A stretch of 64,000 nucleotides of DNA from Opitutaceae bacterium TAV5. GTDB taxonomy: Bacteria; Verrucomicrobiota; Verrucomicrobiia; Opitutales; Opitutaceae. Shown here piece after piece: positions 1 to 64,000 of the stretch. The DNA lies in assembly GCA_000242935.3 (NCBI GenBank), contig CP007053.1:2046001-2110000 (forward strand), written 5' to 3'. The position numbers and the translations under genes are program-made. The first letter of the stretch is position 1. The number at the start of each line of letters is the position of its first letter. Under the pieces are notes generated by a model, which did no database searches, was not told the origin of the DNA, and saw only the letters and a list, made by a program, of their open reading frames with translations.

Positions 1-1151
1 ACTCCACACAGCGCCGCGAGCGCGATGATGCCGGCCGGCGCGGCCAGCATCACGGGATGAAGCTCGAAGGGGTTGATGACGACGCCCGTCTGCGCCCGGA
101 TGATGCCCGAGGCGACCACGACAACGACCCCGTAAAAGACAAACGCGAACAGCATGCCGATCGCCGCGATCGCCGCGGACTCCGCCACGATGGCGCCGAA
201 AACGGTAAGGCGCCGGGCCCCGAGCGCGCGCAGGATGGCGATTTCGCGCCGGCGCTCGTTCATGGAGTTGTAGATGCTCGCGAGAATCGACGCCGTCGCC
301 ACGACCACCACGAGGTAGGAGATGAAGGCGAGGGTGCGGTCGAACCAGGCGATCTTGTCGAAAAGCCGGGCCAGGATCGCCCCGATGGGCCAGGCAAAGG
401 TGAATTTGTTGCCGCGTTTGTTGTAGAGCATGTCCATCTGGAAGCCGCTCATCGGATTGGCCTGCCTCAGCTTGATCAGCACCGCGCTCACATCGGTGGC
501 CGCGCGCGCGTCGTGGCCGCTCATGCGCTGCAGGCCTTCGAGCGGAATCCAGATCACGCGGTCCGCCGGCGTGCCCGTCGGCTCGAAAATCCCCGTCACC
601 ACAAAGGTCTCCGCATGCTGCATGGACTCGTCATAGATGAGTCCGTGAAACGGGTGAAAGGTGTCGCCCGGTTTCAGGCCGAGCTCCCGCGCCACAAAGC
701 TGCCGACGACCGCCTCCTTCTGCTCCAGCGTGAAGGGCCGGCCGGGCGCGACGATGCGGTAATGCCGGCCGGGCGCGAATTCGACCCGCTCGAAGAGGTC
801 CGTCGTGGTGCCCACCAGCCGGTAGCCCTTGTAGTTGTCACCGACGGCGATGGGCAGCGCGAGTTCCACGTTGGGGTCGCGCCTCACCATCTCCACGTCG
901 GCGGCGGTGATGTTGCCGGGGCTGTCCTCGAGATGGAAAATCGCATTCAGCACCAGCTGGAGTTTCGAGCTGCGGGCGCCGAGCACGGCATCGAATCCGC
1001 CGCTGACGCTGGTGAACGTGCGGTTTGCCTCCTGCCGCATGACCCACACGGCCATCAAGAGGCCGCCGGCGAGCGCGATGGCCACGGCCGAGACCAGGGT
1101 GGAAACGAGGTGCTGACGCAGGCTCTTGTAGACGATATGAGGGATGATCAC
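1..1151 (-). CDS. FtsX/MacB-type ABC transporter permease (3' end outside window)
   Basis: Inner-membrane permease that would pair with the ATPase encoded immediately upstream. The frame reads continuously from a GTG at 1151 to the window edge, about 383 residues. I see an N-terminal membrane segment after VIIPHIVYKSLRQHL, a long extracytoplasmic MacB-like domain (roughly residues 40-250), then a membrane segment followed by SMNERRREIAILRALGARR, the typical FtsX-domain signature, and another hydrophobic stretch. The GTG start overlaps the stop of the ATPase gene as GTGA, which argues for translational coupling and decides the start. This family usually exports lipoproteins, peptides or other envelope substrates; the substrate here is unknown. 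Placement behind four secreted amidase paralogues suggests an envelope role linked to them, but this is only inferred from context. Confidence 0.85.
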   Translation of the reverse strand, partial: MIIPHIVYKSLRQHLVSTLVSAVAIALAGGLLMAVWVMRQEANRTFTSVSGGFDAVLGARSSKLQLVLNAIFHLEDSPGNITAADVEMVRRDPNVELALPIAVGDNYKGYRLVGTTTDLFERVEFAPGRHYRIVAPGRPFTLEQKEAVVGSFVARELGLKPGDTFHPFHGLIYDESMQHAETFVVTGIFEPTGTPADRVIWIPLEGLQRMSGHDARAATDVSAVLIKLRQANPMSGFQMDMLYNKRGNKFTFAWPIGAILARLFDKIAWFDRTLAFISYLVVVVATASILASIYNSMNERRREIAILRALGARRLTVFGAIVAESAAIAAIGMLFAFVFYGVVVVVASGIIRAQTGVVINPFELHPVMLAAPAGIIALAALCG

Positions 1152-1849
1152 AGTGCGGCGGGCCCGAACGGCCGGTTGAGAAACTTGAATTCTTCGGTGT
1201 GGGCGAAGCGGGCGAGAATGTCGCGATCATGGCTGACCAGCAAAAGCGCAGCGCCCTGTTCGGCACAGGTCTCGCGCAGCAAGGCGAGGGTCTCGGCGGC
1301 GTGCGCCGCGTCGAGGTTGCCGGTGGGCTCGTCCGCAAGCACGAGCCGGGGCCGGTTGGCCAGCGCGCGCGCCACCGCCACCCGCTGCTGCTGCCCCACC
1401 GAAAGCTGCCGCGGGTAATAACCGAGCCGGTGCGAAAGGCCCACGCGGTCGAGCAAGGAGAGCGCAAACGCGCGATCCCGCCCCGCGCCGAAGGCCATGG
1501 CCAGCATCACGTTTTCCAGGCAGGTGTAGCCCTGGAGCAGGTTGAAGCTCTGGTAGACGCAGCCCAGCGTGGTCGCGCGCAGGCTGTCGCGCCGGGCTTC
1601 GCTGAGCGTGGTGAGTTCCGTGTCGTTGAGCCGGATCGAACCGGCGTCGGGTTTGACGATGCCGGCGATGAGGTTGAGAAAGGTCGTCTTGCCGCTGCCG
1701 CTCTCGCCCTTCAGGCCGATCTGCGCGCCGGTCACGATCGAAAACGCCTCGACGGAAACAACCGACTTGAGTTCGCCTTCCGGCGTGCGCCAGGCCTTGC
1801 GCAAGCCGCGCACATCGAGAATCGTGCTGGTGGAGGTTCGGGATTGCAT
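1148..1849 (-). CDS. ABC transporter ATP-binding protein, LolD/MacB type
   Basis: Cytoplasmic ATPase energising the adjoining FtsX-type permease. About 233 residues, the usual size for the LolD/FtsE/MacB class. Walker A GESGSGKTT lies near residues 48-56, the Q-loop follows in CVYQSFNLLQ, the signature is LSVGQQQRVAVARAL, Walker B is LVLADEPTGNLD and the switch histidine is in LLVSHD. I chose the ATG at 1849 (protein MQSRTST...), 10 bases after the preceding amidase stop; longer in-frame starts would overlap that gene. The 3' end overlaps the permease start by four bases. The GNLD after Walker B is typical of this export-type subfamily rather than of sugar importers. Confidence 0.93.
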   Translation of the reverse strand: MQSRTSTSTILDVRGLRKAWRTPEGELKSVVSVEAFSIVTGAQIGLKGESGSGKTTFLNLIAGIVKPDAGSIRLNDTELTTLSEARRDSLRATTLGCVYQSFNLLQGYTCLENVMLAMAFGAGRDRAFALSLLDRVGLSHRLGYYPRQLSVGQQQRVAVARALANRPRLVLADEPTGNLDAAHAAETLALLRETCAEQGAALLLVSHDRDILARFAHTEEFKFLNRPFGPAAL

Positions 1850-1859
1850 CGGAACCGGA

Positions 1860-3050
1860 TCAGAAGGCGGACGAACCATGGCGTGGACGGTACCAGTAGG
1901 AGTCGGGCTCCTGGACAAAAATGCGCTTCGGTATCCGCGCATGCACGCCGAGGATGCCGTCGACCACCTGCGTCACATGCAGATCCACCGCGCCGGCACT
2001 GGCCATGGTGTAGGCCTGCACAAAATCGTAGCCGCGCGTCTCCTTCAGGAAATCGAGCGCTTCGGTCAGGGCGTTGCGCATGGCCTGGTCGAGGTCCGGA
2101 TCGAGACCGAACAGGATGTAGTGCGTCGGCGTCTCGGCGCGCGGACCCTTCAGCATTTTCCCCTTGTGCAGGATGAACTGGTAGATGGCCGTGTTCGCCG
2201 TGCCGATGGCGTTGCCCGCGACTTCGCCGTCGCCCTGGGAGGCGTGGCAATCGCCGGTGTAGAACAACGCGCCTTTCTGGAAAACCGGCAGGTAAAGCGT
2301 CGCTCCCTCGCCCATGTCCTTCCAGTCGAGATTGCCGCCAAACACGCCGGGCGGACCGGACTTGCGATCGGGCAGTTCCGAATCGGGCGGGCAGGTGGCC
2401 ATCACGCCGTTGAAGGCGCGCAGGGGAAACTCCACCTTGTCGTCGTAGATGGCCGCGTTGCGCTTCAGATCGATCTTGTAAACCTTCTCGAACGGCCGGG
2501 GCACGAGGTCCGGCAGGCCGCCGCCGCCCGGCCGGGCACCGTTCGTCCCCCACGGAATGCGCGGCGTCACCTTGAGCACGCGAACCTCCAGGGAGTCGCC
2601 GGGCTCGGCGTCCTCGATATAAACCGGGCCGGTGATGAAGTGGCCGCCGGGGATGCCGGGCGCACGCGGCGTCTCTTTCAGCACGCGCATCATTTCGCGA
2701 ATCGGCGGGCACGACTCCACGGTCGCGTCGATGCCGTTCGCCTTGAGCCACGCGTCGGCGTCGGCCTCGGTGGCTTCGCGCCCCCAGCCCGTGCCTCCGC
2801 CGCCGTCGAAACGCACCACCTCGCCCGACCTGATCGTCAGCACCGGCGCCTTCGTTTTCGAAAAATGTCCGATGATGGCATTTTCGGGCGTCAGCGGGAC
2901 GAAGTGATCCGAGGGCACCTCCAGCGCCCGCCCGGAAAGGGCAGCCGCCAGGCCCGGAGCGATCCAGGCCAGGCGAAAACAGAGAGAGGAAAGCCGGTTT
3001 GCAGAAATGCTCATGGAAAAAGGGAGGCGGAAAGGCGGCGGATTCTTCAC
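1860..3050 (-). CDS. Secreted acetamidase/formamidase family protein (paralogue 1)
   Basis: Predicted amidohydrolase of the acetamidase/formamidase (FmdA/AmdA) family, which releases ammonia from short amides. The family core starts at LEVPSDHFVPLTPEN and includes the conserved block YTGDCHASQGDGEV and the C-terminal YWYRP found in all four copies here. A hydrophobic N-terminal segment (LAWIAPGLAAALSG) points to export, unlike the usually cytoplasmic family members. The GTG at 3050 overlaps the upstream stop as GTGA; an ATG at 3014 (MSISANR) would give a more normal signal peptide, so the start is uncertain. Third residue type in the motif is Cys as in paralogue 4, while paralogues 2 and 3 have Ser. 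Real substrate unknown. Confidence 0.88.
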   Translation of the reverse strand: MKNPPPFRLPFSMSISANRLSSLCFRLAWIAPGLAAALSGRALEVPSDHFVPLTPENAIIGHFSKTKAPVLTIRSGEVVRFDGGGGTGWGREATEADADAWLKANGIDATVESCPPIREMMRVLKETPRAPGIPGGHFITGPVYIEDAEPGDSLEVRVLKVTPRIPWGTNGARPGGGGLPDLVPRPFEKVYKIDLKRNAAIYDDKVEFPLRAFNGVMATCPPDSELPDRKSGPPGVFGGNLDWKDMGEGATLYLPVFQKGALFYTGDCHASQGDGEVAGNAIGTANTAIYQFILHKGKMLKGPRAETPTHYILFGLDPDLDQAMRNALTEALDFLKETRGYDFVQAYTMASAGAVDLHVTQVVDGILGVHARIPKRIFVQEPDSYWYRPRHGSSAF

Positions 3051-4225
3051 GGGCGATACCAGTAGGTGTTCGTATCCTGGACGAAGAGTTTTCTGGGGAT
3101 CATGCCGTGGACGCCGAGAGTGCGGTCCACGCTCTGGGTGACGCGGAAATCGACCGCGATGCTCGCCAGCGCATACGCGTGGATGAAGTCGTAACCTTCC
3201 TTTTCCCCGAGAAAGCCGATCGTCTCGACGAGCGCCATGCGCAGCGCCTTGTCCAGATCCGGATCGAGGCCGAACGTGATGTAGTGGGTCGGCGTCTCGG
3301 CGCGGGGGGCGGTGAGCTTTTTCCCCTTGTGCAGGATAAATTGCAGCGTGCAGGTGTTGGCGGTCTCGATCGCGTTGCCGGTCACTTCGCCATCGCCCTG
3401 CCCCGCGTGGGAATCGCCGGTGTAGAACAGCGCTCCCTTGTGAAAGACGGGCAAATAAAGCGTGCTGCCCGCGACCAGCTCCTTGCAGTCGAGATTGCCG
3501 CCAAACACGCCCGGAGGACTCGAATTGCGAAAAGGCCCTTCGGAATCCGGCGGACAGGTCGCCATGACGCCCATGAACGGCCCGAGCGGAACCTCCACCT
3601 TCGCATCGAAAATGCCCACGTTGCGCTTCAGATCGAGCATCGTGACCTTGGTGAAGGGCCGCGGCACCAGGTCCGGCAAGGTGCCGCCTCCCGGCCGGCC
3701 GCTGGTCGCGCCGTATGGAATGCGCGGCGTCACGTCGAGAATGCGAATCTCCAGCGAGTCGCCGGGCTCGGCGTCTTCGACGTAAACGGGGCCCGTGAGG
3801 ATGTGGCGTCCGCTGGGACGGTCCGGCGGACGCTCCGATTCGGTCAATACCCGCAAGGTCTCCTGCAAGGTGGGGCTGGTCTCGATGGTCAGGGGAATCC
3901 CGTTCTGGCGAAGCCAGGCGTTGCCATCCTCGCCCCGCGTCCAGTCCCAGCGCACGCCGCCGCCGCCATCGATGCGCACCGTTTCGCCGGACTTGACGGT
4001 CAGCACCGGCTTTTTCGTCGAGGTGTAATGCCAGAGCAGTACATTCTGCGGCGTCAGCGGCAGGTAATGGTCACAAGGAATCTCCGCCACCGTCACGCGG
4101 GGCATGAGCACGGCGAGGCCAAGCCGGATGCAGGTCTTCACGATGAAGCGATCAGGAAAGGCGATGCTGCGTAGTGTCCGGTTCATGACGACGGGAGTGC
4201 GAGGTGGCGGGCCGTTTGACCTCAT
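3047..4225 (-). CDS. Secreted acetamidase/formamidase family protein (paralogue 2)
   Basis: Second tandem member of the acetamidase/formamidase family, about 392 residues. Core begins at AEIPCDHYLPLTPQN; the conserved block reads YTGDSHAGQGDGEV and the C-terminus ends in TYWYRP. The N-terminal region has a weak hydrophobic segment (IRLGLAVLM) consistent with a signal peptide or anchor. The ATG at 4225 overlaps the stop of the upstream paralogue as ATGA, so the two are probably translationally coupled; an internal ATG at 4186 is the alternative. Compared with paralogues 3 and 4 it lacks the PPPGSPPG insertion near residue 140. The role is presumably hydrolysis of an amide or related bond in the periplasm. 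Confidence 0.87.
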   Translation of the reverse strand: MRSNGPPPRTPVVMNRTLRSIAFPDRFIVKTCIRLGLAVLMPRVTVAEIPCDHYLPLTPQNVLLWHYTSTKKPVLTVKSGETVRIDGGGGVRWDWTRGEDGNAWLRQNGIPLTIETSPTLQETLRVLTESERPPDRPSGRHILTGPVYVEDAEPGDSLEIRILDVTPRIPYGATSGRPGGGTLPDLVPRPFTKVTMLDLKRNVGIFDAKVEVPLGPFMGVMATCPPDSEGPFRNSSPPGVFGGNLDCKELVAGSTLYLPVFHKGALFYTGDSHAGQGDGEVTGNAIETANTCTLQFILHKGKKLTAPRAETPTHYITFGLDPDLDKALRMALVETIGFLGEKEGYDFIHAYALASIAVDFRVTQSVDRTLGVHGMIPRKLFVQDTNTYWYRP

Positions 4226-5379
4226 CGGGCCCGATACCAGTAAGGGTCGGGATCCTTGATGAAGAGTTTCTTCGGGATCATGCCGTGGATGCCGAGCGTC
4301 TGGTCGACGACCTGGGTGACGCGAAAATCGACCGCGATGCTCGCCAGCGTGTAGGCGTGAAAGAAGTCGTAACCCTGCTTCTCTTTCAGGAAGTCGAGAG
4401 TCTCGATCATGGCCATGCGCATGGCCTTGCCCAGATCCGGATCGAGGCCGAACGTGATGTAGTGGGTCGGCGTCTCGGCGCGGGGGGCGTTCAGCTTCTT
4501 GCCCTTGTGCAGGATGAACTGGAGCGTGCAGGTGTTGGCGGTCTCGATCGCGTTGACCGTGATTTCACCGTCCCCCTGCGCAGCATGCGAATCGCCGGTG
4601 TAGAAGAGCGCGCCTTTCTGAAAAACGGGCAGGTACAGCGTGCTGCCCTCGACCAGCTCCTTGCAGTCGAGGTTGCCGCCGAACAGGCCCGGGGGACCCG
4701 AGCGGCGGTCGGGCCCTTCGGAATCCGGCGGGCAGGTGCCCATGACGCCCATGAACGGCCCGAGCGGCACCTCCACCGTGTCATCAAAAATGCCGGCGTT
4801 CCGCTTCAGGTCCAGATGCACGACCTTGGTGAAGGGCCGGGGCACCAGATCGGGCAGACCGCCGCTGCCCGGACGGGCGCTCACGGTTCCGTAGGGAATG
4901 CGCGGGGTGACACTGAGGATGCGCACTTCCAGCATGTCGCCCTCCTCCGCGCCGTTGATGTAGACGGGGCCGTTGATCATGTGCCCGCCGCCACGCGCGC
5001 CCGGAGGGCTGCCGGGAGGCGGCGGCAGCCGGTTGGGCGTCTCGGCCAGCACGCGAATCGATTCGGCCAGCGCGGGGCTGGTTGCCACCGTCAGCGGGAT
5101 GTTGTTCTCCTTGAGCCAGGTATCCGGATCTCCATCACCCCAGCGGGCGCCGCCGCCGACATCGATGCGCACGGTCGCGCCCGAGTCCACCGTGACCACG
5201 GGCTTCTTGGTCACGGAATAGTGGCCGAGAATCGCGTTTTCCGGCGTAAACGGCACGTAGTAATCGTAAGGAACCTCGACGGCGGCAACCCGCCCGATCC
5301 AGAGAAGGGCGAGGATGACCGGCACGCGAGGAGAGGCCGCCCCGCAAAAGCGGGGCCCGACAGATGAGAATGGAATCAT
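4222..5379 (-). CDS. Secreted acetamidase/formamidase family protein (paralogue 3)
   Basis: Third tandem acetamidase/formamidase paralogue, 385 residues. The signal peptide is clear: a short basic start followed by VPVILALLWIGRVAA and then VEVPYDYYVPF, the start of the family core. The conserved YTGDSHAAQGDGEI block and the terminal PYWYRAR are present. It carries the proline/glycine-rich insertion NRLPPPPGSPPGARGG near residue 135, shared only with paralogue 4, which suggests these two are the closest pair. It lies 30 bases downstream of paralogue 4 and overlaps paralogue 2 by four bases. Substrate not known; export implies periplasmic action. Confidence 0.88.
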   Translation of the reverse strand: MIPFSSVGPRFCGAASPRVPVILALLWIGRVAAVEVPYDYYVPFTPENAILGHYSVTKKPVVTVDSGATVRIDVGGGARWGDGDPDTWLKENNIPLTVATSPALAESIRVLAETPNRLPPPPGSPPGARGGGHMINGPVYINGAEEGDMLEVRILSVTPRIPYGTVSARPGSGGLPDLVPRPFTKVVHLDLKRNAGIFDDTVEVPLGPFMGVMGTCPPDSEGPDRRSGPPGLFGGNLDCKELVEGSTLYLPVFQKGALFYTGDSHAAQGDGEITVNAIETANTCTLQFILHKGKKLNAPRAETPTHYITFGLDPDLGKAMRMAMIETLDFLKEKQGYDFFHAYTLASIAVDFRVTQVVDQTLGIHGMIPKKLFIKDPDPYWYRAR

Positions 5380-5409
5380 GGCAGATGGCGAGTGAAGGAG
5401 TTGGGCAAA

Positions 5410-6588
5410 TCAAAGATGCGGCGGGCGGTACCAGTAGCTCGAAGCGTTGTCCTTTATGAACATCTTCTTGGGAATCATGCCATGCACGCCCAGCGTCTTG
5501 TCCACGATCTGGGTCACGCGGAAATCGATCGCCACGCTGGCCAGTGAATAGGCCGGAAGGAAATCCAGATCTTCCTTTTCCTTGAGAAAATCGAGGGCTT
5601 CCAGCAGGGCCATGCGCATGGCCTTGTCCAGATCGGGATCCAGACCGTAAGTGATGTAGTGAGTCGCGTTCTCCGCGCGAGGCGCCTTCAGCGTCTTCCC
5701 CTTGTGCAGAATGAACTGGTAGGTCACCGTATTGGCGGTACCGATCGCATCTCCGGCGACCTCTCCGTCGCCCTGGGCGGCATGGCAGTCACCCGTATAA
5801 AAAAGAGCGCCTTTCTGGAAGATCGGTATGTAGAGCGTGCTGCCGGTGACCAGGTCCTTGCTGTCGAGATTGCCGGCAAAAAGTCCGGGAGGACCGGAGC
5901 GCCGGTCCGGCCCCTCCGAATCGGGCGGGCACGTCCCGTTGACACCGTTGAAAGGTGCCAGCGGGATCTCGATGTTCTCGTTGAAGACGGCCGCGTTTCT
6001 CTTCACATCGATCATGTAGGCTTTCCCGTACGGGCGCGGGACGAGGTCCGGCAGGCCGCCTCCTCCGGGGCGGGCGCCGTTCGCACCATAAGGCAGGCGC
6101 GGAGTCACATCGAGAATGCGCACCTCCAGCGAATCACCCGGCTCGGCATCCTCGATATAGATGGGGCCGATGAGAAAATGTCCGCCGGTGCGCGTGCCCG
6201 GAGGGCTGCCCGGGGGCGGCGGCAGGCGGTTGGGCGACTCCTTGATGGCGGTGACGATCTCGGTGAGGACGGGATTTGTCGCGACGGTGATGGGGATGCC
6301 GTTCTCCTTCAGCCAGACATCGGGGTCCTCGGCGTCGCTCCACTTGTTTCCGCCGCCTCCGTCGATTTTGACCACGGCGCCGGATTTGATCGTCAGCACC
6401 GGTTTTTTGGTGGCCGAGAAATACCCGAAGATGGCGTTCTCCGGTGTGCAGGGAACGTGGTAGTCATAGGGGATTTCTTTCGCATGACCGGTCGGTTGTG
6501 CGATGAGGGTGCAGAGCAGCAGGGCAGCAGGCCCCAGGGCCCCCCGGACGCTGGTTGGATGCAGGCAGCAGGACGATGAGAATTTCAT
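5410..6588 (-). CDS. Secreted acetamidase/formamidase family protein (paralogue 4, first in operon)
   Basis: First gene of the minus-strand operon that runs to the window edge. From the ATG at 6588 (MKFSSS) the protein has about 392 residues with a signal peptide (LGPAALLLCTLIAQPTGHA) followed by the family core KEIPYDYHVPCTPEN. The block YTGDCHAAQGDGEV and terminal SYWYRPP match the other copies, and it shares the PPPGSPPG insertion with paralogue 3. A GTG at 6609 would add seven residues before the signal peptide and is less likely. The promoter must lie in the 356 bases separating it from the divergent sensor kinase, which may regulate it. Confidence 0.88.
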   Translation of the reverse strand: MKFSSSCCLHPTSVRGALGPAALLLCTLIAQPTGHAKEIPYDYHVPCTPENAIFGYFSATKKPVLTIKSGAVVKIDGGGGNKWSDAEDPDVWLKENGIPITVATNPVLTEIVTAIKESPNRLPPPPGSPPGTRTGGHFLIGPIYIEDAEPGDSLEVRILDVTPRLPYGANGARPGGGGLPDLVPRPYGKAYMIDVKRNAAVFNENIEIPLAPFNGVNGTCPPDSEGPDRRSGPPGLFAGNLDSKDLVTGSTLYIPIFQKGALFYTGDCHAAQGDGEVAGDAIGTANTVTYQFILHKGKTLKAPRAENATHYITYGLDPDLDKAMRMALLEALDFLKEKEDLDFLPAYSLASVAIDFRVTQIVDKTLGVHGMIPKKMFIKDNASSYWYRPPHL

Positions 6589-6944
6589 AGCATGTATTCG
6601 AAATGCCACTCCAGCTTTTCATATGCCATCCCCCGCCCGGCGGGCCGGAAGATGGCGGGGTCCAATTATATTCAACCACCCGCCGGTTCGTTTCAGTTAT
6701 GCGACACCGGCACCGGATCAACCGCCGCGAACATGCCGGGCGCCTCTCGCGATTGAAAAGCATTCAACAGGGCAGGCGTGCGGTCGTTTTTTTTGATGCA
6801 GCGAGCCTCTTGATTTATGCCGCATTTCGGCATGGTGGCTGCTCACTGGTGTGGATTCCGCACCCTGCCGCAGGGGTGCGGCCCGATCTCCGGATTTCCA
6901 CCATCATTCCAGTGACGAACCAGTTCCAGTTCTTCGACGACGGT
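6589..6944. promoter_or_regulatory. Divergent promoter region between amidase operon and sensor kinase
   Basis: About 356 bases with no convincing gene. It separates the minus-strand amidase operon from the plus-strand two-component genes, so both promoters should be here. I see an A/T-rich patch near 6660-6680 and a run of T near 6787-6796, but no clear operator. The kinase frame is open through part of this region; the protein it would encode there is proline-rich and unlike the family, so I treat it as non-coding. Confidence 0.5.
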
Positions 6945-8036
6945 ATGGCGCCCCCGGCCACGAGCTGGCGCGCCCGCATCATCGCCGCTCTGGTCTGGCC
7001 GCCCGAGCACAGCCGCGCGGCTTCGGCGGCACTCTCCGTCGGCATCACGCTTCTGATCGGCTGGCTCTATTATTTCGCCGAAGGCACGGTCTCGCTCCAG
7101 GTTTTTTACCTCGTTCCCATGATCCTTGCCCTGAGCTGGCTTGGCCTGGGCTGGGGCATCGCGGTTGTCGTTCTCAGCGCGTTTCTTCGCCTCTTTGGCG
7201 ACCTTCTCCATGTCGGCCCGGATTTCTTCACCGCCACCAACACCCTCCGGATGACGTCGCAGCGCGTCAGCAGCCTGTCCGTCTACCTGGTCGTGGCCCT
7301 CGTCATTCATGAGCTTTTCAAGCTCAATCGCCAACTGGAACAACGCGTGCAGACGCGCACCACCGCCCTCCGCCAGGCGGTCGTCGCCCGCGAGCGTCTG
7401 CAAAAAAACCTGTTCGAGGTCGGCCTTCGCGAGCGCGGGGCCATCGGCCGCGACCTGCACGACGGACTCGGCCAGCACCTCACCGCCACGGCCATGGCGA
7501 CCAGCATTCTCACCCAGCGGCTTGCCGCCCGGGGGGATCCGCTCGCCGATGATGCCCGCAAGGCCGAGGCGCTCATCAAGACAGCGATCGAGCAGACCCG
7601 CCAGATCGCCCGGGGCCTCCTGCTTGAAAACGTGAAACCCGACGAACTCGTCTCCGAACTGGAGGAACTCGCCGCCGACGCCACCCACCAGCACCGCACC
7701 CCCTGCATGTTCACCGCCGAGGGCGCGACCGATCACCTCGACGCCAACATCGCCTCCCACCTGTTCTACATCGCCCGCGAGGCCGTCGGCAATGCCCTGC
7801 GCCACGGCGGCGCTTCCCGGATCGCGATCCATTTCAGCGTCGGCCGCGCCCTCGTCGCCCTCAGCGTGACCGACAACGGTCGCGGCCTGGCCCCCTCCGC
7901 TCCTGCCGATGGCGGCATGGGGCTGCGCATCATGTCCGAACGTGCCGAGCTGATTGGCGGCAAACTGCGCATCGACACCGCGCCGGGCGTCGGCACCCGG
8001 GTGGATTGTCACGTTCCCCTGCCCGCCACCGCCTGA
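6945..8036 (+). CDS. Membrane sensor histidine kinase, NarL-partner (HisKA_3) class
   Basis: Two-component sensor that autophosphorylates on His and passes phosphate to the response regulator encoded three bases downstream. From the ATG at 6945 it has 363 residues: about four N-terminal membrane segments between residues 28 and 125 (GITLLIGWLYYFA, FYLVPMILALSWLG, GIAVVVLSAFL, VYLVVALVIHEL), a short coiled linker, the HisKA_3 box GAIGRDLHDGLGQHL with His 172, and an HATPase domain with AVGNALRHGG (Asn 283), TDNGRGL and GGMGLRIMSERA. No recognisable periplasmic ligand domain is present, so the membrane segments may themselves sense. A GTG at 6912 would add 11 residues. The adjacent divergent amidase operon is the obvious candidate target. 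Confidence 0.9.
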   Translation: MAPPATSWRARIIAALVWPPEHSRAASAALSVGITLLIGWLYYFAEGTVSLQVFYLVPMILALSWLGLGWGIAVVVLSAFLRLFGDLLHVGPDFFTATNTLRMTSQRVSSLSVYLVVALVIHELFKLNRQLEQRVQTRTTALRQAVVARERLQKNLFEVGLRERGAIGRDLHDGLGQHLTATAMATSILTQRLAARGDPLADDARKAEALIKTAIEQTRQIARGLLLENVKPDELVSELEELAADATHQHRTPCMFTAEGATDHLDANIASHLFYIAREAVGNALRHGGASRIAIHFSVGRALVALSVTDNGRGLAPSAPADGGMGLRIMSERAELIGGKLRIDTAPGVGTRVDCHVPLPATA

Positions 8037-8039
8037 ACC

Positions 8040-8696
8040 ATGGCCTGCCCGCCCACCCGCATCTTCATCGTCGACGACCACCCGCTGGTACGCGAGTGGC
8101 TGTCCAATCTCCTGCACCAGTCCGACAACCTCCTTGTCTCGGGCTACGCCGAAACCGGCCGCGGCGGCCTCGCGGCCATGAAGGAATCTCCCCCCGACGT
8201 CGCCATCGTCGATCTCTCGCTGCAAAACTCCTCCGGCCTCGATCTCATCAAGGACCTCGGCGAACAGCTTCCCGCGGTCCGCGTGATCGTGCTCTCCATG
8301 CACGAGGAAATGTTTTACGTCGAACGCGCCTTTCGCGCCGGCGCCAAGGGCTACGTCACCAAACGCGAGTCCACCGAACAGATCGTCGAAGCCGTGCGGG
8401 AGGTGGCCGTGGGCCGCATCTACGCGAGCCGCCCCATCCTCGGACGCCTCGCCGAGCGCATGATGGGCCGCACGCCCACGGCCTCCGTCGAGGTCCTCAG
8501 CGACCGCGAACTCGATGTCTTCAGCCGCCTGGGCAACGGGCACAGCACCCGCCGCATCGCCGACGAACTGAACGTCAGCATCAAGACCGTCCAGGCCTAC
8601 TGCGCGCGCATCAAGGACAAGCTCGGCTATGAAAACGGCCTTGAACTCGTTCGCGATGCGGTGCGGTGGGTGGACCGCCAGAATCGCTCCGTGTAG
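8040..8696 (+). CDS. NarL/FixJ-type response regulator
   Basis: DNA-binding partner of the preceding kinase; 218 residues. The receiver domain has the acidic pair Asp12-Asp13 (IVDDHPL), phosphoacceptor Asp58 (VAIVDLSL), the conserved Ser in VIVLSMHEE and Lys in AKGYVTK. The C-terminal LuxR-type helix-turn-helix runs from LSDRELDVFSRLGNGHSTRRIA through ELNVSIKTVQAYCARIKDKLG. Start ATG is three bases after the kinase stop, so the two form an operon. A perfect 10-base stem follows directly, including the stop codon, and may end the transcript. Confidence 0.93.
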   Translation: MACPPTRIFIVDDHPLVREWLSNLLHQSDNLLVSGYAETGRGGLAAMKESPPDVAIVDLSLQNSSGLDLIKDLGEQLPAVRVIVLSMHEEMFYVERAFRAGAKGYVTKRESTEQIVEAVREVAVGRIYASRPILGRLAERMMGRTPTASVEVLSDRELDVFSRLGNGHSTRRIADELNVSIKTVQAYCARIKDKLGYENGLELVRDAVRWVDRQNRSV

Positions 8697-8712
8697 GGCA
8701 ACGCCCTACACG
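8690..8712 (+). terminator. Hairpin at the end of the two-component operon
   Basis: Perfect 10-base inverted repeat CGTGTAGGGC / GCCCTACACG (8690-8699 and 8703-8712) with a three-base loop. It contains the response-regulator stop codon. There is no U-run after it, so it is either a weak terminator or a 3'-stabilising stem. Confidence 0.5.
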
Positions 8713-8842
8713 CGATTCCGCCGCCCGCTGACAGACAGGGGCATCATTTGCGAGCACAGTGAGGGCATGCCAGATCGTCGGCATCCTGCTCATTCCTTCG
8801 CGCCCGCCGCGCGAGCGTTCACCACCGCGGACCGTTAATCCC

Positions 8843-9370
8843 ATGCGCATCGAAGAGGTCATCTACGAACAGGCCGAAGCGCTCCCCGGCCACGCCTCCC
8901 CTTTCTTCATCACCGTCCTGGCGATCGACGATCTCCGGGCGCAGGTCACCCAGGAGAACCATGTTTTCCTCCCCGGGGAAGAAAAGTACCTCCACCAGAT
9001 CACCTGGCCCACGTTTTCCCATGAGGACGTGGCGACGATCACCGCTCGCGGCATCCGCGACACCCATCGCCTCTTCATCGATCATCTCGCCGCCCGCGCC
9101 TCCCAGGCCTGCGACCGCTGGCACCCCGCCCCCGCGCTCTCCTGCGAAGTCCGCCGGTTGTCGTCCCACCCCTTCCACCGGCTGAAACTCGAAAACAGGT
9201 TCCTGCACCAGATGTGGGAAATCCAGGAGTGGACCGTCTCGCGCGAACTTCGCGAGGCGCTCGCGCAGGTCACGCGTTACAAGGCGGATTCCGCCGAGGC
9301 CGAGTTGCTCGGTCGCATCTTCGCCGGCAACGACTTCCGGACCATGGAGCCGGGCCAGGCCGGGAACTGA
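8843..9370 (+). CDS. Hypothetical protein, about 175 residues
   Basis: Soluble protein of unknown function starting MRIEEVIYEQAEALPG at the ATG at 8843. No signal peptide, membrane segment or motif that I recognise. The C-terminal half looks helical and charged (MWEIQEWTVSRELREALAQVTRYKADSAEAELLGRI is split here as two helices). It lies about 150 bases after the response regulator on the same strand and converges on a LysR gene. The frame is chosen because the opposite-strand frame shows no protein-like composition. Could be a member of the same operon or an independent gene. Confidence 0.6.
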   Translation: MRIEEVIYEQAEALPGHASPFFITVLAIDDLRAQVTQENHVFLPGEEKYLHQITWPTFSHEDVATITARGIRDTHRLFIDHLAARASQACDRWHPAPALSCEVRRLSSHPFHRLKLENRFLHQMWEIQEWTVSRELREALAQVTRYKADSAEAELLGRIFAGNDFRTMEPGQAGN

Positions 9371-9474
9371 TACGGATACGGGCGGCCTTTTGCCCGGGCG
9401 CTCGCAACCGGATGCGGCCGGACACAGGGGTCCGCGAAGGCGGTATAAAAATGCCCGGCCCGGGTATTCAGCCT

Positions 9475-10416
9475 TCAGCCCATGTTGACCAACGACGGAG
9501 GCGCCTCCTCCGTCAGTCCGGTCACCGCCTGCTGGCAGAGCCGCCGGAAGGTCCGGAGCGCCAGATTGGGCAACGTCCACTTTGCGCAGACGAAGGCCCA
9601 GGTGCGGTTCAGACGCAAACCCTCGACCGGACGTGTCACCACGCCGGAGGAAGACGGGACGTTGCGCACCACCCAGTCCGGCAACATGGCCACGCCCTGG
9701 CCCAGCTTCACCATTTCCAGGATGGCCGCAGTACTTCCGACTTCGATACACTCCCGGAATTCGATGCCCTTGCGATTCAACTGAAGTTGCAACGCCTTGT
9801 TGGTGTGGCTGTGAGCCCGTGCGACGATCAACGTCTTCGACGCCAGGCTGCGCAAGGGCACGACCTCGAGACCGGCCTGTGCATTGCGGGCATGCATCAG
9901 CAGCTTCAACTCGTCGTCGAACAGTTTGTGATAGGTAAAATCGGGGCCGTCCTCGGGAGGCTCCACCATGATGGCGGCATCCACCTCGCGGTCGCGCAGC
10001 AACTGGAGGCTGACATCGCGTTCGGATGCGCGGATGCTGATGTTGCCGCGCGGGAAGCACTCGTTGAACTCCCGCACGATGTCGGGCACGATGTAGCTCA
10101 GGAAATTGAACCCCGCGGCGACGCGCAGGAAGGCGCGGTCGGCATGTTGTTCGCCCGCGAGGGCGGAGCGGATGTTGTTCATCCGGGCCACCACCGGGAT
10201 GGCGGTGCGATAAAGGTATTCGCCCTTTTCGGTCAGCACCAGGCCCTTGCCGGAGCGATGAAACAGCTGGACGCCCAGGTTCGCCTCCAGGCTGGAAATG
10301 GCGTGGCTCACCGCGGAAATCGTCAGGCACAACTCGGGCGCGGCCGCCTTCAGGCTGCCCTTTCGGGCCAGACAAAGGAATATCTGCAATTTGCGACTGT
10401 CGATTGGATCGTTCAT
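9475..10416 (-). CDS. LysR-family transcriptional regulator
   Basis: Full-length LysR regulator of 313 residues. The N-terminal winged helix-turn-helix is KLQIFLCLARKGSLKAAAPEL followed by TISAVSHAISSLEANLGVQLFHR and the wing GLVLTEKGEYLY; the rest matches the two-subdomain effector-binding region. It is divergent from the NrtA/NasS-like gene beginning 120 bases away, the classic arrangement for a LysR regulator and its target. An inverted repeat TATGC-N9-GCATA lies between them. If the neighbour really binds nitrate or a similar oxyanion or small molecule, this regulator could respond to the same signal; this is inference. Confidence 0.92.
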   Translation of the reverse strand: MNDPIDSRKLQIFLCLARKGSLKAAAPELCLTISAVSHAISSLEANLGVQLFHRSGKGLVLTEKGEYLYRTAIPVVARMNNIRSALAGEQHADRAFLRVAAGFNFLSYIVPDIVREFNECFPRGNISIRASERDVSLQLLRDREVDAAIMVEPPEDGPDFTYHKLFDDELKLLMHARNAQAGLEVVPLRSLASKTLIVARAHSHTNKALQLQLNRKGIEFRECIEVGSTAAILEMVKLGQGVAMLPDWVVRNVPSSSGVVTRPVEGLRLNRTWAFVCAKWTLPNLALRTFRRLCQQAVTGLTEEAPPSLVNMG

Positions 10417-10432
10417 GGAGAAGCCGGTCTGG

Positions 10433-10451
10433 TATGCGAATTGCTAGCATA
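10433..10451. promoter_or_regulatory. Inverted repeat in LysR/NrtA-like divergent promoter
   Basis: TATGC-N9-GCATA at 10433-10437 and 10447-10451, with a partly overlapping outer pair GGTA (10431) and TACC (10457). A second small repeat TGGG-TTTTT-CCCA sits at 10467-10479. Position between divergent genes fits an operator for the LysR regulator. Confidence 0.4.
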
Positions 10452-10536
10452 TTGAGTACCATTCCTTGGGTTTTTCCCAGTATCACTATCACAAATACAT
10501 CTCCGTTCTCCTGATAAAATTCCCCGGTCACCAAGG

Positions 10537-11517
10537 ATGTCGCAATTTCACCTACACATCGGTCATATCGGCTTGCTCGATGCCGCTCCCCTGCTGGTCG
10601 CGCAGGAGAGAGGTTATTTCGTCGGCGAAGGCCTGCAGGTCACCCTGTCCTGCCAGCTCGGCCTGGCCACCCTCTGCGGCAAGCTGGCCGATTACCGTCT
10701 CCACGGCGCCTGCTTGCCCGCGCCGCTGCCCCTGCTTCTTTCACTCGGGAAAGGCGTGCCCCGCGTCAGCATGCAGGTGGTGTCGGTCTGTGCCTGCCAG
10801 GGCATGGGCATCGTGATGGCAAGCTCCCGCCCGGCCGCCCGCACTGCCCCTCTCCGCATCGGAGTGACCACGCCGGGCAGCGCGGCCCGCCTCCTGTGGC
10901 ATCGTCATCAGCAACTGGCCGCCAATGGATCCCTCGCCGAAGCCGTTCTCGTGCCGATGGCCGCCGGACAGCTCGTCGATTTTCTGCTCGAGGGCATGCT
11001 CGACGGTTTTTGCGGCATGGACCCGCTGCCGGCTCTGGCGTGCCTTCAAGGCAGCGGGGAAATCGTGGCCGACAGCGCCGGGCTCTTCCCCCTGCACCCC
11101 GGAAGCGTCGTCGCCCTGCGTGCCGACGTGGCGGAAAGCCAGCCGCAAGCCGCCGCCGCCCTGGACCGGGCCCTGACTCGCGCCTGTGCCGACTGCGCCG
11201 ATCCGGCAAACCGGCACGAACTCTGGCAATTGCTGCTCGCGCAATGCCCTTACACCGATCTCTCGCCCGCACTGAAGGCCGCGTTGGCCGACCCGCCGGA
11301 CGATGACCCGTCCGGCCGGACCAGCATGCGTTTCGAAAGTCCTGCCGACAGGGGTGGCGGCCTCCCGGCAGCCGCCGAAACCTTTCTCGAGGCGGCCTGC
11401 CGGAGCGCGATCGGGCCCAGCGCGCGCAGCATGGATATCAAAGCCGAAATCGCCCGGGTGTTCGGCCGTCAGTGGCCGGGCGATCTTCCCGCTCTCCGCC
11501 AGGTCGCGGAAGCCTGA
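10537..11517 (+). CDS. NrtA/NasS-like substrate-binding protein without a signal peptide
   Basis: Resembles the NrtA/CmpA/NasS group of binding proteins: FHLHIGHIGLLDAAPLLVAQ, then ERGYFVGEGLQVTLS and a conserved HGACLPAPLPLLLSLG segment. Length 326 residues. In NrtA-type importers this domain is secreted or lipid-anchored, but here the protein begins directly with the domain (MSQFHLHIG) and has no leader, so it should stay in the cytoplasm. That matches NasS, a nitrate sensor that normally works with the RNA-binding NasT; no NasT-like or permease gene is adjacent. Divergent from a LysR gene. It may be an intracellular sensor of nitrate, nitrite, bicarbonate or a related ligand. Confidence 0.75.
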   Translation: MSQFHLHIGHIGLLDAAPLLVAQERGYFVGEGLQVTLSCQLGLATLCGKLADYRLHGACLPAPLPLLLSLGKGVPRVSMQVVSVCACQGMGIVMASSRPAARTAPLRIGVTTPGSAARLLWHRHQQLAANGSLAEAVLVPMAAGQLVDFLLEGMLDGFCGMDPLPALACLQGSGEIVADSAGLFPLHPGSVVALRADVAESQPQAAAALDRALTRACADCADPANRHELWQLLLAQCPYTDLSPALKAALADPPDDDPSGRTSMRFESPADRGGGLPAAAETFLEAACRSAIGPSARSMDIKAEIARVFGRQWPGDLPALRQVAEA

Positions 11518-11556
11518 GCCCCGCGCCGGCACCTGGGCAACGGGGCCGCAAAACCT

Positions 11557-13044
11557 TCAACGCGTTGCCGTGCCGGCCGTGGAGTCATCAGCCAGCCGGT
11601 TGTCCTGATAATATTTTCGGTAAAAAGGATTATCGATCCAGGACAGCGGCACGGGTTTTCCGGCTGCACGGAGGTCGTCGATTTTCTTTTGCAATTCCGC
11701 CCGGCGATCATGGTCCTCGCGCAGTTCGGGCTGTTCCTGGAGGGTACGCCGGATCTCGCCGTTGATCTGGCGGACGGCCAGGCGGGCCGCTTCTTCGGCG
11801 GACCAGATGCCGGCGGCAAAACCGGATTCGATATTGGTGAGGAGTCGCGTGACGATGGAGGGAACGACAAACGGACTGTAACTGTAGCCGATCGCGGTCG
11901 AGACAGCGGCATCGGCAAAGGCCTCATGCACCCTCCACTCGTTCGGATGCGCCGGCGGCTTCAGGTAGGCATCGGTGCGGCTGAGCAAAGGCTCGGATGG
12001 CAGGGCATCGGCACTCTCCACGATGTGCATGCCATAGTCCTCGCTCGCCAGGAATTTCAGAAAATACCGCGCCAGGTCCGCGTGCTTCGATCCCGCATAG
12101 ATCGCGGCGGCGCGCGTGGTGACAAGCGTGTTGGGGTAGCCGGCGTGAGGCGGGTTGCTGACGGCGAGGTTGAGTTTCCCGAACTCGCGCATCTGGATCA
12201 GCGCCCAGCGGCCGGTGGTCACCATTGCATAGTTACCGGAGTTGAAGAGCTGGAACGCGGCACCGCCGTAGCCGGACTCGGTTGAGAACGAGGCGATGTC
12301 TTCGGCCGTCGGCAGGATATGGTCCACGTCGCGCCACTGGCGGATTTTTTCGAGCACGCGGACATTGCGCGCGTCATCGAGGATGCACGCGGAAAGGGTT
12401 TCGTTAAAAACATCGAGTCCGAGGCTGCGCTGCATCTGGGCGGTGTTGACGGCGTTGATAAAAAACCGTGTCGGCCGGCGTCCGGGAGGGTTGGCCGCCT
12501 TGACGAAACGCCTGCCGGTTTCCTCAAACGTGGCCCAGTCCCAGGAACGAGGCGGCGGCTCGATGCCAGCTCTGGCGAAGGTGTCGAGATTCACCAGAAC
12601 GAGCTCCGTGGAGATGCTGCACGGAAACATGTATTGCCGCCCGTCGAGCGTGATTTCGGAGCGGATGGAGTCGTAGGTCGCGGACGGGGCGAAGCCCATT
12701 TCGCGCGCAGGTCCGGTAATGTCCTCCAGCAAACCGATGCTTTGCAGATAACGCATCGGACCTCCGGACTGGACTTCGATGATGTCCCCGGCGACCCCGG
12801 AAACGCCCTGGATGACGATCTTCTCCAGCCGGTTGTTGGAGGTGTCGATCTTCAGTTCGAATTTCGGGTATCCGTTGCGCTCGAGCCAGGCGTGGAACAG
12901 CGCGACCTGTTTGACGCGCTCGGGGTTGGACGCGGTCATCCAGTGGAGCACGGGATGCGGGCTGCTCTGGCCGGGTTGCAGCTTCCAGGTGATGACAGAG
13001 GCCGCGACCAGCAGCGCAAGGAGGGAAAAGAAGAGCGTCTTCAT
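11557..13044 (-). CDS. ABC importer sugar-binding protein (family 1 type)
   Basis: Extracytoplasmic solute-binding protein of the carbohydrate ABC importer encoded upstream in the same direction. 495 residues with an N-terminal hydrophobic stretch (LFFSLLALLVAASVITW) acting as signal peptide or anchor; no lipobox cysteine. The body has typical family features such as DIIEVQSGGPMRYLQSIGLLEDIT and GRWALIQMREFG. The C-terminal 70 residues are charged and helical, longer than usual. It follows the MalG-like permease by nine bases and is the last gene of a four-gene operon (LacI, MalF-like, MalG-like, binding protein). No dedicated ATPase is in the operon; the stand-alone importer ATPase at 30774 could serve it. 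Confidence 0.85.
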   Translation of the reverse strand: MKTLFFSLLALLVAASVITWKLQPGQSSPHPVLHWMTASNPERVKQVALFHAWLERNGYPKFELKIDTSNNRLEKIVIQGVSGVAGDIIEVQSGGPMRYLQSIGLLEDITGPAREMGFAPSATYDSIRSEITLDGRQYMFPCSISTELVLVNLDTFARAGIEPPPRSWDWATFEETGRRFVKAANPPGRRPTRFFINAVNTAQMQRSLGLDVFNETLSACILDDARNVRVLEKIRQWRDVDHILPTAEDIASFSTESGYGGAAFQLFNSGNYAMVTTGRWALIQMREFGKLNLAVSNPPHAGYPNTLVTTRAAAIYAGSKHADLARYFLKFLASEDYGMHIVESADALPSEPLLSRTDAYLKPPAHPNEWRVHEAFADAAVSTAIGYSYSPFVVPSIVTRLLTNIESGFAAGIWSAEEAARLAVRQINGEIRRTLQEQPELREDHDRRAELQKKIDDLRAAGKPVPLSWIDNPFYRKYYQDNRLADDSTAGTATR

Positions 13045-13053
13045 GATGCGTCG

Positions 13054-13923
13054 TCAGCCTTTCACGCCCCCCATCTGGATGCCTTTGACGAGGTGTTTTT
13101 GCAGGAACACGAACAGCACGATCATCGGGATAACCGACATCGTGACGCCGGCCATGAGCAGGTGAGTGGCCTGGCGGTTGGCGGAGTCGAAGAACAGCAG
13201 ACCGACCGGCAGCGTGTATTTCTCGACCGTCCGGATCATGACCAACGGCCAGAACATGCTGTTGTAGTTTCCGATGAAGGTGAAGATCGTGAGCGTGATC
13301 AGGCCGGGACGCGAGAGCGGAAGTATCACATCCCAGAATACACGCCATTTGCTGGCTCCGTCGATCTCCGCCGCTTCATCCAGGCTGGACGGGATGGTGA
13401 GCATGAACTGGCGAAGCAAAAAGGTGCCGAATGTGCTGAACGACGCCGGCAGGATCAGGCCCGCGAACGTGTCCACGAGGCCGAGCGAGATCATCACCTG
13501 GTAGTTGGGCACCATCATCACCAGGCCCGGCAGCATCATGGTGCCGAGATACAGGAAAAATACTTTTTCACGCCCCGGCCACTGCACGCGCGAAAAACTG
13601 AACGCGGCCAGCGAACTGGTGAACACCTGCAGGAACGTGACCGAGGTCGTGACAAAAAGGCTGTTCCAGTAAAACCGGCCGAAAGGGATCACGCTGAAAA
13701 CTTCCCGGTAATTTTCCCACCGGAATCGGGAAGGCCACCAGTTTTCCAGACCGACCTCGGAGAGCGGTTTCAGGCTGGTCAGCACCATCCACAGAAACGG
13801 AAGGACCATCGTGAAACACAGCAGTGTCATCACGGCGTGAAGCGCGAGCCTGCCGACGGTTTTCCGACGGAGAGCGGGAGCGGTGTCCGGAGAGGCCGGC
13901 GACGGTTTGTCAGTCGTTGACAT
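13054..13923 (-). CDS. Sugar ABC importer permease, MalG-like
   Basis: Inner-membrane permease of the CUT1 class, 289 residues, six predicted membrane segments. The EAA loop that contacts the ATPase is SSLDEAAEIDGASKWRVFWDVILPL. The C-terminal HLVKGIQMGGVKG is the standard family ending. I chose the ATG at 13923 (MSTTDKPSP); its first 14 bases overlap the end of the upstream permease gene in another frame, so translation is probably coupled. Partner of the MalF-like protein immediately upstream. Confidence 0.93.
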   Translation of the reverse strand: MSTTDKPSPASPDTAPALRRKTVGRLALHAVMTLLCFTMVLPFLWMVLTSLKPLSEVGLENWWPSRFRWENYREVFSVIPFGRFYWNSLFVTTSVTFLQVFTSSLAAFSFSRVQWPGREKVFFLYLGTMMLPGLVMMVPNYQVMISLGLVDTFAGLILPASFSTFGTFLLRQFMLTIPSSLDEAAEIDGASKWRVFWDVILPLSRPGLITLTIFTFIGNYNSMFWPLVMIRTVEKYTLPVGLLFFDSANRQATHLLMAGVTMSVIPMIVLFVFLQKHLVKGIQMGGVKG

Positions 13924-15400
13924 AGCGGTTCCCGAATTTCCAGTTGAACATCGTGACGAGGAAAACGAGGGCAAAGAGAGTCCAGGCAACGCCCGAGGCG
14001 TAACCGAGCCGCCCGGTTTCGAAACCCTCCGAATAGATGAAATAGGACAATGTGGTCGTCGCCCCCGCAGGGCCGCCCTGGGTCATCGCGTAGGCCATCT
14101 CGAATCCGCCCTGCAAACCGGAGATGACGGCCATGACGGCGATAAAGAACGTGACCGGAGCAAGCTGTGGCCAGGTGACATGCCAGAAACGCTGGAAACG
14201 GCTTGCGCCGTCGATATCCGCCGCCTCGTAGAGCTCCTGCGGGATGTTGGAAAGCCCGGCGAGGTAGAGCAGCATGCTGTTGGAGCCGACGGCGCCCCAG
14301 AATGCCATGAGCATCAGGGCGGGCTTGGCCCAGTGGTAATCGGTGAGCCAGTTGGGCGGCGTCAGGCCGCCCGCGGCGGCGGACGACCATTCAGGCAATC
14401 CCCGGAAAACGAGACCGAGGCCGAAGAGAGCGCATTGCAGGACGACAAGGCCGAACGAGAATACCAGGACGGTGCCGATGCCCTTGCCGAAACCGCAGGG
14501 GAAATCCTGACCGTCCGGAATCCTTCGTAGTGAAAAAATGGTTACTCCGGCAAACAGTGCGGGCAACAGGAGCACCGCGGAGCGGGGCACATCGCTCCGG
14601 AATAAAAACAGGAGCGGCAATGCCATGAGCACGCATCCGAAAGCCAGACCGCCGGCGCCGATGTCGCCATCCCGCCAGAGATCGCGAAAGCGTCGCAGGC
14701 CGAATCCGAAAACGAGCACGATCATCGCCAGGCTGACCCAGAAACCGGACTGCACGAGCCAGGCGGGCAGCGCGTCGACGCATTGCGCGACCGCCGAGAG
14801 CACGGGCGAGAGCAGGGCATTGAGCGGACCGGTGTGCGGGCTGTAGATTTTTTTCCAGAGGATAAAGGTGGCGATGCCGGCCGTGAAGTGCGGCAGGTAG
14901 CAGAGCGTCCGGTAGATCGTGGAGCCGCCGAGGGCGCCCCCCGCAAAGATCAGCCCTGCCAGGCCGACGAGCACCAGTGTCATGCCGGCGGCGCCCGCGC
15001 CGGCCAGAGCGAGAATGACGGCGCAGGTCACGAGAAGCGCCCCGGCCGCCAGGCGGAGTTTCGTCCGATAACCGGACGTGCCGAAATCGCGACTGAGAAG
15101 AATCGCCAGCACCAGGCTGCCGGCGACGGAGAAAGGAATGCCGAGCATGAAAAAGAGCGTGTTGCCCAGAAATCTCCAGAAGTCGGGATTTTGCAGGAGC
15201 TGCAGGAAATTCCCGATGCCAAAGTGCAGCGGGCCTTCCTTGAACATGTTGTGGTAGCGCAGATCCCAGTTGCTGAACGCCATCACGAGGCTGAAGACCA
15301 GCGGGAAGAGCGTGAACGCCAGAAAGCCGAGGATGTTGGGCGCGAGGAACCCCATGCCGATCTTCAGCATGTGCCAGTTCCTGGGGGTTGGTTTTCTCAT
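13910..15400 (-). CDS. Enlarged MalF-like sugar ABC importer permease
   Basis: First permease of the CUT1 importer. From ATG 15400 (MRKPTPRNWHM) it has 496 residues, against about 300 for ordinary members. The family frame is visible: GFLAPNILGFLAFTLFPLVFS, then GNTLFFMLGIPFS, YRTLCYLPHFTAGIATFILWK, and the EAA loop IPQELYEAADIDGASRFQRF. Two hydrophobic insertions break it. The first (around residues 110-160) adds about two membrane spans before the YRTL segment, and the second (around 210-360) adds four or five spans before NWLTDYHWAKP. E. coli MalF is also large but through a soluble periplasmic loop, not extra membrane spans. It lies 56 bases behind the LacI gene. Confidence 0.88.
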   Translation of the reverse strand: MRKPTPRNWHMLKIGMGFLAPNILGFLAFTLFPLVFSLVMAFSNWDLRYHNMFKEGPLHFGIGNFLQLLQNPDFWRFLGNTLFFMLGIPFSVAGSLVLAILLSRDFGTSGYRTKLRLAAGALLVTCAVILALAGAGAAGMTLVLVGLAGLIFAGGALGGSTIYRTLCYLPHFTAGIATFILWKKIYSPHTGPLNALLSPVLSAVAQCVDALPAWLVQSGFWVSLAMIVLVFGFGLRRFRDLWRDGDIGAGGLAFGCVLMALPLLFLFRSDVPRSAVLLLPALFAGVTIFSLRRIPDGQDFPCGFGKGIGTVLVFSFGLVVLQCALFGLGLVFRGLPEWSSAAAGGLTPPNWLTDYHWAKPALMLMAFWGAVGSNSMLLYLAGLSNIPQELYEAADIDGASRFQRFWHVTWPQLAPVTFFIAVMAVISGLQGGFEMAYAMTQGGPAGATTTLSYFIYSEGFETGRLGYASGVAWTLFALVFLVTMFNWKFGNRYVND

Positions 15401-15456
15401 GAACAGAGAGAAATGGGGATGAGGGAAAAAGGGAGCGTGGCGGAAAGCGGACGATG

Positions 15457-16566
15457 TCAGATCCCGGCAAGTTCGGCGGAGACGAGCATGCTGATGGCGT
15501 TGGCCGGCACTCCGGTCTGGTTCGAAATGAGACCGGTGGTCAGCATGTCCACCGCAAAACGGCAAGCGAGATCGCGGCGATGGTTGAGGCCGGCGACGGT
15601 CTGTCCGGGCGCCCAGTCCGGAGAAACGAGCAAGGGGCGCTGCTTTTCCGGAATGGCGGCGGCATCCATCCAGGCACGCAAGCGGTTCTCGTCTCCGATG
15701 ACCAGGTCGGGACGGGTGCTCCTGAACCACTCCGTGAAGCGGGCGACGTCAGCGGCGCGCCCGGGATCATCCTTGAGCCAGAGCGCGGGCACACGGTCGC
15801 CGGCAGGTATTTCCTTGTGAAAGCGGAGCAGTCCGCTGCTGAAGCCGTGGTTCACCTTCACGTCTTCCTTGTGGGTGATCGCAAGGCCGATCCTGCGGCA
15901 GCCACGCGCCAGGTAGCAGGCGGTCAGATGGCGAAATCCGGTCATGATGTCCGTCCCCACGCGATTCAGGTCCTCGCCGATGTTCCCGAAACCGAGCGAT
16001 ACGGCGACGAAGGGATCGAAACAGAACGATTCCATGGCGTGGGGCTCGTGGCCGGGCAGCACCAGAACCGCCCGGATACCCCGCGCCCGGAGGATGCGGA
16101 ACACCTGCGCGACGGATGCCTTGCTGTTCTCGACCGGGAAAACCTCCACCTTCAGGCGCATGGTCTGCGCATGGTTTTTCAGAAACTCCCACGGCAAATG
16201 CTCCCCCAGCGCTTCCTCCCCGTGCAGGCCGTCGCCGGTTTCATCCCGCGTCCTGTCGCGGCAATGGAGCAGGGCGACGACATTGCCCGAGGTCTCCGCC
16301 CGGGTCTGTTTGGTGATCGAGAGATAGCGGCCGAGGAAAGCATTGGGCCGGTATCCGAGATCGTTGGCGATGCGCTCGATCTTCTCGCGCTGCTCCTTGC
16401 GGACGCAGGGATCGTTTCGCAGCGCGCGGGAAACCGTCATCACGGAGACGCCCGCCCGATCGGCTACCGCACGCATGGAGGCCCGGCTGCTTTGGGCAAA
16501 AACCGTCGCGGTGCCCCGTGATGACGTGGTGGAAGGGAAACAGGGCAGAAGGTCGGTCGGGGTCAT
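15457..16566 (-). CDS. LacI-family transcriptional regulator of the sugar importer operon
   Basis: About 369 residues from ATG 16566. The DNA-binding helix-turn-helix is MRAVADRAGVSVMTVSRALR around residues 31-50, followed by the hinge region and a periplasmic-binding-protein-like effector domain. The 30 residues before the helix-turn-helix look unstructured, so a start nearer to it is possible. It is the promoter-proximal gene of the importer operon and is divergent from an AraC regulator 99 bases away. Its recognition helix SVMTVSRALR is identical to that of the LacI protein at 41298, so the two should read related operators (see findings). Confidence 0.92.
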   Translation of the reverse strand: MTPTDLLPCFPSTTSSRGTATVFAQSSRASMRAVADRAGVSVMTVSRALRNDPCVRKEQREKIERIANDLGYRPNAFLGRYLSITKQTRAETSGNVVALLHCRDRTRDETGDGLHGEEALGEHLPWEFLKNHAQTMRLKVEVFPVENSKASVAQVFRILRARGIRAVLVLPGHEPHAMESFCFDPFVAVSLGFGNIGEDLNRVGTDIMTGFRHLTACYLARGCRRIGLAITHKEDVKVNHGFSSGLLRFHKEIPAGDRVPALWLKDDPGRAADVARFTEWFRSTRPDLVIGDENRLRAWMDAAAIPEKQRPLLVSPDWAPGQTVAGLNHRRDLACRFAVDMLTTGLISNQTGVPANAISMLVSAELAGI

Positions 16567-16665
16567 GCGCAGAGTAAACCCGATCGGCGCTTTTTTTGCG
16601 ATAGCCCTCGCGCTCATCCTGTTGACATTTTCGCTCAGTCCGGGAGACCCTGTTCGCTCAAAACC

Positions 16666-17439
16666 ATGCTGATCTACCTCGTGCACGGAAAGCGATTTTA
16701 CGGGAAAGAGCCCGTGGCGCCCCACCGGAAACACTTCTGGGAATTCCAGGTGGTGGTGCGCGGCTCCATCGGCCTTGTGCTCCCGGAGGGGCCGGCGCCG
16801 CTGAAAAAGAATACCCTGTGGCTGTTTCCTCCCGAGCACCTGCATGGCTGGACAGGCAAGGGCCACGAGTCGGCCACGGTACTCGTTTTCCACTTCCAGT
16901 ATGTGCCGCAGCTCCTGGAAGGCCTCGTAAAACCCGGCGGACACCTGGAGATCCCTCTCACGCCGCGGCAGGCCCGCCGGCTGGTGAAGCTTGCCGAGGA
17001 GGCCGAGCCTTACTGGCGGCATTTTGCTCCCGGCATGGTGATGTGCTACGAGCATGTGCTTTCGGAGCTGGGCATGCTGGTATGGGAGGCGCATCCGGAT
17101 TCCCGTTACGGGATACCCGCGCACTCCGCCCGGAAAAAAGTCAGCGATGCGATGAAATGGTTTGCCAGCCACATGGCAGAGAATCCGTCCCTGGAGCGCA
17201 CCGCGCAATCCGTGGGAGTATCGCCTGCGCATCTGCGCCGGCTTTTCCACGAAATCCTGCGTTCCTCGCCCAAACAGACCTTTGACCAGATGCGTTTCCA
17301 GTGCGCCATCCAGCTGATGGGAGATCCGATGGTGAAGCTCTCCACGGTGGGCGAAGCCTGCGGTTTTGGCAGCGCGAGCTCGTTTTCGCGAGCATTCAAG
17401 ACGAAATTCGGATGCAGCCCCGAAAAATGGCGAAGCTAG
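16666..17439 (+). CDS. AraC-family transcriptional regulator
   Basis: 257 residues. The N-terminal part is a cupin-like sensing domain (VAPHRKHFWEFQVVVRGS, LWLFPPEHLHGWTG), and the C-terminal part has two helix-turn-helices: NPSLERTAQSVGVSPAHLRRLF and VKLSTVGEACGFGSASSFSRAFK, ending in FGCSPEKWR. Divergent from the LacI gene of the importer and followed 110 bases later by a beta-helix protein gene, so it probably controls one or both. The start ATG at 16666 is in a 99-base divergent region containing TTGACA at 16622. Confidence 0.92.
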   Translation: MLIYLVHGKRFYGKEPVAPHRKHFWEFQVVVRGSIGLVLPEGPAPLKKNTLWLFPPEHLHGWTGKGHESATVLVFHFQYVPQLLEGLVKPGGHLEIPLTPRQARRLVKLAEEAEPYWRHFAPGMVMCYEHVLSELGMLVWEAHPDSRYGIPAHSARKKVSDAMKWFASHMAENPSLERTAQSVGVSPAHLRRLFHEILRSSPKQTFDQMRFQCAIQLMGDPMVKLSTVGEACGFGSASSFSRAFKTKFGCSPEKWRS

Positions 17440-17448
17440 GGCGAAGTT

Positions 17449-17461
17449 TGATACATTAACA
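17449..17461. promoter_or_regulatory. Operator-like inverted repeat, TGTTA-CAT-TAACA family (one mismatch)
   Basis: TGATACATTAACA, 10 bases after the AraC stop and about 90 bases before the beta-helix gene start. It matches the 13-base inverted repeat TGTTACATTAACA found at three other promoters in this locus in 12 of 13 positions. Confidence 0.55.
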
Positions 17462-17549
17462 GAACGCCGGAATTTCCCTCCGCCTCTTCCCGCCCCAAGG
17501 TGGGGCGACAAACCGGCCTCCGGCCCTTGCCACGTCCCGATATCACGCC

Positions 17550-18701
17550 ATGAACACCTCTCCGCCTCGCCTCATTTTTTCCTGTAACCGTTTTCTCGCT
17601 ACGGCGGCCATGCTGGTCAGCGTGGCAGCGCTGCCGGCGCGCACGATTTATGTCGACGACACCACCGGCTCCGATGTCTGGACCGGCGCGCAACCGAAAC
17701 CGGAGGCCGGGGACGGGCCGGTGAAAACCATCCAGGCGGCCGTGAACCAGGTCCGTCCCGGAGATGTCATTTTCCTGAATCCGGGCAGCGGCCCTTACCG
17801 GGAAGAAGTGGTGATCAAGCGCGAACACAGCGGCACGAAGGAAGCCCCGGTGACGCTCGAGGGCAACGACTGCCTGATCGACGTCTCCACCGACATATCC
17901 GCCGGCCCCTGGACGCGGGAAGGCGACGACTGGATTCTCGAATCGCCCCGGCTGGCTGAAAACGCTCCTCCGGAAAAGGTGTTTCGCCAGCGCGCCATCG
18001 CCTTCTATAAAGGGCGCCCCGTTCACGTGGCGGATAAAAAAGTGGCCGGCTACCGCATCGCCACCGTAACCGTCGATGCGGGAAAACGCTTCCGTTTCCG
18101 GTTTGCAGACACCGCGGCCAGCCCTCCCTTCACGGATCTGCGCCTGCCGCAGCATCCGACCATCTGCGGAGTCGCTTTTGTCTCTTCTTTCTGGTGGCAC
18201 ATCAACAACCTCAACGTCCGTGGAGCCGGCAACGACGGCTTCAACCTCCATGGGCGCGGCGAAGGCATTGTTATCAGAAACAGCTCTGCCATGTTTTGCG
18301 GCGACGAGGGAGCGAGTTCGCACGATGCGATGCAGGCCGAATTCCACGACTGCCTGTTCGTGTTCAATGCATCATCGGTGGTGGATATCAACAAGAGCCT
18401 CACCTCCTATACAAACTGCATATCGGCGTTCAACGGCGAACCCGGTTTCTGCATGACGGGCAAGAACGGGAAATACACGATCACGGATTCGCTCTCCGCC
18501 GCCAACCGCCGCGCCGAGGCGCAGTCCGAACTTCCGCTGGAGACAACAACCGTCACCAATCTTGTGAAACTGCCGAAAGGTAACGGCGTGCTGGAAAAGA
18601 TCCGCGCCTGGAAGCCCGGTCATCCGCAAATGAAGCGCCTTCTCGCCACCGTCGAGGAGGTCCGCGCGATGGGCGGCGGCCCCGACATCGAAACGAAGTA
18701 A
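17550..18701 (+). CDS. Secreted right-handed beta-helix protein (pectate-lyase-like)
   Basis: 383 residues with a signal peptide (FLATAAMLVSVAALPARTIY). The segment TIYVDDTTGSDVWTG followed by GPVKTIQAAVNQVRPGDVIFL is the usual opening of parallel beta-helix surface or pectate-lyase-fold proteins. Repeated short strands with N/D/G turns follow (INNLNVRGAGNDGFNLHG, GIVIRNSSAMFCGDEG, AEFHDCLFVFNASSVVDINKS). I do not see catalytic residues I could assign to a named lyase or hydrolase family. Its role is probably binding or cleavage of an external polysaccharide. An operator of the shared family lies upstream. Confidence 0.75.
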   Translation: MNTSPPRLIFSCNRFLATAAMLVSVAALPARTIYVDDTTGSDVWTGAQPKPEAGDGPVKTIQAAVNQVRPGDVIFLNPGSGPYREEVVIKREHSGTKEAPVTLEGNDCLIDVSTDISAGPWTREGDDWILESPRLAENAPPEKVFRQRAIAFYKGRPVHVADKKVAGYRIATVTVDAGKRFRFRFADTAASPPFTDLRLPQHPTICGVAFVSSFWWHINNLNVRGAGNDGFNLHGRGEGIVIRNSSAMFCGDEGASSHDAMQAEFHDCLFVFNASSVVDINKSLTSYTNCISAFNGEPGFCMTGKNGKYTITDSLSAANRRAEAQSELPLETTTVTNLVKLPKGNGVLEKIRAWKPGHPQMKRLLATVEEVRAMGGGPDIETK

Positions 18702-18770
18702 CGTATCTGGTGTCATGCAGGCCGGGGGGGGGCCGGAGCGGGCTCTGGAGAGGCCTCGCTCCGTCCAGGC

Positions 18771-18801
18771 AAAAAAGCCCCGCCGGAAGGGATGGTGGGG
18801 C
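18771..18801 (-). terminator. Intrinsic terminator of the sialidase-fold gene
   Basis: Stem 18777-18784 with 18794-18801 (GCCCCGCC / GGTGGGGC, one G-U pair), loop nine bases. Read on the minus strand it is followed at once by six U (18776-18771), the arrangement expected 11 bases after the minus-strand gene ending at 18812. The opposite orientation could also serve the convergent beta-helix gene. Confidence 0.65.
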
Positions 18802-18811
18802 GGTTGTGTTT

Positions 18812-20107
18812 TCAGTGACAGACAGCCGCGCTCATGGGCAGACTCATGTCTGCCGCGCCTGGTCCGCACGCTTCGCGGGCATGGCGGGCGGCGACCGCGG
18901 CGGGATCGGGACGGGTAATGATCCGCCCGAGTATCGAGTTTCCAGATACACAGGTCCGGGCGATCACATCATCCTCGGTGAAGAGGGCGAGCAGGACTTC
19001 GCCGTCCGTGTCACGGTTGCGGTCGTAGGAGATGAAAATCACGCCGTCGTCGAACTGGCCGCCATCGGGATAGGAGACGCCCTCGCGTTCGTCAAGCAGG
19101 AGGCCGCCACGCCAAGTAAGGCCGTCGTCGTCGGAAAGAAACGCGGCGAGGTGGGAACGTTTTTCCGTGCGCACGCCGATCTGTTCGCCGTGCCGGACGA
19201 GCAGAAGGCGGCCGGAACGCAGGCGGCGCACAAAGTGGCGCGCGCTGACGTTGAGGATGCCCGTCTCCGAAGGCGGCACCCATGTCGCCCCGCGATCGCT
19301 CGAGGTGCTTTGCCAGATGTCGCCCGAGGCGGAGCGGGCCGTGAGCCAGACGCTGCCATCGCGGCGTTCGACGAGATTCACTTCGTCGAAGTTCGGCCTG
19401 GGGATGCGCACCCCGCCACGCCGCGCCCAGGTTTTGCCTTGGTCAGTGGAGGCGAGGACACCCGCGCCACGCTCGTTGTCGAGTTCGTGAAATGCCTCGA
19501 TGAAGGGAGCGGATGTGGGGTGGCGAAGTTTGTTGCGATCCCAGAGCGAGGCGGGCAAAAGCCAGTCGCCGGAGGAGAGAACGATGGGTTTGTTGAGCGA
19601 GCAGCCGTGCCCGATGCGCACGGGCGGCGTCCATTCAGGGATGGCGGCGTCGGGGGCGTCGCACCGGGTGAACCAGATGCCGGCGCGGCCGTCGTAGTAG
19701 GTCATTGACTGGTCGAAGAAAAGCCAGAGGCGGTCGAGCGGGTCGAGCCAGAGGTTGCCGACGATGACGCGGCGCGCCATGCCGAGGCGGACTTCGTCGT
19801 GCGGGTTGATCAGAAGGCGGGGGGAAGACCAGGTGGCGCCGCGGTCATCGCTGGTGGCGAGGACGAAGAATGCCTTTTCGCTATCTCCACCGCCTACCCA
19901 GCACACCCAGAGGCGGCCTCCGCGGGTGCGTTCGGTGCCGATAGTCATCCCATAGTCAAGTTCCGGATACGTGATGGGCGGCACGGATGTTCCGGAGCCC
20001 TGGAGGACGGGCGGGACAAGAGCGGGCGCGGCAAGCTCAAGCAAAGCGGACGGTGTCGTGGCGTCGTGGATGATGGCAGGGGGGGAGGATTCGGTGGATG
20101 CGGACAT
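18812..20107 (-). CDS. Sialidase-fold (BNR/Asp-box) protein, no signal peptide
   Basis: 431-residue beta-propeller of the sialidase superfamily. Asp-box motifs are visible: SDDRGATW, STDQGKTW, SSDRGATW and SDDDGLTW, together with catalytic-region-like LVERRDGSVWLTARS. I do not see the FRIP/RIP arginine motif of classical sialidases near the N-terminus, so the true substrate may not be sialic acid. The protein begins MSASTESSPPAIIHD without a leader and is predicted cytoplasmic. It is encoded 48 bases downstream of a pseudopilin gene on the same strand, forming a two-gene operon preceded by a shared-family operator. A good terminator follows. Confidence 0.82.
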   Translation of the reverse strand: MSASTESSPPAIIHDATTPSALLELAAPALVPPVLQGSGTSVPPITYPELDYGMTIGTERTRGGRLWVCWVGGGDSEKAFFVLATSDDRGATWSSPRLLINPHDEVRLGMARRVIVGNLWLDPLDRLWLFFDQSMTYYDGRAGIWFTRCDAPDAAIPEWTPPVRIGHGCSLNKPIVLSSGDWLLPASLWDRNKLRHPTSAPFIEAFHELDNERGAGVLASTDQGKTWARRGGVRIPRPNFDEVNLVERRDGSVWLTARSASGDIWQSTSSDRGATWVPPSETGILNVSARHFVRRLRSGRLLLVRHGEQIGVRTEKRSHLAAFLSDDDGLTWRGGLLLDEREGVSYPDGGQFDDGVIFISYDRNRDTDGEVLLALFTEDDVIARTCVSGNSILGRIITRPDPAAVAARHAREACGPGAADMSLPMSAAVCH

Positions 20108-20155
20108 GATGAGAGTGGTGAGGACATGAGGGCGACGGCAACAGCAGCGGTGGCG

Positions 20156-20839
20156 TCAGGGATTTCCGTTATATTTCCAGAAAAGGTTCTGTGGATCGAC
20201 AGGCACCTGTTCGCGTTTTCGTGTCTCGACGTGGCCGTCGAGAAACAAGGCGTTCACACTGCCCCGGTGGACATAGTCGTCTTCTTTGACAAGTTGTTTT
20301 GAGGAGCCCTCGGTCATGTTCACCTCGAAGTACCAACTGCTCTCCGATGACCAGACGCCATCCATGAGGGACGTCGTGCGCGATGGCGTCGTGACTTCGC
20401 TCAGGCGGATGGGTTTGTCGCTTTCGCTCCGGTTGTAGTCGTTCCATCCATACGTGAAGGGTTGCGCTCCCGAGACGCCGCGTTTTTTGCGGGCGGAGGG
20501 GCAGCTGAACACGCCTTTGTTGCTGGTCTTGTTGTTCAGCCCGAATACATACGCCGGCAGTCCTTCGCTGCCTCTCCAGATGATGTTGGGGTTTTCGGAA
20601 TCGGTGCCTTTGTTCGGGCCCGGCAGGTGATCCTTGTGATCGGCGGCGAACAGGAGGATGGCCGGATGGAGTTGACGAAGGTTGGCGATGCACCTGGCTT
20701 TGTCCGCCAGTTCGCGGGTGCGTCCGATTGCAGCCAGGCTCAGCGCCGCAAGGATGCCGATGATGGCAATCACCGTGAGCAATTCGACAAGGGTGAAACC
20801 GCACTTGCGGGCAGGGTGAATTCGGGGAAGAAAGTTCAT
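20156..20839 (-). CDS. Solitary pseudopilin with H-X9-DG C-terminus
   Basis: Type II secretion/prepilin-like protein. The start ATG 20839 gives a short basic leader (MNFLPRIHPARKCG) cut before FTLVELLTVIAIIGIL, the class III signal with Gly at -1 and Glu at +5. The C-terminus carries an exact H-X9-DG motif (HRGSVNALFLDGHV). No pilus or secretion machinery gene is adjacent; instead it precedes a sialidase-fold gene. Such stand-alone pseudopilins are common in Planctomycetes, Verrucomicrobiota and Lentisphaerota, but their job is not settled. Here it is one of five in the window, each beside glycan-related genes. Confidence 0.92.
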   Translation of the reverse strand: MNFLPRIHPARKCGFTLVELLTVIAIIGILAALSLAAIGRTRELADKARCIANLRQLHPAILLFAADHKDHLPGPNKGTDSENPNIIWRGSEGLPAYVFGLNNKTSNKGVFSCPSARKKRGVSGAQPFTYGWNDYNRSESDKPIRLSEVTTPSRTTSLMDGVWSSESSWYFEVNMTEGSSKQLVKEDDYVHRGSVNALFLDGHVETRKREQVPVDPQNLFWKYNGNP

Positions 20840-20921
20840 GTCGGGATGTGTCCGGTTTTGGCGGCGAACAATGTAATCAGGATAATCGACACTCCGGATG
20901 GCCATGCCAATTTCTCTGGAT

Positions 20922-20934
20922 TGTTAATGTAACA
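20922..20934. promoter_or_regulatory. Operator-like inverted repeat (perfect copy)
   Basis: TGTTAATGTAACA, the reverse complement of TGTTACATTAACA; arms TGTTA and TAACA with a three-base spacer. Located 83 bases upstream of the pseudopilin start. Confidence 0.65.
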
Positions 20935-21014
20935 AGCTGATCCCGCCCAACGACAGTCGATAACCGTTCCGGGCAGACAGCAGTGTGCAGGGGAGCGAGG
21001 AGAGGGTTTCCCTT

Positions 21015-21027
21015 TGTTACATTAACA
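21015..21027. promoter_or_regulatory. Operator-like inverted repeat (perfect copy)
   Basis: TGTTACATTAACA, 131 bases upstream of the PEP-CTERM gene start; same arms and spacer as the sites at 20922, 25010 and 17449. Confidence 0.65.
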
Positions 21028-21157
21028 GGCCGGTTTCATTGAACCCGGCGAGAGGAGGCATTGGCTGGAACATGGATTCGCCTGCCAACACCGTGCGTGT
21101 GGCGTCTCCGCATCGAACCCTGAACACAAAGACTAACCATCAGACCAACCTATCATC

Positions 21158-22750
21158 ATGAAAGCACAGAAACCCTCCTGCTTGCCCGTCCGAATCAAAA
21201 CCTCGTTGGTCGTGACTGCGGCAGTTGTCATCTTTTCATCCGCCCAGGCAGCCAATCGCTATTTCAGTGTCACGGATGGCGACTGGAGCGCGTCAGGCAA
21301 CTGGGAATCTTCGAATCTTCCCGGAAGCGCTGACACCGCCACTGTCGGGCAAAGTGATGCCAACAGCACACGGGCAAGCATTGCCCATGCCCGGATAAAC
21401 GCCGGTGACAATATCAGCATAACCCGGCTGACTATCGGCAATGTCGGTGCCAATGGAACGTCCGCAGAGGGCACCGTCACCATGACCGGCGGAACCCTGG
21501 GCATCAGTGGATATCTGCTGCTCGCGGAAACAGCAAACACCTCGGGAACGTTCACCCTCTCGGGCGGCACCGTAAGTATGGGCAACACCATTTTTCTCAA
21601 TCGCGGCGGTGGTTCCAAAGGAGCGATGAATGTCTCCGGAGGTACGATCAACGGGACATCCCTCTACGTCGGCGGCACCAATGGCAGCTCATCCGCGACC
21701 ACGAACGCAGAACTGAATGTCTCCGGCGGATCAATCCTGCTGAACGATATTTTCCGGATCGCTCACGGTAACAGCACGGGGAACTCCACAGGCGTGGTGA
21801 ACCACACCGCCGGTTTGATCAGCGCAAGCGGAGTCGAGGTGCAGTCCGCCAACGGTGGCAGCGGCACCTACAACCTCTCCGGCGGGGAACTCCGGATTGG
21901 CACGGGGGGGAACAACGGCCAGTTGCGCGGTGGCGGTGCCGGCACGAGAGCGTTCAACTGGAGTGGAGGCACGATCGGTGTTGGCGACTCTTCCCTGCTC
22001 ACGGTCGCCAATTCCCTCGGTAGCCTGAATCTGCTGAGCGGAGGCAGCGACGCCGTGTTTGACACGACCAATACCAACGCCGCCGCCGCCAGGATCCTTG
22101 TTCAGAGCTCGATCACCGGGGACGGCAATCTGACCATCCGTGGTATAGGCACCGTCGAATTCGCAAACTCCGTCGTAACGTATACAGGCGACACCACCGT
22201 CGAAAGCGGCACCCTGCTGCTCAACGCCAGCAGCCCGACCTCCGTAAAAAGCGCCAACGTCCTCGTGGGCAGCGTTGCCACGCTGGGCGGTAACGGCAGC
22301 TTTACCGGCCTCGTCACCGCGAATGGCAAGCTCGCCGCAGGCGGCGTCGGTTCAGTCGGTACGCTCACGTTTGACCAACTCCTGACCCTCGGGGATGCAA
22401 CGATCCAGTGGGATTTTGTGGATACAGCCAATGCCGATCTGTACACCATCACCGGCGGCATTGATTTCTCCGGCGGCGATCCCGTCCAGATTTCGATCAA
22501 CGCCCTCGCCGGCAGCACCGTAAACGAGAACGACACCTTCACCATCTTCCAGGGCGATGTTTCCGGCATCGTTGCGAGCAACTTTGTCGTGCAGGACGAT
22601 CTCGCCGCGTGGCAAGGCAACTGGAAGGTCCGCATTACCGGTGACAGCGTGCAACTGGTGGCCGTCGCCATCCCCGAGCCGTCAACCTGCGCGTTTGCAC
22701 TCGGAGGCATTGCCGCACTTGTCCTCTGCATTCGCCGGTTCCGGATGTAA
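21158..22750 (+). CDS. PEP-CTERM surface protein with autotransporter-associated strand repeats
   Basis: 530 residues. Signal peptide (SLVVTAAVVIFSSAQA) is followed by long Gly/Ser/Thr-rich strand repeats (GTVTMTGGTLGISGYLLLAE, GTFTLSGGTVSMGN, AMNVSGGTINGTSLYVGG) and an autotransporter-associated repeat segment (GDTTVESGTLLLNASSPTS, LAAGGVGSVGTLTFD). The C-terminus is a PEP-CTERM signal: IPEPST, a hydrophobic span ALGGIAALVLCI and a basic tail RRFRM, meaning recognition by an exosortase encoded elsewhere. It should be an extracellular or surface-anchored filamentous or matrix protein. Base composition is slightly less GC-rich than neighbours, with many Asn codons. Confidence 0.92.
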   Translation: MKAQKPSCLPVRIKTSLVVTAAVVIFSSAQAANRYFSVTDGDWSASGNWESSNLPGSADTATVGQSDANSTRASIAHARINAGDNISITRLTIGNVGANGTSAEGTVTMTGGTLGISGYLLLAETANTSGTFTLSGGTVSMGNTIFLNRGGGSKGAMNVSGGTINGTSLYVGGTNGSSSATTNAELNVSGGSILLNDIFRIAHGNSTGNSTGVVNHTAGLISASGVEVQSANGGSGTYNLSGGELRIGTGGNNGQLRGGGAGTRAFNWSGGTIGVGDSSLLTVANSLGSLNLLSGGSDAVFDTTNTNAAAARILVQSSITGDGNLTIRGIGTVEFANSVVTYTGDTTVESGTLLLNASSPTSVKSANVLVGSVATLGGNGSFTGLVTANGKLAAGGVGSVGTLTFDQLLTLGDATIQWDFVDTANADLYTITGGIDFSGGDPVQISINALAGSTVNENDTFTIFQGDVSGIVASNFVVQDDLAAWQGNWKVRITGDSVQLVAVAIPEPSTCAFALGGIAALVLCIRRFRM

Positions 22751-22783
22751 ACGATTCACAAAAAACATTACTCTCTCAAATTC

Positions 22784-22815
22784 TGCCGCGGCGATTCCTG
22801 CCGCGGCATATTTTC
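22784..22815 (+). terminator. Intrinsic terminator after the PEP-CTERM gene
   Basis: Perfect 9-base stem TGCCGCGGC / GCCGCGGCA (22784-22792 and 22800-22808), seven-base loop, followed by TATTTTCATTTTT. It ends the PEP-CTERM transcript and separates it from the next beta-helix gene. Confidence 0.75.
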
Positions 22816-22889
22816 ATTTTTCCTGCCGTCTGCCGTCTCCCCTCCCCTCTCCCGGCGGGGGGGGGCAGCCACAACACCTCTGTGACAAC

Positions 22890-24893
22890 ATGCCAAAAAA
22901 AATCCTGCTTATCACCCTTCTTTCAAGCATCGCCTGGACATTCGCAACCGCTGCTCTTCCCGCCTCCCCTGCGGCCACACCCGCCACCAACGACGGCAAA
23001 ACGGTCTTCCATGTGGATGATTTCGGCGCGAAGCCGGATGATGCGATCAATGACTGCGAGGCGATCCGGTCCGCCCTCAAAGCCGCCATCGAGGCCGGGC
23101 CCGGTGCACAGGTCGTTTTCTCTCCCGGCACCTACCGGGTGGGGCTTTCGGAAAAAGAACTCGCCGAAAAACCGGTCCAGACCACCAAGGCTTTCAACAA
23201 GCGCCATTTCACCTATTTCGATCTGGGACGCGCGAAAGGCATCCACCTCAAAGGCGATGGCACGCAACTCCTCGTCACCGATCCGCGCGCGGTGCTTTTC
23301 GATTTCCAGGGCTCCCTCGACTGCACGCTCAGCGGCGTCACCATCGATCTCGATCCGCTGCCCTTCACCCAAGGAAAAATCCTGGCGGTCAACCGGAACG
23401 CACGCACCTTCGACATCGAAATTCCCGACGGCTTTCCGCTCCTCGGCACGTATCCGTGGCTGACCTTCGGCCCGCAGTCGGACTGGCAAAACCGGCTCAT
23501 CATCTTCGGCGAATCATCCCGGGAAAACTGCGACCGTGCGCGTCGCGGCGTGCCTCTCCTCCAGTACGAATTTCGTCCCCGCCTCAACTCGGTGCGGGAT
23601 ATCCTCTCCTTTGAAAAAACCGGAGCGCGCACCTTTCGCATCACCTCCAGGGCGCCTCTTGACGAAGCCGTGACAGCCGGGCGCACCCTGGTTTATTCCT
23701 CCAAAGTCGGCGGCGGCCCGCTGATCGAAGCCGGCGGGCAGAACGTGCGGCTGGAAGATGTCACCGTCCACGCCTCGCCCGGATTTGTCGTCTCGGCCTC
23801 CTCCGCCGACAACCTGCAACTCAAACGCTTCGCCGCCCGGCTCAAACCCGGCCGGCTTGTCGTCGGCACATCCGACTGTATCCATGTCCGTGCCACACGC
23901 GGAGGTCCGCGGGTCGAGGATTCGTTTTTTGAAGGCATCCAGGACGACATGTTCAACATCTCCGGCAACCCGCTCCCCATCAACAAAATCACCTCCGCCA
24001 CGGAAATTCTCGTGGACCGCAGCGTGAACTCCGCAATCAACCGCGGCCGCGTGGCGGAAGGCGACACCGTTTACGCCTACGCCGTGCCCGAAGCCCGGAT
24101 CAAGGGCGAAGCCCGTGTTTTGCGACTCGACCAGCCCGGTGGCAGCAAAGCCCCCAAGCGCATCCTTCTCGATCGCCCCATTCCCGGACTGCAACCGGAC
24201 GATCTGCTCTACAGCCGTGAAGCGGGCAACCCGGGTGCCGTCATCCGCAACAGCACCTTCCGTGGGGGGCTCCGCTCCGCGATCATGCATATGGCCGGCG
24301 ACGGCACCCTCATCGAAGGCAACACCTTCGAAAACATGCACAATGCCATCGCCCTTCGCCAGTCCATCGGATCCACCTACAACGGCCAAGGCGGCATGGT
24401 GCGCAACATCACCATCCGCAACAACGTCTTTCGCGGATGCCATATGCGCGGCGTCACCGAACACATAAATCATCCCGATGCCGCCATCGGCGTGATGCTT
24501 TTCCCCGATTCCACCTCCCGCCAGATCGACAACGTGCTCATCGAGGGCAACCGCATTTTCGAACCCGGCGTCACCGGCATCTGGCTGAGCAACGTCACCG
24601 GAGCGATCGTGAGAAACAACGAAATCGTCGCATACCCCGACAGCGAACGCTTCTCCGGTCCGGAGCAGCCGCAACGGCGCGCCCTGCGCATTCACAACTG
24701 CGAAAATGTTGTGGTTGACGGCCTTGTTGTCCGCGAACCGCGCCTCGACCTCGCCGCCGCCATTTCCATCGACTCCGCCTCGTCGCGTATCGACATAAAG
24801 AATACCATACTTGATATTGGCCGGGCCGTAAAAATCCGGCGCGACGACAACCCTCCCCTCAAACCCGTCGTCACCCGACCAGTCAAAAAATGA
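22890..24893 (+). CDS. Secreted right-handed beta-helix glycan-active protein
   Basis: 667 residues from ATG 22890 (MPKKILLITLLSSIAW), with a signal peptide. The opening VFHVDDFGAKPDDAINDCEAI is the pectate-lyase-superfamily start seen in polygalacturonases and related beta-helix hydrolases. Further on are GVTIDLDPLPFTQGKI, DCIHVRATRGGPRVEDS and FFEGIQDDMFNISG, resembling the active-site turns of beta-helix galactosidases (GH110-like) or GH28, but I cannot assign the family by eye. C-terminal repeats (NVLIEGNRIFEPGVTGIWLSN, AIVRNNEIVAY) complete the helix. Probable role is external attack on a polysaccharide; the gene follows the PEP-CTERM gene in the same direction. Confidence 0.78.
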   Translation: MPKKILLITLLSSIAWTFATAALPASPAATPATNDGKTVFHVDDFGAKPDDAINDCEAIRSALKAAIEAGPGAQVVFSPGTYRVGLSEKELAEKPVQTTKAFNKRHFTYFDLGRAKGIHLKGDGTQLLVTDPRAVLFDFQGSLDCTLSGVTIDLDPLPFTQGKILAVNRNARTFDIEIPDGFPLLGTYPWLTFGPQSDWQNRLIIFGESSRENCDRARRGVPLLQYEFRPRLNSVRDILSFEKTGARTFRITSRAPLDEAVTAGRTLVYSSKVGGGPLIEAGGQNVRLEDVTVHASPGFVVSASSADNLQLKRFAARLKPGRLVVGTSDCIHVRATRGGPRVEDSFFEGIQDDMFNISGNPLPINKITSATEILVDRSVNSAINRGRVAEGDTVYAYAVPEARIKGEARVLRLDQPGGSKAPKRILLDRPIPGLQPDDLLYSREAGNPGAVIRNSTFRGGLRSAIMHMAGDGTLIEGNTFENMHNAIALRQSIGSTYNGQGGMVRNITIRNNVFRGCHMRGVTEHINHPDAAIGVMLFPDSTSRQIDNVLIEGNRIFEPGVTGIWLSNVTGAIVRNNEIVAYPDSERFSGPEQPQRRALRIHNCENVVVDGLVVREPRLDLAAAISIDSASSRIDIKNTILDIGRAVKIRRDDNPPLKPVVTRPVKK

Positions 24894-24954
24894 CGTCTCC
24901 CTCAGGGGTTTTGTAGTGCGGAGCGTCGTACCTGTTCAGACAGCCCGCGCCCTG

Positions 24955-24980
24955 TAGCTGCGAACGTAAGTTCGCAGGCT
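24955..24980. repeat. REP-like palindrome
   Basis: CTGCGAAC-GTAA-GTTCGCAG, a perfect 8-base stem with a GTAA tetraloop (24958-24977), extended by AGC/GCT with a one-base bulge. It sits between the beta-helix gene and the oxidoreductase. It may be a mobile REP element or a transcript-stabilising hairpin. Confidence 0.5.
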
Positions 24981-25009
24981 CCGGGGGGAGGGGGGACGCC
25001 GCGCATCGA

Positions 25010-25022
25010 TGTTACATTAACG
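25010..25022. promoter_or_regulatory. Operator-like inverted repeat, TGTTA-CAT-TAACA family (one mismatch)
   Basis: TGTTACATTAACG, about 105 bases upstream of the oxidoreductase start. Matches the consensus in 12 of 13 positions. It would place the five-gene run from 25127 onward under the same regulator as the PEP-CTERM and pseudopilin genes. Confidence 0.6.
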
Positions 25023-25126
25023 GCTCCCTCTCATTGTATCACAGCCGTGCCGGGAAGAGCATGCAGCTCCCCCGCAAAACAGGGGGAGAACCCGTATCCG
25101 GTTTTCGCACAACTTCATCAACTCTC

Positions 25127-26530
25127 ATGCAAACCAATTCTCGTGCAAAGACCTATGCCGTTGTCGGTGTGGGCGGCAGGTCGAAATTCTACACCCACGC
25201 CATCCTGAAGGAGCATGCGGCCACCACCCGCCTCGTGGCCATCTGCGACATCAACCCGATCGCCCTCGAACTCGCCATGGAGGATCTCGGGAACCTCGGC
25301 GCGAACATCACCGCGTGGCACGCGGATGAGTTCGACACGATGATCGCCACCCACCGCCCCGACGTCGTTCTCGTGACAAGCAAGGACTGCACCCATGACC
25401 ACTACATCTGCCGGGCCATGGAGCTCGGTTGCGACGTGATCACCGAGAAGCCCATGACCATCGACGCGGCCAGATGTCGCCGGATTATTGATACACGCCG
25501 CCGCACAGGACGCCGCTGCCGGGTCGCGTTCAACTACCGCTACATGCCGCGCAGCACGCGCATCAAGGAGTTGCTGATGGAGGGAGCCATCGGCGCCATT
25601 ACCTCGGTCGTGTTCACCTACAATCTCGGCCTCATTCACGGCCCCTCCTACTTCAACCGCTGGCACGCCGAAATGGAACAGTCCGGGGGCCTGCTCGTGC
25701 ACAAGGCCACGCACCACTTCGATCTCGTCAACTTCTGGATCGGCGAAAACCCGCGCTCCGTTTTTGCGTGCGGGAAACGCAACTATTTCACGCCCGCAAT
25801 GGCCGCCCGGATGGGTCTCCGCAACTGCGGTCCGCGCTGCTCCGGCTGCCTCGAAGCAACGCTCTGCCCGTTCTACAGCAACATCCGCGCAAAAAACCCC
25901 GCGCCTCCCGGTCAGCGCCTTGCGGGCGATTTCGATCCGCACTACTATAACGACCTCTGCGTGTTTCGCGAGGCAGTGAATATCCCCGACACCATGCATG
26001 CCCTGGTGGGCTACGAATCCGGGGCCATGGTCAACTACAACCTCGTCACTTTCGGCGACAAGGAGTACATGAACATCACCTTCCACGGCACGCTCGGACG
26101 TCTGGAAGCCAGGGGTGAAACCCCCTTCCGCATTTATCCGCACAACGGCCCCATGTATGAAGTGCCTGTGGCGAATGCCGTCGGCGGCCATGGCGGCGCC
26201 GACCCGGTTCTCCTGGAGGACCTTTTCGGCGCCGCCCCGCCCTTCGATCCCTGCCGCCGCGCGGCAGATGAGCGCGCCGGCGCCATGTCCATCCTCATCG
26301 GCATCGCAGCCAACCACTCCATCGCAACCGGCCGGCAGATGCTCATCGATGACCTCGTGCCCGGCCTGGATACCCCTGACCACACCGTCATGCCACGCAT
26401 CACCGACGATATCGAGATCGCTCCCGTCAGCGCCTGGATTGCCCGCCGCCGCCACGAGGCCGATGAACGCCGTCGCAAGGCCCGCCTTACCCAGGCGGAT
26501 TCCTTTACCGCCCCCGCTACCCTCGCGTAG
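25127..26530 (+). CDS. Gfo/Idh/MocA-family oxidoreductase with a four-cysteine cluster
   Basis: 467 residues from ATG 25127 (MQTNSRAKTYAVVGVGG). NAD(P)-binding Rossmann motif VVGVGGRSK at residues 12-20, the family hallmark TEKPMT at 106-111 and the HHFDLVNFW segment near 196 that normally supplies a catalytic His. It likely oxidises or epimerises a sugar or sugar acid released from the polysaccharide. Unusual is a compact cysteine set C234-x3-C238-x2-C241-x5-C247 (CGPRCSGCLEATLC), which could bind Zn or an iron-sulfur centre. Cytoplasmic. First gene of a tightly packed run with the rhamnosidase (9-base gap), sialidase-fold protein and esterase. Confidence 0.9.
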   Translation: MQTNSRAKTYAVVGVGGRSKFYTHAILKEHAATTRLVAICDINPIALELAMEDLGNLGANITAWHADEFDTMIATHRPDVVLVTSKDCTHDHYICRAMELGCDVITEKPMTIDAARCRRIIDTRRRTGRRCRVAFNYRYMPRSTRIKELLMEGAIGAITSVVFTYNLGLIHGPSYFNRWHAEMEQSGGLLVHKATHHFDLVNFWIGENPRSVFACGKRNYFTPAMAARMGLRNCGPRCSGCLEATLCPFYSNIRAKNPAPPGQRLAGDFDPHYYNDLCVFREAVNIPDTMHALVGYESGAMVNYNLVTFGDKEYMNITFHGTLGRLEARGETPFRIYPHNGPMYEVPVANAVGGHGGADPVLLEDLFGAAPPFDPCRRAADERAGAMSILIGIAANHSIATGRQMLIDDLVPGLDTPDHTVMPRITDDIEIAPVSAWIARRRHEADERRRKARLTQADSFTAPATLA

Positions 26531-26539
26531 AATGTTCCG

Positions 26540-28738
26540 ATGAGTTCAGCCACATTGCCCGTCGCCGGAGAAACATGGTTCGTCCCTGCCACGACCCCGG
26601 CATCCCCTTCCTCGTGGTTTGCATGGCGCGTGCGCATCCGTGTCGACAACCTCGGCGAGCCCGTCCTGGTCCGCCTGGCTGTCGATTCCAAATACTGGCT
26701 CCACGTCAACGGAGTCCCTGTCATTCGCGAGGGATCGCTCAAGCGCGGGCCCGCTCCGGGAAAAACCTGGGGCGACGACCTTGATCTCACCCCCTGGCTC
26801 CGGCCCGGCGACAACCTGCTCGCCATTCACCACTGGTATTTCGGACGACATGGTTTCTCTCATGCCGACAGCGGCGATGCCGTCCTCCACTTTCGGCTGC
26901 TCTCGGGCAACGCCTGCGTTTCCCGCTCCTGGAAGGTCATCCGCGACCCCGCGTTCTTTGATGCTGGCACTGTCCGTCCCGGTTCCGTCCTCGGTTATCG
27001 CCTGCCGGAAAACAGCATCGGCCATGACGCCCGCCATGCCCTTGGCGACTGGACATCCGCCACCTTCGACGACACCGCCTGGCCTGAACCGGCGGACGCT
27101 CCCGCAAACGTCCGGAGCAGCGTGCTCCCTCGCCCCATCCCTCAGTTTTTCTGGAGAGAGCGCACAACCGCCCCCGTCCCGCCTGGCGTGCGCGACGGCC
27201 TCGGTTGCACACTCTATCGCGTCGCCCTTCCCTGTAACCTCCAGTTCACTCCGTACTTCAAAATAAAGGCCCGCGCCGGTCTGAAAATCCGGATCCTGAG
27301 CGATTCGCCCGAACATTGCCTCACCGCTGAATACATCACCCGCGACGGCGATCAGGAATGGGAAAGCCCCGGCTGGCTCAACGGCCACGAAATCATCTTT
27401 CACATGCCCGACTCGATAAAAGTCCAGCTCCTCGGGTACCGTGAAACCGGATACGACTGTGCCCTGTCCGGAAAATTCTCCTGCGGCGATGCCGGCCTCG
27501 ACGAACTCTGGCGCCGCTCCCTGCGCACGCTCCACCTCACGATGCGCGACACCTTCATGGATTGCCCCGACCGGGAGCGCGCCCAGTGGTGGGGCGACGA
27601 GGTGATCCAGCTAGGACAGGTTTTTTATTCGCTGGGCCCGTCCGCGCATGCCCTCGTCCGCAAAGGCATCCTCGAACTCGCCGCCTGGCAACGCGCCGAC
27701 GGCGTTCTCTATTCGCCGATCCCCTCGGGAAACTGTTTTCGTGAACTCCCCCTGCAATCGCTCGCCTCCATCGGCCGGTACGGTATTTTTGAATACGTTC
27801 TTCACACCGGCGATAAGGAAACCGCGCGCGCCGTCTTCCCCGCGCTGCAACGCTACCTCGCGCTCTGGGCGACGGACGCCGCCACCGGCCTGCCCGTTGC
27901 CCGCGACGGCGACTGGCGCTGGGGCGACTGGGGCCAAAACTGCGATTACGAAACCCTCACCGCCTGCTGGTTCCGGCTGGCGCTCGATGGCGTGGCCGCC
28001 CTCGCCTCCCGCCTTGGCGAAACCGCCTGCGCCGGGGCGCTCTCGTACCGCGCCCGCCGCCTCGCCGAGGCCGTCCGTCGGTACTGCCGCACGGCGGAAG
28101 GCAGTTTTCGCAGTCCGTCGCACGACGGCCCGCCCGACGACCGCGCCAATGCCCTTGCCGTGCTTTGCGGATTCCACGACCCACAGGATGCGCCCGCGCT
28201 GGCCGACCTGCTCTTCCGCGAGCGCCACGCCAGCCCCTACATGGAAAAATATGTGCTGGAATCCCTCTTCGCGCTCGGCCGCGCCGACCTCGCTCTCCGC
28301 CGGATGCGTGAGCGCTATCGTGGCATGCTGGCCATGCCCGTCACCACCCTGCCCGAGCTTTTCCCGGAATCCGGCCAGCCCAACAGCACGTACAATCACT
28401 CCTGGAGCGGCGCGCCACTGCTCGTCCTCTCGCGTTACGTCGCCGGGCTCGAACCGCTCTGCGATGCATGGCGCGAAATCCGCTTTTGCCCGCAACCCGG
28501 AGGACTCGCCCGCTTCGATGTCGCATTCGAAACTCCCGCCGGTCCTGTGCAGGCAAGTTACCGGACCGGAAACGGACGCTTCAGCATCGACCTCGAAATC
28601 CCGGCCGACACCTGGGTCGAATGCGATTTCCGCCATGTCCTCGCATCGACGCCCGCCACGGATGATATCCCCGTGTATTCCCGTCTGCCCGGTGGACGAC
28701 ACAGTTTTTCCGGCCCCGCCCTTTCCCTTTGCCCATGA
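26540..28738 (+). CDS. GH78-like alpha-L-rhamnosidase family protein
   Basis: 732 residues. The N-terminal part is a beta-sandwich (VRLAVDSKYWLHVNGVPV) that resembles the carbohydrate-binding domain of bacterial rhamnosidases; the centre is an (alpha/alpha)6 barrel. The catalytic-region signature DCPDRERAQWWGDE at residues 341-354 corresponds to the DCPQRER...GD block of GH78. The C-terminal beta domain (LARFDVAFETPAGPVQASY) is also present. There is no signal peptide, so it acts on imported oligosaccharides. It overlaps the next gene by four bases (ATGA). Substrate is predicted to contain terminal rhamnose or a related sugar. Confidence 0.85.
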   Translation: MSSATLPVAGETWFVPATTPASPSSWFAWRVRIRVDNLGEPVLVRLAVDSKYWLHVNGVPVIREGSLKRGPAPGKTWGDDLDLTPWLRPGDNLLAIHHWYFGRHGFSHADSGDAVLHFRLLSGNACVSRSWKVIRDPAFFDAGTVRPGSVLGYRLPENSIGHDARHALGDWTSATFDDTAWPEPADAPANVRSSVLPRPIPQFFWRERTTAPVPPGVRDGLGCTLYRVALPCNLQFTPYFKIKARAGLKIRILSDSPEHCLTAEYITRDGDQEWESPGWLNGHEIIFHMPDSIKVQLLGYRETGYDCALSGKFSCGDAGLDELWRRSLRTLHLTMRDTFMDCPDRERAQWWGDEVIQLGQVFYSLGPSAHALVRKGILELAAWQRADGVLYSPIPSGNCFRELPLQSLASIGRYGIFEYVLHTGDKETARAVFPALQRYLALWATDAATGLPVARDGDWRWGDWGQNCDYETLTACWFRLALDGVAALASRLGETACAGALSYRARRLAEAVRRYCRTAEGSFRSPSHDGPPDDRANALAVLCGFHDPQDAPALADLLFRERHASPYMEKYVLESLFALGRADLALRRMRERYRGMLAMPVTTLPELFPESGQPNSTYNHSWSGAPLLVLSRYVAGLEPLCDAWREIRFCPQPGGLARFDVAFETPAGPVQASYRTGNGRFSIDLEIPADTWVECDFRHVLASTPATDDIPVYSRLPGGRHSFSGPALSLCP

Positions 28739-29922
28739 CATCACCCGCCACACCCACACCTGCGCTCACACTCGCGCCCGACTCCACCACTATCGCCGCC
28801 GATCCGGCGCTTTTTCCCGTCTGGGACCGTGCCGCCATATTCCCCGCGCCGGAAGACATGCTTGACCCCGCCGTCATCACGCACGTCACCGTCGAACGCG
28901 CACAACCCGGCGGCTATCACTATCTGCACGAAACAAGCCTGGCCTCGCACCGCGGAAAACTTCACCTCTGCTGGGCCAATCATCCCACCCACGAAACCAA
29001 TATCGCCGACGAGCTGATCCGCGGCACCACCAGCGCCGACGGCGGACTCACCTGGCAACCCCCCTCCATCATCGCCGCGCCGCCCCTGCTCAAAAGCGAG
29101 AGCTTCAACCACCCGGTTCTGTTCACCCATGACGACACGCTGCGGGGATTTTTCACAAACTGGGTCGGCGGCCCCGACTGGCGCACCTCCCGCTCTCGCT
29201 CGGAACTTTTCCGTTTCGACGACCACACCGGCGCATGGCAACCGGAGTGCTGGTACATTCCCGGTTTTCTCCCCTTCCAGGCGCCCCTGAAAATGCGTGA
29301 TGGCAACTGGATCATGGCAGGCGAAGTCCACTGGTATGACGCCGCCGTCGCCATCAGCAAAGGCGACGACCTCACGCGCTGGACCGTCGTGAAAATCCCC
29401 AAACCCGACGATATGGAGCTGCGTTTTCCCGAAACCGCGCTCATCGATCACGGCGACCGCCTGCTCGCAATCTGCCGCCCCCGGGGCATGCGATCCGCTC
29501 CCGTTTCCGAAAGCCGCGACTGCGGCCTCACCTGGACGCCACTGCAACCCTCCAACCTTCCGCTCGCCGGCTCGCAACCCTGCGCCGGCCGACTCTCCGA
29601 CGGACGTCATTACCTTATCACCAACAACCTCGAATCCGGGCGGACCCTGCTCTCCATTGCCCTCACCGGTCCGGATGAACGCCTCTTCAACCGCATCTGG
29701 AAAATTCGCCATCAAAAATTCCCGCGCCGCCGGTTGTTCCCCGGCGCGGAGTTCGAAGGAGTGCAACACTTCAATGCCCTCGGTAAACCCACCGAGTGGT
29801 CGTATCCCTCCGCTGTCGAGCACAACGGCAACCTCTGCATCAGCTATACGCAGGGCAAGGAAGACTGCGCCCTGTCGATCATCCCCCTGCGCGTGCTTTC
29901 CCGAACATTACCGAATGCATGA
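28735..29922 (+). CDS. Sialidase-fold (BNR) protein, no signal peptide
   Basis: 395-residue propeller protein of the sialidase superfamily, starting at the ATG 28735 that overlaps the rhamnosidase stop as ATGA. Weak Asp boxes are TTSADGGLTW and SRDCGLTW. Conserved segments such as SFNHPVLFTHD and FPETALIDHGDRLLAICRPRG fit the superfamily. No leader, so predicted cytoplasmic, like the paralogues at 18812 and 47257. Exact glycosidic bond attacked cannot be told. It overlaps the SASA esterase gene by four bases. Confidence 0.8.
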   Translation: MTSPATPTPALTLAPDSTTIAADPALFPVWDRAAIFPAPEDMLDPAVITHVTVERAQPGGYHYLHETSLASHRGKLHLCWANHPTHETNIADELIRGTTSADGGLTWQPPSIIAAPPLLKSESFNHPVLFTHDDTLRGFFTNWVGGPDWRTSRSRSELFRFDDHTGAWQPECWYIPGFLPFQAPLKMRDGNWIMAGEVHWYDAAVAISKGDDLTRWTVVKIPKPDDMELRFPETALIDHGDRLLAICRPRGMRSAPVSESRDCGLTWTPLQPSNLPLAGSQPCAGRLSDGRHYLITNNLESGRTLLSIALTGPDERLFNRIWKIRHQKFPRRRLFPGAEFEGVQHFNALGKPTEWSYPSAVEHNGNLCISYTQGKEDCALSIIPLRVLSRTLPNA

Positions 29923-30707
29923 AAACGAACCTGCTTTCCGTAAATAACATCTTCACAGCCCTCATCGGCATTTCCTTTGCCAGCTTCGCCGCGGCAACCG
30001 GCGCGCAACCGCTCAAAGTCTTCGTCCTTGCCGGCCAAAGCAACATGGTCGGAGTTCGTTCCGAAATCACGGCGCTGCCCGAAAACCTGAAAACGGAAAA
30101 CCCGGACATCCTCTTCTTCGATGGCCAGACCTGGGCTCCCATGAAGCCCGGCAACACGGAAGCCAAAGGCTTCGGGCCGGAAATCTCCTTCGCCCGCAAA
30201 ATCCACGACGCATGGAAAGAACCCGTCGGCATCATCAAGCACAGCAAGGGCGGCTCCATGCTCGCCTCCAACTGGTCGCCCCGCTCGACAAAGGAAAACC
30301 TTCTCGCCGAATTGCTGGCCAGGGTGAAAGCCGCGCAGGCCGCGCGCGAAATCGAAATCGTCGGCGTACTCTGGATGCAGGGAGAATCCGACGCCGTGAA
30401 CGAAAAGCGCGCCGCTCTCTACGCAAACAATCTGGATCTCCTCATCGAGCGTTTCCGCAGCGAATTCAATAATCCCGCTCTCCTGTTTCTCTGTGCGCGG
30501 GTAAACCCGCCCGAGGACCGTTACCCGACAGCCGCGATTGTCCGCAAGGCCCAGGAGGAATGCACCTATGCCCACTATCGCCTCATCGATTGCGACGATC
30601 TGGAAAAGGTTGGCGACAACCTCCATTACAATACCCGGGGCATCATCGAGCTGGGCAACCGCTTCGCCGACGCCGCACTCAAGCCAAAGATAGCCGCGAC
30701 ACCCTGA
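29919..30707 (+). CDS. Secreted SASA-type carbohydrate acetylesterase
   Basis: 262 residues with a signal peptide (IFTALIGISFASFAAATGA). SGNH-like hydrolase of the sialate O-acetylesterase/DUF303 group: nucleophile Ser41 in VLAGQSNMVG, the block VGVLWMQGESDAVN, and the catalytic Asp/His in VGDNLHYNTRG near the C-terminus. It should remove acetyl groups from polysaccharide in the periplasm or outside. Despite the name, many members deacetylate xylan or pectin rather than sialic acid. Fourth gene of the coupled run from the oxidoreductase, start overlapping the previous stop as ATGA. Confidence 0.88.
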   Translation: MKTNLLSVNNIFTALIGISFASFAAATGAQPLKVFVLAGQSNMVGVRSEITALPENLKTENPDILFFDGQTWAPMKPGNTEAKGFGPEISFARKIHDAWKEPVGIIKHSKGGSMLASNWSPRSTKENLLAELLARVKAAQAAREIEIVGVLWMQGESDAVNEKRAALYANNLDLLIERFRSEFNNPALLFLCARVNPPEDRYPTAAIVRKAQEECTYAHYRLIDCDDLEKVGDNLHYNTRGIIELGNRFADAALKPKIAATP

Positions 30708-30773
30708 TGCGCGGCACACGCGCACCCGCATCGCGGATTTCCCCGATCTCTCCTTCCCTCGAATGCACTCCCC

Positions 30774-31904
<1,131 letters not shown>

Positions 31905-31908
31905 CGAA

Positions 31909-32598
31909 ATGCGCTCGCCTGCATCCAGGGACATGAAAAGCACACGCGCCCCCTCCCTTGCGATCCCGCCGCTCCGGCAAAAGACCGGCTTCACGCTCAT
32001 CGAGTTGCTGACGGTCGTTGCCATCATCGGTGTGCTGGCAGCCATCCTCATTCCCACGGTGGCGCTTGTCCGGAAAAAAGCCCGGGCGGCGGCGAGCATA
32101 TCCAACCTTCGCCAGATTCATCTCGCGTTCACCCTGTTTGCCGATGACCACCGCGAGCAATACCCGATGCCGGCCGGCACGGTTCCGTGGAAGGAAAACC
32201 CGTCCGACACCGAAACGCTCGCCTGGACGCAGCAGTTGTTTCCCTACACGCAAAGCAAGGACGTTTTCACGACGCCCACGTTCGAAAAAGAAGGCACCTG
32301 TGGTTATTTCATGAGCGTGCGCGCCGCCGCGCAGGCCACCGGAACCAACAAACTGAGCGCCACATGGCGAAGTCGTGTCGAGTTCCCGGCGCAACACGTC
32401 CTCGTCGGCGAAACCAACCTTCCTCTCAACGAACCCGACTTCGACAAGGACGACTATGGCAAAAAATACGTCGGTGACGAAAACCTCATGCCATACGGCA
32501 AACAGGCCCTTCTTTTTGTCGACGGCCATGTCGCGACTTTCGACAAATACGAGGAAGGAAAAATGACTTTCCGCTATGATTCGTTGAGCGACTGGTGA
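31909..32598 (+). CDS. Solitary pseudopilin, degenerate H-X9-DG
   Basis: 229 residues; class III leader ends in KTG before FTLIELLTVVAIIGVL, with Gly at -1 and Glu at +5. The C-terminal block reads YGKQALLFVDGHV: the DG is kept but the histidine ten positions earlier is Pro. It begins four bases after the importer ATPase, so the two are co-transcribed, an unusual pairing. An ATG at 31933 (MKSTRAP) is an alternative start. It converges on ilvD. Confidence 0.9.
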   Translation: MRSPASRDMKSTRAPSLAIPPLRQKTGFTLIELLTVVAIIGVLAAILIPTVALVRKKARAAASISNLRQIHLAFTLFADDHREQYPMPAGTVPWKENPSDTETLAWTQQLFPYTQSKDVFTTPTFEKEGTCGYFMSVRAAAQATGTNKLSATWRSRVEFPAQHVLVGETNLPLNEPDFDKDDYGKKYVGDENLMPYGKQALLFVDGHVATFDKYEEGKMTFRYDSLSDW

Positions 32599-32599
32599 C

Positions 32600-34309
32600 T
32601 CATCCCATGCCATCACCTCTCGCAACGAGCACGGCGCCCTGATCCGCGCTGGTGACCATGCTTGCGTAACGGGCCAGGTAACCGCGCTCCGCCTCCGCCT
32701 TGCGCGGGCGAGGTTTCCACGCGGCCCGGCGGCGCGCCAGCACGGCCTCGTCCACCTGCAAGGTCAGGCGGCGCTCCGGGATATCGATTTCGATCAGGTC
32801 GCCCGCCTCGATCAGCGCAATCGGTCCTCCCGCCGCCGCCTCCGGCGATACATGGCCGATGGCGCCGCCGCGCGTCGCGCCCGAAAAACGCCCGTCCGTG
32901 ATCAACGCCACCGATTCCGCCAGACCGCGCCCGGCCAGGGCCGCCGTGGGCGCCAGCATTTCCTGCATGCCGGGTCCGCCTCGCGGGCCCTCGTAACGGA
33001 TGACCACTACGTCACCCGCCTTCACCTTGCCCACCAGAATTCCCGTGCGCGCCTCCTCCTCCGACTCGAAGATCACCGCCGGGCCGCAAAACCGCATCAT
33101 CGACGGCGCGACGCCGGCCGCCTTCACCACCGCGCCGCGCGGGGCGAGGTTGCCGAACAGGATCGCCAGCCCGCCGCGCGGCGAATACGCGTTTTCGAGA
33201 GGACGGATCACGTCGGGATCGCGCACCTGCGCGCCGGCGATCGTTTCACCCAGGGTTTTTCCGGTGACCGTCAGTGTATCCATATTCAGAATATGCGGTC
33301 GGCCGGCGAGCGTCCTGAGAATGGCCGAAATGCCGCCGGCCCGGTCGATGTCCTCCATGTGATGCACGCCGGAAGGGGCAACCTTGCAGATATGCGGCAC
33401 GCGGTCGGAGATGGCGTTGATCTGGTCGAGATGCAGAGGCACGCCCGCCTCGCGGGCCACTGCCAGCGTATGCAGGATGGTGTTGGACGAACCGCCCATC
33501 GCCATGTCGAGCGCGAAGGCGTTTTCAAAGGCCGCGCGCGTCAGGATATCCGAGGGGCGGAGGTTGCGGCGCACCAGCTCCACGATCACCCGGCCGGCTT
33601 CTTCGAAAAGCGCATCGCGCCGCGCGTCGGTGGCGAGGATCGAGCCGTTGCCCGGCAGGGCGAGCCCCAGGGCCTCGCACAGGCAATTCATGGAATTGGC
33701 GGTAAACATCCCCGAGCACGAGCCGCAGGTGGGGCACGCGCTGCGCTCGATCCGGTCGAGGTCGCCTTCGGTGATCGTCTGCATCGACAGTTGCCCGACG
33801 GCTTCGAACACGGACGCCAGGTTCAGCGGCCGGCCCGTCGCCGGATCGCGCCCCGCCTGCATCGGACCTCCGGATACAAACACGGCGGGGATGTTCACGC
33901 GCGCCACCGCCATCATCATGCCGGGGACGATCTTGTCGCAGTTGGGGATACAGACGACGCCGTCGAAACAGTGGGCGCGCAGCATCGTCTCGATCGAGTC
34001 CGCAATGATCTCGCGCGAGGCGAGCGAATATTTCATGCCGTCGTGCCCCATCGCAATGCCGTCGTCCACCCCGATCGTGTTGAATTCGAATGGCACGCCG
34101 CCGGCCGCCCGGATGGCGGCGCGAACCTTTCGTCCCACCACGTCGAGATGGGCGTGCCCCGGAATGATCTGCACAAACGAATTCGCCACGGCGATGAAGG
34201 GCTTGTCCCAGTCGCTCTCGGACTGGATGGCGCCGGTGGCGCGCAGCAGGCTGCGGTGCGGCGCGCGCAGGCTGCCGCGTTTGATCGTGTCGCTGAGGGT
34301 CGTGGTCAT
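32600..34309 (-). CDS. ilvD: Dihydroxy-acid dehydratase
   Basis: Catalyses dehydration of 2,3-dihydroxy-isovalerate and 2,3-dihydroxy-3-methylvalerate in branched-chain amino-acid synthesis, in the cytoplasm. 569 residues, normal length. Iron-sulfur/active-site cysteines are in [14 protein letters not shown] and [17 protein letters not shown], and the C-terminal [22 protein letters not shown] is diagnostic. Start ATG 34309 ([12 protein letters not shown]) rather than the upstream in-frame codon. Divergent from a LysR gene whose start overlaps an LTTR-type box, so ilvD is probably controlled by it. Only two bases separate its 3' end from the convergent pseudopilin stop. Confidence 0.97.
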
Positions 34310-34366
34310 CGCGCGATTATAGCGCAACGGATTCCATGACTGAACTACCCTTTTGGTCCGTTTATG

Positions 34367-34381
34367 ATACCGTTCCGGTAT
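34367..34381. promoter_or_regulatory. LysR-type (LTTR) box overlapping the lysR start
   Basis: ATAC-N7-GTAT, that is ATACCG-TTC-CGGTAT, a perfect 6-base inverted repeat containing the T-N11-A core of LysR operators. The second arm covers the ATG at 34380. It lies in the 70-base divergent region with ilvD, so it fits repression of the regulator and control of ilvD. Confidence 0.7.
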
Positions 34382-35276
34382 GGATTATTCTTTACGCGAA
34401 CTGGAATGCTTCACCGCCGCGGCCGAGGAGTTGTCGTTTACGCGGGCGGCCCAAAAATTGCACCTGGCCCAGCCACCGCTGTCCCGACACATCCGTTCGC
34501 TCGAGGAAAAAATCGGCGCCACGCTCTTCGAGCGCTCCGGCCGCAAGGTCGCTCTCACGCCGGCGGGCGCGCTTTTTCACGAGGAGACGCGCGCGCTCCT
34601 GCCCCGCCTCGCCCGCGCCGGGGAGGCGACGCGGCGGTTTGCCTCCGGAGAAAGCGCCCGGCTGCGTCTCGGTTTCGTCAGCGCCGTGCTCGGCCCGGAG
34701 CTGGTCGGGGTGCTGCGCCTGTTCCGGGAGCGTTATCCGTCCGTCCAGCTCATGATGCAGGATTGCGCGCCGGCCGAACAACTGGCGGCCCTCGGGCGGG
34801 GAACGCTGGACGGCGGTTTTGTCGGGATTCGTCCGCGGGAAAACACACCCGGCATCCGGTTCGTCGCGTGGCGCAAGGAGCCGCTGGCGGCTTTCGTGCC
34901 GTTCGGGCACCCGCTGGCCACGCGGCAGACGATCGCGTTGCGCGAGCTGGCCGGCGAGGCGCTGGTGGGCGTGGCGGGCGAAGCCGCCCCCGCGTTTTCC
35001 TCGCATGTGCACATGCTCTGCCGCGAGGCCGGATTCCGGCCGCGCATCGTGCTGGAATCGCCGCGCGCCCAGGCGGTCGCCGTCATGGTCGCGGCGGGCG
35101 CCGGCATCGCGCTCCTTCCCGCCTCGCTGGCGCGCGTGGTAGGCGAGGCCGCGGCCGTCATCCCGCTCCGCCCGTCGCCCCCGGTCACGCATGTTTTTGC
35201 CAAGGCCGACGGCTCCTCCTCCACCGCCATGGACCGGTTTGTCAAACTCCTCACGACAAGACACCGGCCGGGGTGA
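34380..35276 (+). CDS. LysR-family regulator, probable ilvD regulator
   Basis: 298 residues. Winged helix-turn-helix [53 protein letters not shown] with the wing [12 protein letters not shown]-terminal effector domain of normal length. The [11 protein letters not shown] and RKVALTPAG segments resemble the IlvY/CbbR-like and aromatic-degradation (CatR/BenM) side of the family. Placed head-to-head with ilvD with an LTTR box between, it probably senses an intermediate of branched-chain amino-acid synthesis; this is inference. Confidence 0.9.
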
Positions 35277-35309
35277 CGGACGGGCCGGGTCGCGAAGAAT
35301 GGCTTCGCT

Positions 35310-36110
35310 TCACCCCAACAGCGCAAACATCAGCACGGCGGCGGCGGCGGAGACGTTGAGCGACTCCACGCGACCGCTGCCGGGGATGGTCACCAGGCGC
35401 GTGCAGGCCGCGGCGACTTCCGGCGCCAGACCGTGTTCCTCGTTGCCGAGCACCAGCGCGCGCAGCGGACGACCGCCACGCGGTCCCGGCCCCGCGTCAG
35501 GCATGCGTGAGCCGGACCCGCGAGCCGCGCCTCGGGCAGATTTTGCCTCGCCCGGCCGCAACGCCCCGCCGTGTGCGGCGGCGCCGATCACCTCGTAACC
35601 GGCCTCGCGCAGCTCGCCGCACAGCCGCGCCAGATCCGGCACGCGCCAGATCGTGACGTGTTCCAGCCCGCCTTCGGCCACGCGGTGCGCAGCCTCACCC
35701 GGCAAGGCCGCCTGGGCCCGCGACGGGATCACGAGATGCTCCACGCCGAAAAACGCCGCGCTGCGCGCGATCGCGCCGACGTTGTGCGCGTTGCCGATCC
35801 GGTCGAGCAGCAGCAGCGGCGCGCGCGCCTTCGTCCACGCCTGCACATCGCGCGGGAGCGGCGCGCGGAGCGGCGTCTCCGCGACCACGGCCACGACGCC
35901 GCCGTGATGGATGCTGCCGGCGATCTTCGCCAGTTCGGCCGGCTCCACACAGCGGTAAACCTTTTTCGCCGCAGAGAGCGCCTTGCAGATGAGGCCGAGT
36001 TTGCGCCCGGTCGCGTAGTCGAAATAAAGGCGGCGAAACGAAGCCGCATCGCGCTGGAAGCGCGCCTTGACCGCGGGGAGTCCGCAAAGTTTGAGTTCGG
36101 CACTGGCCAT
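35310..36110 (-). CDS. TrmH/SpoU-family RNA 2'-O-methyltransferase
   Basis: SAM-dependent methyltransferase acting on rRNA or tRNA ribose. From ATG 36110 (MASAELKLCGLPAVKARF) it has about 266 residues. SPOUT motifs 1-3 are clear: LLLDRIGNAHNVGAIARSAAFFG, LVLGNEEHGL and IPGSGRVESLNVSAAAAVLMF. The N-terminal part is the small substrate-binding domain. A low-complexity Gly/Arg/Pro segment of about 30 residues (around GALRPGEAKSARGAARG) interrupts the strand before motif 2 and is not typical. The longer frame upstream is Arg/Pro-rich and probably not translated. The exact RNA target cannot be told. Confidence 0.9.
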   Translation of the reverse strand: MASAELKLCGLPAVKARFQRDAASFRRLYFDYATGRKLGLICKALSAAKKVYRCVEPAELAKIAGSIHHGGVVAVVAETPLRAPLPRDVQAWTKARAPLLLLDRIGNAHNVGAIARSAAFFGVEHLVIPSRAQAALPGEAAHRVAEGGLEHVTIWRVPDLARLCGELREAGYEVIGAAAHGGALRPGEAKSARGAARGSGSRMPDAGPGPRGGRPLRALVLGNEEHGLAPEVAAACTRLVTIPGSGRVESLNVSAAAAVLMFALLG

Positions 36111-36489
36111 GCGGGCAACCGCGCCCGGTTTGTCCCGCGCTGGCAAGCCCGCAGTGGCGGGCCGGTTGCCCCGCGGGCGGACGGGCGTACCGCCGGAAGC
36201 AAAACACACGCAAAAAATCAGGGCCCGCCGATTACCCCTAACGGCGGGCCCTTTTGTTTTCTCGTCCGGCCCCTGCGGACCGGACGTCCATGTTACCCCT
36301 TAAATCCCTGCTTTCACAGGGAAAGAACATCTCCTTACCAAGCAGGCCTCGTGCCAACGGCTGAACCGCGCTCCGGAATTTTTCTGCCTCCCGCGCTGTT
36401 TTCATTTTTCCTGCCACGTTCCTGCTTCCACATTCCGCTCGCCACCAGCCTGCAACAGAACTTCCCCTCAATCGCCTCCTCTCCACGGC
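36111..36489. other. Gene-free region with strong hairpins
   Basis: About 380 bases between the divergent methyltransferase and a small membrane protein gene. It holds a perfect 10-base terminator stem (36221-36251), then TCCCTG-CTTTCA-CAGGGA (36305-36322) and GTCCG...CGGAC near 36263-36283. No tRNA and no convincing reading frame. A terminator between two divergent genes has no obvious gene to terminate, so a small RNA is possible. Confidence 0.4.
36221..36260 (+). terminator. Strong bidirectional intrinsic terminator
   Basis: GGGCCCGCCG / CGGCGGGCCC, 10 perfect pairs (36221-36230 and 36242-36251), loop 11 bases, followed by TTTTGTTTT on the plus strand and by TGATTTTTT on the minus strand. 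Works in either direction by sequence. Confidence 0.8.
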
Positions 36490-36831
36490 ATGAACAGACT
36501 CCATCACCTTTTCACCGTTCATGATGCCGTCACCTCGTCGCTCGGCCGGGCGATGTGTTATTTTTTGACGTGGATGAGCGCGACCGCGCTCGCCACCGTC
36601 ATTTTCCTCCTGATCCAGGCGCCCGACGGCAACGGGCCTGCCAGCGTCGGCGAGATGTTTTCCGACTACGTGCCGCTCAGCCTCGGCAGCCTGTGGTGCA
36701 TCCCCCTCTTCCTTTCCAACATTCTCTGTCTCGCCTGTTTCGTGCGGCTGGAGCTTCCCTTCCGCTGGCTGCTCTGGCCATTCGCCACGTTCGCGGTGCA
36801 CGGCGTTTACATCTGCCTCGCCGCCCGTTGA
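36490..36831 (+). CDS. Small hypothetical membrane protein
   Basis: 113 residues with three predicted membrane spans (YFLTWMSATALATVIFLLI, LGSLWCIPLFLSNILCLACF and LLWPFATFAVHGVYICLA). No family recognised. It lies 84 bases ahead of panC on the same strand and may be co-transcribed with it. The hydrophobic pattern and absence of a better opposite-strand frame support it as a real gene. Confidence 0.6.
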   Translation: MNRLHHLFTVHDAVTSSLGRAMCYFLTWMSATALATVIFLLIQAPDGNGPASVGEMFSDYVPLSLGSLWCIPLFLSNILCLACFVRLELPFRWLLWPFATFAVHGVYICLAAR

Positions 36832-36915
36832 GCAAAACCCGATGGGAAAACTTGAACCGCAAGCGCAGGTCTCTTTAGTGGGCGTCCGGCGTTTTCCGCG
36901 CCAACGACCCGGCCC

Positions 36916-37758
36916 ATGCAGACCATCACATCGGTATTCGAAATGCAGACTCTCGCCGAGGATCTCCGCTCCAAGGGGCAGATCATCGGCCTCGTCCCTA
37001 CCATGGGCGCCCTCCACGAAGGGCATCTCAGCCTCGTCCGCCTGGCTGCCGAGAGAGCCGACACCGTCATCGTGTCCCTCTTCATCAACCCCGCCCAGTT
37101 CGCCCCGAGCGAGGATTTCAGCAAATATCCGCGCGAATTCGAGGCCGACATCGCCAAGGCCGGCGCCGCCGGCGCCGATATCATTTTCGCACCCGCGGCC
37201 GCCGAGATTTACCCCAAGGGCTACTCCACCTGGATCACCGAGGAGTTCATCGCCCGCCCGCTCGAAGGCGTGTCGCGCCCCACGCATTTCCGCGGCGTCA
37301 CCACCATCGTCGCCAAACTTTTCAACATCTGCCGGCCCGACATCGCCGTGTTCGGCCAGAAAGACGCGCAGCAGGTGGCCGTCATCAAGAAGATGGTCAA
37401 CGACCTCAACTTCACCGTGGACGTCGTCACCGCGCCCACCGTGCGCGAGCCCGACGGCCTCGCCATGAGTTCGCGCAACCGTTACCTCACCGCCGGCCAG
37501 CGCGAGGAAGCGCTCGCCATCAACCGCGCCCTCACGAAGGCGCGCGACATGGTGGCGGCCGGCGAACGCCGCACCGACCGCCTCGTCGCCGAAGTCACGC
37601 ACCTGCTCAGCCAGCACCGCCGCGTGCGCATCATCTACGCCTCGCTCGTGGACCGCTGCACGATGGAACCCGTGCGCGAGGTCATCCCCGGCAAGGCCCT
37701 CCTCGCCATCGCCGCCTGGGTGGATGAAGTGCGGCTGATCGACAACACCGTGCTGTGA
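36916..37758 (+). CDS. panC: Pantothenate synthetase (pantoate-beta-alanine ligase)
   Basis: Cytoplasmic enzyme that joins pantoate and beta-alanine using ATP, the last step of pantothenate (coenzyme A precursor) synthesis. 280 residues, normal length. Nucleotidyl-transferase HIGH-type motif is TMGALHEGHLSLV, followed by FINPAQFAPSEDFSKYPR, VAKLFNICRPDIAVFGQKDAQQ and the KMSKS-like MSSRNRYL. Start at ATG 36916. Downstream comes a large inverted repeat and nadB. Confidence 0.97.
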   Translation: MQTITSVFEMQTLAEDLRSKGQIIGLVPTMGALHEGHLSLVRLAAERADTVIVSLFINPAQFAPSEDFSKYPREFEADIAKAGAAGADIIFAPAAAEIYPKGYSTWITEEFIARPLEGVSRPTHFRGVTTIVAKLFNICRPDIAVFGQKDAQQVAVIKKMVNDLNFTVDVVTAPTVREPDGLAMSSRNRYLTAGQREEALAINRALTKARDMVAAGERRTDRLVAEVTHLLSQHRRVRIIYASLVDRCTMEPVREVIPGKALLAIAAWVDEVRLIDNTVL

Positions 37759-37816
37759 GCACGGATCGCGTCACACAATTTTCCCCCGATAACACGGAGT
37801 TCCTTTCGTTTTTCCA

Positions 37817-37901
37817 GACCACGGATTTCACGGATTCCCACGGATGCAAACCCATGTGCGCCGCCTCTTTTTATCCGTGAAAATCCGTGTGATCCGTGGT
37901 C
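37817..37901. repeat. Large imperfect inverted repeat with 10-base sub-repeats (CACGGATT type)
   Basis: Left arm 37817-37846 and right arm 37871-37901 are near complements of each other. Each arm is built from three roughly 10-base units of the CACGGAT type. Intergenic between panC and nadB. Similar units, with other sequence, form the repeats at 59461 and 60517. Confidence 0.65.
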
Positions 37902-37976
37902 AGGTATGCGTCCGTTTCCGGCGCTGCGCCAGCCCGGGCTCCTGTGGCTCCCCCCGCCCCCTCCTCTCTCTTTCCC

Positions 37977-39596
37977 ATGCAACGTGATTTCGACGTCCTC
38001 GTGATCGGCAGCGGCATCGCCGGCCTCAGCTTCGCGCTCAAGTGCGCCCGCGCCGGCCATTCCGTCGCCATCCTCACCAAGAAGGACAAGGCCGACTCCA
38101 ACACCAACCACGCCCAGGGAGGCATCGCCGCCGTCACCTCGCAGACCGACGACTTCAACAAACACGTCGCCGACACGCTCGCCGCCGGCGACGGCCTGTG
38201 CGACCGCCGCGTCGTCCGCCAGATCGTGAGCGACGCCCCCGCCCGCATCCAGGAACTCGTCGACCTCGGCCTCGAATTCTCCCGCGAACGCAGCCCCCGT
38301 CGCGGCACCCCCGGCCCCTATGATCTCGGCCGCGAAGGCGGCCACAGCGAACGCCGCATCCTCCATGTCAAGGACATGACCGGCAAGGCCATCGAGGAAG
38401 CCCTGCTCGGCGCCATCGTCGGCGAACCGCGCATCGCGCTCTTCGAACACTTTTTCGCCATCGACGTCATCACGCGCCACAAGCTCACCCCGCCCCGCGC
38501 CCGCGCCCGCACGCCCGACCAGGTGCTCGGCGTGTACGCGCTCGACGTGCACGACCAGCGCGTCGTCACCTTCCGTGCTCCCGCCGTCGTCCTCAGCACC
38601 GGCGGCGCCGGCCAGGTTTACCTCTACACCACCAACCCCGACATCGCCACCGGCGACGGCATCGCCATGGCCGCGCGCGCCGGCGTCGAGGTGCGCAACA
38701 TGGAGTTCATCCAGTTTCACCCCACCGCCCTCTACTCGCACACCGGCAAACGCTTCCTCGTCAGCGAAGCCGTCCGCGGCGAAGGCGCCATCCTGCGCAA
38801 CGCCGCCGGCGAGGCCTTCATGGCCCGCTACCACAAACTCGCCGATCTCGCCCCGCGCGACATCGTGGCCCGCGCCATCGACACCGAGATGAAAAAGAGC
38901 GGCGCGCCCCACGTCTGGCTCGACATCACGCACAAGAAATCCGGCTGGCTCCGGTCCCGCTTCCCGCAAATCCACGCTGCCTGCGAAGAGCTCGGCATCG
39001 ACATGGGGCGCGACATGATCCCCGTCGTCCCCGCCGCGCACTACACCTGCGGCGGCGTCGCCACGACCGTCGCCGCCGAGACCGCGCTCGCCGGTCTCTA
39101 CGCCTGCGGCGAGGTCGCCTGCACCGGCCTGCACGGCGCCAACCGCCTCGCCAGCAATTCCCTGCTCGAAGCCGTGGTCATGGCGCACCGCGGCGCGGCC
39201 TCCGTCGACCGTTACCTGCGCACCGCGAAACGCGCCGCCCTCCCCGCGATCCCCGACTGGCAGGATCTTGGCGGGGGCGACGTGGACGAGCGCGTGGTCA
39301 TCACGCACAACCGCGACGAGCTCCGCCGCGCGATGTGGGATTTTGTGAGCATCATGCGCACGACCCGCCGCCTCGAACGCGCCCGCACACGCATCGCCAA
39401 CCTCGCCCGCGAGGTCCACGATTACTACTGGAATTTCTCGGTCGATTCACCGCTGCTGGAGCTGCGCAACATGATCCAGGTCGCCGACCTGATCGTGCGC
39501 TGCGCCCTGCAACGCCACGAAAGCCGCGGCCTGCACGCCATCGCCGACTACCCGAAAAAACAGCGCGCCGCCCGCAACAGCAGCGTGCGGCTGTAG
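37977..39596 (+). CDS. nadB: L-aspartate oxidase
   Basis: FAD enzyme that oxidises aspartate to iminoaspartate in de novo NAD synthesis. 539 residues from ATG 37977 (MQRDFDVLVIGSGIAGLSF), with the dinucleotide-binding GSGIAGLS motif at the start, NHAQGGIAA, the substrate-loop block HPTALY, YTCGGVATTVAAETALAGLYACGEVACTGLHGANRLASNSL (cited in part) and the C-terminal helical domain with ARTRIANLAREV. It is longer upstream in frame but the FAD motif fixes the start. Nearby quinolinate synthase genes are not in the window. Confidence 0.97.
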   Translation: MQRDFDVLVIGSGIAGLSFALKCARAGHSVAILTKKDKADSNTNHAQGGIAAVTSQTDDFNKHVADTLAAGDGLCDRRVVRQIVSDAPARIQELVDLGLEFSRERSPRRGTPGPYDLGREGGHSERRILHVKDMTGKAIEEALLGAIVGEPRIALFEHFFAIDVITRHKLTPPRARARTPDQVLGVYALDVHDQRVVTFRAPAVVLSTGGAGQVYLYTTNPDIATGDGIAMAARAGVEVRNMEFIQFHPTALYSHTGKRFLVSEAVRGEGAILRNAAGEAFMARYHKLADLAPRDIVARAIDTEMKKSGAPHVWLDITHKKSGWLRSRFPQIHAACEELGIDMGRDMIPVVPAAHYTCGGVATTVAAETALAGLYACGEVACTGLHGANRLASNSLLEAVVMAHRGAASVDRYLRTAKRAALPAIPDWQDLGGGDVDERVVITHNRDELRRAMWDFVSIMRTTRRLERARTRIANLAREVHDYYWNFSVDSPLLELRNMIQVADLIVRCALQRHESRGLHAIADYPKKQRAARNSSVRL

Positions 39597-39816
39597 GGCC
39601 GGCGCTCCGTTCCGGAATGGGGATTTCAGCAAACAACGGCCTGACCCCGTCAGTCTGCCTCCGCGAAACCCGGAGCAGGATCGGGACGTCCGGAGATATG
39701 CCGGCCGGAGGTTTGACAAGCCGTCCTGCCTGCTTCTGGTGCAAAGGAATCTCACTTTCTCTCATCACTACCATCCATGGCGGGCATGACGGGCGCGCCG
39801 ACCACGACTCAGGATA

Positions 39817-41016
39817 ATGAAACGTTTTGAAATCATCGACGGAATGCGGGGCTATTTTCTCGTATTCATGCTTATCAATCATCTCGTGTTTGTCGGGGGT
39901 TACTGGCTCGTCGAGATCAACCACCGGCAGCTGGCCTTTGTGGAGGATGCGCAGGGATTCGTGTTCCTTTCGGGGCTGCTCGCGGGCATGGTTTACGCGC
40001 GCAAGATGCTGCAGGGCGGATACCGCGCCGGACAACAGAAGCTGTGGCACCGGGTTTTCGAGCTCTACTGCTACGCGATGGGCATCATTGTCGTGATCCT
40101 CGCGGCCAGGATCGTGCTGCCCCGCGGCTACGAGATCTGGTGGAACTGGCTCGGCGATACATCCTTCGCCGATCCCTCGCGTCTTCTGGCGATCATGACG
40201 TTCGTGTTCCAGCCGACCATCATGGACATCCTGCCCCAGTACATCATCTACATGATTTTTTCCCCGATGCTGATCTGGCTGTGCCTCCAGGGGAAATGGA
40301 GATATGTGGTGCTCGGATCGGTGATAGTCTGGATGGCCGGCCAGCTCGGCCTTCACCGTGTCCTCACCGGACCACTCGACACGCTGGCCAAGGGGGCCGA
40401 CGGGCAGGGAGTGCGAGCGAGCTTCAACCTTCTCGGCTGGCAGATCGTGTTCATCTCCGGCCTCGTGCTCGGCACGCTCACGGCGGATCGCAAGATCGAC
40501 TGGCAGCGGATTTTCTCGCCCGAAAAAACCTTCCTCCCCAAGGCGGCGCTCGCCATCTGCCTTTTCTTCGCGCCGCTGCGCATCCTGACGGCGTATGGGC
40601 TGATGCCGAAATTCATGCTCGAAAAATTCTCGACCATGGAGATCCGCGCCGATTTCGGGCCGGTCTATCTGGTGAATTTCGCCGCGGTTGCCGTCGGGCT
40701 GGCCTGGCTTCTCATCGCCGGGCCGCGCCATCACAGCGTGGCCGTGCAAAGGATCGCCGCCGCCGTCGCGTGGGTGTTCTCGCTCCGGTTTCTGCGGTTT
40801 CTCGGCCGGCACTCGCTGTATGTCTATGTGTGGCATGTCGTGATCGTCTATGCCGTCTACTACGTGGACGGACGCACTCCGGTCTTCTCCCAGTTCACGA
40901 AGACGCTGATCGCTCTCGTCTCGATAGCGTTTCTGTCCCTGCCCGCAGTCTGGCGCGAACGGAATCGTATCCTCCCTCCGAACGCCGCTGCAAAAGCGGC
41001 AGGGGCGGCCAAATAG
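39817..41016 (+). CDS. OpgC-like membrane acyltransferase
   Basis: 399 residues with about ten membrane spans. N-terminus KRFEIIDGMRGYFLVFMLINHLVFVGG is the start of the OpgC family, which transfers succinyl or other acyl groups to periplasmic glucans. Other family-like features are FVFLSGLLAGMVYARKM and FLGRHSLYVYVWHVVIVY near the C-terminus. Single gene, 220 bases downstream of nadB and followed by a LacI-controlled locus. Acceptor glycan here is unknown; it could modify an exopolysaccharide or osmoregulated glucan. Confidence 0.85.
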   Translation: MKRFEIIDGMRGYFLVFMLINHLVFVGGYWLVEINHRQLAFVEDAQGFVFLSGLLAGMVYARKMLQGGYRAGQQKLWHRVFELYCYAMGIIVVILAARIVLPRGYEIWWNWLGDTSFADPSRLLAIMTFVFQPTIMDILPQYIIYMIFSPMLIWLCLQGKWRYVVLGSVIVWMAGQLGLHRVLTGPLDTLAKGADGQGVRASFNLLGWQIVFISGLVLGTLTADRKIDWQRIFSPEKTFLPKAALAICLFFAPLRILTAYGLMPKFMLEKFSTMEIRADFGPVYLVNFAAVAVGLAWLLIAGPRHHSVAVQRIAAAVAWVFSLRFLRFLGRHSLYVYVWHVVIVYAVYYVDGRTPVFSQFTKTLIALVSIAFLSLPAVWRERNRILPPNAAAKAAGAAK

Positions 41017-41227
41017 GCGCCGGTCGGTTTCTGACCTGATTTCAGGCTGCCCGCCCTCCGCGCGACTGCGTCCGGTGGCGCGACAGGGACGCATATGCGA
41101 GCGGATGATCTCTTGCCGCCGCAAATCGTCACCACGCCCTATGCGAGGATGGCGGAGGCGGCGCGTGACAATGTGACAATGCATCCGGCGCATTTCCCGC
41201 TCGACAGCCTCCCGTTAACGGTGCTCC

Positions 41228-41239
41228 TGTAACGTTACA
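41228..41239. promoter_or_regulatory. Palindromic operator upstream of lacI-type gene
   Basis: TGTAACGTTACA, a perfect 12-base palindrome 59 bases before the LacI start. A palindrome CCGTTAACGG is at 41212-41221 as well. The same half-site TGTAAC recurs upstream of the next operon (42425), fitting autoregulation. Confidence 0.65.
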
Positions 41240-41297
41240 AGCATTCCATCCCGCCCGCGCCCTCCCTGCCTCCCGCATCTCCGCCTTTTCCGCCTCC

Positions 41298-42278
41298 ATG
41301 ATCAGCCAACGAGAAATCGCCCGCCGCCTCGGCCTCTCCGTCATGACCGTCTCCCGCGCCCTGCGCGGCCACCCCGACCTCTCGGAAGCCACGCGCGAGC
41401 GCATCATCGACGAGGCAACGAAGCTCGGTTATTCCCGGGAGATCGCTCCGGCTCGCGCAGCCGCCGAGGTGCCGCCGCGCGCCCGCCGCATGGGGCTCGT
41501 CGCCTACGGTCCCGACATGTCGCCCCTCTTCGAATCCGAAACCCCCCGCCGCATCTACCTCGCCATCCAGCAGGAATGCCAGCACAACGGCGCCGAAACC
41601 CTCGTCGAATTCCTCCCCCAGCTCGACGAGACGCCGATGCTGCTCCGCAAGAAAAACGTCAGCGGCATCTTCCTCTTCGGCCGCTACACGCCCGACACCG
41701 CCGCCCGCTTCCGGGACGTGCCCACCCTCGCCGTCAGCAGCTACATCCGCGACAATCCCCTTCCCCGCATCGTCGCGCAAAACCTCCGCGGCATGCGCGA
41801 GGCCACCCGCCATCTCATTTCCCTCGGCCACCGCCGCATTCTCTATCTCGGCCTCGACGAGGGCGACCTCACGGAACTTTACCGCGAGCGCGCAGACGGC
41901 TACATCCTCGCCATGCAGGCGCACGGCCTGAAGCCCGTCCTGCGTTTCAACCCCGGCTACGATTTCTCCGCCCACCTCGGCGACGTGAAAAAATTCACCG
42001 CCATCGCCTGCGCGACCGACGGCGTGGCCGTCGCCGTGCGCCGCCAGCTTCTCGAACGCGGACTCGACCTTCCCGGCGATTGCAGCCTCGTCGGTTTCGA
42101 CGGCACGACCGAAGGCCGTGAACTCGGCCTCAGCAGCTACTCCCCCGACTGGGCCATGATGGGCAAGGTCGCCGCCGACCTGCTGCTCTTCCGCCCGCAC
42201 GACATCCATGGCAAGGCCCTGCACGTCATCGTGCCCGGCGAGTTCGTCGCCCGCAGTTCTTCCGTAAAGGCGCGATAG
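41298..42278 (+). CDS. LacI-family regulator of the adjacent pseudopilin/PEP-CTERM operon
   Basis: 326 residues. Helix-turn-helix MISQREIARRLGLSVMTVSRALRG at the very N-terminus, then hinge and effector domain (MGLVAYGPDMSPLF, GHRRILYLG, CATDGVAVAVRR, VPGEFVARSS). It is immediately upstream of the pseudopilin, PEP-CTERM and beta-helix genes. TGTAAC-type operators occur both in front of it and in front of that operon, so it probably represses itself and them until a sugar inducer binds. Confidence 0.93.
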   Translation: MISQREIARRLGLSVMTVSRALRGHPDLSEATRERIIDEATKLGYSREIAPARAAAEVPPRARRMGLVAYGPDMSPLFESETPRRIYLAIQQECQHNGAETLVEFLPQLDETPMLLRKKNVSGIFLFGRYTPDTAARFRDVPTLAVSSYIRDNPLPRIVAQNLRGMREATRHLISLGHRRILYLGLDEGDLTELYRERADGYILAMQAHGLKPVLRFNPGYDFSAHLGDVKKFTAIACATDGVAVAVRRQLLERGLDLPGDCSLVGFDGTTEGRELGLSSYSPDWAMMGKVAADLLLFRPHDIHGKALHVIVPGEFVARSSSVKAR

Positions 42279-42424
42279 GCCGGAGACCGCGGCTTGCTCC
42301 GGGCAGACCGGAAGCCGAAACCGGAAAGCGGAGGCCGGCAGCGCCGACATCCTGCGCAGCCCTCGCGCCACAGACTCCCCCTCCCGACAGATGAAACGCC
42401 GGTGATATTTTGTTTGACAGGCAA

Positions 42425-42455
42425 TGTAACGTGAGTAACGCTACATACCGTTACA
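42425..42455. promoter_or_regulatory. Spaced operator upstream of the pseudopilin/PEP-CTERM operon
   Basis: TGTAACG at 42425-42431 and its exact complement CGTTACA at 42449-42455, with an inner GTAACG...GCTAC pair (42434-42444). It is 62 bases before the pseudopilin start. Same half-site as the palindrome at 41228. Confidence 0.65.
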
Positions 42456-42516
42456 AAAATCTCCCCCCGTTCTGTCACCGCCACCAACTCGCTGTTTTCC
42501 CCTTCCCCGCATCGCC

Positions 42517-43215
42517 ATGAACACATCCTCCCGCCGTCTCCGCGCAGCCTCGCGCCCGCTCCGGCCCGCCGCCGCGTTCACCCTGATCGAGCTTCTCACC
42601 GTCATCGCTATCATCGGCATCCTCGCCGCCATCATCATTCCCGTCGTCGGCAAAGTCCGCGAAAGCGCCCGCCGGGCCCAGTGCGTCTCCAATCTCCGCC
42701 AGATCGCCAACGCCGTCCTGCTCTTTGCCGACGACCACCGCGGCATCCTCCCCGGCGGTATCAAGGACAAAGACAACCATCTCGGCCTCGCCGGCGGCCA
42801 GACCGCCTGGGTCAATCGCAACAACTGGAACATGCTCGGCGCACACATTGCCGACTATCTCGGCACCCGGCTCCCCGAAGACGCGTCTCCCGTGCTCATG
42901 CCCGCTTTTGTCTGCCCCTCGTTTGTCAGCAAATATTCCGACCTCGCCGCTCAAACCAACGCGGTCGTTTACGCCGTCAACACGTCCAGTCTCATCGAGG
43001 GTAACTCCGACTCCCGCCCGTTCGGCAATTCGAACAACAGAACCGCCGCGCTCCGCATCGAGCAGATCCCCGACCGCTCGCGCACCCTGATGCTGCGCGA
43101 CAGCGACAAGAAAAAAACCACCGATGCCTCCTGGAACTGCCCGCCCGAACCCGTCCACGGCAACCTCCGCAACGGTGTCTACTTCGACGGCCATGTCGCC
43201 GCATCGAAACTCTGA
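42517..43215 (+). CDS. Solitary pseudopilin with H-X9-DG C-terminus
   Basis: 232 residues; basic leader then AA before FTLIELLTVIAIIGILAAIIIP. The residue at -1 is Ala rather than the usual Gly, and Glu is at +5. The C-terminus has exact H-X9-DG (HGNLRNGVYFDGHV). First gene after the operator at 42425, followed 39 bases later by the PEP-CTERM gene. Expected to be processed by a prepilin peptidase and to insert in the inner membrane or a pseudopilus. Confidence 0.93.
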   Translation: MNTSSRRLRAASRPLRPAAAFTLIELLTVIAIIGILAAIIIPVVGKVRESARRAQCVSNLRQIANAVLLFADDHRGILPGGIKDKDNHLGLAGGQTAWVNRNNWNMLGAHIADYLGTRLPEDASPVLMPAFVCPSFVSKYSDLAAQTNAVVYAVNTSSLIEGNSDSRPFGNSNNRTAALRIEQIPDRSRTLMLRDSDKKKTTDASWNCPPEPVHGNLRNGVYFDGHVAASKL

Positions 43216-43254
43216 TACCCCTTCCCCCGTTTCAACCTCACCGCCACCCTCACC

Positions 43255-44643
43255 ATGAAAACACACGCCATCCTCGCCTTCGCGACCATCCTCTTCCTCG
43301 TCGCCACGCTCCCCGCCGCCGACTTCGCCCGTTCTGCCGCCGGCGGCACCTCGTTGTGGAGCGACACGAGCCTGTGGACATCCACTGTTCCCGACGCCCT
43401 GCCCGGTGCCGCCGACAACGCCCACTTCACGATGACCTCCTCGTCGTCCGTCCATGTGGACGGCAACTACACGGTCAACAATCTCAACGTATCGGCCGCC
43501 AGCGGAGGCATGACCCTCACGTTCGCCGCTCCCCAAACCGATGCCACTCACTCGCTGACCATCGCCGGGACGGTGGGCAAGTCGAGCAACACCACCCGGA
43601 TCGCCTTCCAGAACAACTCGGGAACCAACCAGCGACTCGATGTCAGCATCGGGAAACTCGATCTCGCCGCCAACGGAGGCTATGTGGAGTTTGGCCGCAT
43701 GGACGGCGGCCGCCGGCTCAACAACCTCTCCATCGGTGAAACCGTCCTCGGCGGGGGCGGCGGCAGCAACAGCATCCAGATTTACCTGAATGTCTCCAAC
43801 GACTACTCGCTGGGCAAACTGACCTTCAACACCGGCAACAACGAGAAGTCCGTTTACCTGATCACCAATTCCGCTACCGCATCCGGCTATGCCCGCACCG
43901 CCACGGTCGCAGGCATCACCGACGCCAGCAACAACGCCACGATCTACGGTTCGCGCAACGCCTCCGCGAGCAGCAACAGCGCCACGCTTCGTATTCACAC
44001 TTCAGATACCACCGACACATTCACCGCCGCCACCGCGCTCGTCGACGGCACCGGCGGCACGCTCGCGGTCCGCAAGACCGGCGCCGGCACCCAGATTCTC
44101 ACCGGCCAGAGCACCTGGACCGGCGGCACCTTCGTCGAAGAAGGCGCGCTCGTCATCCGCGGCGCGGGTACGCTCGCCGCCACCGGCGAGCTTGCCGTTG
44201 CCACGGATGCCACCTTCGTCACCGCCACCGATGCCGCTCTCACTCTCCACGGCGCCACCCTCGCCACCGGCGCGATCCTCGGTTTTGACCTCACCTCTGC
44301 CGACGCCCGCCTCAACCTCACCGGCAACCTCCTCCACGACCTCACCGGTTCCGCCGGCGGCGCCGCCACCTTTGTCATCGATTTCCGCGGCACCGGCATC
44401 CTCGACCATACCTACGGCGGCCTCCTTTCTGTCGCGGGCACCACCAACGACTTTGCCGACGCCACGCTCTCCTACATCAATTTCGGCGCCGGAAACCTCG
44501 CCGGCACGCTCACCTTTGCCGAACTCGCCCACGGCTTCACCCTTTCGTCCGGAAACATTCCCGAACCTGCAACCGCAGCCCTTTTCGGCAGCCTCGCCAT
44601 CCTCGTCCTTGCCTCCCTCGCCCGCCGCCACCATGCGGGATAA
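43255..44643 (+). CDS. PEP-CTERM surface protein with autotransporter-associated strand repeats
   Basis: 462 residues: signal peptide (ILAFATILFLVATLPAADF), a Gly/Ser/Thr-rich beta body with SLWSDTSLWTSTVPDALPGA, and an autotransporter-associated repeat (LAVRKTGAGTQILTGQSTWTGG followed by TFVEEGALVIRGAG). The C-terminus is a PEP-CTERM signal: IPEPAT, hydrophobic AALFGSLAILVLASL, basic RRHH. Similar plan to the protein at 21158, which also neighbours a pseudopilin. Likely secreted matrix or surface protein. It ends 48 bases before the beta-helix gene. Confidence 0.92.
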   Translation: MKTHAILAFATILFLVATLPAADFARSAAGGTSLWSDTSLWTSTVPDALPGAADNAHFTMTSSSSVHVDGNYTVNNLNVSAASGGMTLTFAAPQTDATHSLTIAGTVGKSSNTTRIAFQNNSGTNQRLDVSIGKLDLAANGGYVEFGRMDGGRRLNNLSIGETVLGGGGGSNSIQIYLNVSNDYSLGKLTFNTGNNEKSVYLITNSATASGYARTATVAGITDASNNATIYGSRNASASSNSATLRIHTSDTTDTFTAATALVDGTGGTLAVRKTGAGTQILTGQSTWTGGTFVEEGALVIRGAGTLAATGELAVATDATFVTATDAALTLHGATLATGAILGFDLTSADARLNLTGNLLHDLTGSAGGAATFVIDFRGTGILDHTYGGLLSVAGTTNDFADATLSYINFGAGNLAGTLTFAELAHGFTLSSGNIPEPATAALFGSLAILVLASLARRHHAG

Positions 44644-44691
44644 CGAGCCGACGGCACGGGAACCTCCCGCACATCCTGTCCGTAATTGACC

Positions 44692-46605
44692 ATGCACTAC
44701 GCCGCCCGATTGCTCGCATTTGCACTTCTCCTCACCACTGTCCGCGCCGCCACGATCCACGTCGCCCCGCCGCCGCTCGGCCGGCCCGACGCGGCCGGCA
44801 CCGCCGACGCTCCCCTCGCCAGCGTACAGGCCGCGCTCGACCGCGCGGGTGCCGGCGACACCGTCCGTCTCCGCGCCGGCGTTTACCGCGAACGCGTCGC
44901 CTTCAAAACCGGCGGACGGCACAATGCCCCCGTCACCCTCGAAGGCGAACCCGGCGCCATCCTCGACGGCAGTTACCCCGTCCGGATCGACTGGGAACCC
45001 GCCCCCGACATCGCTCCCGGTGTTTATCGCGCCACCGTCGCCGAACCGGTGCGGCTCGTCACGGTCGAGGGCCGCTCCATCACCATGCTGCGCGACGACT
45101 GGGTCCAGCCCGGCCGCGCCCGCCACGGCGCCGACTGGGAATACCCGACGCTCTTTCGCGACGGCATCGCCGGCTCCGGCTGGTCCGGCATCCGCGCGCT
45201 CTCCCTTTATCAGTTCAGGGAAAAACAACTCCTCCTCCGCCTCCATTCGCGCGCCGTTTCACCCGACGCGCCGCTTTCCGGCGAAGACACCTCCGTCGCC
45301 CTCGATCCCGATCCACGCGAGCTTGCCGTCACCGTCGGCCCGCCGCCCGACCGGCCGGTCGTCCTGATCGACGGCACCGACCGCTGCGTCGTGCGCGGCC
45401 TCACCTTGCGCAACGCCGCCACCGGCGTCCTCATCCGCAACTCCCTCGGTTCCGTTGTCGAGGATTGCGTGATCGGCCCGGCCGAGGAAGGCATCATCCT
45501 CGGCGCGCGCGCCGACCGCGCCACCCTCCGTTTCAACGAAATCTTCTGGAACCCCTGGGGTGAAAACCGTCCCAAGGCCCACGCGTCATGGGATCTCTGG
45601 ACCGCCAACAAACGCGGCGGCTGGAGCGACAAGCACGGCATCAAGATCAACGGTTCCCTCGGAGGCCACCGCATCCACGACAACTTCATCCACCATCACT
45701 GGGACGGCATCAGCGTTTCCCCGGGCGACCGCGGCACCGACGGCGGCCTGCGCGTCCACCACAACCGCCTTTTCACGCTCGTCGACGACGGTTTCGAAAC
45801 CAACGGCGCGCAGGAAGACTGCCACTGGAACGACAACCTCATCGACGGCGCCCTCTGCGCCATCCGCCTGAAGGCGCCGGACTACGGACCCTTTTACGTC
45901 TACCGGAACATCCTCCTGAACAACAAGGAGGACCTCCGCAACTTCGGCCGCAAGGACAACGTCCACCGCCGCGACCCCAGGACCGGCGAATGGAAAACCA
46001 CCGTCACCGGCAAGGGTTCGCCGGAGATCCTGCCCGCCGTGGCCTATATCTACCACAACACCGGCACCTCTCCCGCGGCCGTCGTCTCCAACGCCGTTTA
46101 CGGCATCGGCGTCCCCGACTACCATTATTTCAACAACCTCTTCTGGTGCGAAGTCTGGTGGCGCGGCGTGCCGAGGGCCAACCCCTCGATCCCGCCCAAC
46201 TGGAAAGGCGACCACAATGTCTACACCCGCCGCGGCGACAATCCCGCCTGGGCCGGCGGCGAGAGCCAGGCGCACGCGCTCGGCATCGATCGTCACGGGA
46301 TTTTCACTACCGGCGATCCCGGTTTTGCCGACATCGCCGCCGGCAACGTCTCGCTCCGCGCCGACAGCCCCGCCCGCGCCCGCGGCGCCGATCTCTCCGC
46401 CCTCTTCTCAAAACCCCTGCCCGGCTGCGAACCGGGCTACTTCACCGGTCCCGCGCCTGATGCCGGCGCGCTCGCCTATGGCCAGGCTCTCCCGCAAATC
46501 CCGCGCCCCCGCACTTCCATCGAAAACGAAAGCCCGCCCGCCGGCACGTGGCCCGACGCCGAAGCCGCTGCGGATCGTCCCGCGAAGGACTCAGCCCGAA
46601 GGTGA
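44692..46605 (+). CDS. Secreted right-handed beta-helix protein (pectate-lyase-like)
   Basis: 637 residues from ATG 44692 (MHYAARLLAFALLL), with a signal peptide. Begins with SVQAALDRAGAGDTVRLRAGVYRERVAF, the standard opening of the pectate-lyase-superfamily beta helix, then repeats of right-handed helix turns (GLTLRNAATGVLIRNS, GGHRIHDNFIHHHWDGISVS, LRVHHNRLFTLVDDGFETNG, GPFYVYRNILLNN). His- and Asp-rich turns in the middle could form an active site. Last gene of the LacI-controlled operon. Specific lyase or hydrolase activity cannot be assigned. Confidence 0.82.
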   Translation: MHYAARLLAFALLLTTVRAATIHVAPPPLGRPDAAGTADAPLASVQAALDRAGAGDTVRLRAGVYRERVAFKTGGRHNAPVTLEGEPGAILDGSYPVRIDWEPAPDIAPGVYRATVAEPVRLVTVEGRSITMLRDDWVQPGRARHGADWEYPTLFRDGIAGSGWSGIRALSLYQFREKQLLLRLHSRAVSPDAPLSGEDTSVALDPDPRELAVTVGPPPDRPVVLIDGTDRCVVRGLTLRNAATGVLIRNSLGSVVEDCVIGPAEEGIILGARADRATLRFNEIFWNPWGENRPKAHASWDLWTANKRGGWSDKHGIKINGSLGGHRIHDNFIHHHWDGISVSPGDRGTDGGLRVHHNRLFTLVDDGFETNGAQEDCHWNDNLIDGALCAIRLKAPDYGPFYVYRNILLNNKEDLRNFGRKDNVHRRDPRTGEWKTTVTGKGSPEILPAVAYIYHNTGTSPAAVVSNAVYGIGVPDYHYFNNLFWCEVWWRGVPRANPSIPPNWKGDHNVYTRRGDNPAWAGGESQAHALGIDRHGIFTTGDPGFADIAAGNVSLRADSPARARGADLSALFSKPLPGCEPGYFTGPAPDAGALAYGQALPQIPRPRTSIENESPPAGTWPDAEAAADRPAKDSARR

Positions 46606-46662
46606 TATTTTTGAAGGGCTTCAGCCTTGTTTTTCAATGCCGGATGTATACCTTGGAAACTC

Positions 46663-46974
46663 ATGCGTGCACTCGAAGTCATAGAACAAATCAAGGCTCT
46701 TCCGGCCTCCGAACAGGCCACAGTGCTCGATTTTGTTCACCAATGGGAACGAGATGCCTCTGCCCACTCCAGCCCCCGCCTTATCGCCGAGCACAGTCGT
46801 GTCAGGCTGCTCGCTCCACTGCCCGCTGAAAACTTGCGTGCCGGGGAGATCGGCACTGTTGTCCATATATATGCCGGACATGAGGCGTATGAAGTGGAGT
46901 TCATCACGCAAGATGCGCGCTCCGTCATCAGCACTATCGATGCGCGGCAGATCGAACCGGTGGCAGCCGCATGA
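46663..46974 (+). CDS. Small DUF2281-DUF4926 fusion protein
   Basis: 103 residues from ATG 46663. The N-terminus MRALEVIEQIKALPASEQATV resembles the DUF2281 antitoxin-like helix, and the C-terminus LLAPLPAENLRAGEIGTVVH plus YEVEFI resembles DUF4926. Such small genes are usually found in toxin-antitoxin-like pairs with DUF6883 or PIN-type partners. A truncated DUF6883-like stretch follows. No RBS of note. An upstream in-frame codon would add 12 residues. Confidence 0.6.
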   Translation: MRALEVIEQIKALPASEQATVLDFVHQWERDASAHSSPRLIAEHSRVRLLAPLPAENLRAGEIGTVVHIYAGHEAYEVEFITQDARSVISTIDARQIEPVAAA

Positions 46975-47008
46975 GACCTCCGTCCAGGCTACCCCACCCC
47001 GAAGCACT

Positions 47009-47197
47009 TCAGGTGATTCCCTGAAAAAGCACGGACGCACCCGGTCTGTCGTCGTCGAAAAAATCTCGGCATATGGAAAGAAATACGAGGTACGTTGCCA
47101 TCTTGATTCCCCGGACGGACGAAATCCCTGTATCACGTCTGTGTGGATACAGGAAAATGAACACCCGCCACGCCTGATCACCGTGTTGCCGCGATAA
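47009..47197 (+). pseudogene. DUF6883-like remnant
   Basis: An open stretch encoding SGDSLKKHGRTRSVVVEKIS, then GKKYEVRCHLDSPDGRNP, SVWIQENEHPPRLITVLP, which looks like the C-terminal 60 % of a DUF6883 protein. The expected N-terminal half is missing. The ATG at 46971 is in another frame and runs into a stop after 17 codons, so the gene appears truncated or frameshifted. It directly follows the DUF4926-type gene, as DUF6883 genes often do. Confidence 0.5.
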
Positions 47198-47256
47198 ACC
47201 TTTCCTTGCTTTTGCCATCTGAAGGCCTTGCACCGGAAAAACGGGAAAGATGCAGG

Positions 47257-49062
47257 CTAGCGAAGGGCTGTTTTTTCGACGGACCGGATGAGGATTCCGT
47301 GAGGGTCGGTAGTGGAGGCTGCACTCTGGAGGTGCAGGTAACTGATGCCGTCGAGCGTGGGAGCGATTTGGGAAAGGGGGTGCTTTTCGCCGTCATCGAT
47401 CCGGAAGACAGCGGGAGGCGTCTGGCGGAAATTCCATTCGATGGTGAGGCGGTGCCAACGGCCGGAAGTGAGCGACGGGCATTTGTTGATGCGTCCGGCG
47501 GAATCGAGGTTGAGGACGAATTGTGAAAAGCGGGCGACGACGGGATCGGTGGGATTGAACCATCGGTCGACGAGCGCGATTTGCGTGCCGGCACTGCCGG
47601 GAGGCTGGCGCAGGTGAATCACAAGACGGCCGGCGTGAGCGGCCGGGAAATTCCAGACCGCGCCCTGTTTTTCCTCAATCAGGCGGGGGTCGGGATGACG
47701 GGCAATCTGCAGGACTTCGCTGGGTTCGCCGTCCGGATGCGGGATGAGCGCGGGGCCGGGTCGGCGGTTGGCGGAACAGTGGCCGGCGTAGCCATGCACG
47801 CTGCCGGCGCGACTCTTGAGATAGCTGTGAATGCTCCAGTCAACCAGACCGAGGGTGAAATCGTCGCGGCGATCGGTTTCCAGAAGCCAGTCGGGATCGA
47901 AGAGAAGGAGGCGGGCGGATTCGGGATGCTGTCCGAACGCCAGAAGCACCTTGCCACAGGGCAGCTCGACGGCCTGGGACTGGTGGACGCTCTTGTCCCG
48001 GGAGCCGTCATTGCCGCCACGACTGCGAAAATCGATGTCGTTGCGGCGGTCGTTGAGATGGAGTTCGCGAAATCCGCGCCAGGTCTTTCCGTCGTCGTCG
48101 GAGAGGGCCGCATGGATGGCGTCACGGTTGGTGAATACATCCTCCCAGATGCCGTCGATCACATCCTGACCGAGGCCGGGCTGGAGTGCGTGGTCCGGCT
48201 CGGGAAGCGGAGTGGTGTTGTTGAAGAAACAGAGGAGGCGCCCGTTCGAGAGGCGGAACAGAAGAGGGGTCGTGATCGTGCCATAAAAGCGGGAGGGCGC
48301 GGGAGGCGTCCAGGTGTCGCCCGCATCATCGGAAAAGGATTCCCAATAGCGGTCGTGCGCGGTGCGGATGAGCATGTGAAGACGTCCGTCCGAAAGTTCG
48401 GCGATGGTGGGTTCGGCTCCGCAGTTTTCCCAGCGAAGCCCTTCGTGAGGCCAGACCAGACCGGGGCCGGAAATCACCGGGAGGCAGACGTAACGCCAGG
48501 TGGCTCCATCGTCATCGGAGAGGTAAACGATGGCGTGTTGACGGCCGTTACCGCCGGCAGCAGTGGCCGCATGCACGGGGAAGAGCCAGCGTTTGCGGGA
48601 GCGAAGCGGAAGCGGCTGGCGCGGGGTAAGCATTCGGGGGAGGAGGTCGCCCACGCGCGTGGTGGCGAAAGGGCCGTCGGGGCCTTGTGCGGAGCGGTGG
48701 AGGTAGAGGCCGGGTGCCGGACAGTTGGCACGGATGCTGTGGAACTCCTCAAGGGTGACGGGACCGCCTTCGTGGCAAAAGAGGGTCAGCCAGTCTCCTG
48801 ACCAGGGGCTGCGGACAGTGGCTCCTGGAGAAAGGGACGGAGAATCGTTCTCGACCCAGGAAAAGCCGTGGTCGGGGCTGGAGAGGTAGATATTGCGGAC
48901 GGTGCCGCGGGCAAAGCTGCCACGGAAGCCGTAGTGCCGGATTTCGCCATCGGGCAGGAGCATGAGCTCGCGAATGGCGTTGGTCGGAGGGATGCCGACG
49001 ATCTGCGGGGCGAAGACAGACCGGAGGCGGTCGAGCGAAGCCGGGGATGTTGTGTTTGTCAT
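47257..49062 (-). CDS. Sialidase-fold protein with C-terminal LamG-like domain
   Basis: 601 residues, no signal peptide (MTNTTSPASLDRLRS). N-terminal two thirds are a BNR propeller with Asp boxes SDDDGATWRYV, SDDAGDTWTPP and SDDDGKTWRGF; the C-terminal third (from about residue 400) is a concanavalin-like sandwich with GRWHRLTIEWNF and FRIDDGEKH. A catalytic Tyr/Glu/Arg set cannot be confirmed by eye. Last gene of the minus-strand locus, 12 bases after the CBM9-like gene. Predicted cytoplasmic like the other two sialidase-fold proteins. Confidence 0.8.
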   Translation of the reverse strand: MTNTTSPASLDRLRSVFAPQIVGIPPTNAIRELMLLPDGEIRHYGFRGSFARGTVRNIYLSSPDHGFSWVENDSPSLSPGATVRSPWSGDWLTLFCHEGGPVTLEEFHSIRANCPAPGLYLHRSAQGPDGPFATTRVGDLLPRMLTPRQPLPLRSRKRWLFPVHAATAAGGNGRQHAIVYLSDDDGATWRYVCLPVISGPGLVWPHEGLRWENCGAEPTIAELSDGRLHMLIRTAHDRYWESFSDDAGDTWTPPAPSRFYGTITTPLLFRLSNGRLLCFFNNTTPLPEPDHALQPGLGQDVIDGIWEDVFTNRDAIHAALSDDDGKTWRGFRELHLNDRRNDIDFRSRGGNDGSRDKSVHQSQAVELPCGKVLLAFGQHPESARLLLFDPDWLLETDRRDDFTLGLVDWSIHSYLKSRAGSVHGYAGHCSANRRPGPALIPHPDGEPSEVLQIARHPDPRLIEEKQGAVWNFPAAHAGRLVIHLRQPPGSAGTQIALVDRWFNPTDPVVARFSQFVLNLDSAGRINKCPSLTSGRWHRLTIEWNFRQTPPAVFRIDDGEKHPLSQIAPTLDGISYLHLQSAASTTDPHGILIRSVEKTALR

Positions 49063-49074
49063 TTGGATACGAGA

Positions 49075-49914
49075 TCAGTTTTCCGGTGAACGGTGCTCAA
49101 GGACAAGCCAGCCGTAACGGGAAGGCGCATGGGGCTTGGGGACGCTGAGACCGGGATCGGACCAGATAGTGAAGATTTTGCCGTCGGCGCCGTGATTCCA
49201 GCGGGCGAAGTTGGCGCGGATTTCCGGAGGGTATGGCAGGGCGGTTTCAGACAGGCCAAGTTCGCGGCGGAGCCAGATCCAGGGGAAATCGATTTCGAGT
49301 ATCCAGCCCGGACCGGCAGCCTGGCGACCTCCGTGGGCGAGCAAACCGGGAACGCGCCGGAGCGTGAAGCGGATGCTTTCCACTGCGGAATCCATCGCAA
49401 GGCTTTCGACAAGGGTGGCTCCGGAGTTCCAGGAAAAATCGAGTTTTTGTGGCGTCCATGCGCGGAGGTCCGCGATGGAGCCGGCGGCGTTGATTTCGAG
49501 GCCGCGACCTTCAGCGACGCGGGGTTCGGGTCGGGCGAAAAATATCTCCACGCAATCGTCGCGAAAGGTTTCTCCGTCGTGCTGGCGGTCGGTGGCGGAG
49601 CGAATGTCCCGGTCTTCGCAGAGAAATTTTATGCGGAGCGAGGCGCCGGTATTGAGGAGGAGAACTTCGGTGGGTTCGAGCGGGGGCGTTTTCTGCGACC
49701 AGAAATCACGAAGACCGAGGCGAGCCGCCTGACTCCACTCTTCCGGATCGAGCGATCCGGTGATGAGTGGAACCGGCAAACGGGGCGATGGGTCAGCCAC
49801 ATTGGCGCTGGCAGTCAACAGCAAGGGAGCAATGGCAAGGCTGATGAAAAGCAGCCAGGCCAGATCCCGGCATTTGGCAAGATGAGCGGCACCGCATGAT
49901 CGGCGAGGAATCAT
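49075..49914 (-). CDS. Secreted CBM9/DOMON-like carbohydrate-binding protein
   Basis: 279 residues with a leader (LAWLLFISLAIAPLLLTASANVA). The body matches the carbohydrate-binding family 9-like fold: LITGSLDPEEWSQAARLG, SLRIKFLCEDRDI, DDCVEIFFARPEPR, SWNSGATLVESLAMDSAVES and EIDFPWIWLRREL. It has no catalytic motif. It would capture a glycan or other ligand in the periplasm or outside. Between the pseudopilin (14-base gap) and the sialidase-fold gene, same operon. Confidence 0.8.
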   Translation of the reverse strand: MIPRRSCGAAHLAKCRDLAWLLFISLAIAPLLLTASANVADPSPRLPVPLITGSLDPEEWSQAARLGLRDFWSQKTPPLEPTEVLLLNTGASLRIKFLCEDRDIRSATDRQHDGETFRDDCVEIFFARPEPRVAEGRGLEINAAGSIADLRAWTPQKLDFSWNSGATLVESLAMDSAVESIRFTLRRVPGLLAHGGRQAAGPGWILEIDFPWIWLRRELGLSETALPYPPEIRANFARWNHGADGKIFTIWSDPGLSVPKPHAPSRYGWLVLEHRSPEN

Positions 49915-49928
49915 ATCCGGAAACAGAA

Positions 49929-50666
49929 TCAGATCTCATCGAGCTTGGACCATTTCCATGAAAAGTCCGATCCGGATGTTTTGCTTGTCGGTATCCAGGT
50001 TACGCTGCCACTCATCCGAAAAGCATGAAAGCCCTTGCCCTCATGATTGTTGGCAGAGGCGCCATCCAGGACCGGATCCCACCATTTGCAAAAATCGACT
50101 ATCACCACGCGGCGCGGCGGCAGTTGAGAGAGCTGGGTGGGTTTCTCCTCGTCACTGTTGGCCGTGAAAGGGCCGCTTGTCGCCTGCAGGGACAGCCAGT
50201 AGGAAGTCTCCACCCGTGTTGTATTGTCGAGGTTGTATTGTTTGCGGCTGCGGTCTGCGGGGCATTGGAAAATCGTCGGCAACTCCGGTCTGGTCGCGGA
50301 AGACGTCGGCCTGCGCAAGTTCAGGTAGGGCAACAACAGTCCGAAATTGTAATAGCCACTGCCGCTATTGATCCACAGGTGTCCCATGCCCTTCTGCCCG
50401 TTACCGGTCGATGGTCCCCAATCCTTGTTGTCATTGCCATACATGACAAGGGCCTGCCCGATTGAGCGAACGTTGCTCAGGCAGGTGGTTTTGCGGGCGC
50501 TTTCACGGACTTTTCCGACGACCGGGATCATGATGCCGGCGAGGATGCCGATGATCGCGATGACCGTAAGGAGTTCGACCAGGGTAAAGGCACTCAGGGT
50601 GCCATTCATGCCGGACTTCCCGGCATGGGTGGAATTCGGGGTGTGATTTGTCTTTCGGGCTATCAT
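49929..50666 (-). CDS. Solitary pseudopilin, degenerate H-X9-DG
   Basis: 245 residues; Asn/His-rich leader then SA before FTLVELLTVIAIIGILAGIMIP, so the -1 residue is Ala. The C-terminal end is NNHEGKGFHAFRMSGSVTW: the DG is replaced by SG and the spacing from the His is ten rather than nine. Neighbours are a GPH symporter upstream and CBM9-like gene downstream. Otherwise the fold is the standard pseudopilin. Confidence 0.92.
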   Translation of the reverse strand: MIARKTNHTPNSTHAGKSGMNGTLSAFTLVELLTVIAIIGILAGIMIPVVGKVRESARKTTCLSNVRSIGQALVMYGNDNKDWGPSTGNGQKGMGHLWINSGSGYYNFGLLLPYLNLRRPTSSATRPELPTIFQCPADRSRKQYNLDNTTRVETSYWLSLQATSGPFTANSDEEKPTQLSQLPPRRVVIVDFCKWWDPVLDGASANNHEGKGFHAFRMSGSVTWIPTSKTSGSDFSWKWSKLDEI

Positions 50667-50741
50667 GTCATTGTGCCTCCTGGGGGGGGATGGATGGGAT
50701 TCTGTCTGGAAAAAATCTTTGGGTGGGCAGTTCTGTCATTC

Positions 50742-52160
50742 TCAAAGTTTTCCCCTTCGCGCTTCAAGTTGGGCGCGGATTTCGCGGGCGCGTTCTTCGG
50801 TGATGGGGAACCACCAGAGGAGAAAGAGGGCGATGATGGCGGAGGCGGAAGGGATGATGTAGAACCACCAGCGCATCGCATCGACGACACCGGCGGCCTG
50901 GGCGGAGCCGGAGGCGGCGTGGTAGCCGGTGACGGCCAGGACAAAACCCGCGAGAACGGCGGTCGCCGAGATGGAGAGCTTGGAGATCCATGCGGAAACG
51001 GCCCCGATGGCGCCTTCGCGGCGGAAGCCGGTGTTGAGTTCGTCGTCGTCACAGATGTCGGCCTTGATGGAGGAGATGAGCAACCAGAAACCGGAACCGG
51101 AGGGCATGGTAAAGGCCAGCACGACCAGACTGAGCCAGGGATTTTCCGGAGTGTAGAAGAGCCACTTGGCAAATCCGCTGATGACCAGCAGGATCAGGCA
51201 AAGGGCGAGCGTCTTGCGTTTCCCGATACGTTGGGAGAGGCGGTTGAGGAGGAAGACGGAGGCCAGGCCGATGACGAGGGCGACATTGCCGCCGACGCCG
51301 GCGAGGACACCTTGTTTGACGGTGTCGCCGTTGAAGAGATAATAGAGCCCGATGTAGAAGCCGAGATGGTTGACGGTGCGCCCTCCCACCACGGTGAAAA
51401 AGGTGATGAGCACCATCATGATGAAAGGCTTGTTTTTCAGTGTCATCCCGACCGATTTCAGGATGGGGATCTTGTCCTGGTTTTGGGCTTTCCTGAAAAA
51501 CCGTTCGCGCAGAAAGATCACCGGGATGAGGCCGGAGAGGATGACGAGGATGCCGACACAGACGCCCATCCAGCGGGCGCCGGTGAGAGTGCTGCCTCCC
51601 CAGACCGGGAACTGGGTAAAGGCGTAGGTCCAGGGGACGACGAGGCCGACGGCGGTGCCCATGTAGGCCCGGATTTCCATGACGCGGGTGCGCTCGTTGT
51701 AGTCGGGCGTGAGTTCGTAGCCGAGAGCGGTCCAGGGAATCGTGAAAAAGGTCTGGAACGTGAAAAAGAGGATGGAGAAGGCCGTGAACCAGATGAAGAC
51801 GCCGGTGGAAGAGAGGCCGCCAGGCACGAGCCAGAGCAGGGGAAAGGTGATGCCGGCGCCGAGCGCGCCGAAGAGCATGAAGGGGCGACGGCGGCCCCAG
51901 CGGGTGCGGGCGTTGTCGGAGAGGGCGCCGACGACGGGGTCGGTGATCGCATCCCAGAACCGCATGATGCCGATGGCCACGCCGAGCAGGCGCGGGTCCA
52001 TGTGGAGCGCGATGTTGAAGATCGGGTTGGCATTGGACATCAGTGTGTCCGTGCCGATGTGGTCGGAAAAGTTGCCCATGCCGTAGGCGAGGCGCCGGGA
52101 AGGAGGCACCTTGTCCTCGGTAGCAGTGGGCCGGACCTTGTGGAAGAGTTTGGTGGACAC
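50742..52160 (-). CDS. GPH-family sugar:cation symporter (MelB-like)
   Basis: 472 residues, 12 predicted membrane spans. Family signatures include LAYGMGNFSDHIG at the N-terminus, RFWDAITDPVVGALSDNARTRWGRRRPFMLFGALGAG with the RxGRRRP loop, and central segments typical of MelB/XynB-like glycoside-pentoside-hexuronide transporters. Start is GTG at 52160. It probably imports the oligosaccharide made by the enzymes in this locus. Lies between the anchorless PEP paralogue and the pseudopilin. Confidence 0.92.
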   Translation of the reverse strand: MSTKLFHKVRPTATEDKVPPSRRLAYGMGNFSDHIGTDTLMSNANPIFNIALHMDPRLLGVAIGIMRFWDAITDPVVGALSDNARTRWGRRRPFMLFGALGAGITFPLLWLVPGGLSSTGVFIWFTAFSILFFTFQTFFTIPWTALGYELTPDYNERTRVMEIRAYMGTAVGLVVPWTYAFTQFPVWGGSTLTGARWMGVCVGILVILSGLIPVIFLRERFFRKAQNQDKIPILKSVGMTLKNKPFIMMVLITFFTVVGGRTVNHLGFYIGLYYLFNGDTVKQGVLAGVGGNVALVIGLASVFLLNRLSQRIGKRKTLALCLILLVISGFAKWLFYTPENPWLSLVVLAFTMPSGSGFWLLISSIKADICDDDELNTGFRREGAIGAVSAWISKLSISATAVLAGFVLAVTGYHAASGSAQAAGVVDAMRWWFYIIPSASAIIALFLLWWFPITEERAREIRAQLEARRGKL

Positions 52161-52253
52161 GGAGGGCGGAGCGGGAGGGAAAAGCTGAAGGCTGAAGACT
52201 GAAGGTCTGCGGAGGAGAGGAGGCGTTGTTTGTCATCCGGGGGCAGTTTGAAA

Positions 52254-52277
52254 AACCACAGAGAGCACACAGAGACG
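52254..52277. repeat. CACAGAG-type short tandem unit
   Basis: AACCACAGAGAGCACACAGAGACG, two roughly 10-base CACAGAGA units. Same style as the larger inverted repeats at 37817, 59461 and 60517. Intergenic, right after the gene ending at 52291. Confidence 0.4.
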
Positions 52278-52290
52278 CCCGAAGTCTTGT

Positions 52291-52929
52291 TTATTTCGGA
52301 GCGGTGTGCGTGATGGTCAGATTATCAAAAGCGTAGCCACTGCCGCCGCGCACCGTGGCGAGAATCATGAAACCAAGCGGTGTCCCGATCACGGATTCAC
52401 CTTTGGCGGTTTTTGTGTTTTCGGTGATGTAAAAGGTGCAGGTCCACCGTTTCCACTGGCCGGGAGGGGGAGCGGGATCGGCGACGATGTTGATTTCGGA
52501 CGGCGGGAGACGCTCGCTCCAGTCGTAAGTCGCGTCCTTGTTGGTATCGGACAGCAGGGAGATCACGAACCGGTTCTCCGGAAACGTGAGGTCGTCGAAA
52601 CAGCCGACGTCGAAGCTCACGGTCCAGGTGCCGGGAGCAATGACCTTGCCGGGGAAATACCGGGCGATGCCGCGAGCGGCGGGAGCATCGCCGGTGTTGG
52701 CGCCCGACCAGAAATTGCCGCCGGCGGTGGCGCGAAGTTCCCCCTGGGTTTCGATGAAGCGATTGCCGATCGCGGACCACTTGCCGGCCACGCGTTGCCA
52801 GGACCCGCTCCCCAGAGCATCAACCGAATCCTGGATGAGCGGCGGGCTATCGGCTGCTCCGCAAAGCAGGCCGGGGAGCAGGGCAGTGGCGAAAAGGAGC
52901 AGGGAGCGGATGGTTGGCAATGAGTTCAT
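52291..52929 (-). CDS. Secreted protein, anchorless paralogue of the PEP-CTERM protein
   Basis: 212 residues with a signal peptide (SLLLFATALLPGLLCGAA). The body aligns throughout with the protein encoded just upstream at 53018: SYAYNER/TYDWSER, TWTYTFTITEDTK/RWTCTFYITENTK, GSTLGFLII/GTPLGFMIL and SGYAFDNLTITYTAP/SGYAFDNLTITHTAP. It stops exactly where the paralogue enters its PEP-CTERM signal (TAPK, stop). So it should be released instead of exosortase-processed. Function unknown; probably a sugar-binding or structural module. Confidence 0.85.
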   Translation of the reverse strand: MNSLPTIRSLLLFATALLPGLLCGAADSPPLIQDSVDALGSGSWQRVAGKWSAIGNRFIETQGELRATAGGNFWSGANTGDAPAARGIARYFPGKVIAPGTWTVSFDVGCFDDLTFPENRFVISLLSDTNKDATYDWSERLPPSEINIVADPAPPPGQWKRWTCTFYITENTKTAKGESVIGTPLGFMILATVRGGSGYAFDNLTITHTAPK

Positions 52930-53017
52930 CAAGGTATCGGGTTTGTCAGGATGGTATCGGGGCGGGGGGAGAGGGAGGCGTTAACCAGTCCCCCCCCTCC
53001 CCCCTTCTTTTCTTTTT

Positions 53018-53764
53018 TCACGCGTCCGGGCACGATCGGACCCCGCGGCGGCGGCGAATGCAGACGGCTGCGCCAAGGGCAGCGAGTCCGGCCAAGGCTG
53101 CGACCATGCCGGGCTCGGGGACGGGCGCTGTGTAGGTGATGGTGAGATTGTCGAAGGCGTAGCCGGAATCGTTGGGGACCGCCGATATGATCAGGAACCC
53201 GAGGGTGGAGCCGACGACCGAATCACCAGCCCGATTTTTAGTATCCTCGGTGATGGTGAAGGTATAGGTCCAGGTCTCCCATGTCATGGCCGCCGGTGTG
53301 GAAGCGGAGGTGATGGTAACGGCACTCGCCTCCAGTCGTTCGTTGTAAGCATAGGAACCGGCAGCCCCTTGAGTGTCGGCGAGCAGGTTGATTTCGAGAC
53401 TGCTGACAAAGTTGGGGATGTATTCCGTGTCGAGACGCCCGATGTCGAAAGTCGCTGTGTAGGTGCCGACTTCCAGTGTCTTGCCGGAGAAATATTGGTA
53501 GATGCCACGGTTGGGAGTTCCCGACCCCGTCATGTTACCACCTATCCAGTAGTTTTCGCCTGCCGTCGGCGCAAGACCGCCTCTGTCCGTGTAAACATTG
53601 TTGTTCACAGACGTATTGGTAACCACGCGGGTCCAATCCGTGGTGTTTTCCACCGGATCGGTGACGACGGTGACGGGAGCGGCAGCGTGGAGCGAACCGG
53701 CAATAACGAGCGCAGGCAGAAGGCCGAGAGCTCGGGCAGGCAGGATGGTGTAGTTGTGCTTCAT
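53018..53764 (-). CDS. PEP-CTERM secreted protein
   Basis: 248 residues from ATG 53764 (MKHNYTILPARAL). Signal peptide ending around SLHAAAP, an approximately 190-residue jelly-roll-like beta body, and a PEP-CTERM tail: VPEPGM, hydrophobic VAALAGLAALGAAVCI, RRRR, then a 10-residue extension beyond the usual arginines. Tandem duplicate lies downstream without the tail. Between the GH74-like gene and the anchorless paralogue in the same operon. Confidence 0.9.
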   Translation of the reverse strand: MKHNYTILPARALGLLPALVIAGSLHAAAPVTVVTDPVENTTDWTRVVTNTSVNNNVYTDRGGLAPTAGENYWIGGNMTGSGTPNRGIYQYFSGKTLEVGTYTATFDIGRLDTEYIPNFVSSLEINLLADTQGAAGSYAYNERLEASAVTITSASTPAAMTWETWTYTFTITEDTKNRAGDSVVGSTLGFLIISAVPNDSGYAFDNLTITYTAPVPEPGMVAALAGLAALGAAVCIRRRRGVRSCPDA

Positions 53765-53820
53765 GGTGATGCGAGGTTGATGGTGGTGGTTAACAGGAAC
53801 AGGAGGAGAAGGGGGGAGGG

Positions 53821-56214
53821 TCAGGGAGCTGGCTTGAGGACGCCGCTGATTATGCCGGCGCCGAAATTGGTCACGTAGATGCGGTCGGCGCGGCGCGGGT
53901 CGAAGGCGACGTTCATGGGACGCCAGAAGGGATACCCGGCAAGGCGTCGCCAGCTCTTGCCGTTGTCGTCGCTGAAGTGCAGGCCGTCGCCCGAACGCGC
54001 CCACGATGCGGCGTAGAGGTGGCCGGGGTGGCGAGGATCGATGGACACCGCGTAGGTGGGATTCGGGAAAATCGATTCCCAGCTTTGCCCGCCGTCGGTG
54101 CTGCGCCAGACGCCACCGTCCGTCGCATCGGGATCGGATGTCCTGGCCAAGGCGCTGAGGTATAAGGTGCGAGGATCGTGCGGATCGAGGGTAAGGGTGT
54201 TGGGAAACACGACACCGGGACGACGCCAGAGTTGCTGCCAGGTGAGTCCGTTGTCGGCGCTCGTGTAGAGGGCCCCCGGCAGGATGCCTTTGGGCGAATG
54301 GCGAATGGTCGTCAACGCATACAAACGGTCGCCGGCGGGCGTGCCGGTGATACGCAGGACGTTGAGGTTTTCCGGGAGGATGCCGTTGTTGCGTTGTTGC
54401 CAGGTACGTCCGTCGTTGTCGGAAAAATACGCGCCGTGACCCGGGACGGCGACCCAGAGATGGCGGGCACCGGCGGCGGAGCGCGGGTCGAGCCAGATGT
54501 CGGTGACGGAGCGTCCGGGGAGACCGTTGTTGACCTCTTTGGATTGCCAGGTTCGGCCTCCATCGGTGGAAAGCACCACGCCTCCGCGGTAATTACCCAG
54601 GTCGCGCTGGTATTTCCAGGTGGGGATGTCGTGCGTGGTGGAGGCGGCGGCCCAGAGCTTGTTTTTTACGTCGGGGTCGATGGCGAGGGCGTAGCTGTTC
54701 TGGTTCCAGGGATTTCCGGCTGTGTGTTGTTGCCAGAGGGTGCCGTCGCGGGTGGCGGACCAGCCGGAGAAATCGGTGGAGGCGATGTAACGGTGGTCGT
54801 AGTCGTGCGGATCGAAGTAGTAGTGCCACACGCTCATGATCTGGAGTCCGCCGCCAGGCTGGCCGGTGATCAGGCCGTCGGGAGCGTGGATCTGGCGCCA
54901 GGTGCGGCCCCGGTTTTTGCTGATGTAGAAACAGGCGTAGGTGGAGGCGAGGACGATGTCAGGATTCTGCGGATACACGGCGAGCCCGGAAACATGGCGC
55001 TGCCAGCCCCATTGCCGGGTGTTCCAGGAGGTGTTTTCGATGTTGTAGCCCGGTTGATCCGGGTGCTGGACAAGGGTGGGGCTCCATGTGTCGCCGCCAT
55101 CGTCGCTGCGGTAGAGCATGGAAATGCCGGTGTCATGCGTGCTTGAGGGAAGCGGTCCGCGCATGACGAGATAGACGCATCGCGGGTCGCTCTCGCTCGT
55201 GGCGACTTGCAGGAACTCGGTGGGTTTGGAGGCGTCAACAAAAAGTCCGTCGCGGCCTCCGGGCCGCCAGGTGGCCCCGCCGTCATCCGACCGGTAAATG
55301 CCGCCGGAGAATTTTCCGGCCTCGTCGAAGTGCGTGGGAAAGGTCGCATAAAAAACGCCTTTCTCCTCGCTGCCAGCCATATCCACCGGATGGATACGGC
55401 TTTCGGCGGAGGAGGATGCGGCTGATCGCGGCAGCCCGGCGGTGACGGGCCGCCAGGCGCGCCCGTCGTCGTCGCTCAGGTAAATGCCGTTGGCCGCGGC
55501 GACAAGGACCCGACGGGGCGAAGTGTTGACGAAATGAATGGCGATGAGGTGCCCGCTGCCGGGGGGCAGATCGGAGAATCGCTCCCAGGTGTCGCCGCCG
55601 TCCGTCGTCCGGTAGAGACGGGCTCCCTGTTTTTTAACCGCTGCCGCGGAGGTTCCCGGATTAAAACCCGCGAAGCCGATCTTCGGTCGGGCATGGGAAA
55701 AAACAACGAGGCGGGGGGACTCCCGATGCCCCTCACGGGTGTCGTGCGCCTCCCAGGGACCGGGAATCGCGCGCCAGGTCGCCCCCGCGTCGTCGCTGCG
55801 CATGAAACCGAGCGTGCAACCGGTGAAGACGACACGTGCCTTGGCCGGATCGGGATCGGTAGCAAAACCCCAGATACGCTGTTGGGCGCTTTCCCGCACG
55901 TTGCTTTGAGTCAGCCTCCGCAGTTGATCGTAGGGAATCATCTCCCAGGTCACCCCGCTATTGGTGGTGCGGTAGGCACCGCCCATGTCCCCGGAGAGAA
56001 GGATGAGGTCGGGATTGTGCGGCGAGAAGACCGGCCCCCGGAACCGGCCTCCGCCACCGGGCCCGACAGGCGCCCAGTCGAAGAGCTGCCCCTGGGATTT
56101 TTCCCCCGGCACACGAACACTGCCATCAAGAGAAGGAGCGGAAATAACCCCGGAGACCGAAAAGGCACTCATGAGGATCGTGACAGTGGGCAGAAGCAAA
56201 CGGGGCAAAAACAT
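53821..56214 (-). CDS. Secreted multi-propeller glycoside hydrolase, GH74-like
   Basis: 797 residues with a signal peptide (LLLPTVTILMSAFSVSGVISA). The N-terminus WAPVGPGGGGRFRGPVFSPHNPD...MGGAYRTTNSGVTW recalls GH74 xyloglucanases, which are built of two seven-bladed propellers. Many Asp/BNR boxes are present (SDDAGATWRAI, TTDGGDTWERF, SDDDGRAWRPV, STDGGRTWQSK, SADNGLTWQQL). Catalytic aspartates cannot be fixed by eye. First gene of the minus-strand locus, divergent from a LacI gene by 116 bases. Could instead be a sortilin-type propeller of another activity. Confidence 0.82.
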   Translation of the reverse strand: MFLPRLLLPTVTILMSAFSVSGVISAPSLDGSVRVPGEKSQGQLFDWAPVGPGGGGRFRGPVFSPHNPDLILLSGDMGGAYRTTNSGVTWEMIPYDQLRRLTQSNVRESAQQRIWGFATDPDPAKARVVFTGCTLGFMRSDDAGATWRAIPGPWEAHDTREGHRESPRLVVFSHARPKIGFAGFNPGTSAAAVKKQGARLYRTTDGGDTWERFSDLPPGSGHLIAIHFVNTSPRRVLVAAANGIYLSDDDGRAWRPVTAGLPRSAASSSAESRIHPVDMAGSEEKGVFYATFPTHFDEAGKFSGGIYRSDDGGATWRPGGRDGLFVDASKPTEFLQVATSESDPRCVYLVMRGPLPSSTHDTGISMLYRSDDGGDTWSPTLVQHPDQPGYNIENTSWNTRQWGWQRHVSGLAVYPQNPDIVLASTYACFYISKNRGRTWRQIHAPDGLITGQPGGGLQIMSVWHYYFDPHDYDHRYIASTDFSGWSATRDGTLWQQHTAGNPWNQNSYALAIDPDVKNKLWAAASTTHDIPTWKYQRDLGNYRGGVVLSTDGGRTWQSKEVNNGLPGRSVTDIWLDPRSAAGARHLWVAVPGHGAYFSDNDGRTWQQRNNGILPENLNVLRITGTPAGDRLYALTTIRHSPKGILPGALYTSADNGLTWQQLWRRPGVVFPNTLTLDPHDPRTLYLSALARTSDPDATDGGVWRSTDGGQSWESIFPNPTYAVSIDPRHPGHLYAASWARSGDGLHFSDDNGKSWRRLAGYPFWRPMNVAFDPRRADRIYVTNFGAGIISGVLKPAP

Positions 56215-56330
56215 GGGGTGGATTTGAAAAAGAGTTTGGCAAAATACAAGATTTTATTTCAAATTTCATATCTGTTTGTCACCTGGACGCTTTTTAAACG
56301 CTGTCCGGAAACACCTTTATCTGCCTTCAT
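56215..56330. promoter_or_regulatory. A/T-rich divergent promoter between GH74-like locus and lacI
   Basis: 116 bases with an A/T-rich core near 56235-56280 (for example CAAAATACAAGATTTTATTTC), unusual against the surrounding GC. No TGTTAC or TGTAAC half-site as in the other loci, consistent with a different LacI recognition helix here. Confidence 0.5.
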
Positions 56331-57479
56331 ATGATGTCTGTTTCTCTTGCCATGCCTGATGCTGCCACATCCAACGCCTCTTTTTCTTCGGTACCGGGGA
56401 AGAATGCCGCACCTCGCCGGAACGGAGGGGCAACGCTCACGGGCAAGGATGCCCGTGCCACGTCGAAAGCGGGCGGGACGCCCGCGCCTCGCCGGAGCAA
56501 CAAAACCGGCGGACGGAGCGAGAAAGCGGGGCGGGCCAATGTTTACCAGGTCGCCGAGCTGGCCGGCGTGTCGCCCGGGACGGTCAGTTGCGTGCTCAAC
56601 AACCGGGGGCGTGTGGGCGAGGAGACGCGCGTGCGCGTGCTGGAGGTGGCGCGTTCGCTGGGGTTCCGTCCGCAGGTGCAGGTGCGCACCCGGCAGGTGG
56701 GCGTGGTGGCGGACAGCATCTGGCACTCCCTGCACGATGGCAGTTATTATCAGTCGTTGTGGTCGCACATCGCGCTTGCCCTTTGCAGGCACGACATGGC
56801 GATGGTGGTTCCGGAAAACCCGGTGGAACATTTGCAGCGGCGGTATCTGGACGGAGTCATTGTGGTGGGTGAATATCCGGCGTTCGAGTCGATGGCCGCG
56901 CGTTTGGGCGAGCACACGCCGGTTGTCTTTACCGACGATTTCTCGGGGCGGCAGGACCGGTGGTCGGTGCGCAGTGATTGCGAGGCGACCGGACGGCTGG
57001 CGGCGGAGCACTTTTTAAAAAATGGCCGGCGTCGGCTGGCGTTTGTCGGCTCGCCGGGCTCACAGGAGCAGGTGCGGCTGGAGGGCTACCGCAAGGCCAT
57101 CGTGGCGGCGGGAGCGGAATGCCGCGAGGAGTTGTTCCTGATGCGCAGTCAGGAGATCACGTTTTACAGCGCGGTAAGCCGCGTGATCCGGCTCGGTGCG
57201 GATGCGATTCTGATCCCGGGTTCCAACTACGAGGCGCTCGAAGGATTGAATGTGATCATCAACGTGATGGGTCTGCGGGTGCCGCAGGACGTGGCGCTGA
57301 TCGGCGGCGAGATTCATGGCGTATCCGAATTCCTGCCTCCGCCGATGACGACCATCGAGGAACCGTTGACAAAAATCGCCAGCCTCGCGGTGGACACGCT
57401 GGCGGCGTTGATGCGGGGGGAGACCCCTCCGCGCATTAACACGCTGCCGGTCAAGCTGCTGGTGCGCGCGTCGGCGTGA
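56331..57479 (+). CDS. LacI-family regulator with an N-terminal extension carrying a REP element
   Basis: 382 residues. The true LacI part starts at about residue 70: NVYQVAELAGVSPGTVSCVLNNRGRV, the helix-turn-helix, then effector domain (GVVADSIWHSLHDGSYY, DGVIVVGEYPAFESM, DVALIGGEIHGVSE). The 70 residues before are low complexity; DNA there contains a REP-like block (56429-56490) that also occurs in the non-coding 60636-60707. A start nearer the helix-turn-helix is possible, for example a GTG. Divergent from the GH74-like locus and likely its regulator. Recognition helix SPGTVSCVLN differs from the two other LacI proteins. Confidence 0.88.
   Translation: MMSVSLAMPDAATSNASFSSVPGKNAAPRRNGGATLTGKDARATSKAGGTPAPRRSNKTGGRSEKAGRANVYQVAELAGVSPGTVSCVLNNRGRVGEETRVRVLEVARSLGFRPQVQVRTRQVGVVADSIWHSLHDGSYYQSLWSHIALALCRHDMAMVVPENPVEHLQRRYLDGVIVVGEYPAFESMAARLGEHTPVVFTDDFSGRQDRWSVRSDCEATGRLAAEHFLKNGRRRLAFVGSPGSQEQVRLEGYRKAIVAAGAECREELFLMRSQEITFYSAVSRVIRLGADAILIPGSNYEALEGLNVIINVMGLRVPQDVALIGGEIHGVSEFLPPPMTTIEEPLTKIASLAVDTLAALMRGETPPRINTLPVKLLVRASA
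56429..56490. repeat. REP-like block within coding sequence
   Basis: GGCAACGCTCACGGGCAAGG followed by GATGCCCGTGCCACG and GCGGGCGGGACGCCCGC; same order as at 60636-60707, with one extra base that keeps it in frame. Contains the palindromes CGGGCA...TGCCCG and GCGGGC...GCCCGC. Confidence 0.7.
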
Positions 57480-57622
57480 CAGCGCGCCGATGCCGGAGAG
57501 GAGGCCGCGCCGGGATGGACCTGCGCTGCCGCGCCGCGCCCCACCGTGCGCCGGGGGGGGGAGGTATCGGTGCCCCTCATGACTGCCTCATTCTCCTTTT
57601 TCCGCCAGGCGGCCCGCTCTGA

Positions 57623-59359
<1,737 letters not shown>

Positions 59360-59460
59360 CCTCCGGCCGGAAGGGAGCCCGCGAAACACACGAAAGGACA
59401 CGAAAAACAGTCGTGCGCCAAAGCGTATGATGTCCCGATGGAACAGGATCATTTTGAATA

Positions 59461-59545
59461 AACCGCTAAAGGACGCTAACGGACGCCAAACCGGATTTTT
59501 TCCGATTGTCCGGTTTTTAGCGGCCGTTAGCGACCTTTAGCGGTC
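59461..59545. repeat. Large imperfect inverted repeat (CGCTAAAGG type)
   Basis: Left arm 59461-59494 and right arm 59510-59545 pair over roughly 30 of 34 positions. Arms consist of 10-11 base units (CGCTAAAGGA, CGCTAACGGA). Located between pyrG and kdsA. Upstream, around 59372-59405, there is a GAAACACACGAAAGGACACG unit repeat of the same style. Confidence 0.65.
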
Positions 59546-59608
59546 TCCCTCTCTTCGGTTGCCGCTCTGCCGCTCCGTGTAACCCACGCCTTCCCACGCC
59601 TTCACGCC

Positions 59609-60403
59609 ATGCTCCACGACCCGCAAAAACTTCTCATCATCGCCGGCCCCTGCTCGCTCGAAAACGAGACCATCTGCCGCACCGTCGCGGAAAAGCTCAC
59701 CGCAATCGCGCAACAACTCCCCGAACTGCGGATCGTCTTCAAGGGCTCCTTCGACAAGGCCAACCGCACCTCCATCGCCGGCCCGCGCGGCACCGGCATG
59801 GCCGAAGGACTGAAACTCCTCGCGATGGTCAAACGCGACTACGGTTTCCCCGTCCTCACCGACATCCATGACGCCGGCCAGTGCGCCCCCGTCGCCGAAG
59901 TCTGCGACGTATTACAGATCCCCGCCTTCCTCTGCCGCCAGACCGATATCCTCCTCGCCGCCGCCGCCACCGGCCGCACGGTCAACGTGAAAAAAGGCCA
60001 GTTCCTCGCCCCGCAGGACATGGTCCACGTCACCGGAAAACTGAAGGAAGGCCGCGCCACCGAAATCTGGCAGACCGAACGCGGCACCACTTTCGGCTAC
60101 CAGAACCTCGTCGTGGACATGCGCGGTTTCCCGATCATGGCACGCAACGGCTACCCGACCATTCTCGACGCCACCCACAGCGTGCAACTCCCGGGAGCCG
60201 GCGGCGGCAAGAGTTCCGGTCAGCGCGAGTTCGTCCCCACGCTTTCCTTTGCCGCCATCGCCGCCGGAGCCGACGGCCTGTTTCTCGAAACGCATCCCGA
60301 CCCGGCCAACGCCCTTTCCGACGGCCCCAACATGGTGCCGCTCGACGAACTCCAGGCCCTGCTCACGAAGTGCCACGCCCTCTGGCGCTGCGTGCGCGGC
60401 TGA
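59609..60403 (+). CDS. kdsA: 3-deoxy-D-manno-octulosonate 8-phosphate synthase (metal-dependent type)
   Basis: Condenses phosphoenolpyruvate with arabinose 5-phosphate to give Kdo-8-phosphate for lipopolysaccharide core, in the cytoplasm. 264 residues. Motifs [10 protein letters not shown] with Cys, [45 protein letters not shown], the [17 protein letters not shown] loop, [12 protein letters not shown]-like sequence ([12 protein letters not shown]) and [16 protein letters not shown]. The Cys in the AGPC motif marks the metal-dependent class, as opposed to the Asn type of enterobacteria. Indicates an LPS-bearing outer membrane. Confidence 0.97.
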
Positions 60404-60516
60404 GCGACCAAGTGGCGCGGGCGTCCCGCCCGCCTCCGGCGTGGCACGGCCATCCTGGCCGTGGACGGCGCGGAGCGCCGCCGGTGTGTTTTCATACCAG
60501 CGTCCCGAATGTTTTT

Positions 60517-60598
60517 GATTTTACACAAAGGCCGCAAAGGACGCGAAGAAGGTAACTGGCAATCTTTTGCGCTCTTTGCGGCCTTGGTGTAAAAATCC
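60517..60598. repeat. Large imperfect inverted repeat (ACAAAGGCC type)
   Basis: Left arm 60517-60548 and right arm 60564-60598 are near complements (GATTTTACACAAAGGCCGC pairing with GCGGCCTTGGTGTAAAAATC). Arms have 9-10 base units (ACAAAGGCC, GCAAAGGAC, GCGAAG). Same architecture as the elements at 37817 and 59461, different sequence. Confidence 0.65.
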
Positions 60599-60635
60599 GA
60601 AGGCTTTGGGGCTTTGGTATCAGAGGCTGCGGAGA

Positions 60636-60707
60636 GGCAACGCTCACGGGCAGGATGCCCGTGCCACGGAGCGGAAAGGCAACGGAAGCGGGCGTCCCGC
60701 CCGCCTC
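60636..60707. repeat. REP-like block, non-coding copy
   Basis: GGCAACGCTCACGGGCAGG, GATGCCCGTGCCACG and GCGGGCGTCCCGCCCGC in the same order as the copy inside the lacI gene at 56429. Confidence 0.7.
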
Positions 60708-60744
60708 TCCCTCGCCCGACCCGGCTCCGTCCGGCCTTCCCGTT

Positions 60745-61686
60745 TTACGCCTTCCCCGCCACCTCCGTCCCGCCCGCCGCCGCGTCACGCAGATTCCGAT
60801 ACGCTCCCGGCGAAAAGTGAAACCGCGCCCGGAAGCACTTGCACAGATGGTTGGCGTCGGCGAACCCCGTGCGCGCCGCGATCTCCTTCACCGAGAGATT
60901 GGCATCGCGCAGCAGCACCGCCGCTTCGCCCAGCCGCACCTCGCGCACAAACGCCGCCGGCATCTGTCCCGTCACCCGGGAAAACCAGTGCGTGAAGTGC
61001 GTGCGGCTCATTGAAAACTCCGCGGCCAGCCGCTCCACCGGCAGCGACTCCGCGAGATGCCGCAACGCGAACGCCCTCACCTGCTCCAGCAGTTTCTGTC
61101 GCGGCTCCAGCGGATGTTTTTGCAGAAACACCCACCTCTCCATTTCCAGCATCCACCGGAAAAGTCCCTCTTCGACCGTGAACGTGTCATCGCCCCCGCC
61201 GCGCCAGATATGCTCCACCAGCGCCAGCGCCGCCTTCACCGGCGCCGACTCCTCGGGCAGCGCAAACACGCGATTCAGAAAATCCTCCGCCCCCCGCGAA
61301 AACAACCGCTCGATCAGATACGCGTGATCGAACACAAACCACACAAACGTCCATTCCGCGCATTCCGGCGCGCTCTGGTAACAATGTTCCGACGGCACCC
61401 GGACGAGCAACGCATGCTCCTCCGGCACCTTTTCCGCCACGCCTCCGCCCCTTCCGCTTCCTCCTGCGACCGGCGTCTCCAGCACGCCCCATCCTTTCAG
61501 CGAATACAGAAACACCCCGATCGGCGGCCGTGTCAGCGCCAGCGGTCGCATCCCGTCAAAATAGTACCGCCGCCCCGGCCGCACCGTTTCCAGTCCCGAC
61601 GACATCACCCCCGCCCCGCGACGCGGATGAGTCGTGAGCATTTCCGGCCCCCAGGTCCGTTGCAAATGGGAGATCAGTTTTGTCAC
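60745..61686 (-). CDS. AraC-family transcriptional regulator
   Basis: 313 residues from GTG 61686. C-terminal double helix-turn-helix: LPVERLAAEFSMSRTHFTHWF and LSVKEIAARTGFADANHLCKCF, ending in FHFSPGAYRNLR. The N-terminal part is a large sensing domain with YYFDGMRPLALTRPPIGVFLYS. Divergent from a pseudopilin and PEP-CTERM operon (286-base gap) that it probably controls. An ATG at 61641 (MLTTHPRR) is the alternative start. Confidence 0.9.
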   Translation of the reverse strand: MTKLISHLQRTWGPEMLTTHPRRGAGVMSSGLETVRPGRRYYFDGMRPLALTRPPIGVFLYSLKGWGVLETPVAGGSGRGGGVAEKVPEEHALLVRVPSEHCYQSAPECAEWTFVWFVFDHAYLIERLFSRGAEDFLNRVFALPEESAPVKAALALVEHIWRGGGDDTFTVEEGLFRWMLEMERWVFLQKHPLEPRQKLLEQVRAFALRHLAESLPVERLAAEFSMSRTHFTHWFSRVTGQMPAAFVREVRLGEAAVLLRDANLSVKEIAARTGFADANHLCKCFRARFHFSPGAYRNLRDAAAGGTEVAGKA

Positions 61687-61691
61687 AAATA

Positions 61692-61705
61692 GACTATGTT
61701 TAGTC
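61692..61705. promoter_or_regulatory. Inverted repeat in AraC/pseudopilin divergent region
   Basis: GACTA-TGTT-TAGTC (61692-61705), five-base arms, just upstream of the AraC start. The surrounding region 61687-61972 is otherwise without a gene and relatively A/T-rich near 61690-61860. Confidence 0.4.
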
Positions 61706-61972
61706 CATACATGCTAGCCTTCACTCTTCCATCAAGCCCATATCGGGCCATTCTTTCAATTACAGATTTACCACAAGGCGAGTCACTCCCGATGCTCCTT
61801 TTTCCGTCAAACCCTGACCCGACACAAATCCACTATCAAACAGACATATCTTCCATCCTGAATCCTTCCTGAAAACGACATTCTGCATCATGCTGCCAGC
61901 AGGAACGACCTGCTCCCGCTTCCGGTTTCTCCCGTTTCCCCGCCCCCCCCGAATCCATCCACTCTGTCCCCC

Positions 61973-62728
61973 ATGCACACCCACATCCGCACCCGCCGTC
62001 CCTGCCGTCTCGCTCGCGGCTTCACCCTGATCGAATTGCTCACGGTCATCGCCATCATCGGCATTCTCGCGGCGATCATCATCCCTACCGTCAGCAAAGT
62101 CCGCAAAACCGCCCGCAAGGCCACCTGCACGTCCAACCTCCGCCAGATTCACGCGGCCATCATGCTGCACGCAACGGACAACCGGGACTACCTGATCGCC
62201 GGTGTTGGCGGCAGCGCCAAATACCCGCCAGGCAGCCGGCCCAATGCAATCTGGTATCAGAAACTGTGGGACGGCCAGATCACGACCGGCGAATCTCCGT
62301 TGGCGTCCTATATCGGCGGAGGCGAAACGCTCTCGCGAATGGCCGTATGTCCCGAGAACGCGACGCCACTCGCCGCTGCAAATGTTGATGGCAAGAGCAT
62401 CAAGAATCCCAACGGCTATCCCTACACCATCAACTATGCCGTTCTCATCGACAATACCCGCTCCAACGACGGGAAATTTGTGCGTGTCGTCCAGCTCCAG
62501 AATGCGAGCCATGTGCCCATGATTACCGACTCCAATTTTGGCAGCGTCGCGTGGGACGGGCCCGGCTGGGAAGGAGCCTCCGCCAATCACTCCAACCAGA
62601 AACGCATCGGCGAACCGCACTCTGGCAAAGGCAACGTTCTCTGGGCCGATGGTCATGTGACCATGAAAACCCGGGATGAACTGAAAGCCCGGATCGCCGA
62701 GATGCCCTTCGACAACTCCTCCTCCTGA
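61973..62728 (+). CDS. Solitary pseudopilin with H-X9-DG C-terminus
   Basis: 251 residues; Arg-rich leader (RTRRPCRLARG) then FTLIELLTVIAIIGILAAIIIP with Gly at -1 and Glu at +5. Exact H-X9-DG near the C-terminus (HSGKGNVLWADGHV). Precedes a LamG-like PEP-CTERM gene by 76 bases. It is the fifth such gene in the window. Confidence 0.93.
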   Translation: MHTHIRTRRPCRLARGFTLIELLTVIAIIGILAAIIIPTVSKVRKTARKATCTSNLRQIHAAIMLHATDNRDYLIAGVGGSAKYPPGSRPNAIWYQKLWDGQITTGESPLASYIGGGETLSRMAVCPENATPLAAANVDGKSIKNPNGYPYTINYAVLIDNTRSNDGKFVRVVQLQNASHVPMITDSNFGSVAWDGPGWEGASANHSNQKRIGEPHSGKGNVLWADGHVTMKTRDELKARIAEMPFDNSSS

Positions 62729-62804
62729 CCCGGCCCCTTCCTTTTTTCCAGACCTGTTTCGGACTCTCCCGAAAACCACACCATAACCCGCAACTCCGGA
62801 TCCT

Positions 62805-63743
62805 ATGAAAAATAGCATCAAGCACCTGCTTTGCCTGTCGCTCTGCGCGGCGGCCCTGCAAACAGCCGCGTCTGCACAGACGCTCCTCCTCGAGTACTCG
62901 TTCGACGACTACACTGCCGGCTCCACCACGGCGAAAAATACCGGCAGCCTCGGCAGCGCCGCCGACCTCACCCTGTATGACGCCGTCGGCATCACCAGCG
63001 GTTCCCGTGTCGGCACGGCCGCCGACCTCTACTCCGCTGCCAATGCCGGCCTTCGCAATGCAGGTCGCGCCTTCGACAACACCGCTTCCACCGGCATGGG
63101 CAGCGGCGGCAACACCAACACCGGCAACCGCGCCCAGGCCACCGGCGTCAGTGCGACACTCCAGTCCTTCACCATCGCGGGCTGGTTCAAAACAGACGGT
63201 TCCGCTTCCATCGGAGACGGCGCCAAAATTTTCGAAACAACCGGCAGCGGCATCACTGTCAGTGCCTCTGTTGATGGACGCCTTAATCTCTATGTGAATG
63301 GCAGCGCGTCTTCCGATTTTGTCCGGAGCGGCACAACCGGTTCCACTGAATACGGAGCCGCCGCCTCCTGGGTCTTTTTCGCCATCACCTACGACGGCTC
63401 GCTCACCACCGATAACGTGAAATTCTACGTCGGCAGCGAAAACGACGCCGTCAGCCAGGTCGGCGGCACCATGAGTCTTGCCAAAGGCTCGGTAACGCTC
63501 TCTTCCGCCGAAATCGCGCTCGGCAATTCACTCAACTCCAACTCCCGTTCCTTCGATGGCCTCATCGATGACATCCGCCTTTACGGCAACGACGGCGCCA
63601 CCTCCGGCGTCCTGACTCCGGCACAACTCGAGTCCCTCCGCGCCGGAGCCATCCCCGAACCTTCGACCGTCGCCCTCATTGCCGGAGCATCGATCCTCGG
63701 CGCCGTCCTCGTCGTCCGGCGTCGCCGTTCGATCCGCATGTAA
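62805..63743 (+). CDS. LamG-like PEP-CTERM protein
   Basis: 312 residues: signal peptide (LCLSLCAAALQTAASAQ), a concanavalin/LamG-like sandwich typical of sugar binding (LLLEYSFDDYTAGSTT, FTIAGWFKTDGSASIGD, WVFFAITYDGSL, FDGLIDDIRLYG) and a PEP-CTERM signal: IPEPST, VALIAGASILGAVLVV and RRRRSIRM. Expected to be a secreted glycan-binding or matrix protein. Same locus as pseudopilin and AraC; a strong terminator follows. Confidence 0.92.
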   Translation: MKNSIKHLLCLSLCAAALQTAASAQTLLLEYSFDDYTAGSTTAKNTGSLGSAADLTLYDAVGITSGSRVGTAADLYSAANAGLRNAGRAFDNTASTGMGSGGNTNTGNRAQATGVSATLQSFTIAGWFKTDGSASIGDGAKIFETTGSGITVSASVDGRLNLYVNGSASSDFVRSGTTGSTEYGAAASWVFFAITYDGSLTTDNVKFYVGSENDAVSQVGGTMSLAKGSVTLSSAEIALGNSLNSNSRSFDGLIDDIRLYGNDGATSGVLTPAQLESLRAGAIPEPSTVALIAGASILGAVLVVRRRRSIRM

Positions 63744-63774
63744 ACCGGCTTCCCCTCTCGCATTCCGCCTGCCT

Positions 63775-63808
63775 GCGGCCACGTCCTTGCAGACGTGGCC
63801 GCGTTTTT
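63775..63808 (+). terminator. Intrinsic terminator after the LamG-like PEP-CTERM gene
   Basis: Perfect 11-base stem GCGGCCACGTC / GACGTGGCCGC (63775-63785 and 63792-63802), six-base loop, followed by GTTTTTC. Confidence 0.85.
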
Positions 63809-63865
63809 CGCCCTCCCGTTCGCCATTCACCTCCGGTTCTTCAATCTTCAACTCTTTCCCCTCGC

Positions 63866-64000
63866 ATGCGCTGCCTTTCCATCCTCCCCGCTCTCGCCGC
63901 CGCCACGCTTGCCACGGCTGCTCCGCTCGCCGCGCAAGACCTGCCTGCCGTGCCCAACGCCAGCTTTGCCAGCGTGCAAAAAGGCAACGGCCACATCGCC
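63866..64000 (+). CDS. Start of a secreted protein (cut by window edge)
   Basis: ATG at 63866 opens a frame to the end of the window, 45 residues: MRCLSILPALAAATLATAAP, LAAQDLPAVPNASFASVQKG. It has a good signal peptide and no stop. Family cannot be told. It follows the terminator, so it has its own promoter or depends on read-through. Likely another member of the AraC-controlled locus. Confidence 0.6.
   Translation, partial: MRCLSILPALAAATLATAAPLAAQDLPAVPNASFASVQKGNGHIA

Follow-up and report, generated by a model that had tools for sequence, protein, structure and literature searches.

A four-copy 13-bp palindrome as the probable operator of a LacI-family regulator in a polysaccharide locus of Opitutaceae bacterium TAV5

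Local LacI-family regulons and the TAV5 locus

Local sugar regulons governed by LacI-family proteins were surveyed by Ravcheev et al. 2014 (PMC4052901). Among the 1303 motifs of this survey, 1251 are even palindromes (16-22 nt) and 1173 contain a central CG. The regulators usually lie beside the genes that they control, act on few operons belonging to one pathway, and use palindromic sites located mostly 30-140 bp before start codons. Autoregulation is common (72% of the surveyed regulators) but not defining. The relationship between LacI-family proteins and their DNA sites was studied by Camas, Alm and Poyatos (Camas et al. 2010, PMC2978694), who scanned for 14-bp palindromes; the family pattern has a central CG. 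In the code that they describe, an Arg at AA-20 is associated with G at NT-6, and a Met at AA-16 with TT at NT-5/NT-4, the Met-TT signal being missing in one of the two sets of mutational data. Unusual site architectures have also been described for a LacI-family protein in clostridia, where the repeat and spacer lengths of the CcpA cre-var sites vary (PMC5263246).

The whole stretch of DNA analysed here (the window, 64,000 nt) harbours a LacI-family and an AraC-family gene next to a set of genes that could be devoted to a polysaccharide (Table 1). Opitutaceae bacterium TAV5, from which it comes, is a termite-gut bacterium. The 13-mer TGTTACATTAACA is present in four copies, which very probably constitute the operators of the neighbouring LacI protein and define a private four-operon regulon. 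Judging from the enzymes encoded, this regulon would serve a polysaccharide, perhaps a rhamnose-containing one.

The predicted regulon resembles those of the survey (PMC4052901) in the location of the regulator beside the controlled genes, in the small number of operons, in their dedication to one pathway and in the presence of palindromic sites, all four being situated 82-130 bp 5' of a start codon. It differs from them in two respects: the predicted operator is an odd palindrome of 13 bp (TGTTA and TAACA separated by 3 bp, with CAT at the centre) instead of an even one with the central CG canonical for LacI operators, and a putative AraC-type element is found at the lacI promoter. The half-sites stand one base closer together than in the palindromes scanned by Camas et al. 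(PMC2978694), which makes the predicted operator shorter by one base than the usual LacI frame. Natural lac O1 departs from the 14-bp frame in the other direction, by one extra base (NT-2bis). Unlike in the cre-var sites (PMC5263246), the 3-bp spacer is the same in the four copies and in 13 exact pairs near related genes (see below).

Table 1. Location of the predicted regulatory sites and the genes around them (window positions).
Feature	Position	Strand	Remarks
Solute-binding protein and two permeases	11557..15400	-	co-oriented behind lacI; 5' end approximate
LacI-family regulator (lacI)	15457..16566	-	PF00356; recognition helix VSVMTVSRALRN; proposed to bind all four operators
AraC-type element, TGAGCGAAAATGTCAA-N5-TGAGCG-N4-GGCTAT	16601..16637	-	GAGCG direct repeat, 21 bp, facing lacI
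AraC-family regulator (araC)	16666..17439	+	proposed controller of the lacI operon
Operator copy 1, TGATACATTAACA	17449..17461	+	one mismatch; 88 bp 5' of beta-helix gene start
Secreted protein, beta-helix by reading	17550..18701	+	without Pfam match
BNR/sialidase-like protein	18812..20107	-	3' of pilin
Pseudopilin-like protein	20156..20839	-	N_methyl
Operator copy 2	20922..20934	-	perfect; 82 bp 5' of likely pseudopilin start (20839)
Operator copy 3	21015..21027	+	perfect; 130 bp 5' of PEP-CTERM gene
PEP-CTERM protein, autotransporter-type repeat	21158..22750	+	PEP motif read in sequence
Operator copy 4, TGTTACATTAACG	25010..25022	+	one mismatch; 104 bp 5' of likely Gfo/Idh start (25127)
Gfo/Idh/MocA oxidoreductase	25127..26530	+	first gene of run after operator 4
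Alpha-L-rhamnosidase	26540..28738	+	
BNR/sialidase-like protein	28729..29922	+	
SASA acetylesterase	29796..30707	+	
Sugar ABC transporter ATPase (MalK type)	30774..31904	+	possibly same operon as oxidoreductase run

Rarity and arrangement of the 13-mer

A scan of the window returns exactly four matches of the 13-mer at up to two mismatches, with 0.07 expected and none of 100 shuffles reaching four. The sequence-only reading had reported these four places as far above chance and had named the genes next to them, and it is right in both respects. That reading also proposed one common operator for a small local regulon, to be abandoned if the motif were common genome-wide. In the 7.42-Mb genome, the only matches of TGTTACATTAACA at one mismatch or fewer are the same four sites of the window, which agrees with the proposal. 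The reversed control 13-mer likewise gives four matches in the whole genome at this threshold and, therefore, it is the clustering and not the number of matches that carries weight: the chance of four random genome places falling within one 7.6-kb span is about 4e-9. When two mismatches are allowed, the genome contains 22 matches, as against 45 for the reversed control; the 18 extra ones are scattered and represent background.

The orientation of the site relative to the downstream gene is identical in the four cases; for the pilin and Gfo/Idh genes, distances were calculated from the more probable start codon (20839 and 25127, respectively). In all of them ATT is found 10 bases 3' of the 13-mer, followed by G in three and reading ATTT in the fourth. 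The chance of such a run is 0.0006 within 25 nt and 0.003 anywhere in 180 columns. Beyond ATT(G), the flanks share little similarity.

Other interpretations of these sequences were rejected. The 13-mer could be an extended -10 or a -35 of its targets, but no partner hexamer was found by eye or by the promoter scan at three of the four sites. CAAT-N10-operator, taken as a reverse-pointing promoter, would at sites 1 and 4 direct transcription into the 3' end of an adjacent gene. An AraC-like CATT direct repeat (17 bp apart) inside the sites has been superseded by the LacI evidence.

The protein that binds the 13-mer

The window LacI protein matches PF00356 at 2.8e-16, its core being without Pfam match at 0.001. 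The best PDB matches of its predicted structure (pLDDT 83) are RbsR, CelR, PurR and LacI, over about 360 columns with a TM-score of about 0.5 and an rmsd of about 11. It combines, as LacI-family members do, a LacI helix-turn-helix with a sugar-binding-like core. The model ends in strands after H331-347 and lacks an extra C-terminal helix of the kind through which E. coli LacI forms tetramers. DNA looping between the sites at 20922 and 21015 had been suggested from their spacing (centres 93 bp apart, 8.9 turns), but the model gives no support to tetramer looping of the lac O1-O3 type. Two binders had been put forward, LacI and AraC: the LacI recognition helix is predicted to fit the half-site, whereas the relatives of the AraC protein keep a different element. 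In this helix (V15-M16-TVS-R20), V15, M16 and R20 agree with the half-site T-G-T-T-A; Met16 with TT and Arg20 with G match the LacI code (PMC2978694).

The same half-sites appear upstream of related regulators. TGTTA-NNN-TAACA is located 5' of 12 of 18 Met16/Arg20 relatives from other Opitutales, which were picked by similarity to the window LacI and some of which are mutually close (L174/L175); no upstream site was found in four of the 18 (L100, the closest, L107, L167 and L176). Over 112 domains (two of 114 rows were dropped for having identical surroundings), TGTTA-N2..4-TAACA at one mismatch or fewer within 400 bp upstream precedes 19/31 Met16+Arg20 LacI genes vs 0/81 others (Fisher 1e-13), the 4-bp-spaced form being present in five of the 31. 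Since the counts of relatives are not independent, the comparison is also given for TAV5 alone: 5/13 vs 0/80 (2e-5), in a sample of 90 loci, holding 93 domains, from the 137 LacI-like matches of the genome, with about 45 matches lying outside it. The other eight TAV5 Met16+Arg20 LacIs have no site in the 400 bp upstream; one of them is the window protein, which thus, unlike most of its Met16/Arg20 relatives, shows no sign of autoregulation.

Around 16 loci coding for LacIs with an [AVS]-M helix, there are 13 exact TGTTA-Nk-TAACA pairs with k=3, and none with k=0-2 or k=4-11. The palindrome TGTTANNNTAACA, at one mismatch or fewer, has 13 matches in 127 kb from eight loci of other Opitutales that carry a LacI homologue (32-36% identity); 11 of them are at most 250 bp from the lacI gene, in six loci, while L124 has one match 1.4 kb away and L118 none. 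The 22 AraC loci contain five matches in 394 kb. Genome-wide, this loose palindrome shows no enrichment at that threshold (27 places vs 67 for the reversed control). The window LacI has no close orthologue (the best shows 36% identity among 371 other genomes) and, for this reason, none of the four target sites is directly footprinted by sequence comparison. The 13-mer is assigned to LacI because it is confined to the locus, because the recognition helix fits it and because related lacI genes carry the same half-sites with the same spacing.

With respect to the hinge, that of the window protein reads PNAFLGRYL vs mostly PDP...LM in the LacIs with 3-bp-spaced sites. A link between hinge and spacing was discarded: L217 has a PDPEVARLM hinge yet a 4-bp spacing, and L136 and L144 have PNPLVSALM-type hinges yet no site.

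LacI could bind the 13-mers and activate transcription instead of repressing it, a variant that is compatible with the assignment and that we consider possible but unlikely. The ATTG located 10 bp downstream would hold a -35 TTG, with the operator centre at about -54. Spacing and orientation are fixed in the four copies, and at site 2 the promoter scan reads TTGGCA-N17-GATTAT. However, no recognisable -10 is seen by eye at the other three, the scan detected no clear promoter at the sites (three found in 10 kb vs 2.2 expected), and four sequences are few. Moreover, related LacIs have their sites directly before the start of their own gene, an arrangement suited to repression.

It is improbable that the 13-mer is bound by some other regulator of the genome, for instance another Met16/Arg20 LacI. 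LacI-like proteins are numerous in TAV5, and a 3-bp-spaced site, TGTTATGATAACA, precedes at least one other Met16+Arg20 LacI gene (3692049), but the centre of this site differs from that of the 13-mer, and every copy of the latter at one mismatch or fewer is within 9 kb of the window lacI.

Marginally less probable still is that the AraC protein binds the 13-mer and activates all four operons. Its gene is the nearest regulator gene, ending 9 bp before site 1, and the single orientation and the downstream ATT(G) are what an asymmetric AraC site might show. Nevertheless, in 22 loci of AraC relatives the 13-mer has no match at one mismatch or fewer and three at two mismatches, and another element is conserved there. 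AraC-family proteins are known for direct-repeat sites of the araI1-araI2 type, and this element, unlike the palindromic 13-mer, is of that kind: two GAGCG half-sites 21 bp apart before a divergent gene. In the window it lies between araC and lacI, with 34 nt from GGCTAT to the lacI ATG (16566). Its half 1 (at most three mismatches) is found upstream at 17 of 29 distinct AraC loci outside the window (L082, which repeats L094, is left out) and in 14 of the 15 with at least 40% identity. Where a Gfo gene is divergent (11 loci), the second half, 21 bp further on, is GAGCG in seven, differs by one base in L054 and L080, and by two in L060 and L085. In the six half-1 loci in which no divergent Gfo gene was found, it is absent from L058, L083, L084 and L088 and present in L086 and L087 (the L087 contig ends). 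The window keeps both halves without mismatch, the divergent gene being lacI. A search with the AraC protein found no relative in the genome contigs.

That the copies are due to chance or to a mobile repeat devoid of regulatory role is very improbable: the match number of the reversed control would suit chance, but clustering, placement before genes, orientation, palindromy and agreement with the LacI code speak against it, as the poorly conserved flanks do against a mobile repeat.

A putative two-step circuit and its significance

The lacI gene and the solute-binding protein and permease genes likely form one lacI-transporter operon. In the proposed two-step circuit, AraC would control this operon through its own element before lacI, and LacI would control the four polysaccharide operons, a dimer on each 13-mer acting probably as a repressor that an oligosaccharide would release.

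We regard as evenly balanced between right and wrong a broader, joint reading: a subgroup of Opitutales LacI proteins would bind the contracted TGTTA-N3-TAACA, and the window lacI would have lost its self-control and been rewired under AraC, with gfo passed to LacI. The usual minor-groove wedge at the CG step could then not be used in the usual way, because the operator lacks a central CG. The subgroup in question has Met16/Arg20 and a small residue at 15. The AraC regulator elsewhere faces a Gfo/Idh gene.

These results tie a regulator to predicted sites in Verrucomicrobia, a group whose name is missing from the survey's main text, where 'Verrucomicrobi' does not occur (PMC4052901). Over 112 domains, the data fit what the published code gives for LacIs of the Met16/Arg20 class. 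They also suggest that one LacI subgroup has a fixed and shorter distance between half-sites, and this geometry would put to the test the extent to which the hinge and the central CG step are required. If gfo and lacI have exchanged regulators, the locus would offer a concrete example of a rewired circuit.

Four putative operator copies in the polysaccharide locus

The sequence-only reading had placed four copies of the 13-mer TGTTACATTAACA before four transcription units of the polysaccharide locus, and a search of the window bore these positions out. In the genome of this termite-hindgut strain (PMC4358385; chromosome of 7,317,842 bp and plasmid of 99,831 bp), matches with up to one mismatch occur at these four places only. 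The reversed control 13-mer also gives four matches at this threshold and therefore the clustering of the copies, not their number, is informative; its chance is about 4e-9 if the copies were placed at random. With two mismatches, 18 further, scattered places are found (45 in all for the reversed control). The sites lie 82-130 bp upstream of start codons, in identical orientation relative to their own genes, and ATT stands 10 bases downstream of all four, followed by G at three (chance 0.0006-0.003).

Features of the locus (window positions)
Feature	Position	Strand
Solute-binding protein, two permeases	from 11557, behind lacI	minus
LacI-family protein	15457-16566	minus
Both halves of AraC element	16601-16637	facing lacI
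AraC-family protein	16666-17439	plus
Operator 1	17449-17461	plus
Beta-helix protein	after araC (gene order within 11557-32600)	plus
BNR protein, pseudopilin	after first beta-helix gene	minus
Operator 2	20922-20934	minus
Operator 3	21015-21027	plus
PEP-CTERM protein, second beta-helix protein (start about 22890)	after pseudopilin	plus
Terminator-like hairpin	22784-22808	
Operator 4	25010-25022	plus
Gfo/Idh oxidoreductase	25127-26530	plus
Rhamnosidase, BNR protein, SASA esterase, ABC ATPase, pilin	in order after Gfo/Idh, up to 32600	plus

The hairpin separates the PEP-CTERM gene from the second beta-helix gene; the scan found about as many terminator-like hairpins (12) as shuffled sequences did (10.9). 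The ABC ATPase lies with the run behind operator 4 (25010-31904), and the permeases and binding protein stand behind lacI (11557-15400). Given this placement, the two regulators may each control part of a single transporter.

LacI relatives and their recognition helix

The window LacI has no close orthologue. The best match among 371 other genomes shows 36% identity, and eight homologues (E<=1e-40) are present in seven of them. The 127 kb around these homologues contain 13 copies of TGTTA-NNN-TAACA (up to one mismatch), of which 11, spread over six of the eight loci, stand within 250 bp of lacI (L124 has one 1.4 kb from lacI, L118 none). In 22 AraC loci it occurs five times in 394 kb, once exactly, at L094, where a search for a LacI domain found none. 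The 16 LacI genes whose recognition helix combines a small residue with Met are surrounded by 13 exact TGTTA/TAACA pairs, all 3 bp apart, and by none at 0-2 or 4-11 bp.

In an alignment of 112 LacI domains (93 from TAV5, 19 from relatives), TGTTA-N2..4-TAACA lies in the 400 bp upstream of 19 of the 31 that carry Met16 and Arg20 (N3 at 13, N4 at five, N2 at one), versus 0 of the 81 others (Fisher 1e-13); for TAV5 alone the figures are 5/13 and 0/80 (2e-5). With other spacings included, a single one-mismatch pair, without spacer, appears at a non-Met16 LacI (L237). The window LacI has V15, M16 and R20. The association agrees with the published LacI code: Camas et al. 2010 (PMC2978694) pair Met at AA-16 with TT and Arg at AA-20 with G, and state that the Met-TT signal is missing from one of two mutational data sets.

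Other results count against LacI as the binder. No operator site was found within 400 bp upstream of the window lacI start, and upstream sites are missing from 4/18 Met16/Arg20 relatives (L100, the closest, L107, L167 and L176) and from 8/13 TAV5 Met16/Arg20 LacIs, the window LacI among them. The loose palindrome is not enriched genome-wide (27 places at up to one mismatch vs 67 for the reversed control). The window contains two of its four exact copies; a third stands 72 bp upstream of the lacI at 3692049 and the last at 3243581, about 320 bp behind another lacI. As a side observation, LacI-type regulators are very strongly expanded in TAV5, whose 7.4-Mb genome yields 137 LacI-like matches (E<=1e-8), a few of them with internal stops.

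The element of the AraC relatives

A search of 371 other Opitutales genomes found AraC relatives (E<=1e-45, 35-51% identity) in 19; with weaker matches added, 29 distinct non-window loci were compared, three being TAV5 paralogues. An upstream element recurs at many of them: GAGCGAAAATGTCAA, followed at a distance of 21 bp by a second GAGCG and often then by GGCTATgg. L054 has GATCG in each half instead. The first half (up to three mismatches) is present at 17/29 loci, and at 14 of the 15 with at least 40% identity. At 11 loci with a divergent Gfo/Idh gene, the second half is GAGCG in seven, one base off in two and two off in two; at six where half 1 but no divergent gfo was found, it is missing in four and present in L086 and L087 (whose contig ends there). 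Thus, the second half tends, not strictly, to accompany the divergent gene. Divergent araC-gfo pairs with the direct-repeat element between them were seen at L053, L054, L055, L080, L085, L089, L090, L091, L093 and L094, in other Opitutales, and at the TAV5 paralogue L060. In some AraC loci the gfo promoter also has, by eye, a TATAAT-like box 6-10 nt upstream of the ATG.

In the window both halves lie between araC and lacI without mismatch, GGCTAT being 34 nt from the lacI ATG. Genome-wide, the 16-base half-site is matched exactly at one place and with one base changed at three more. Since the AraC relatives have their own conserved element, and the 13-mer (up to one mismatch) is missing from the 22 AraC loci searched, AraC is disfavoured as its binder and most likely recognizes another site. 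The regulon proposed earlier is upheld as a probable LacI regulon of known kind. An AraC-over-LacI circuit also seems likely.

Mode of action and operator geometry

In the LacI relatives the operator mostly lies close ahead of the lacI ATG, at distances from a few bases up to some tens, and CAA often precedes it at a constant spacing: among 46 readings of the 23 sites, 15 have TTG on the opposite strand at offset 11, and no other offset has more than 3. Many of L119-L125, L168-L175 and L131 show a TTGACA-like box, about 12 bases, and then TGTTATGATAACA directly before the lacI start codon. We take the relatives' layout to be a promoter whose -35 resembles TTGACA and whose extended -10 is covered by the operator, which would imply autorepression; their lacI transcripts are perhaps leaderless. 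The window sites are farther from start codons, and a scan found no plain promoter at them. Here LacI would probably repress, with release by oligosaccharide; activation by LacI instead seems unlikely.

The predicted LacI structure (pLDDT 83) matches RbsR, CelR, PurR and LacI. The model ends without a further helix, so that the looping once suggested over the 93 bp between 20922 and 21015 is not favoured as the work of a lac-type tetramer. A low-confidence N-terminal extension of 25-30 residues (16477-16566) precedes the helix-turn-helix; the actual start codon could lie further inside the gene.

In the survey of Ravcheev et al. 2014 (PMC4052901), 1251/1303 LacI motifs are palindromes of even length (16-22 nt), a central CG being present in 1173; odd motifs are 17, 19 or 21 nt and the search range was 14-24 bp. 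The operator described here falls outside that range: it is an odd palindrome of 13 bp whose pentamers stand 3 bp apart. Literature searches, mostly outside subscription papers and hence weak evidence of novelty, returned one unrelated paper for spellings of the operator and, among the papers listed, nothing on point for LacI in Verrucomicrobia or for short, odd or CG-less LacI operators.

Each of the 13 LacIs that have a 3-bp site carries a small residue at position 15 (11 A, one S and one V); with a 4-bp site this residue is L, L, V, R and R. A PDP hinge is found in ten of the LacIs with 3-bp sites, yet L217 (PDPEVARLM) has a 4-bp site, and the window hinge, PNAFLGRYL, resembles neither group. 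The TAV5 LacI genes L138 and L217 have the pentamers at 2 bp (TGTTACATAACA) and 4 bp (TGTTACCCGTAACA), respectively. The operator spacing is unusual for a putative LacI regulon otherwise of known kind, and spacing may separate the same half-site between TAV5 paralogues.
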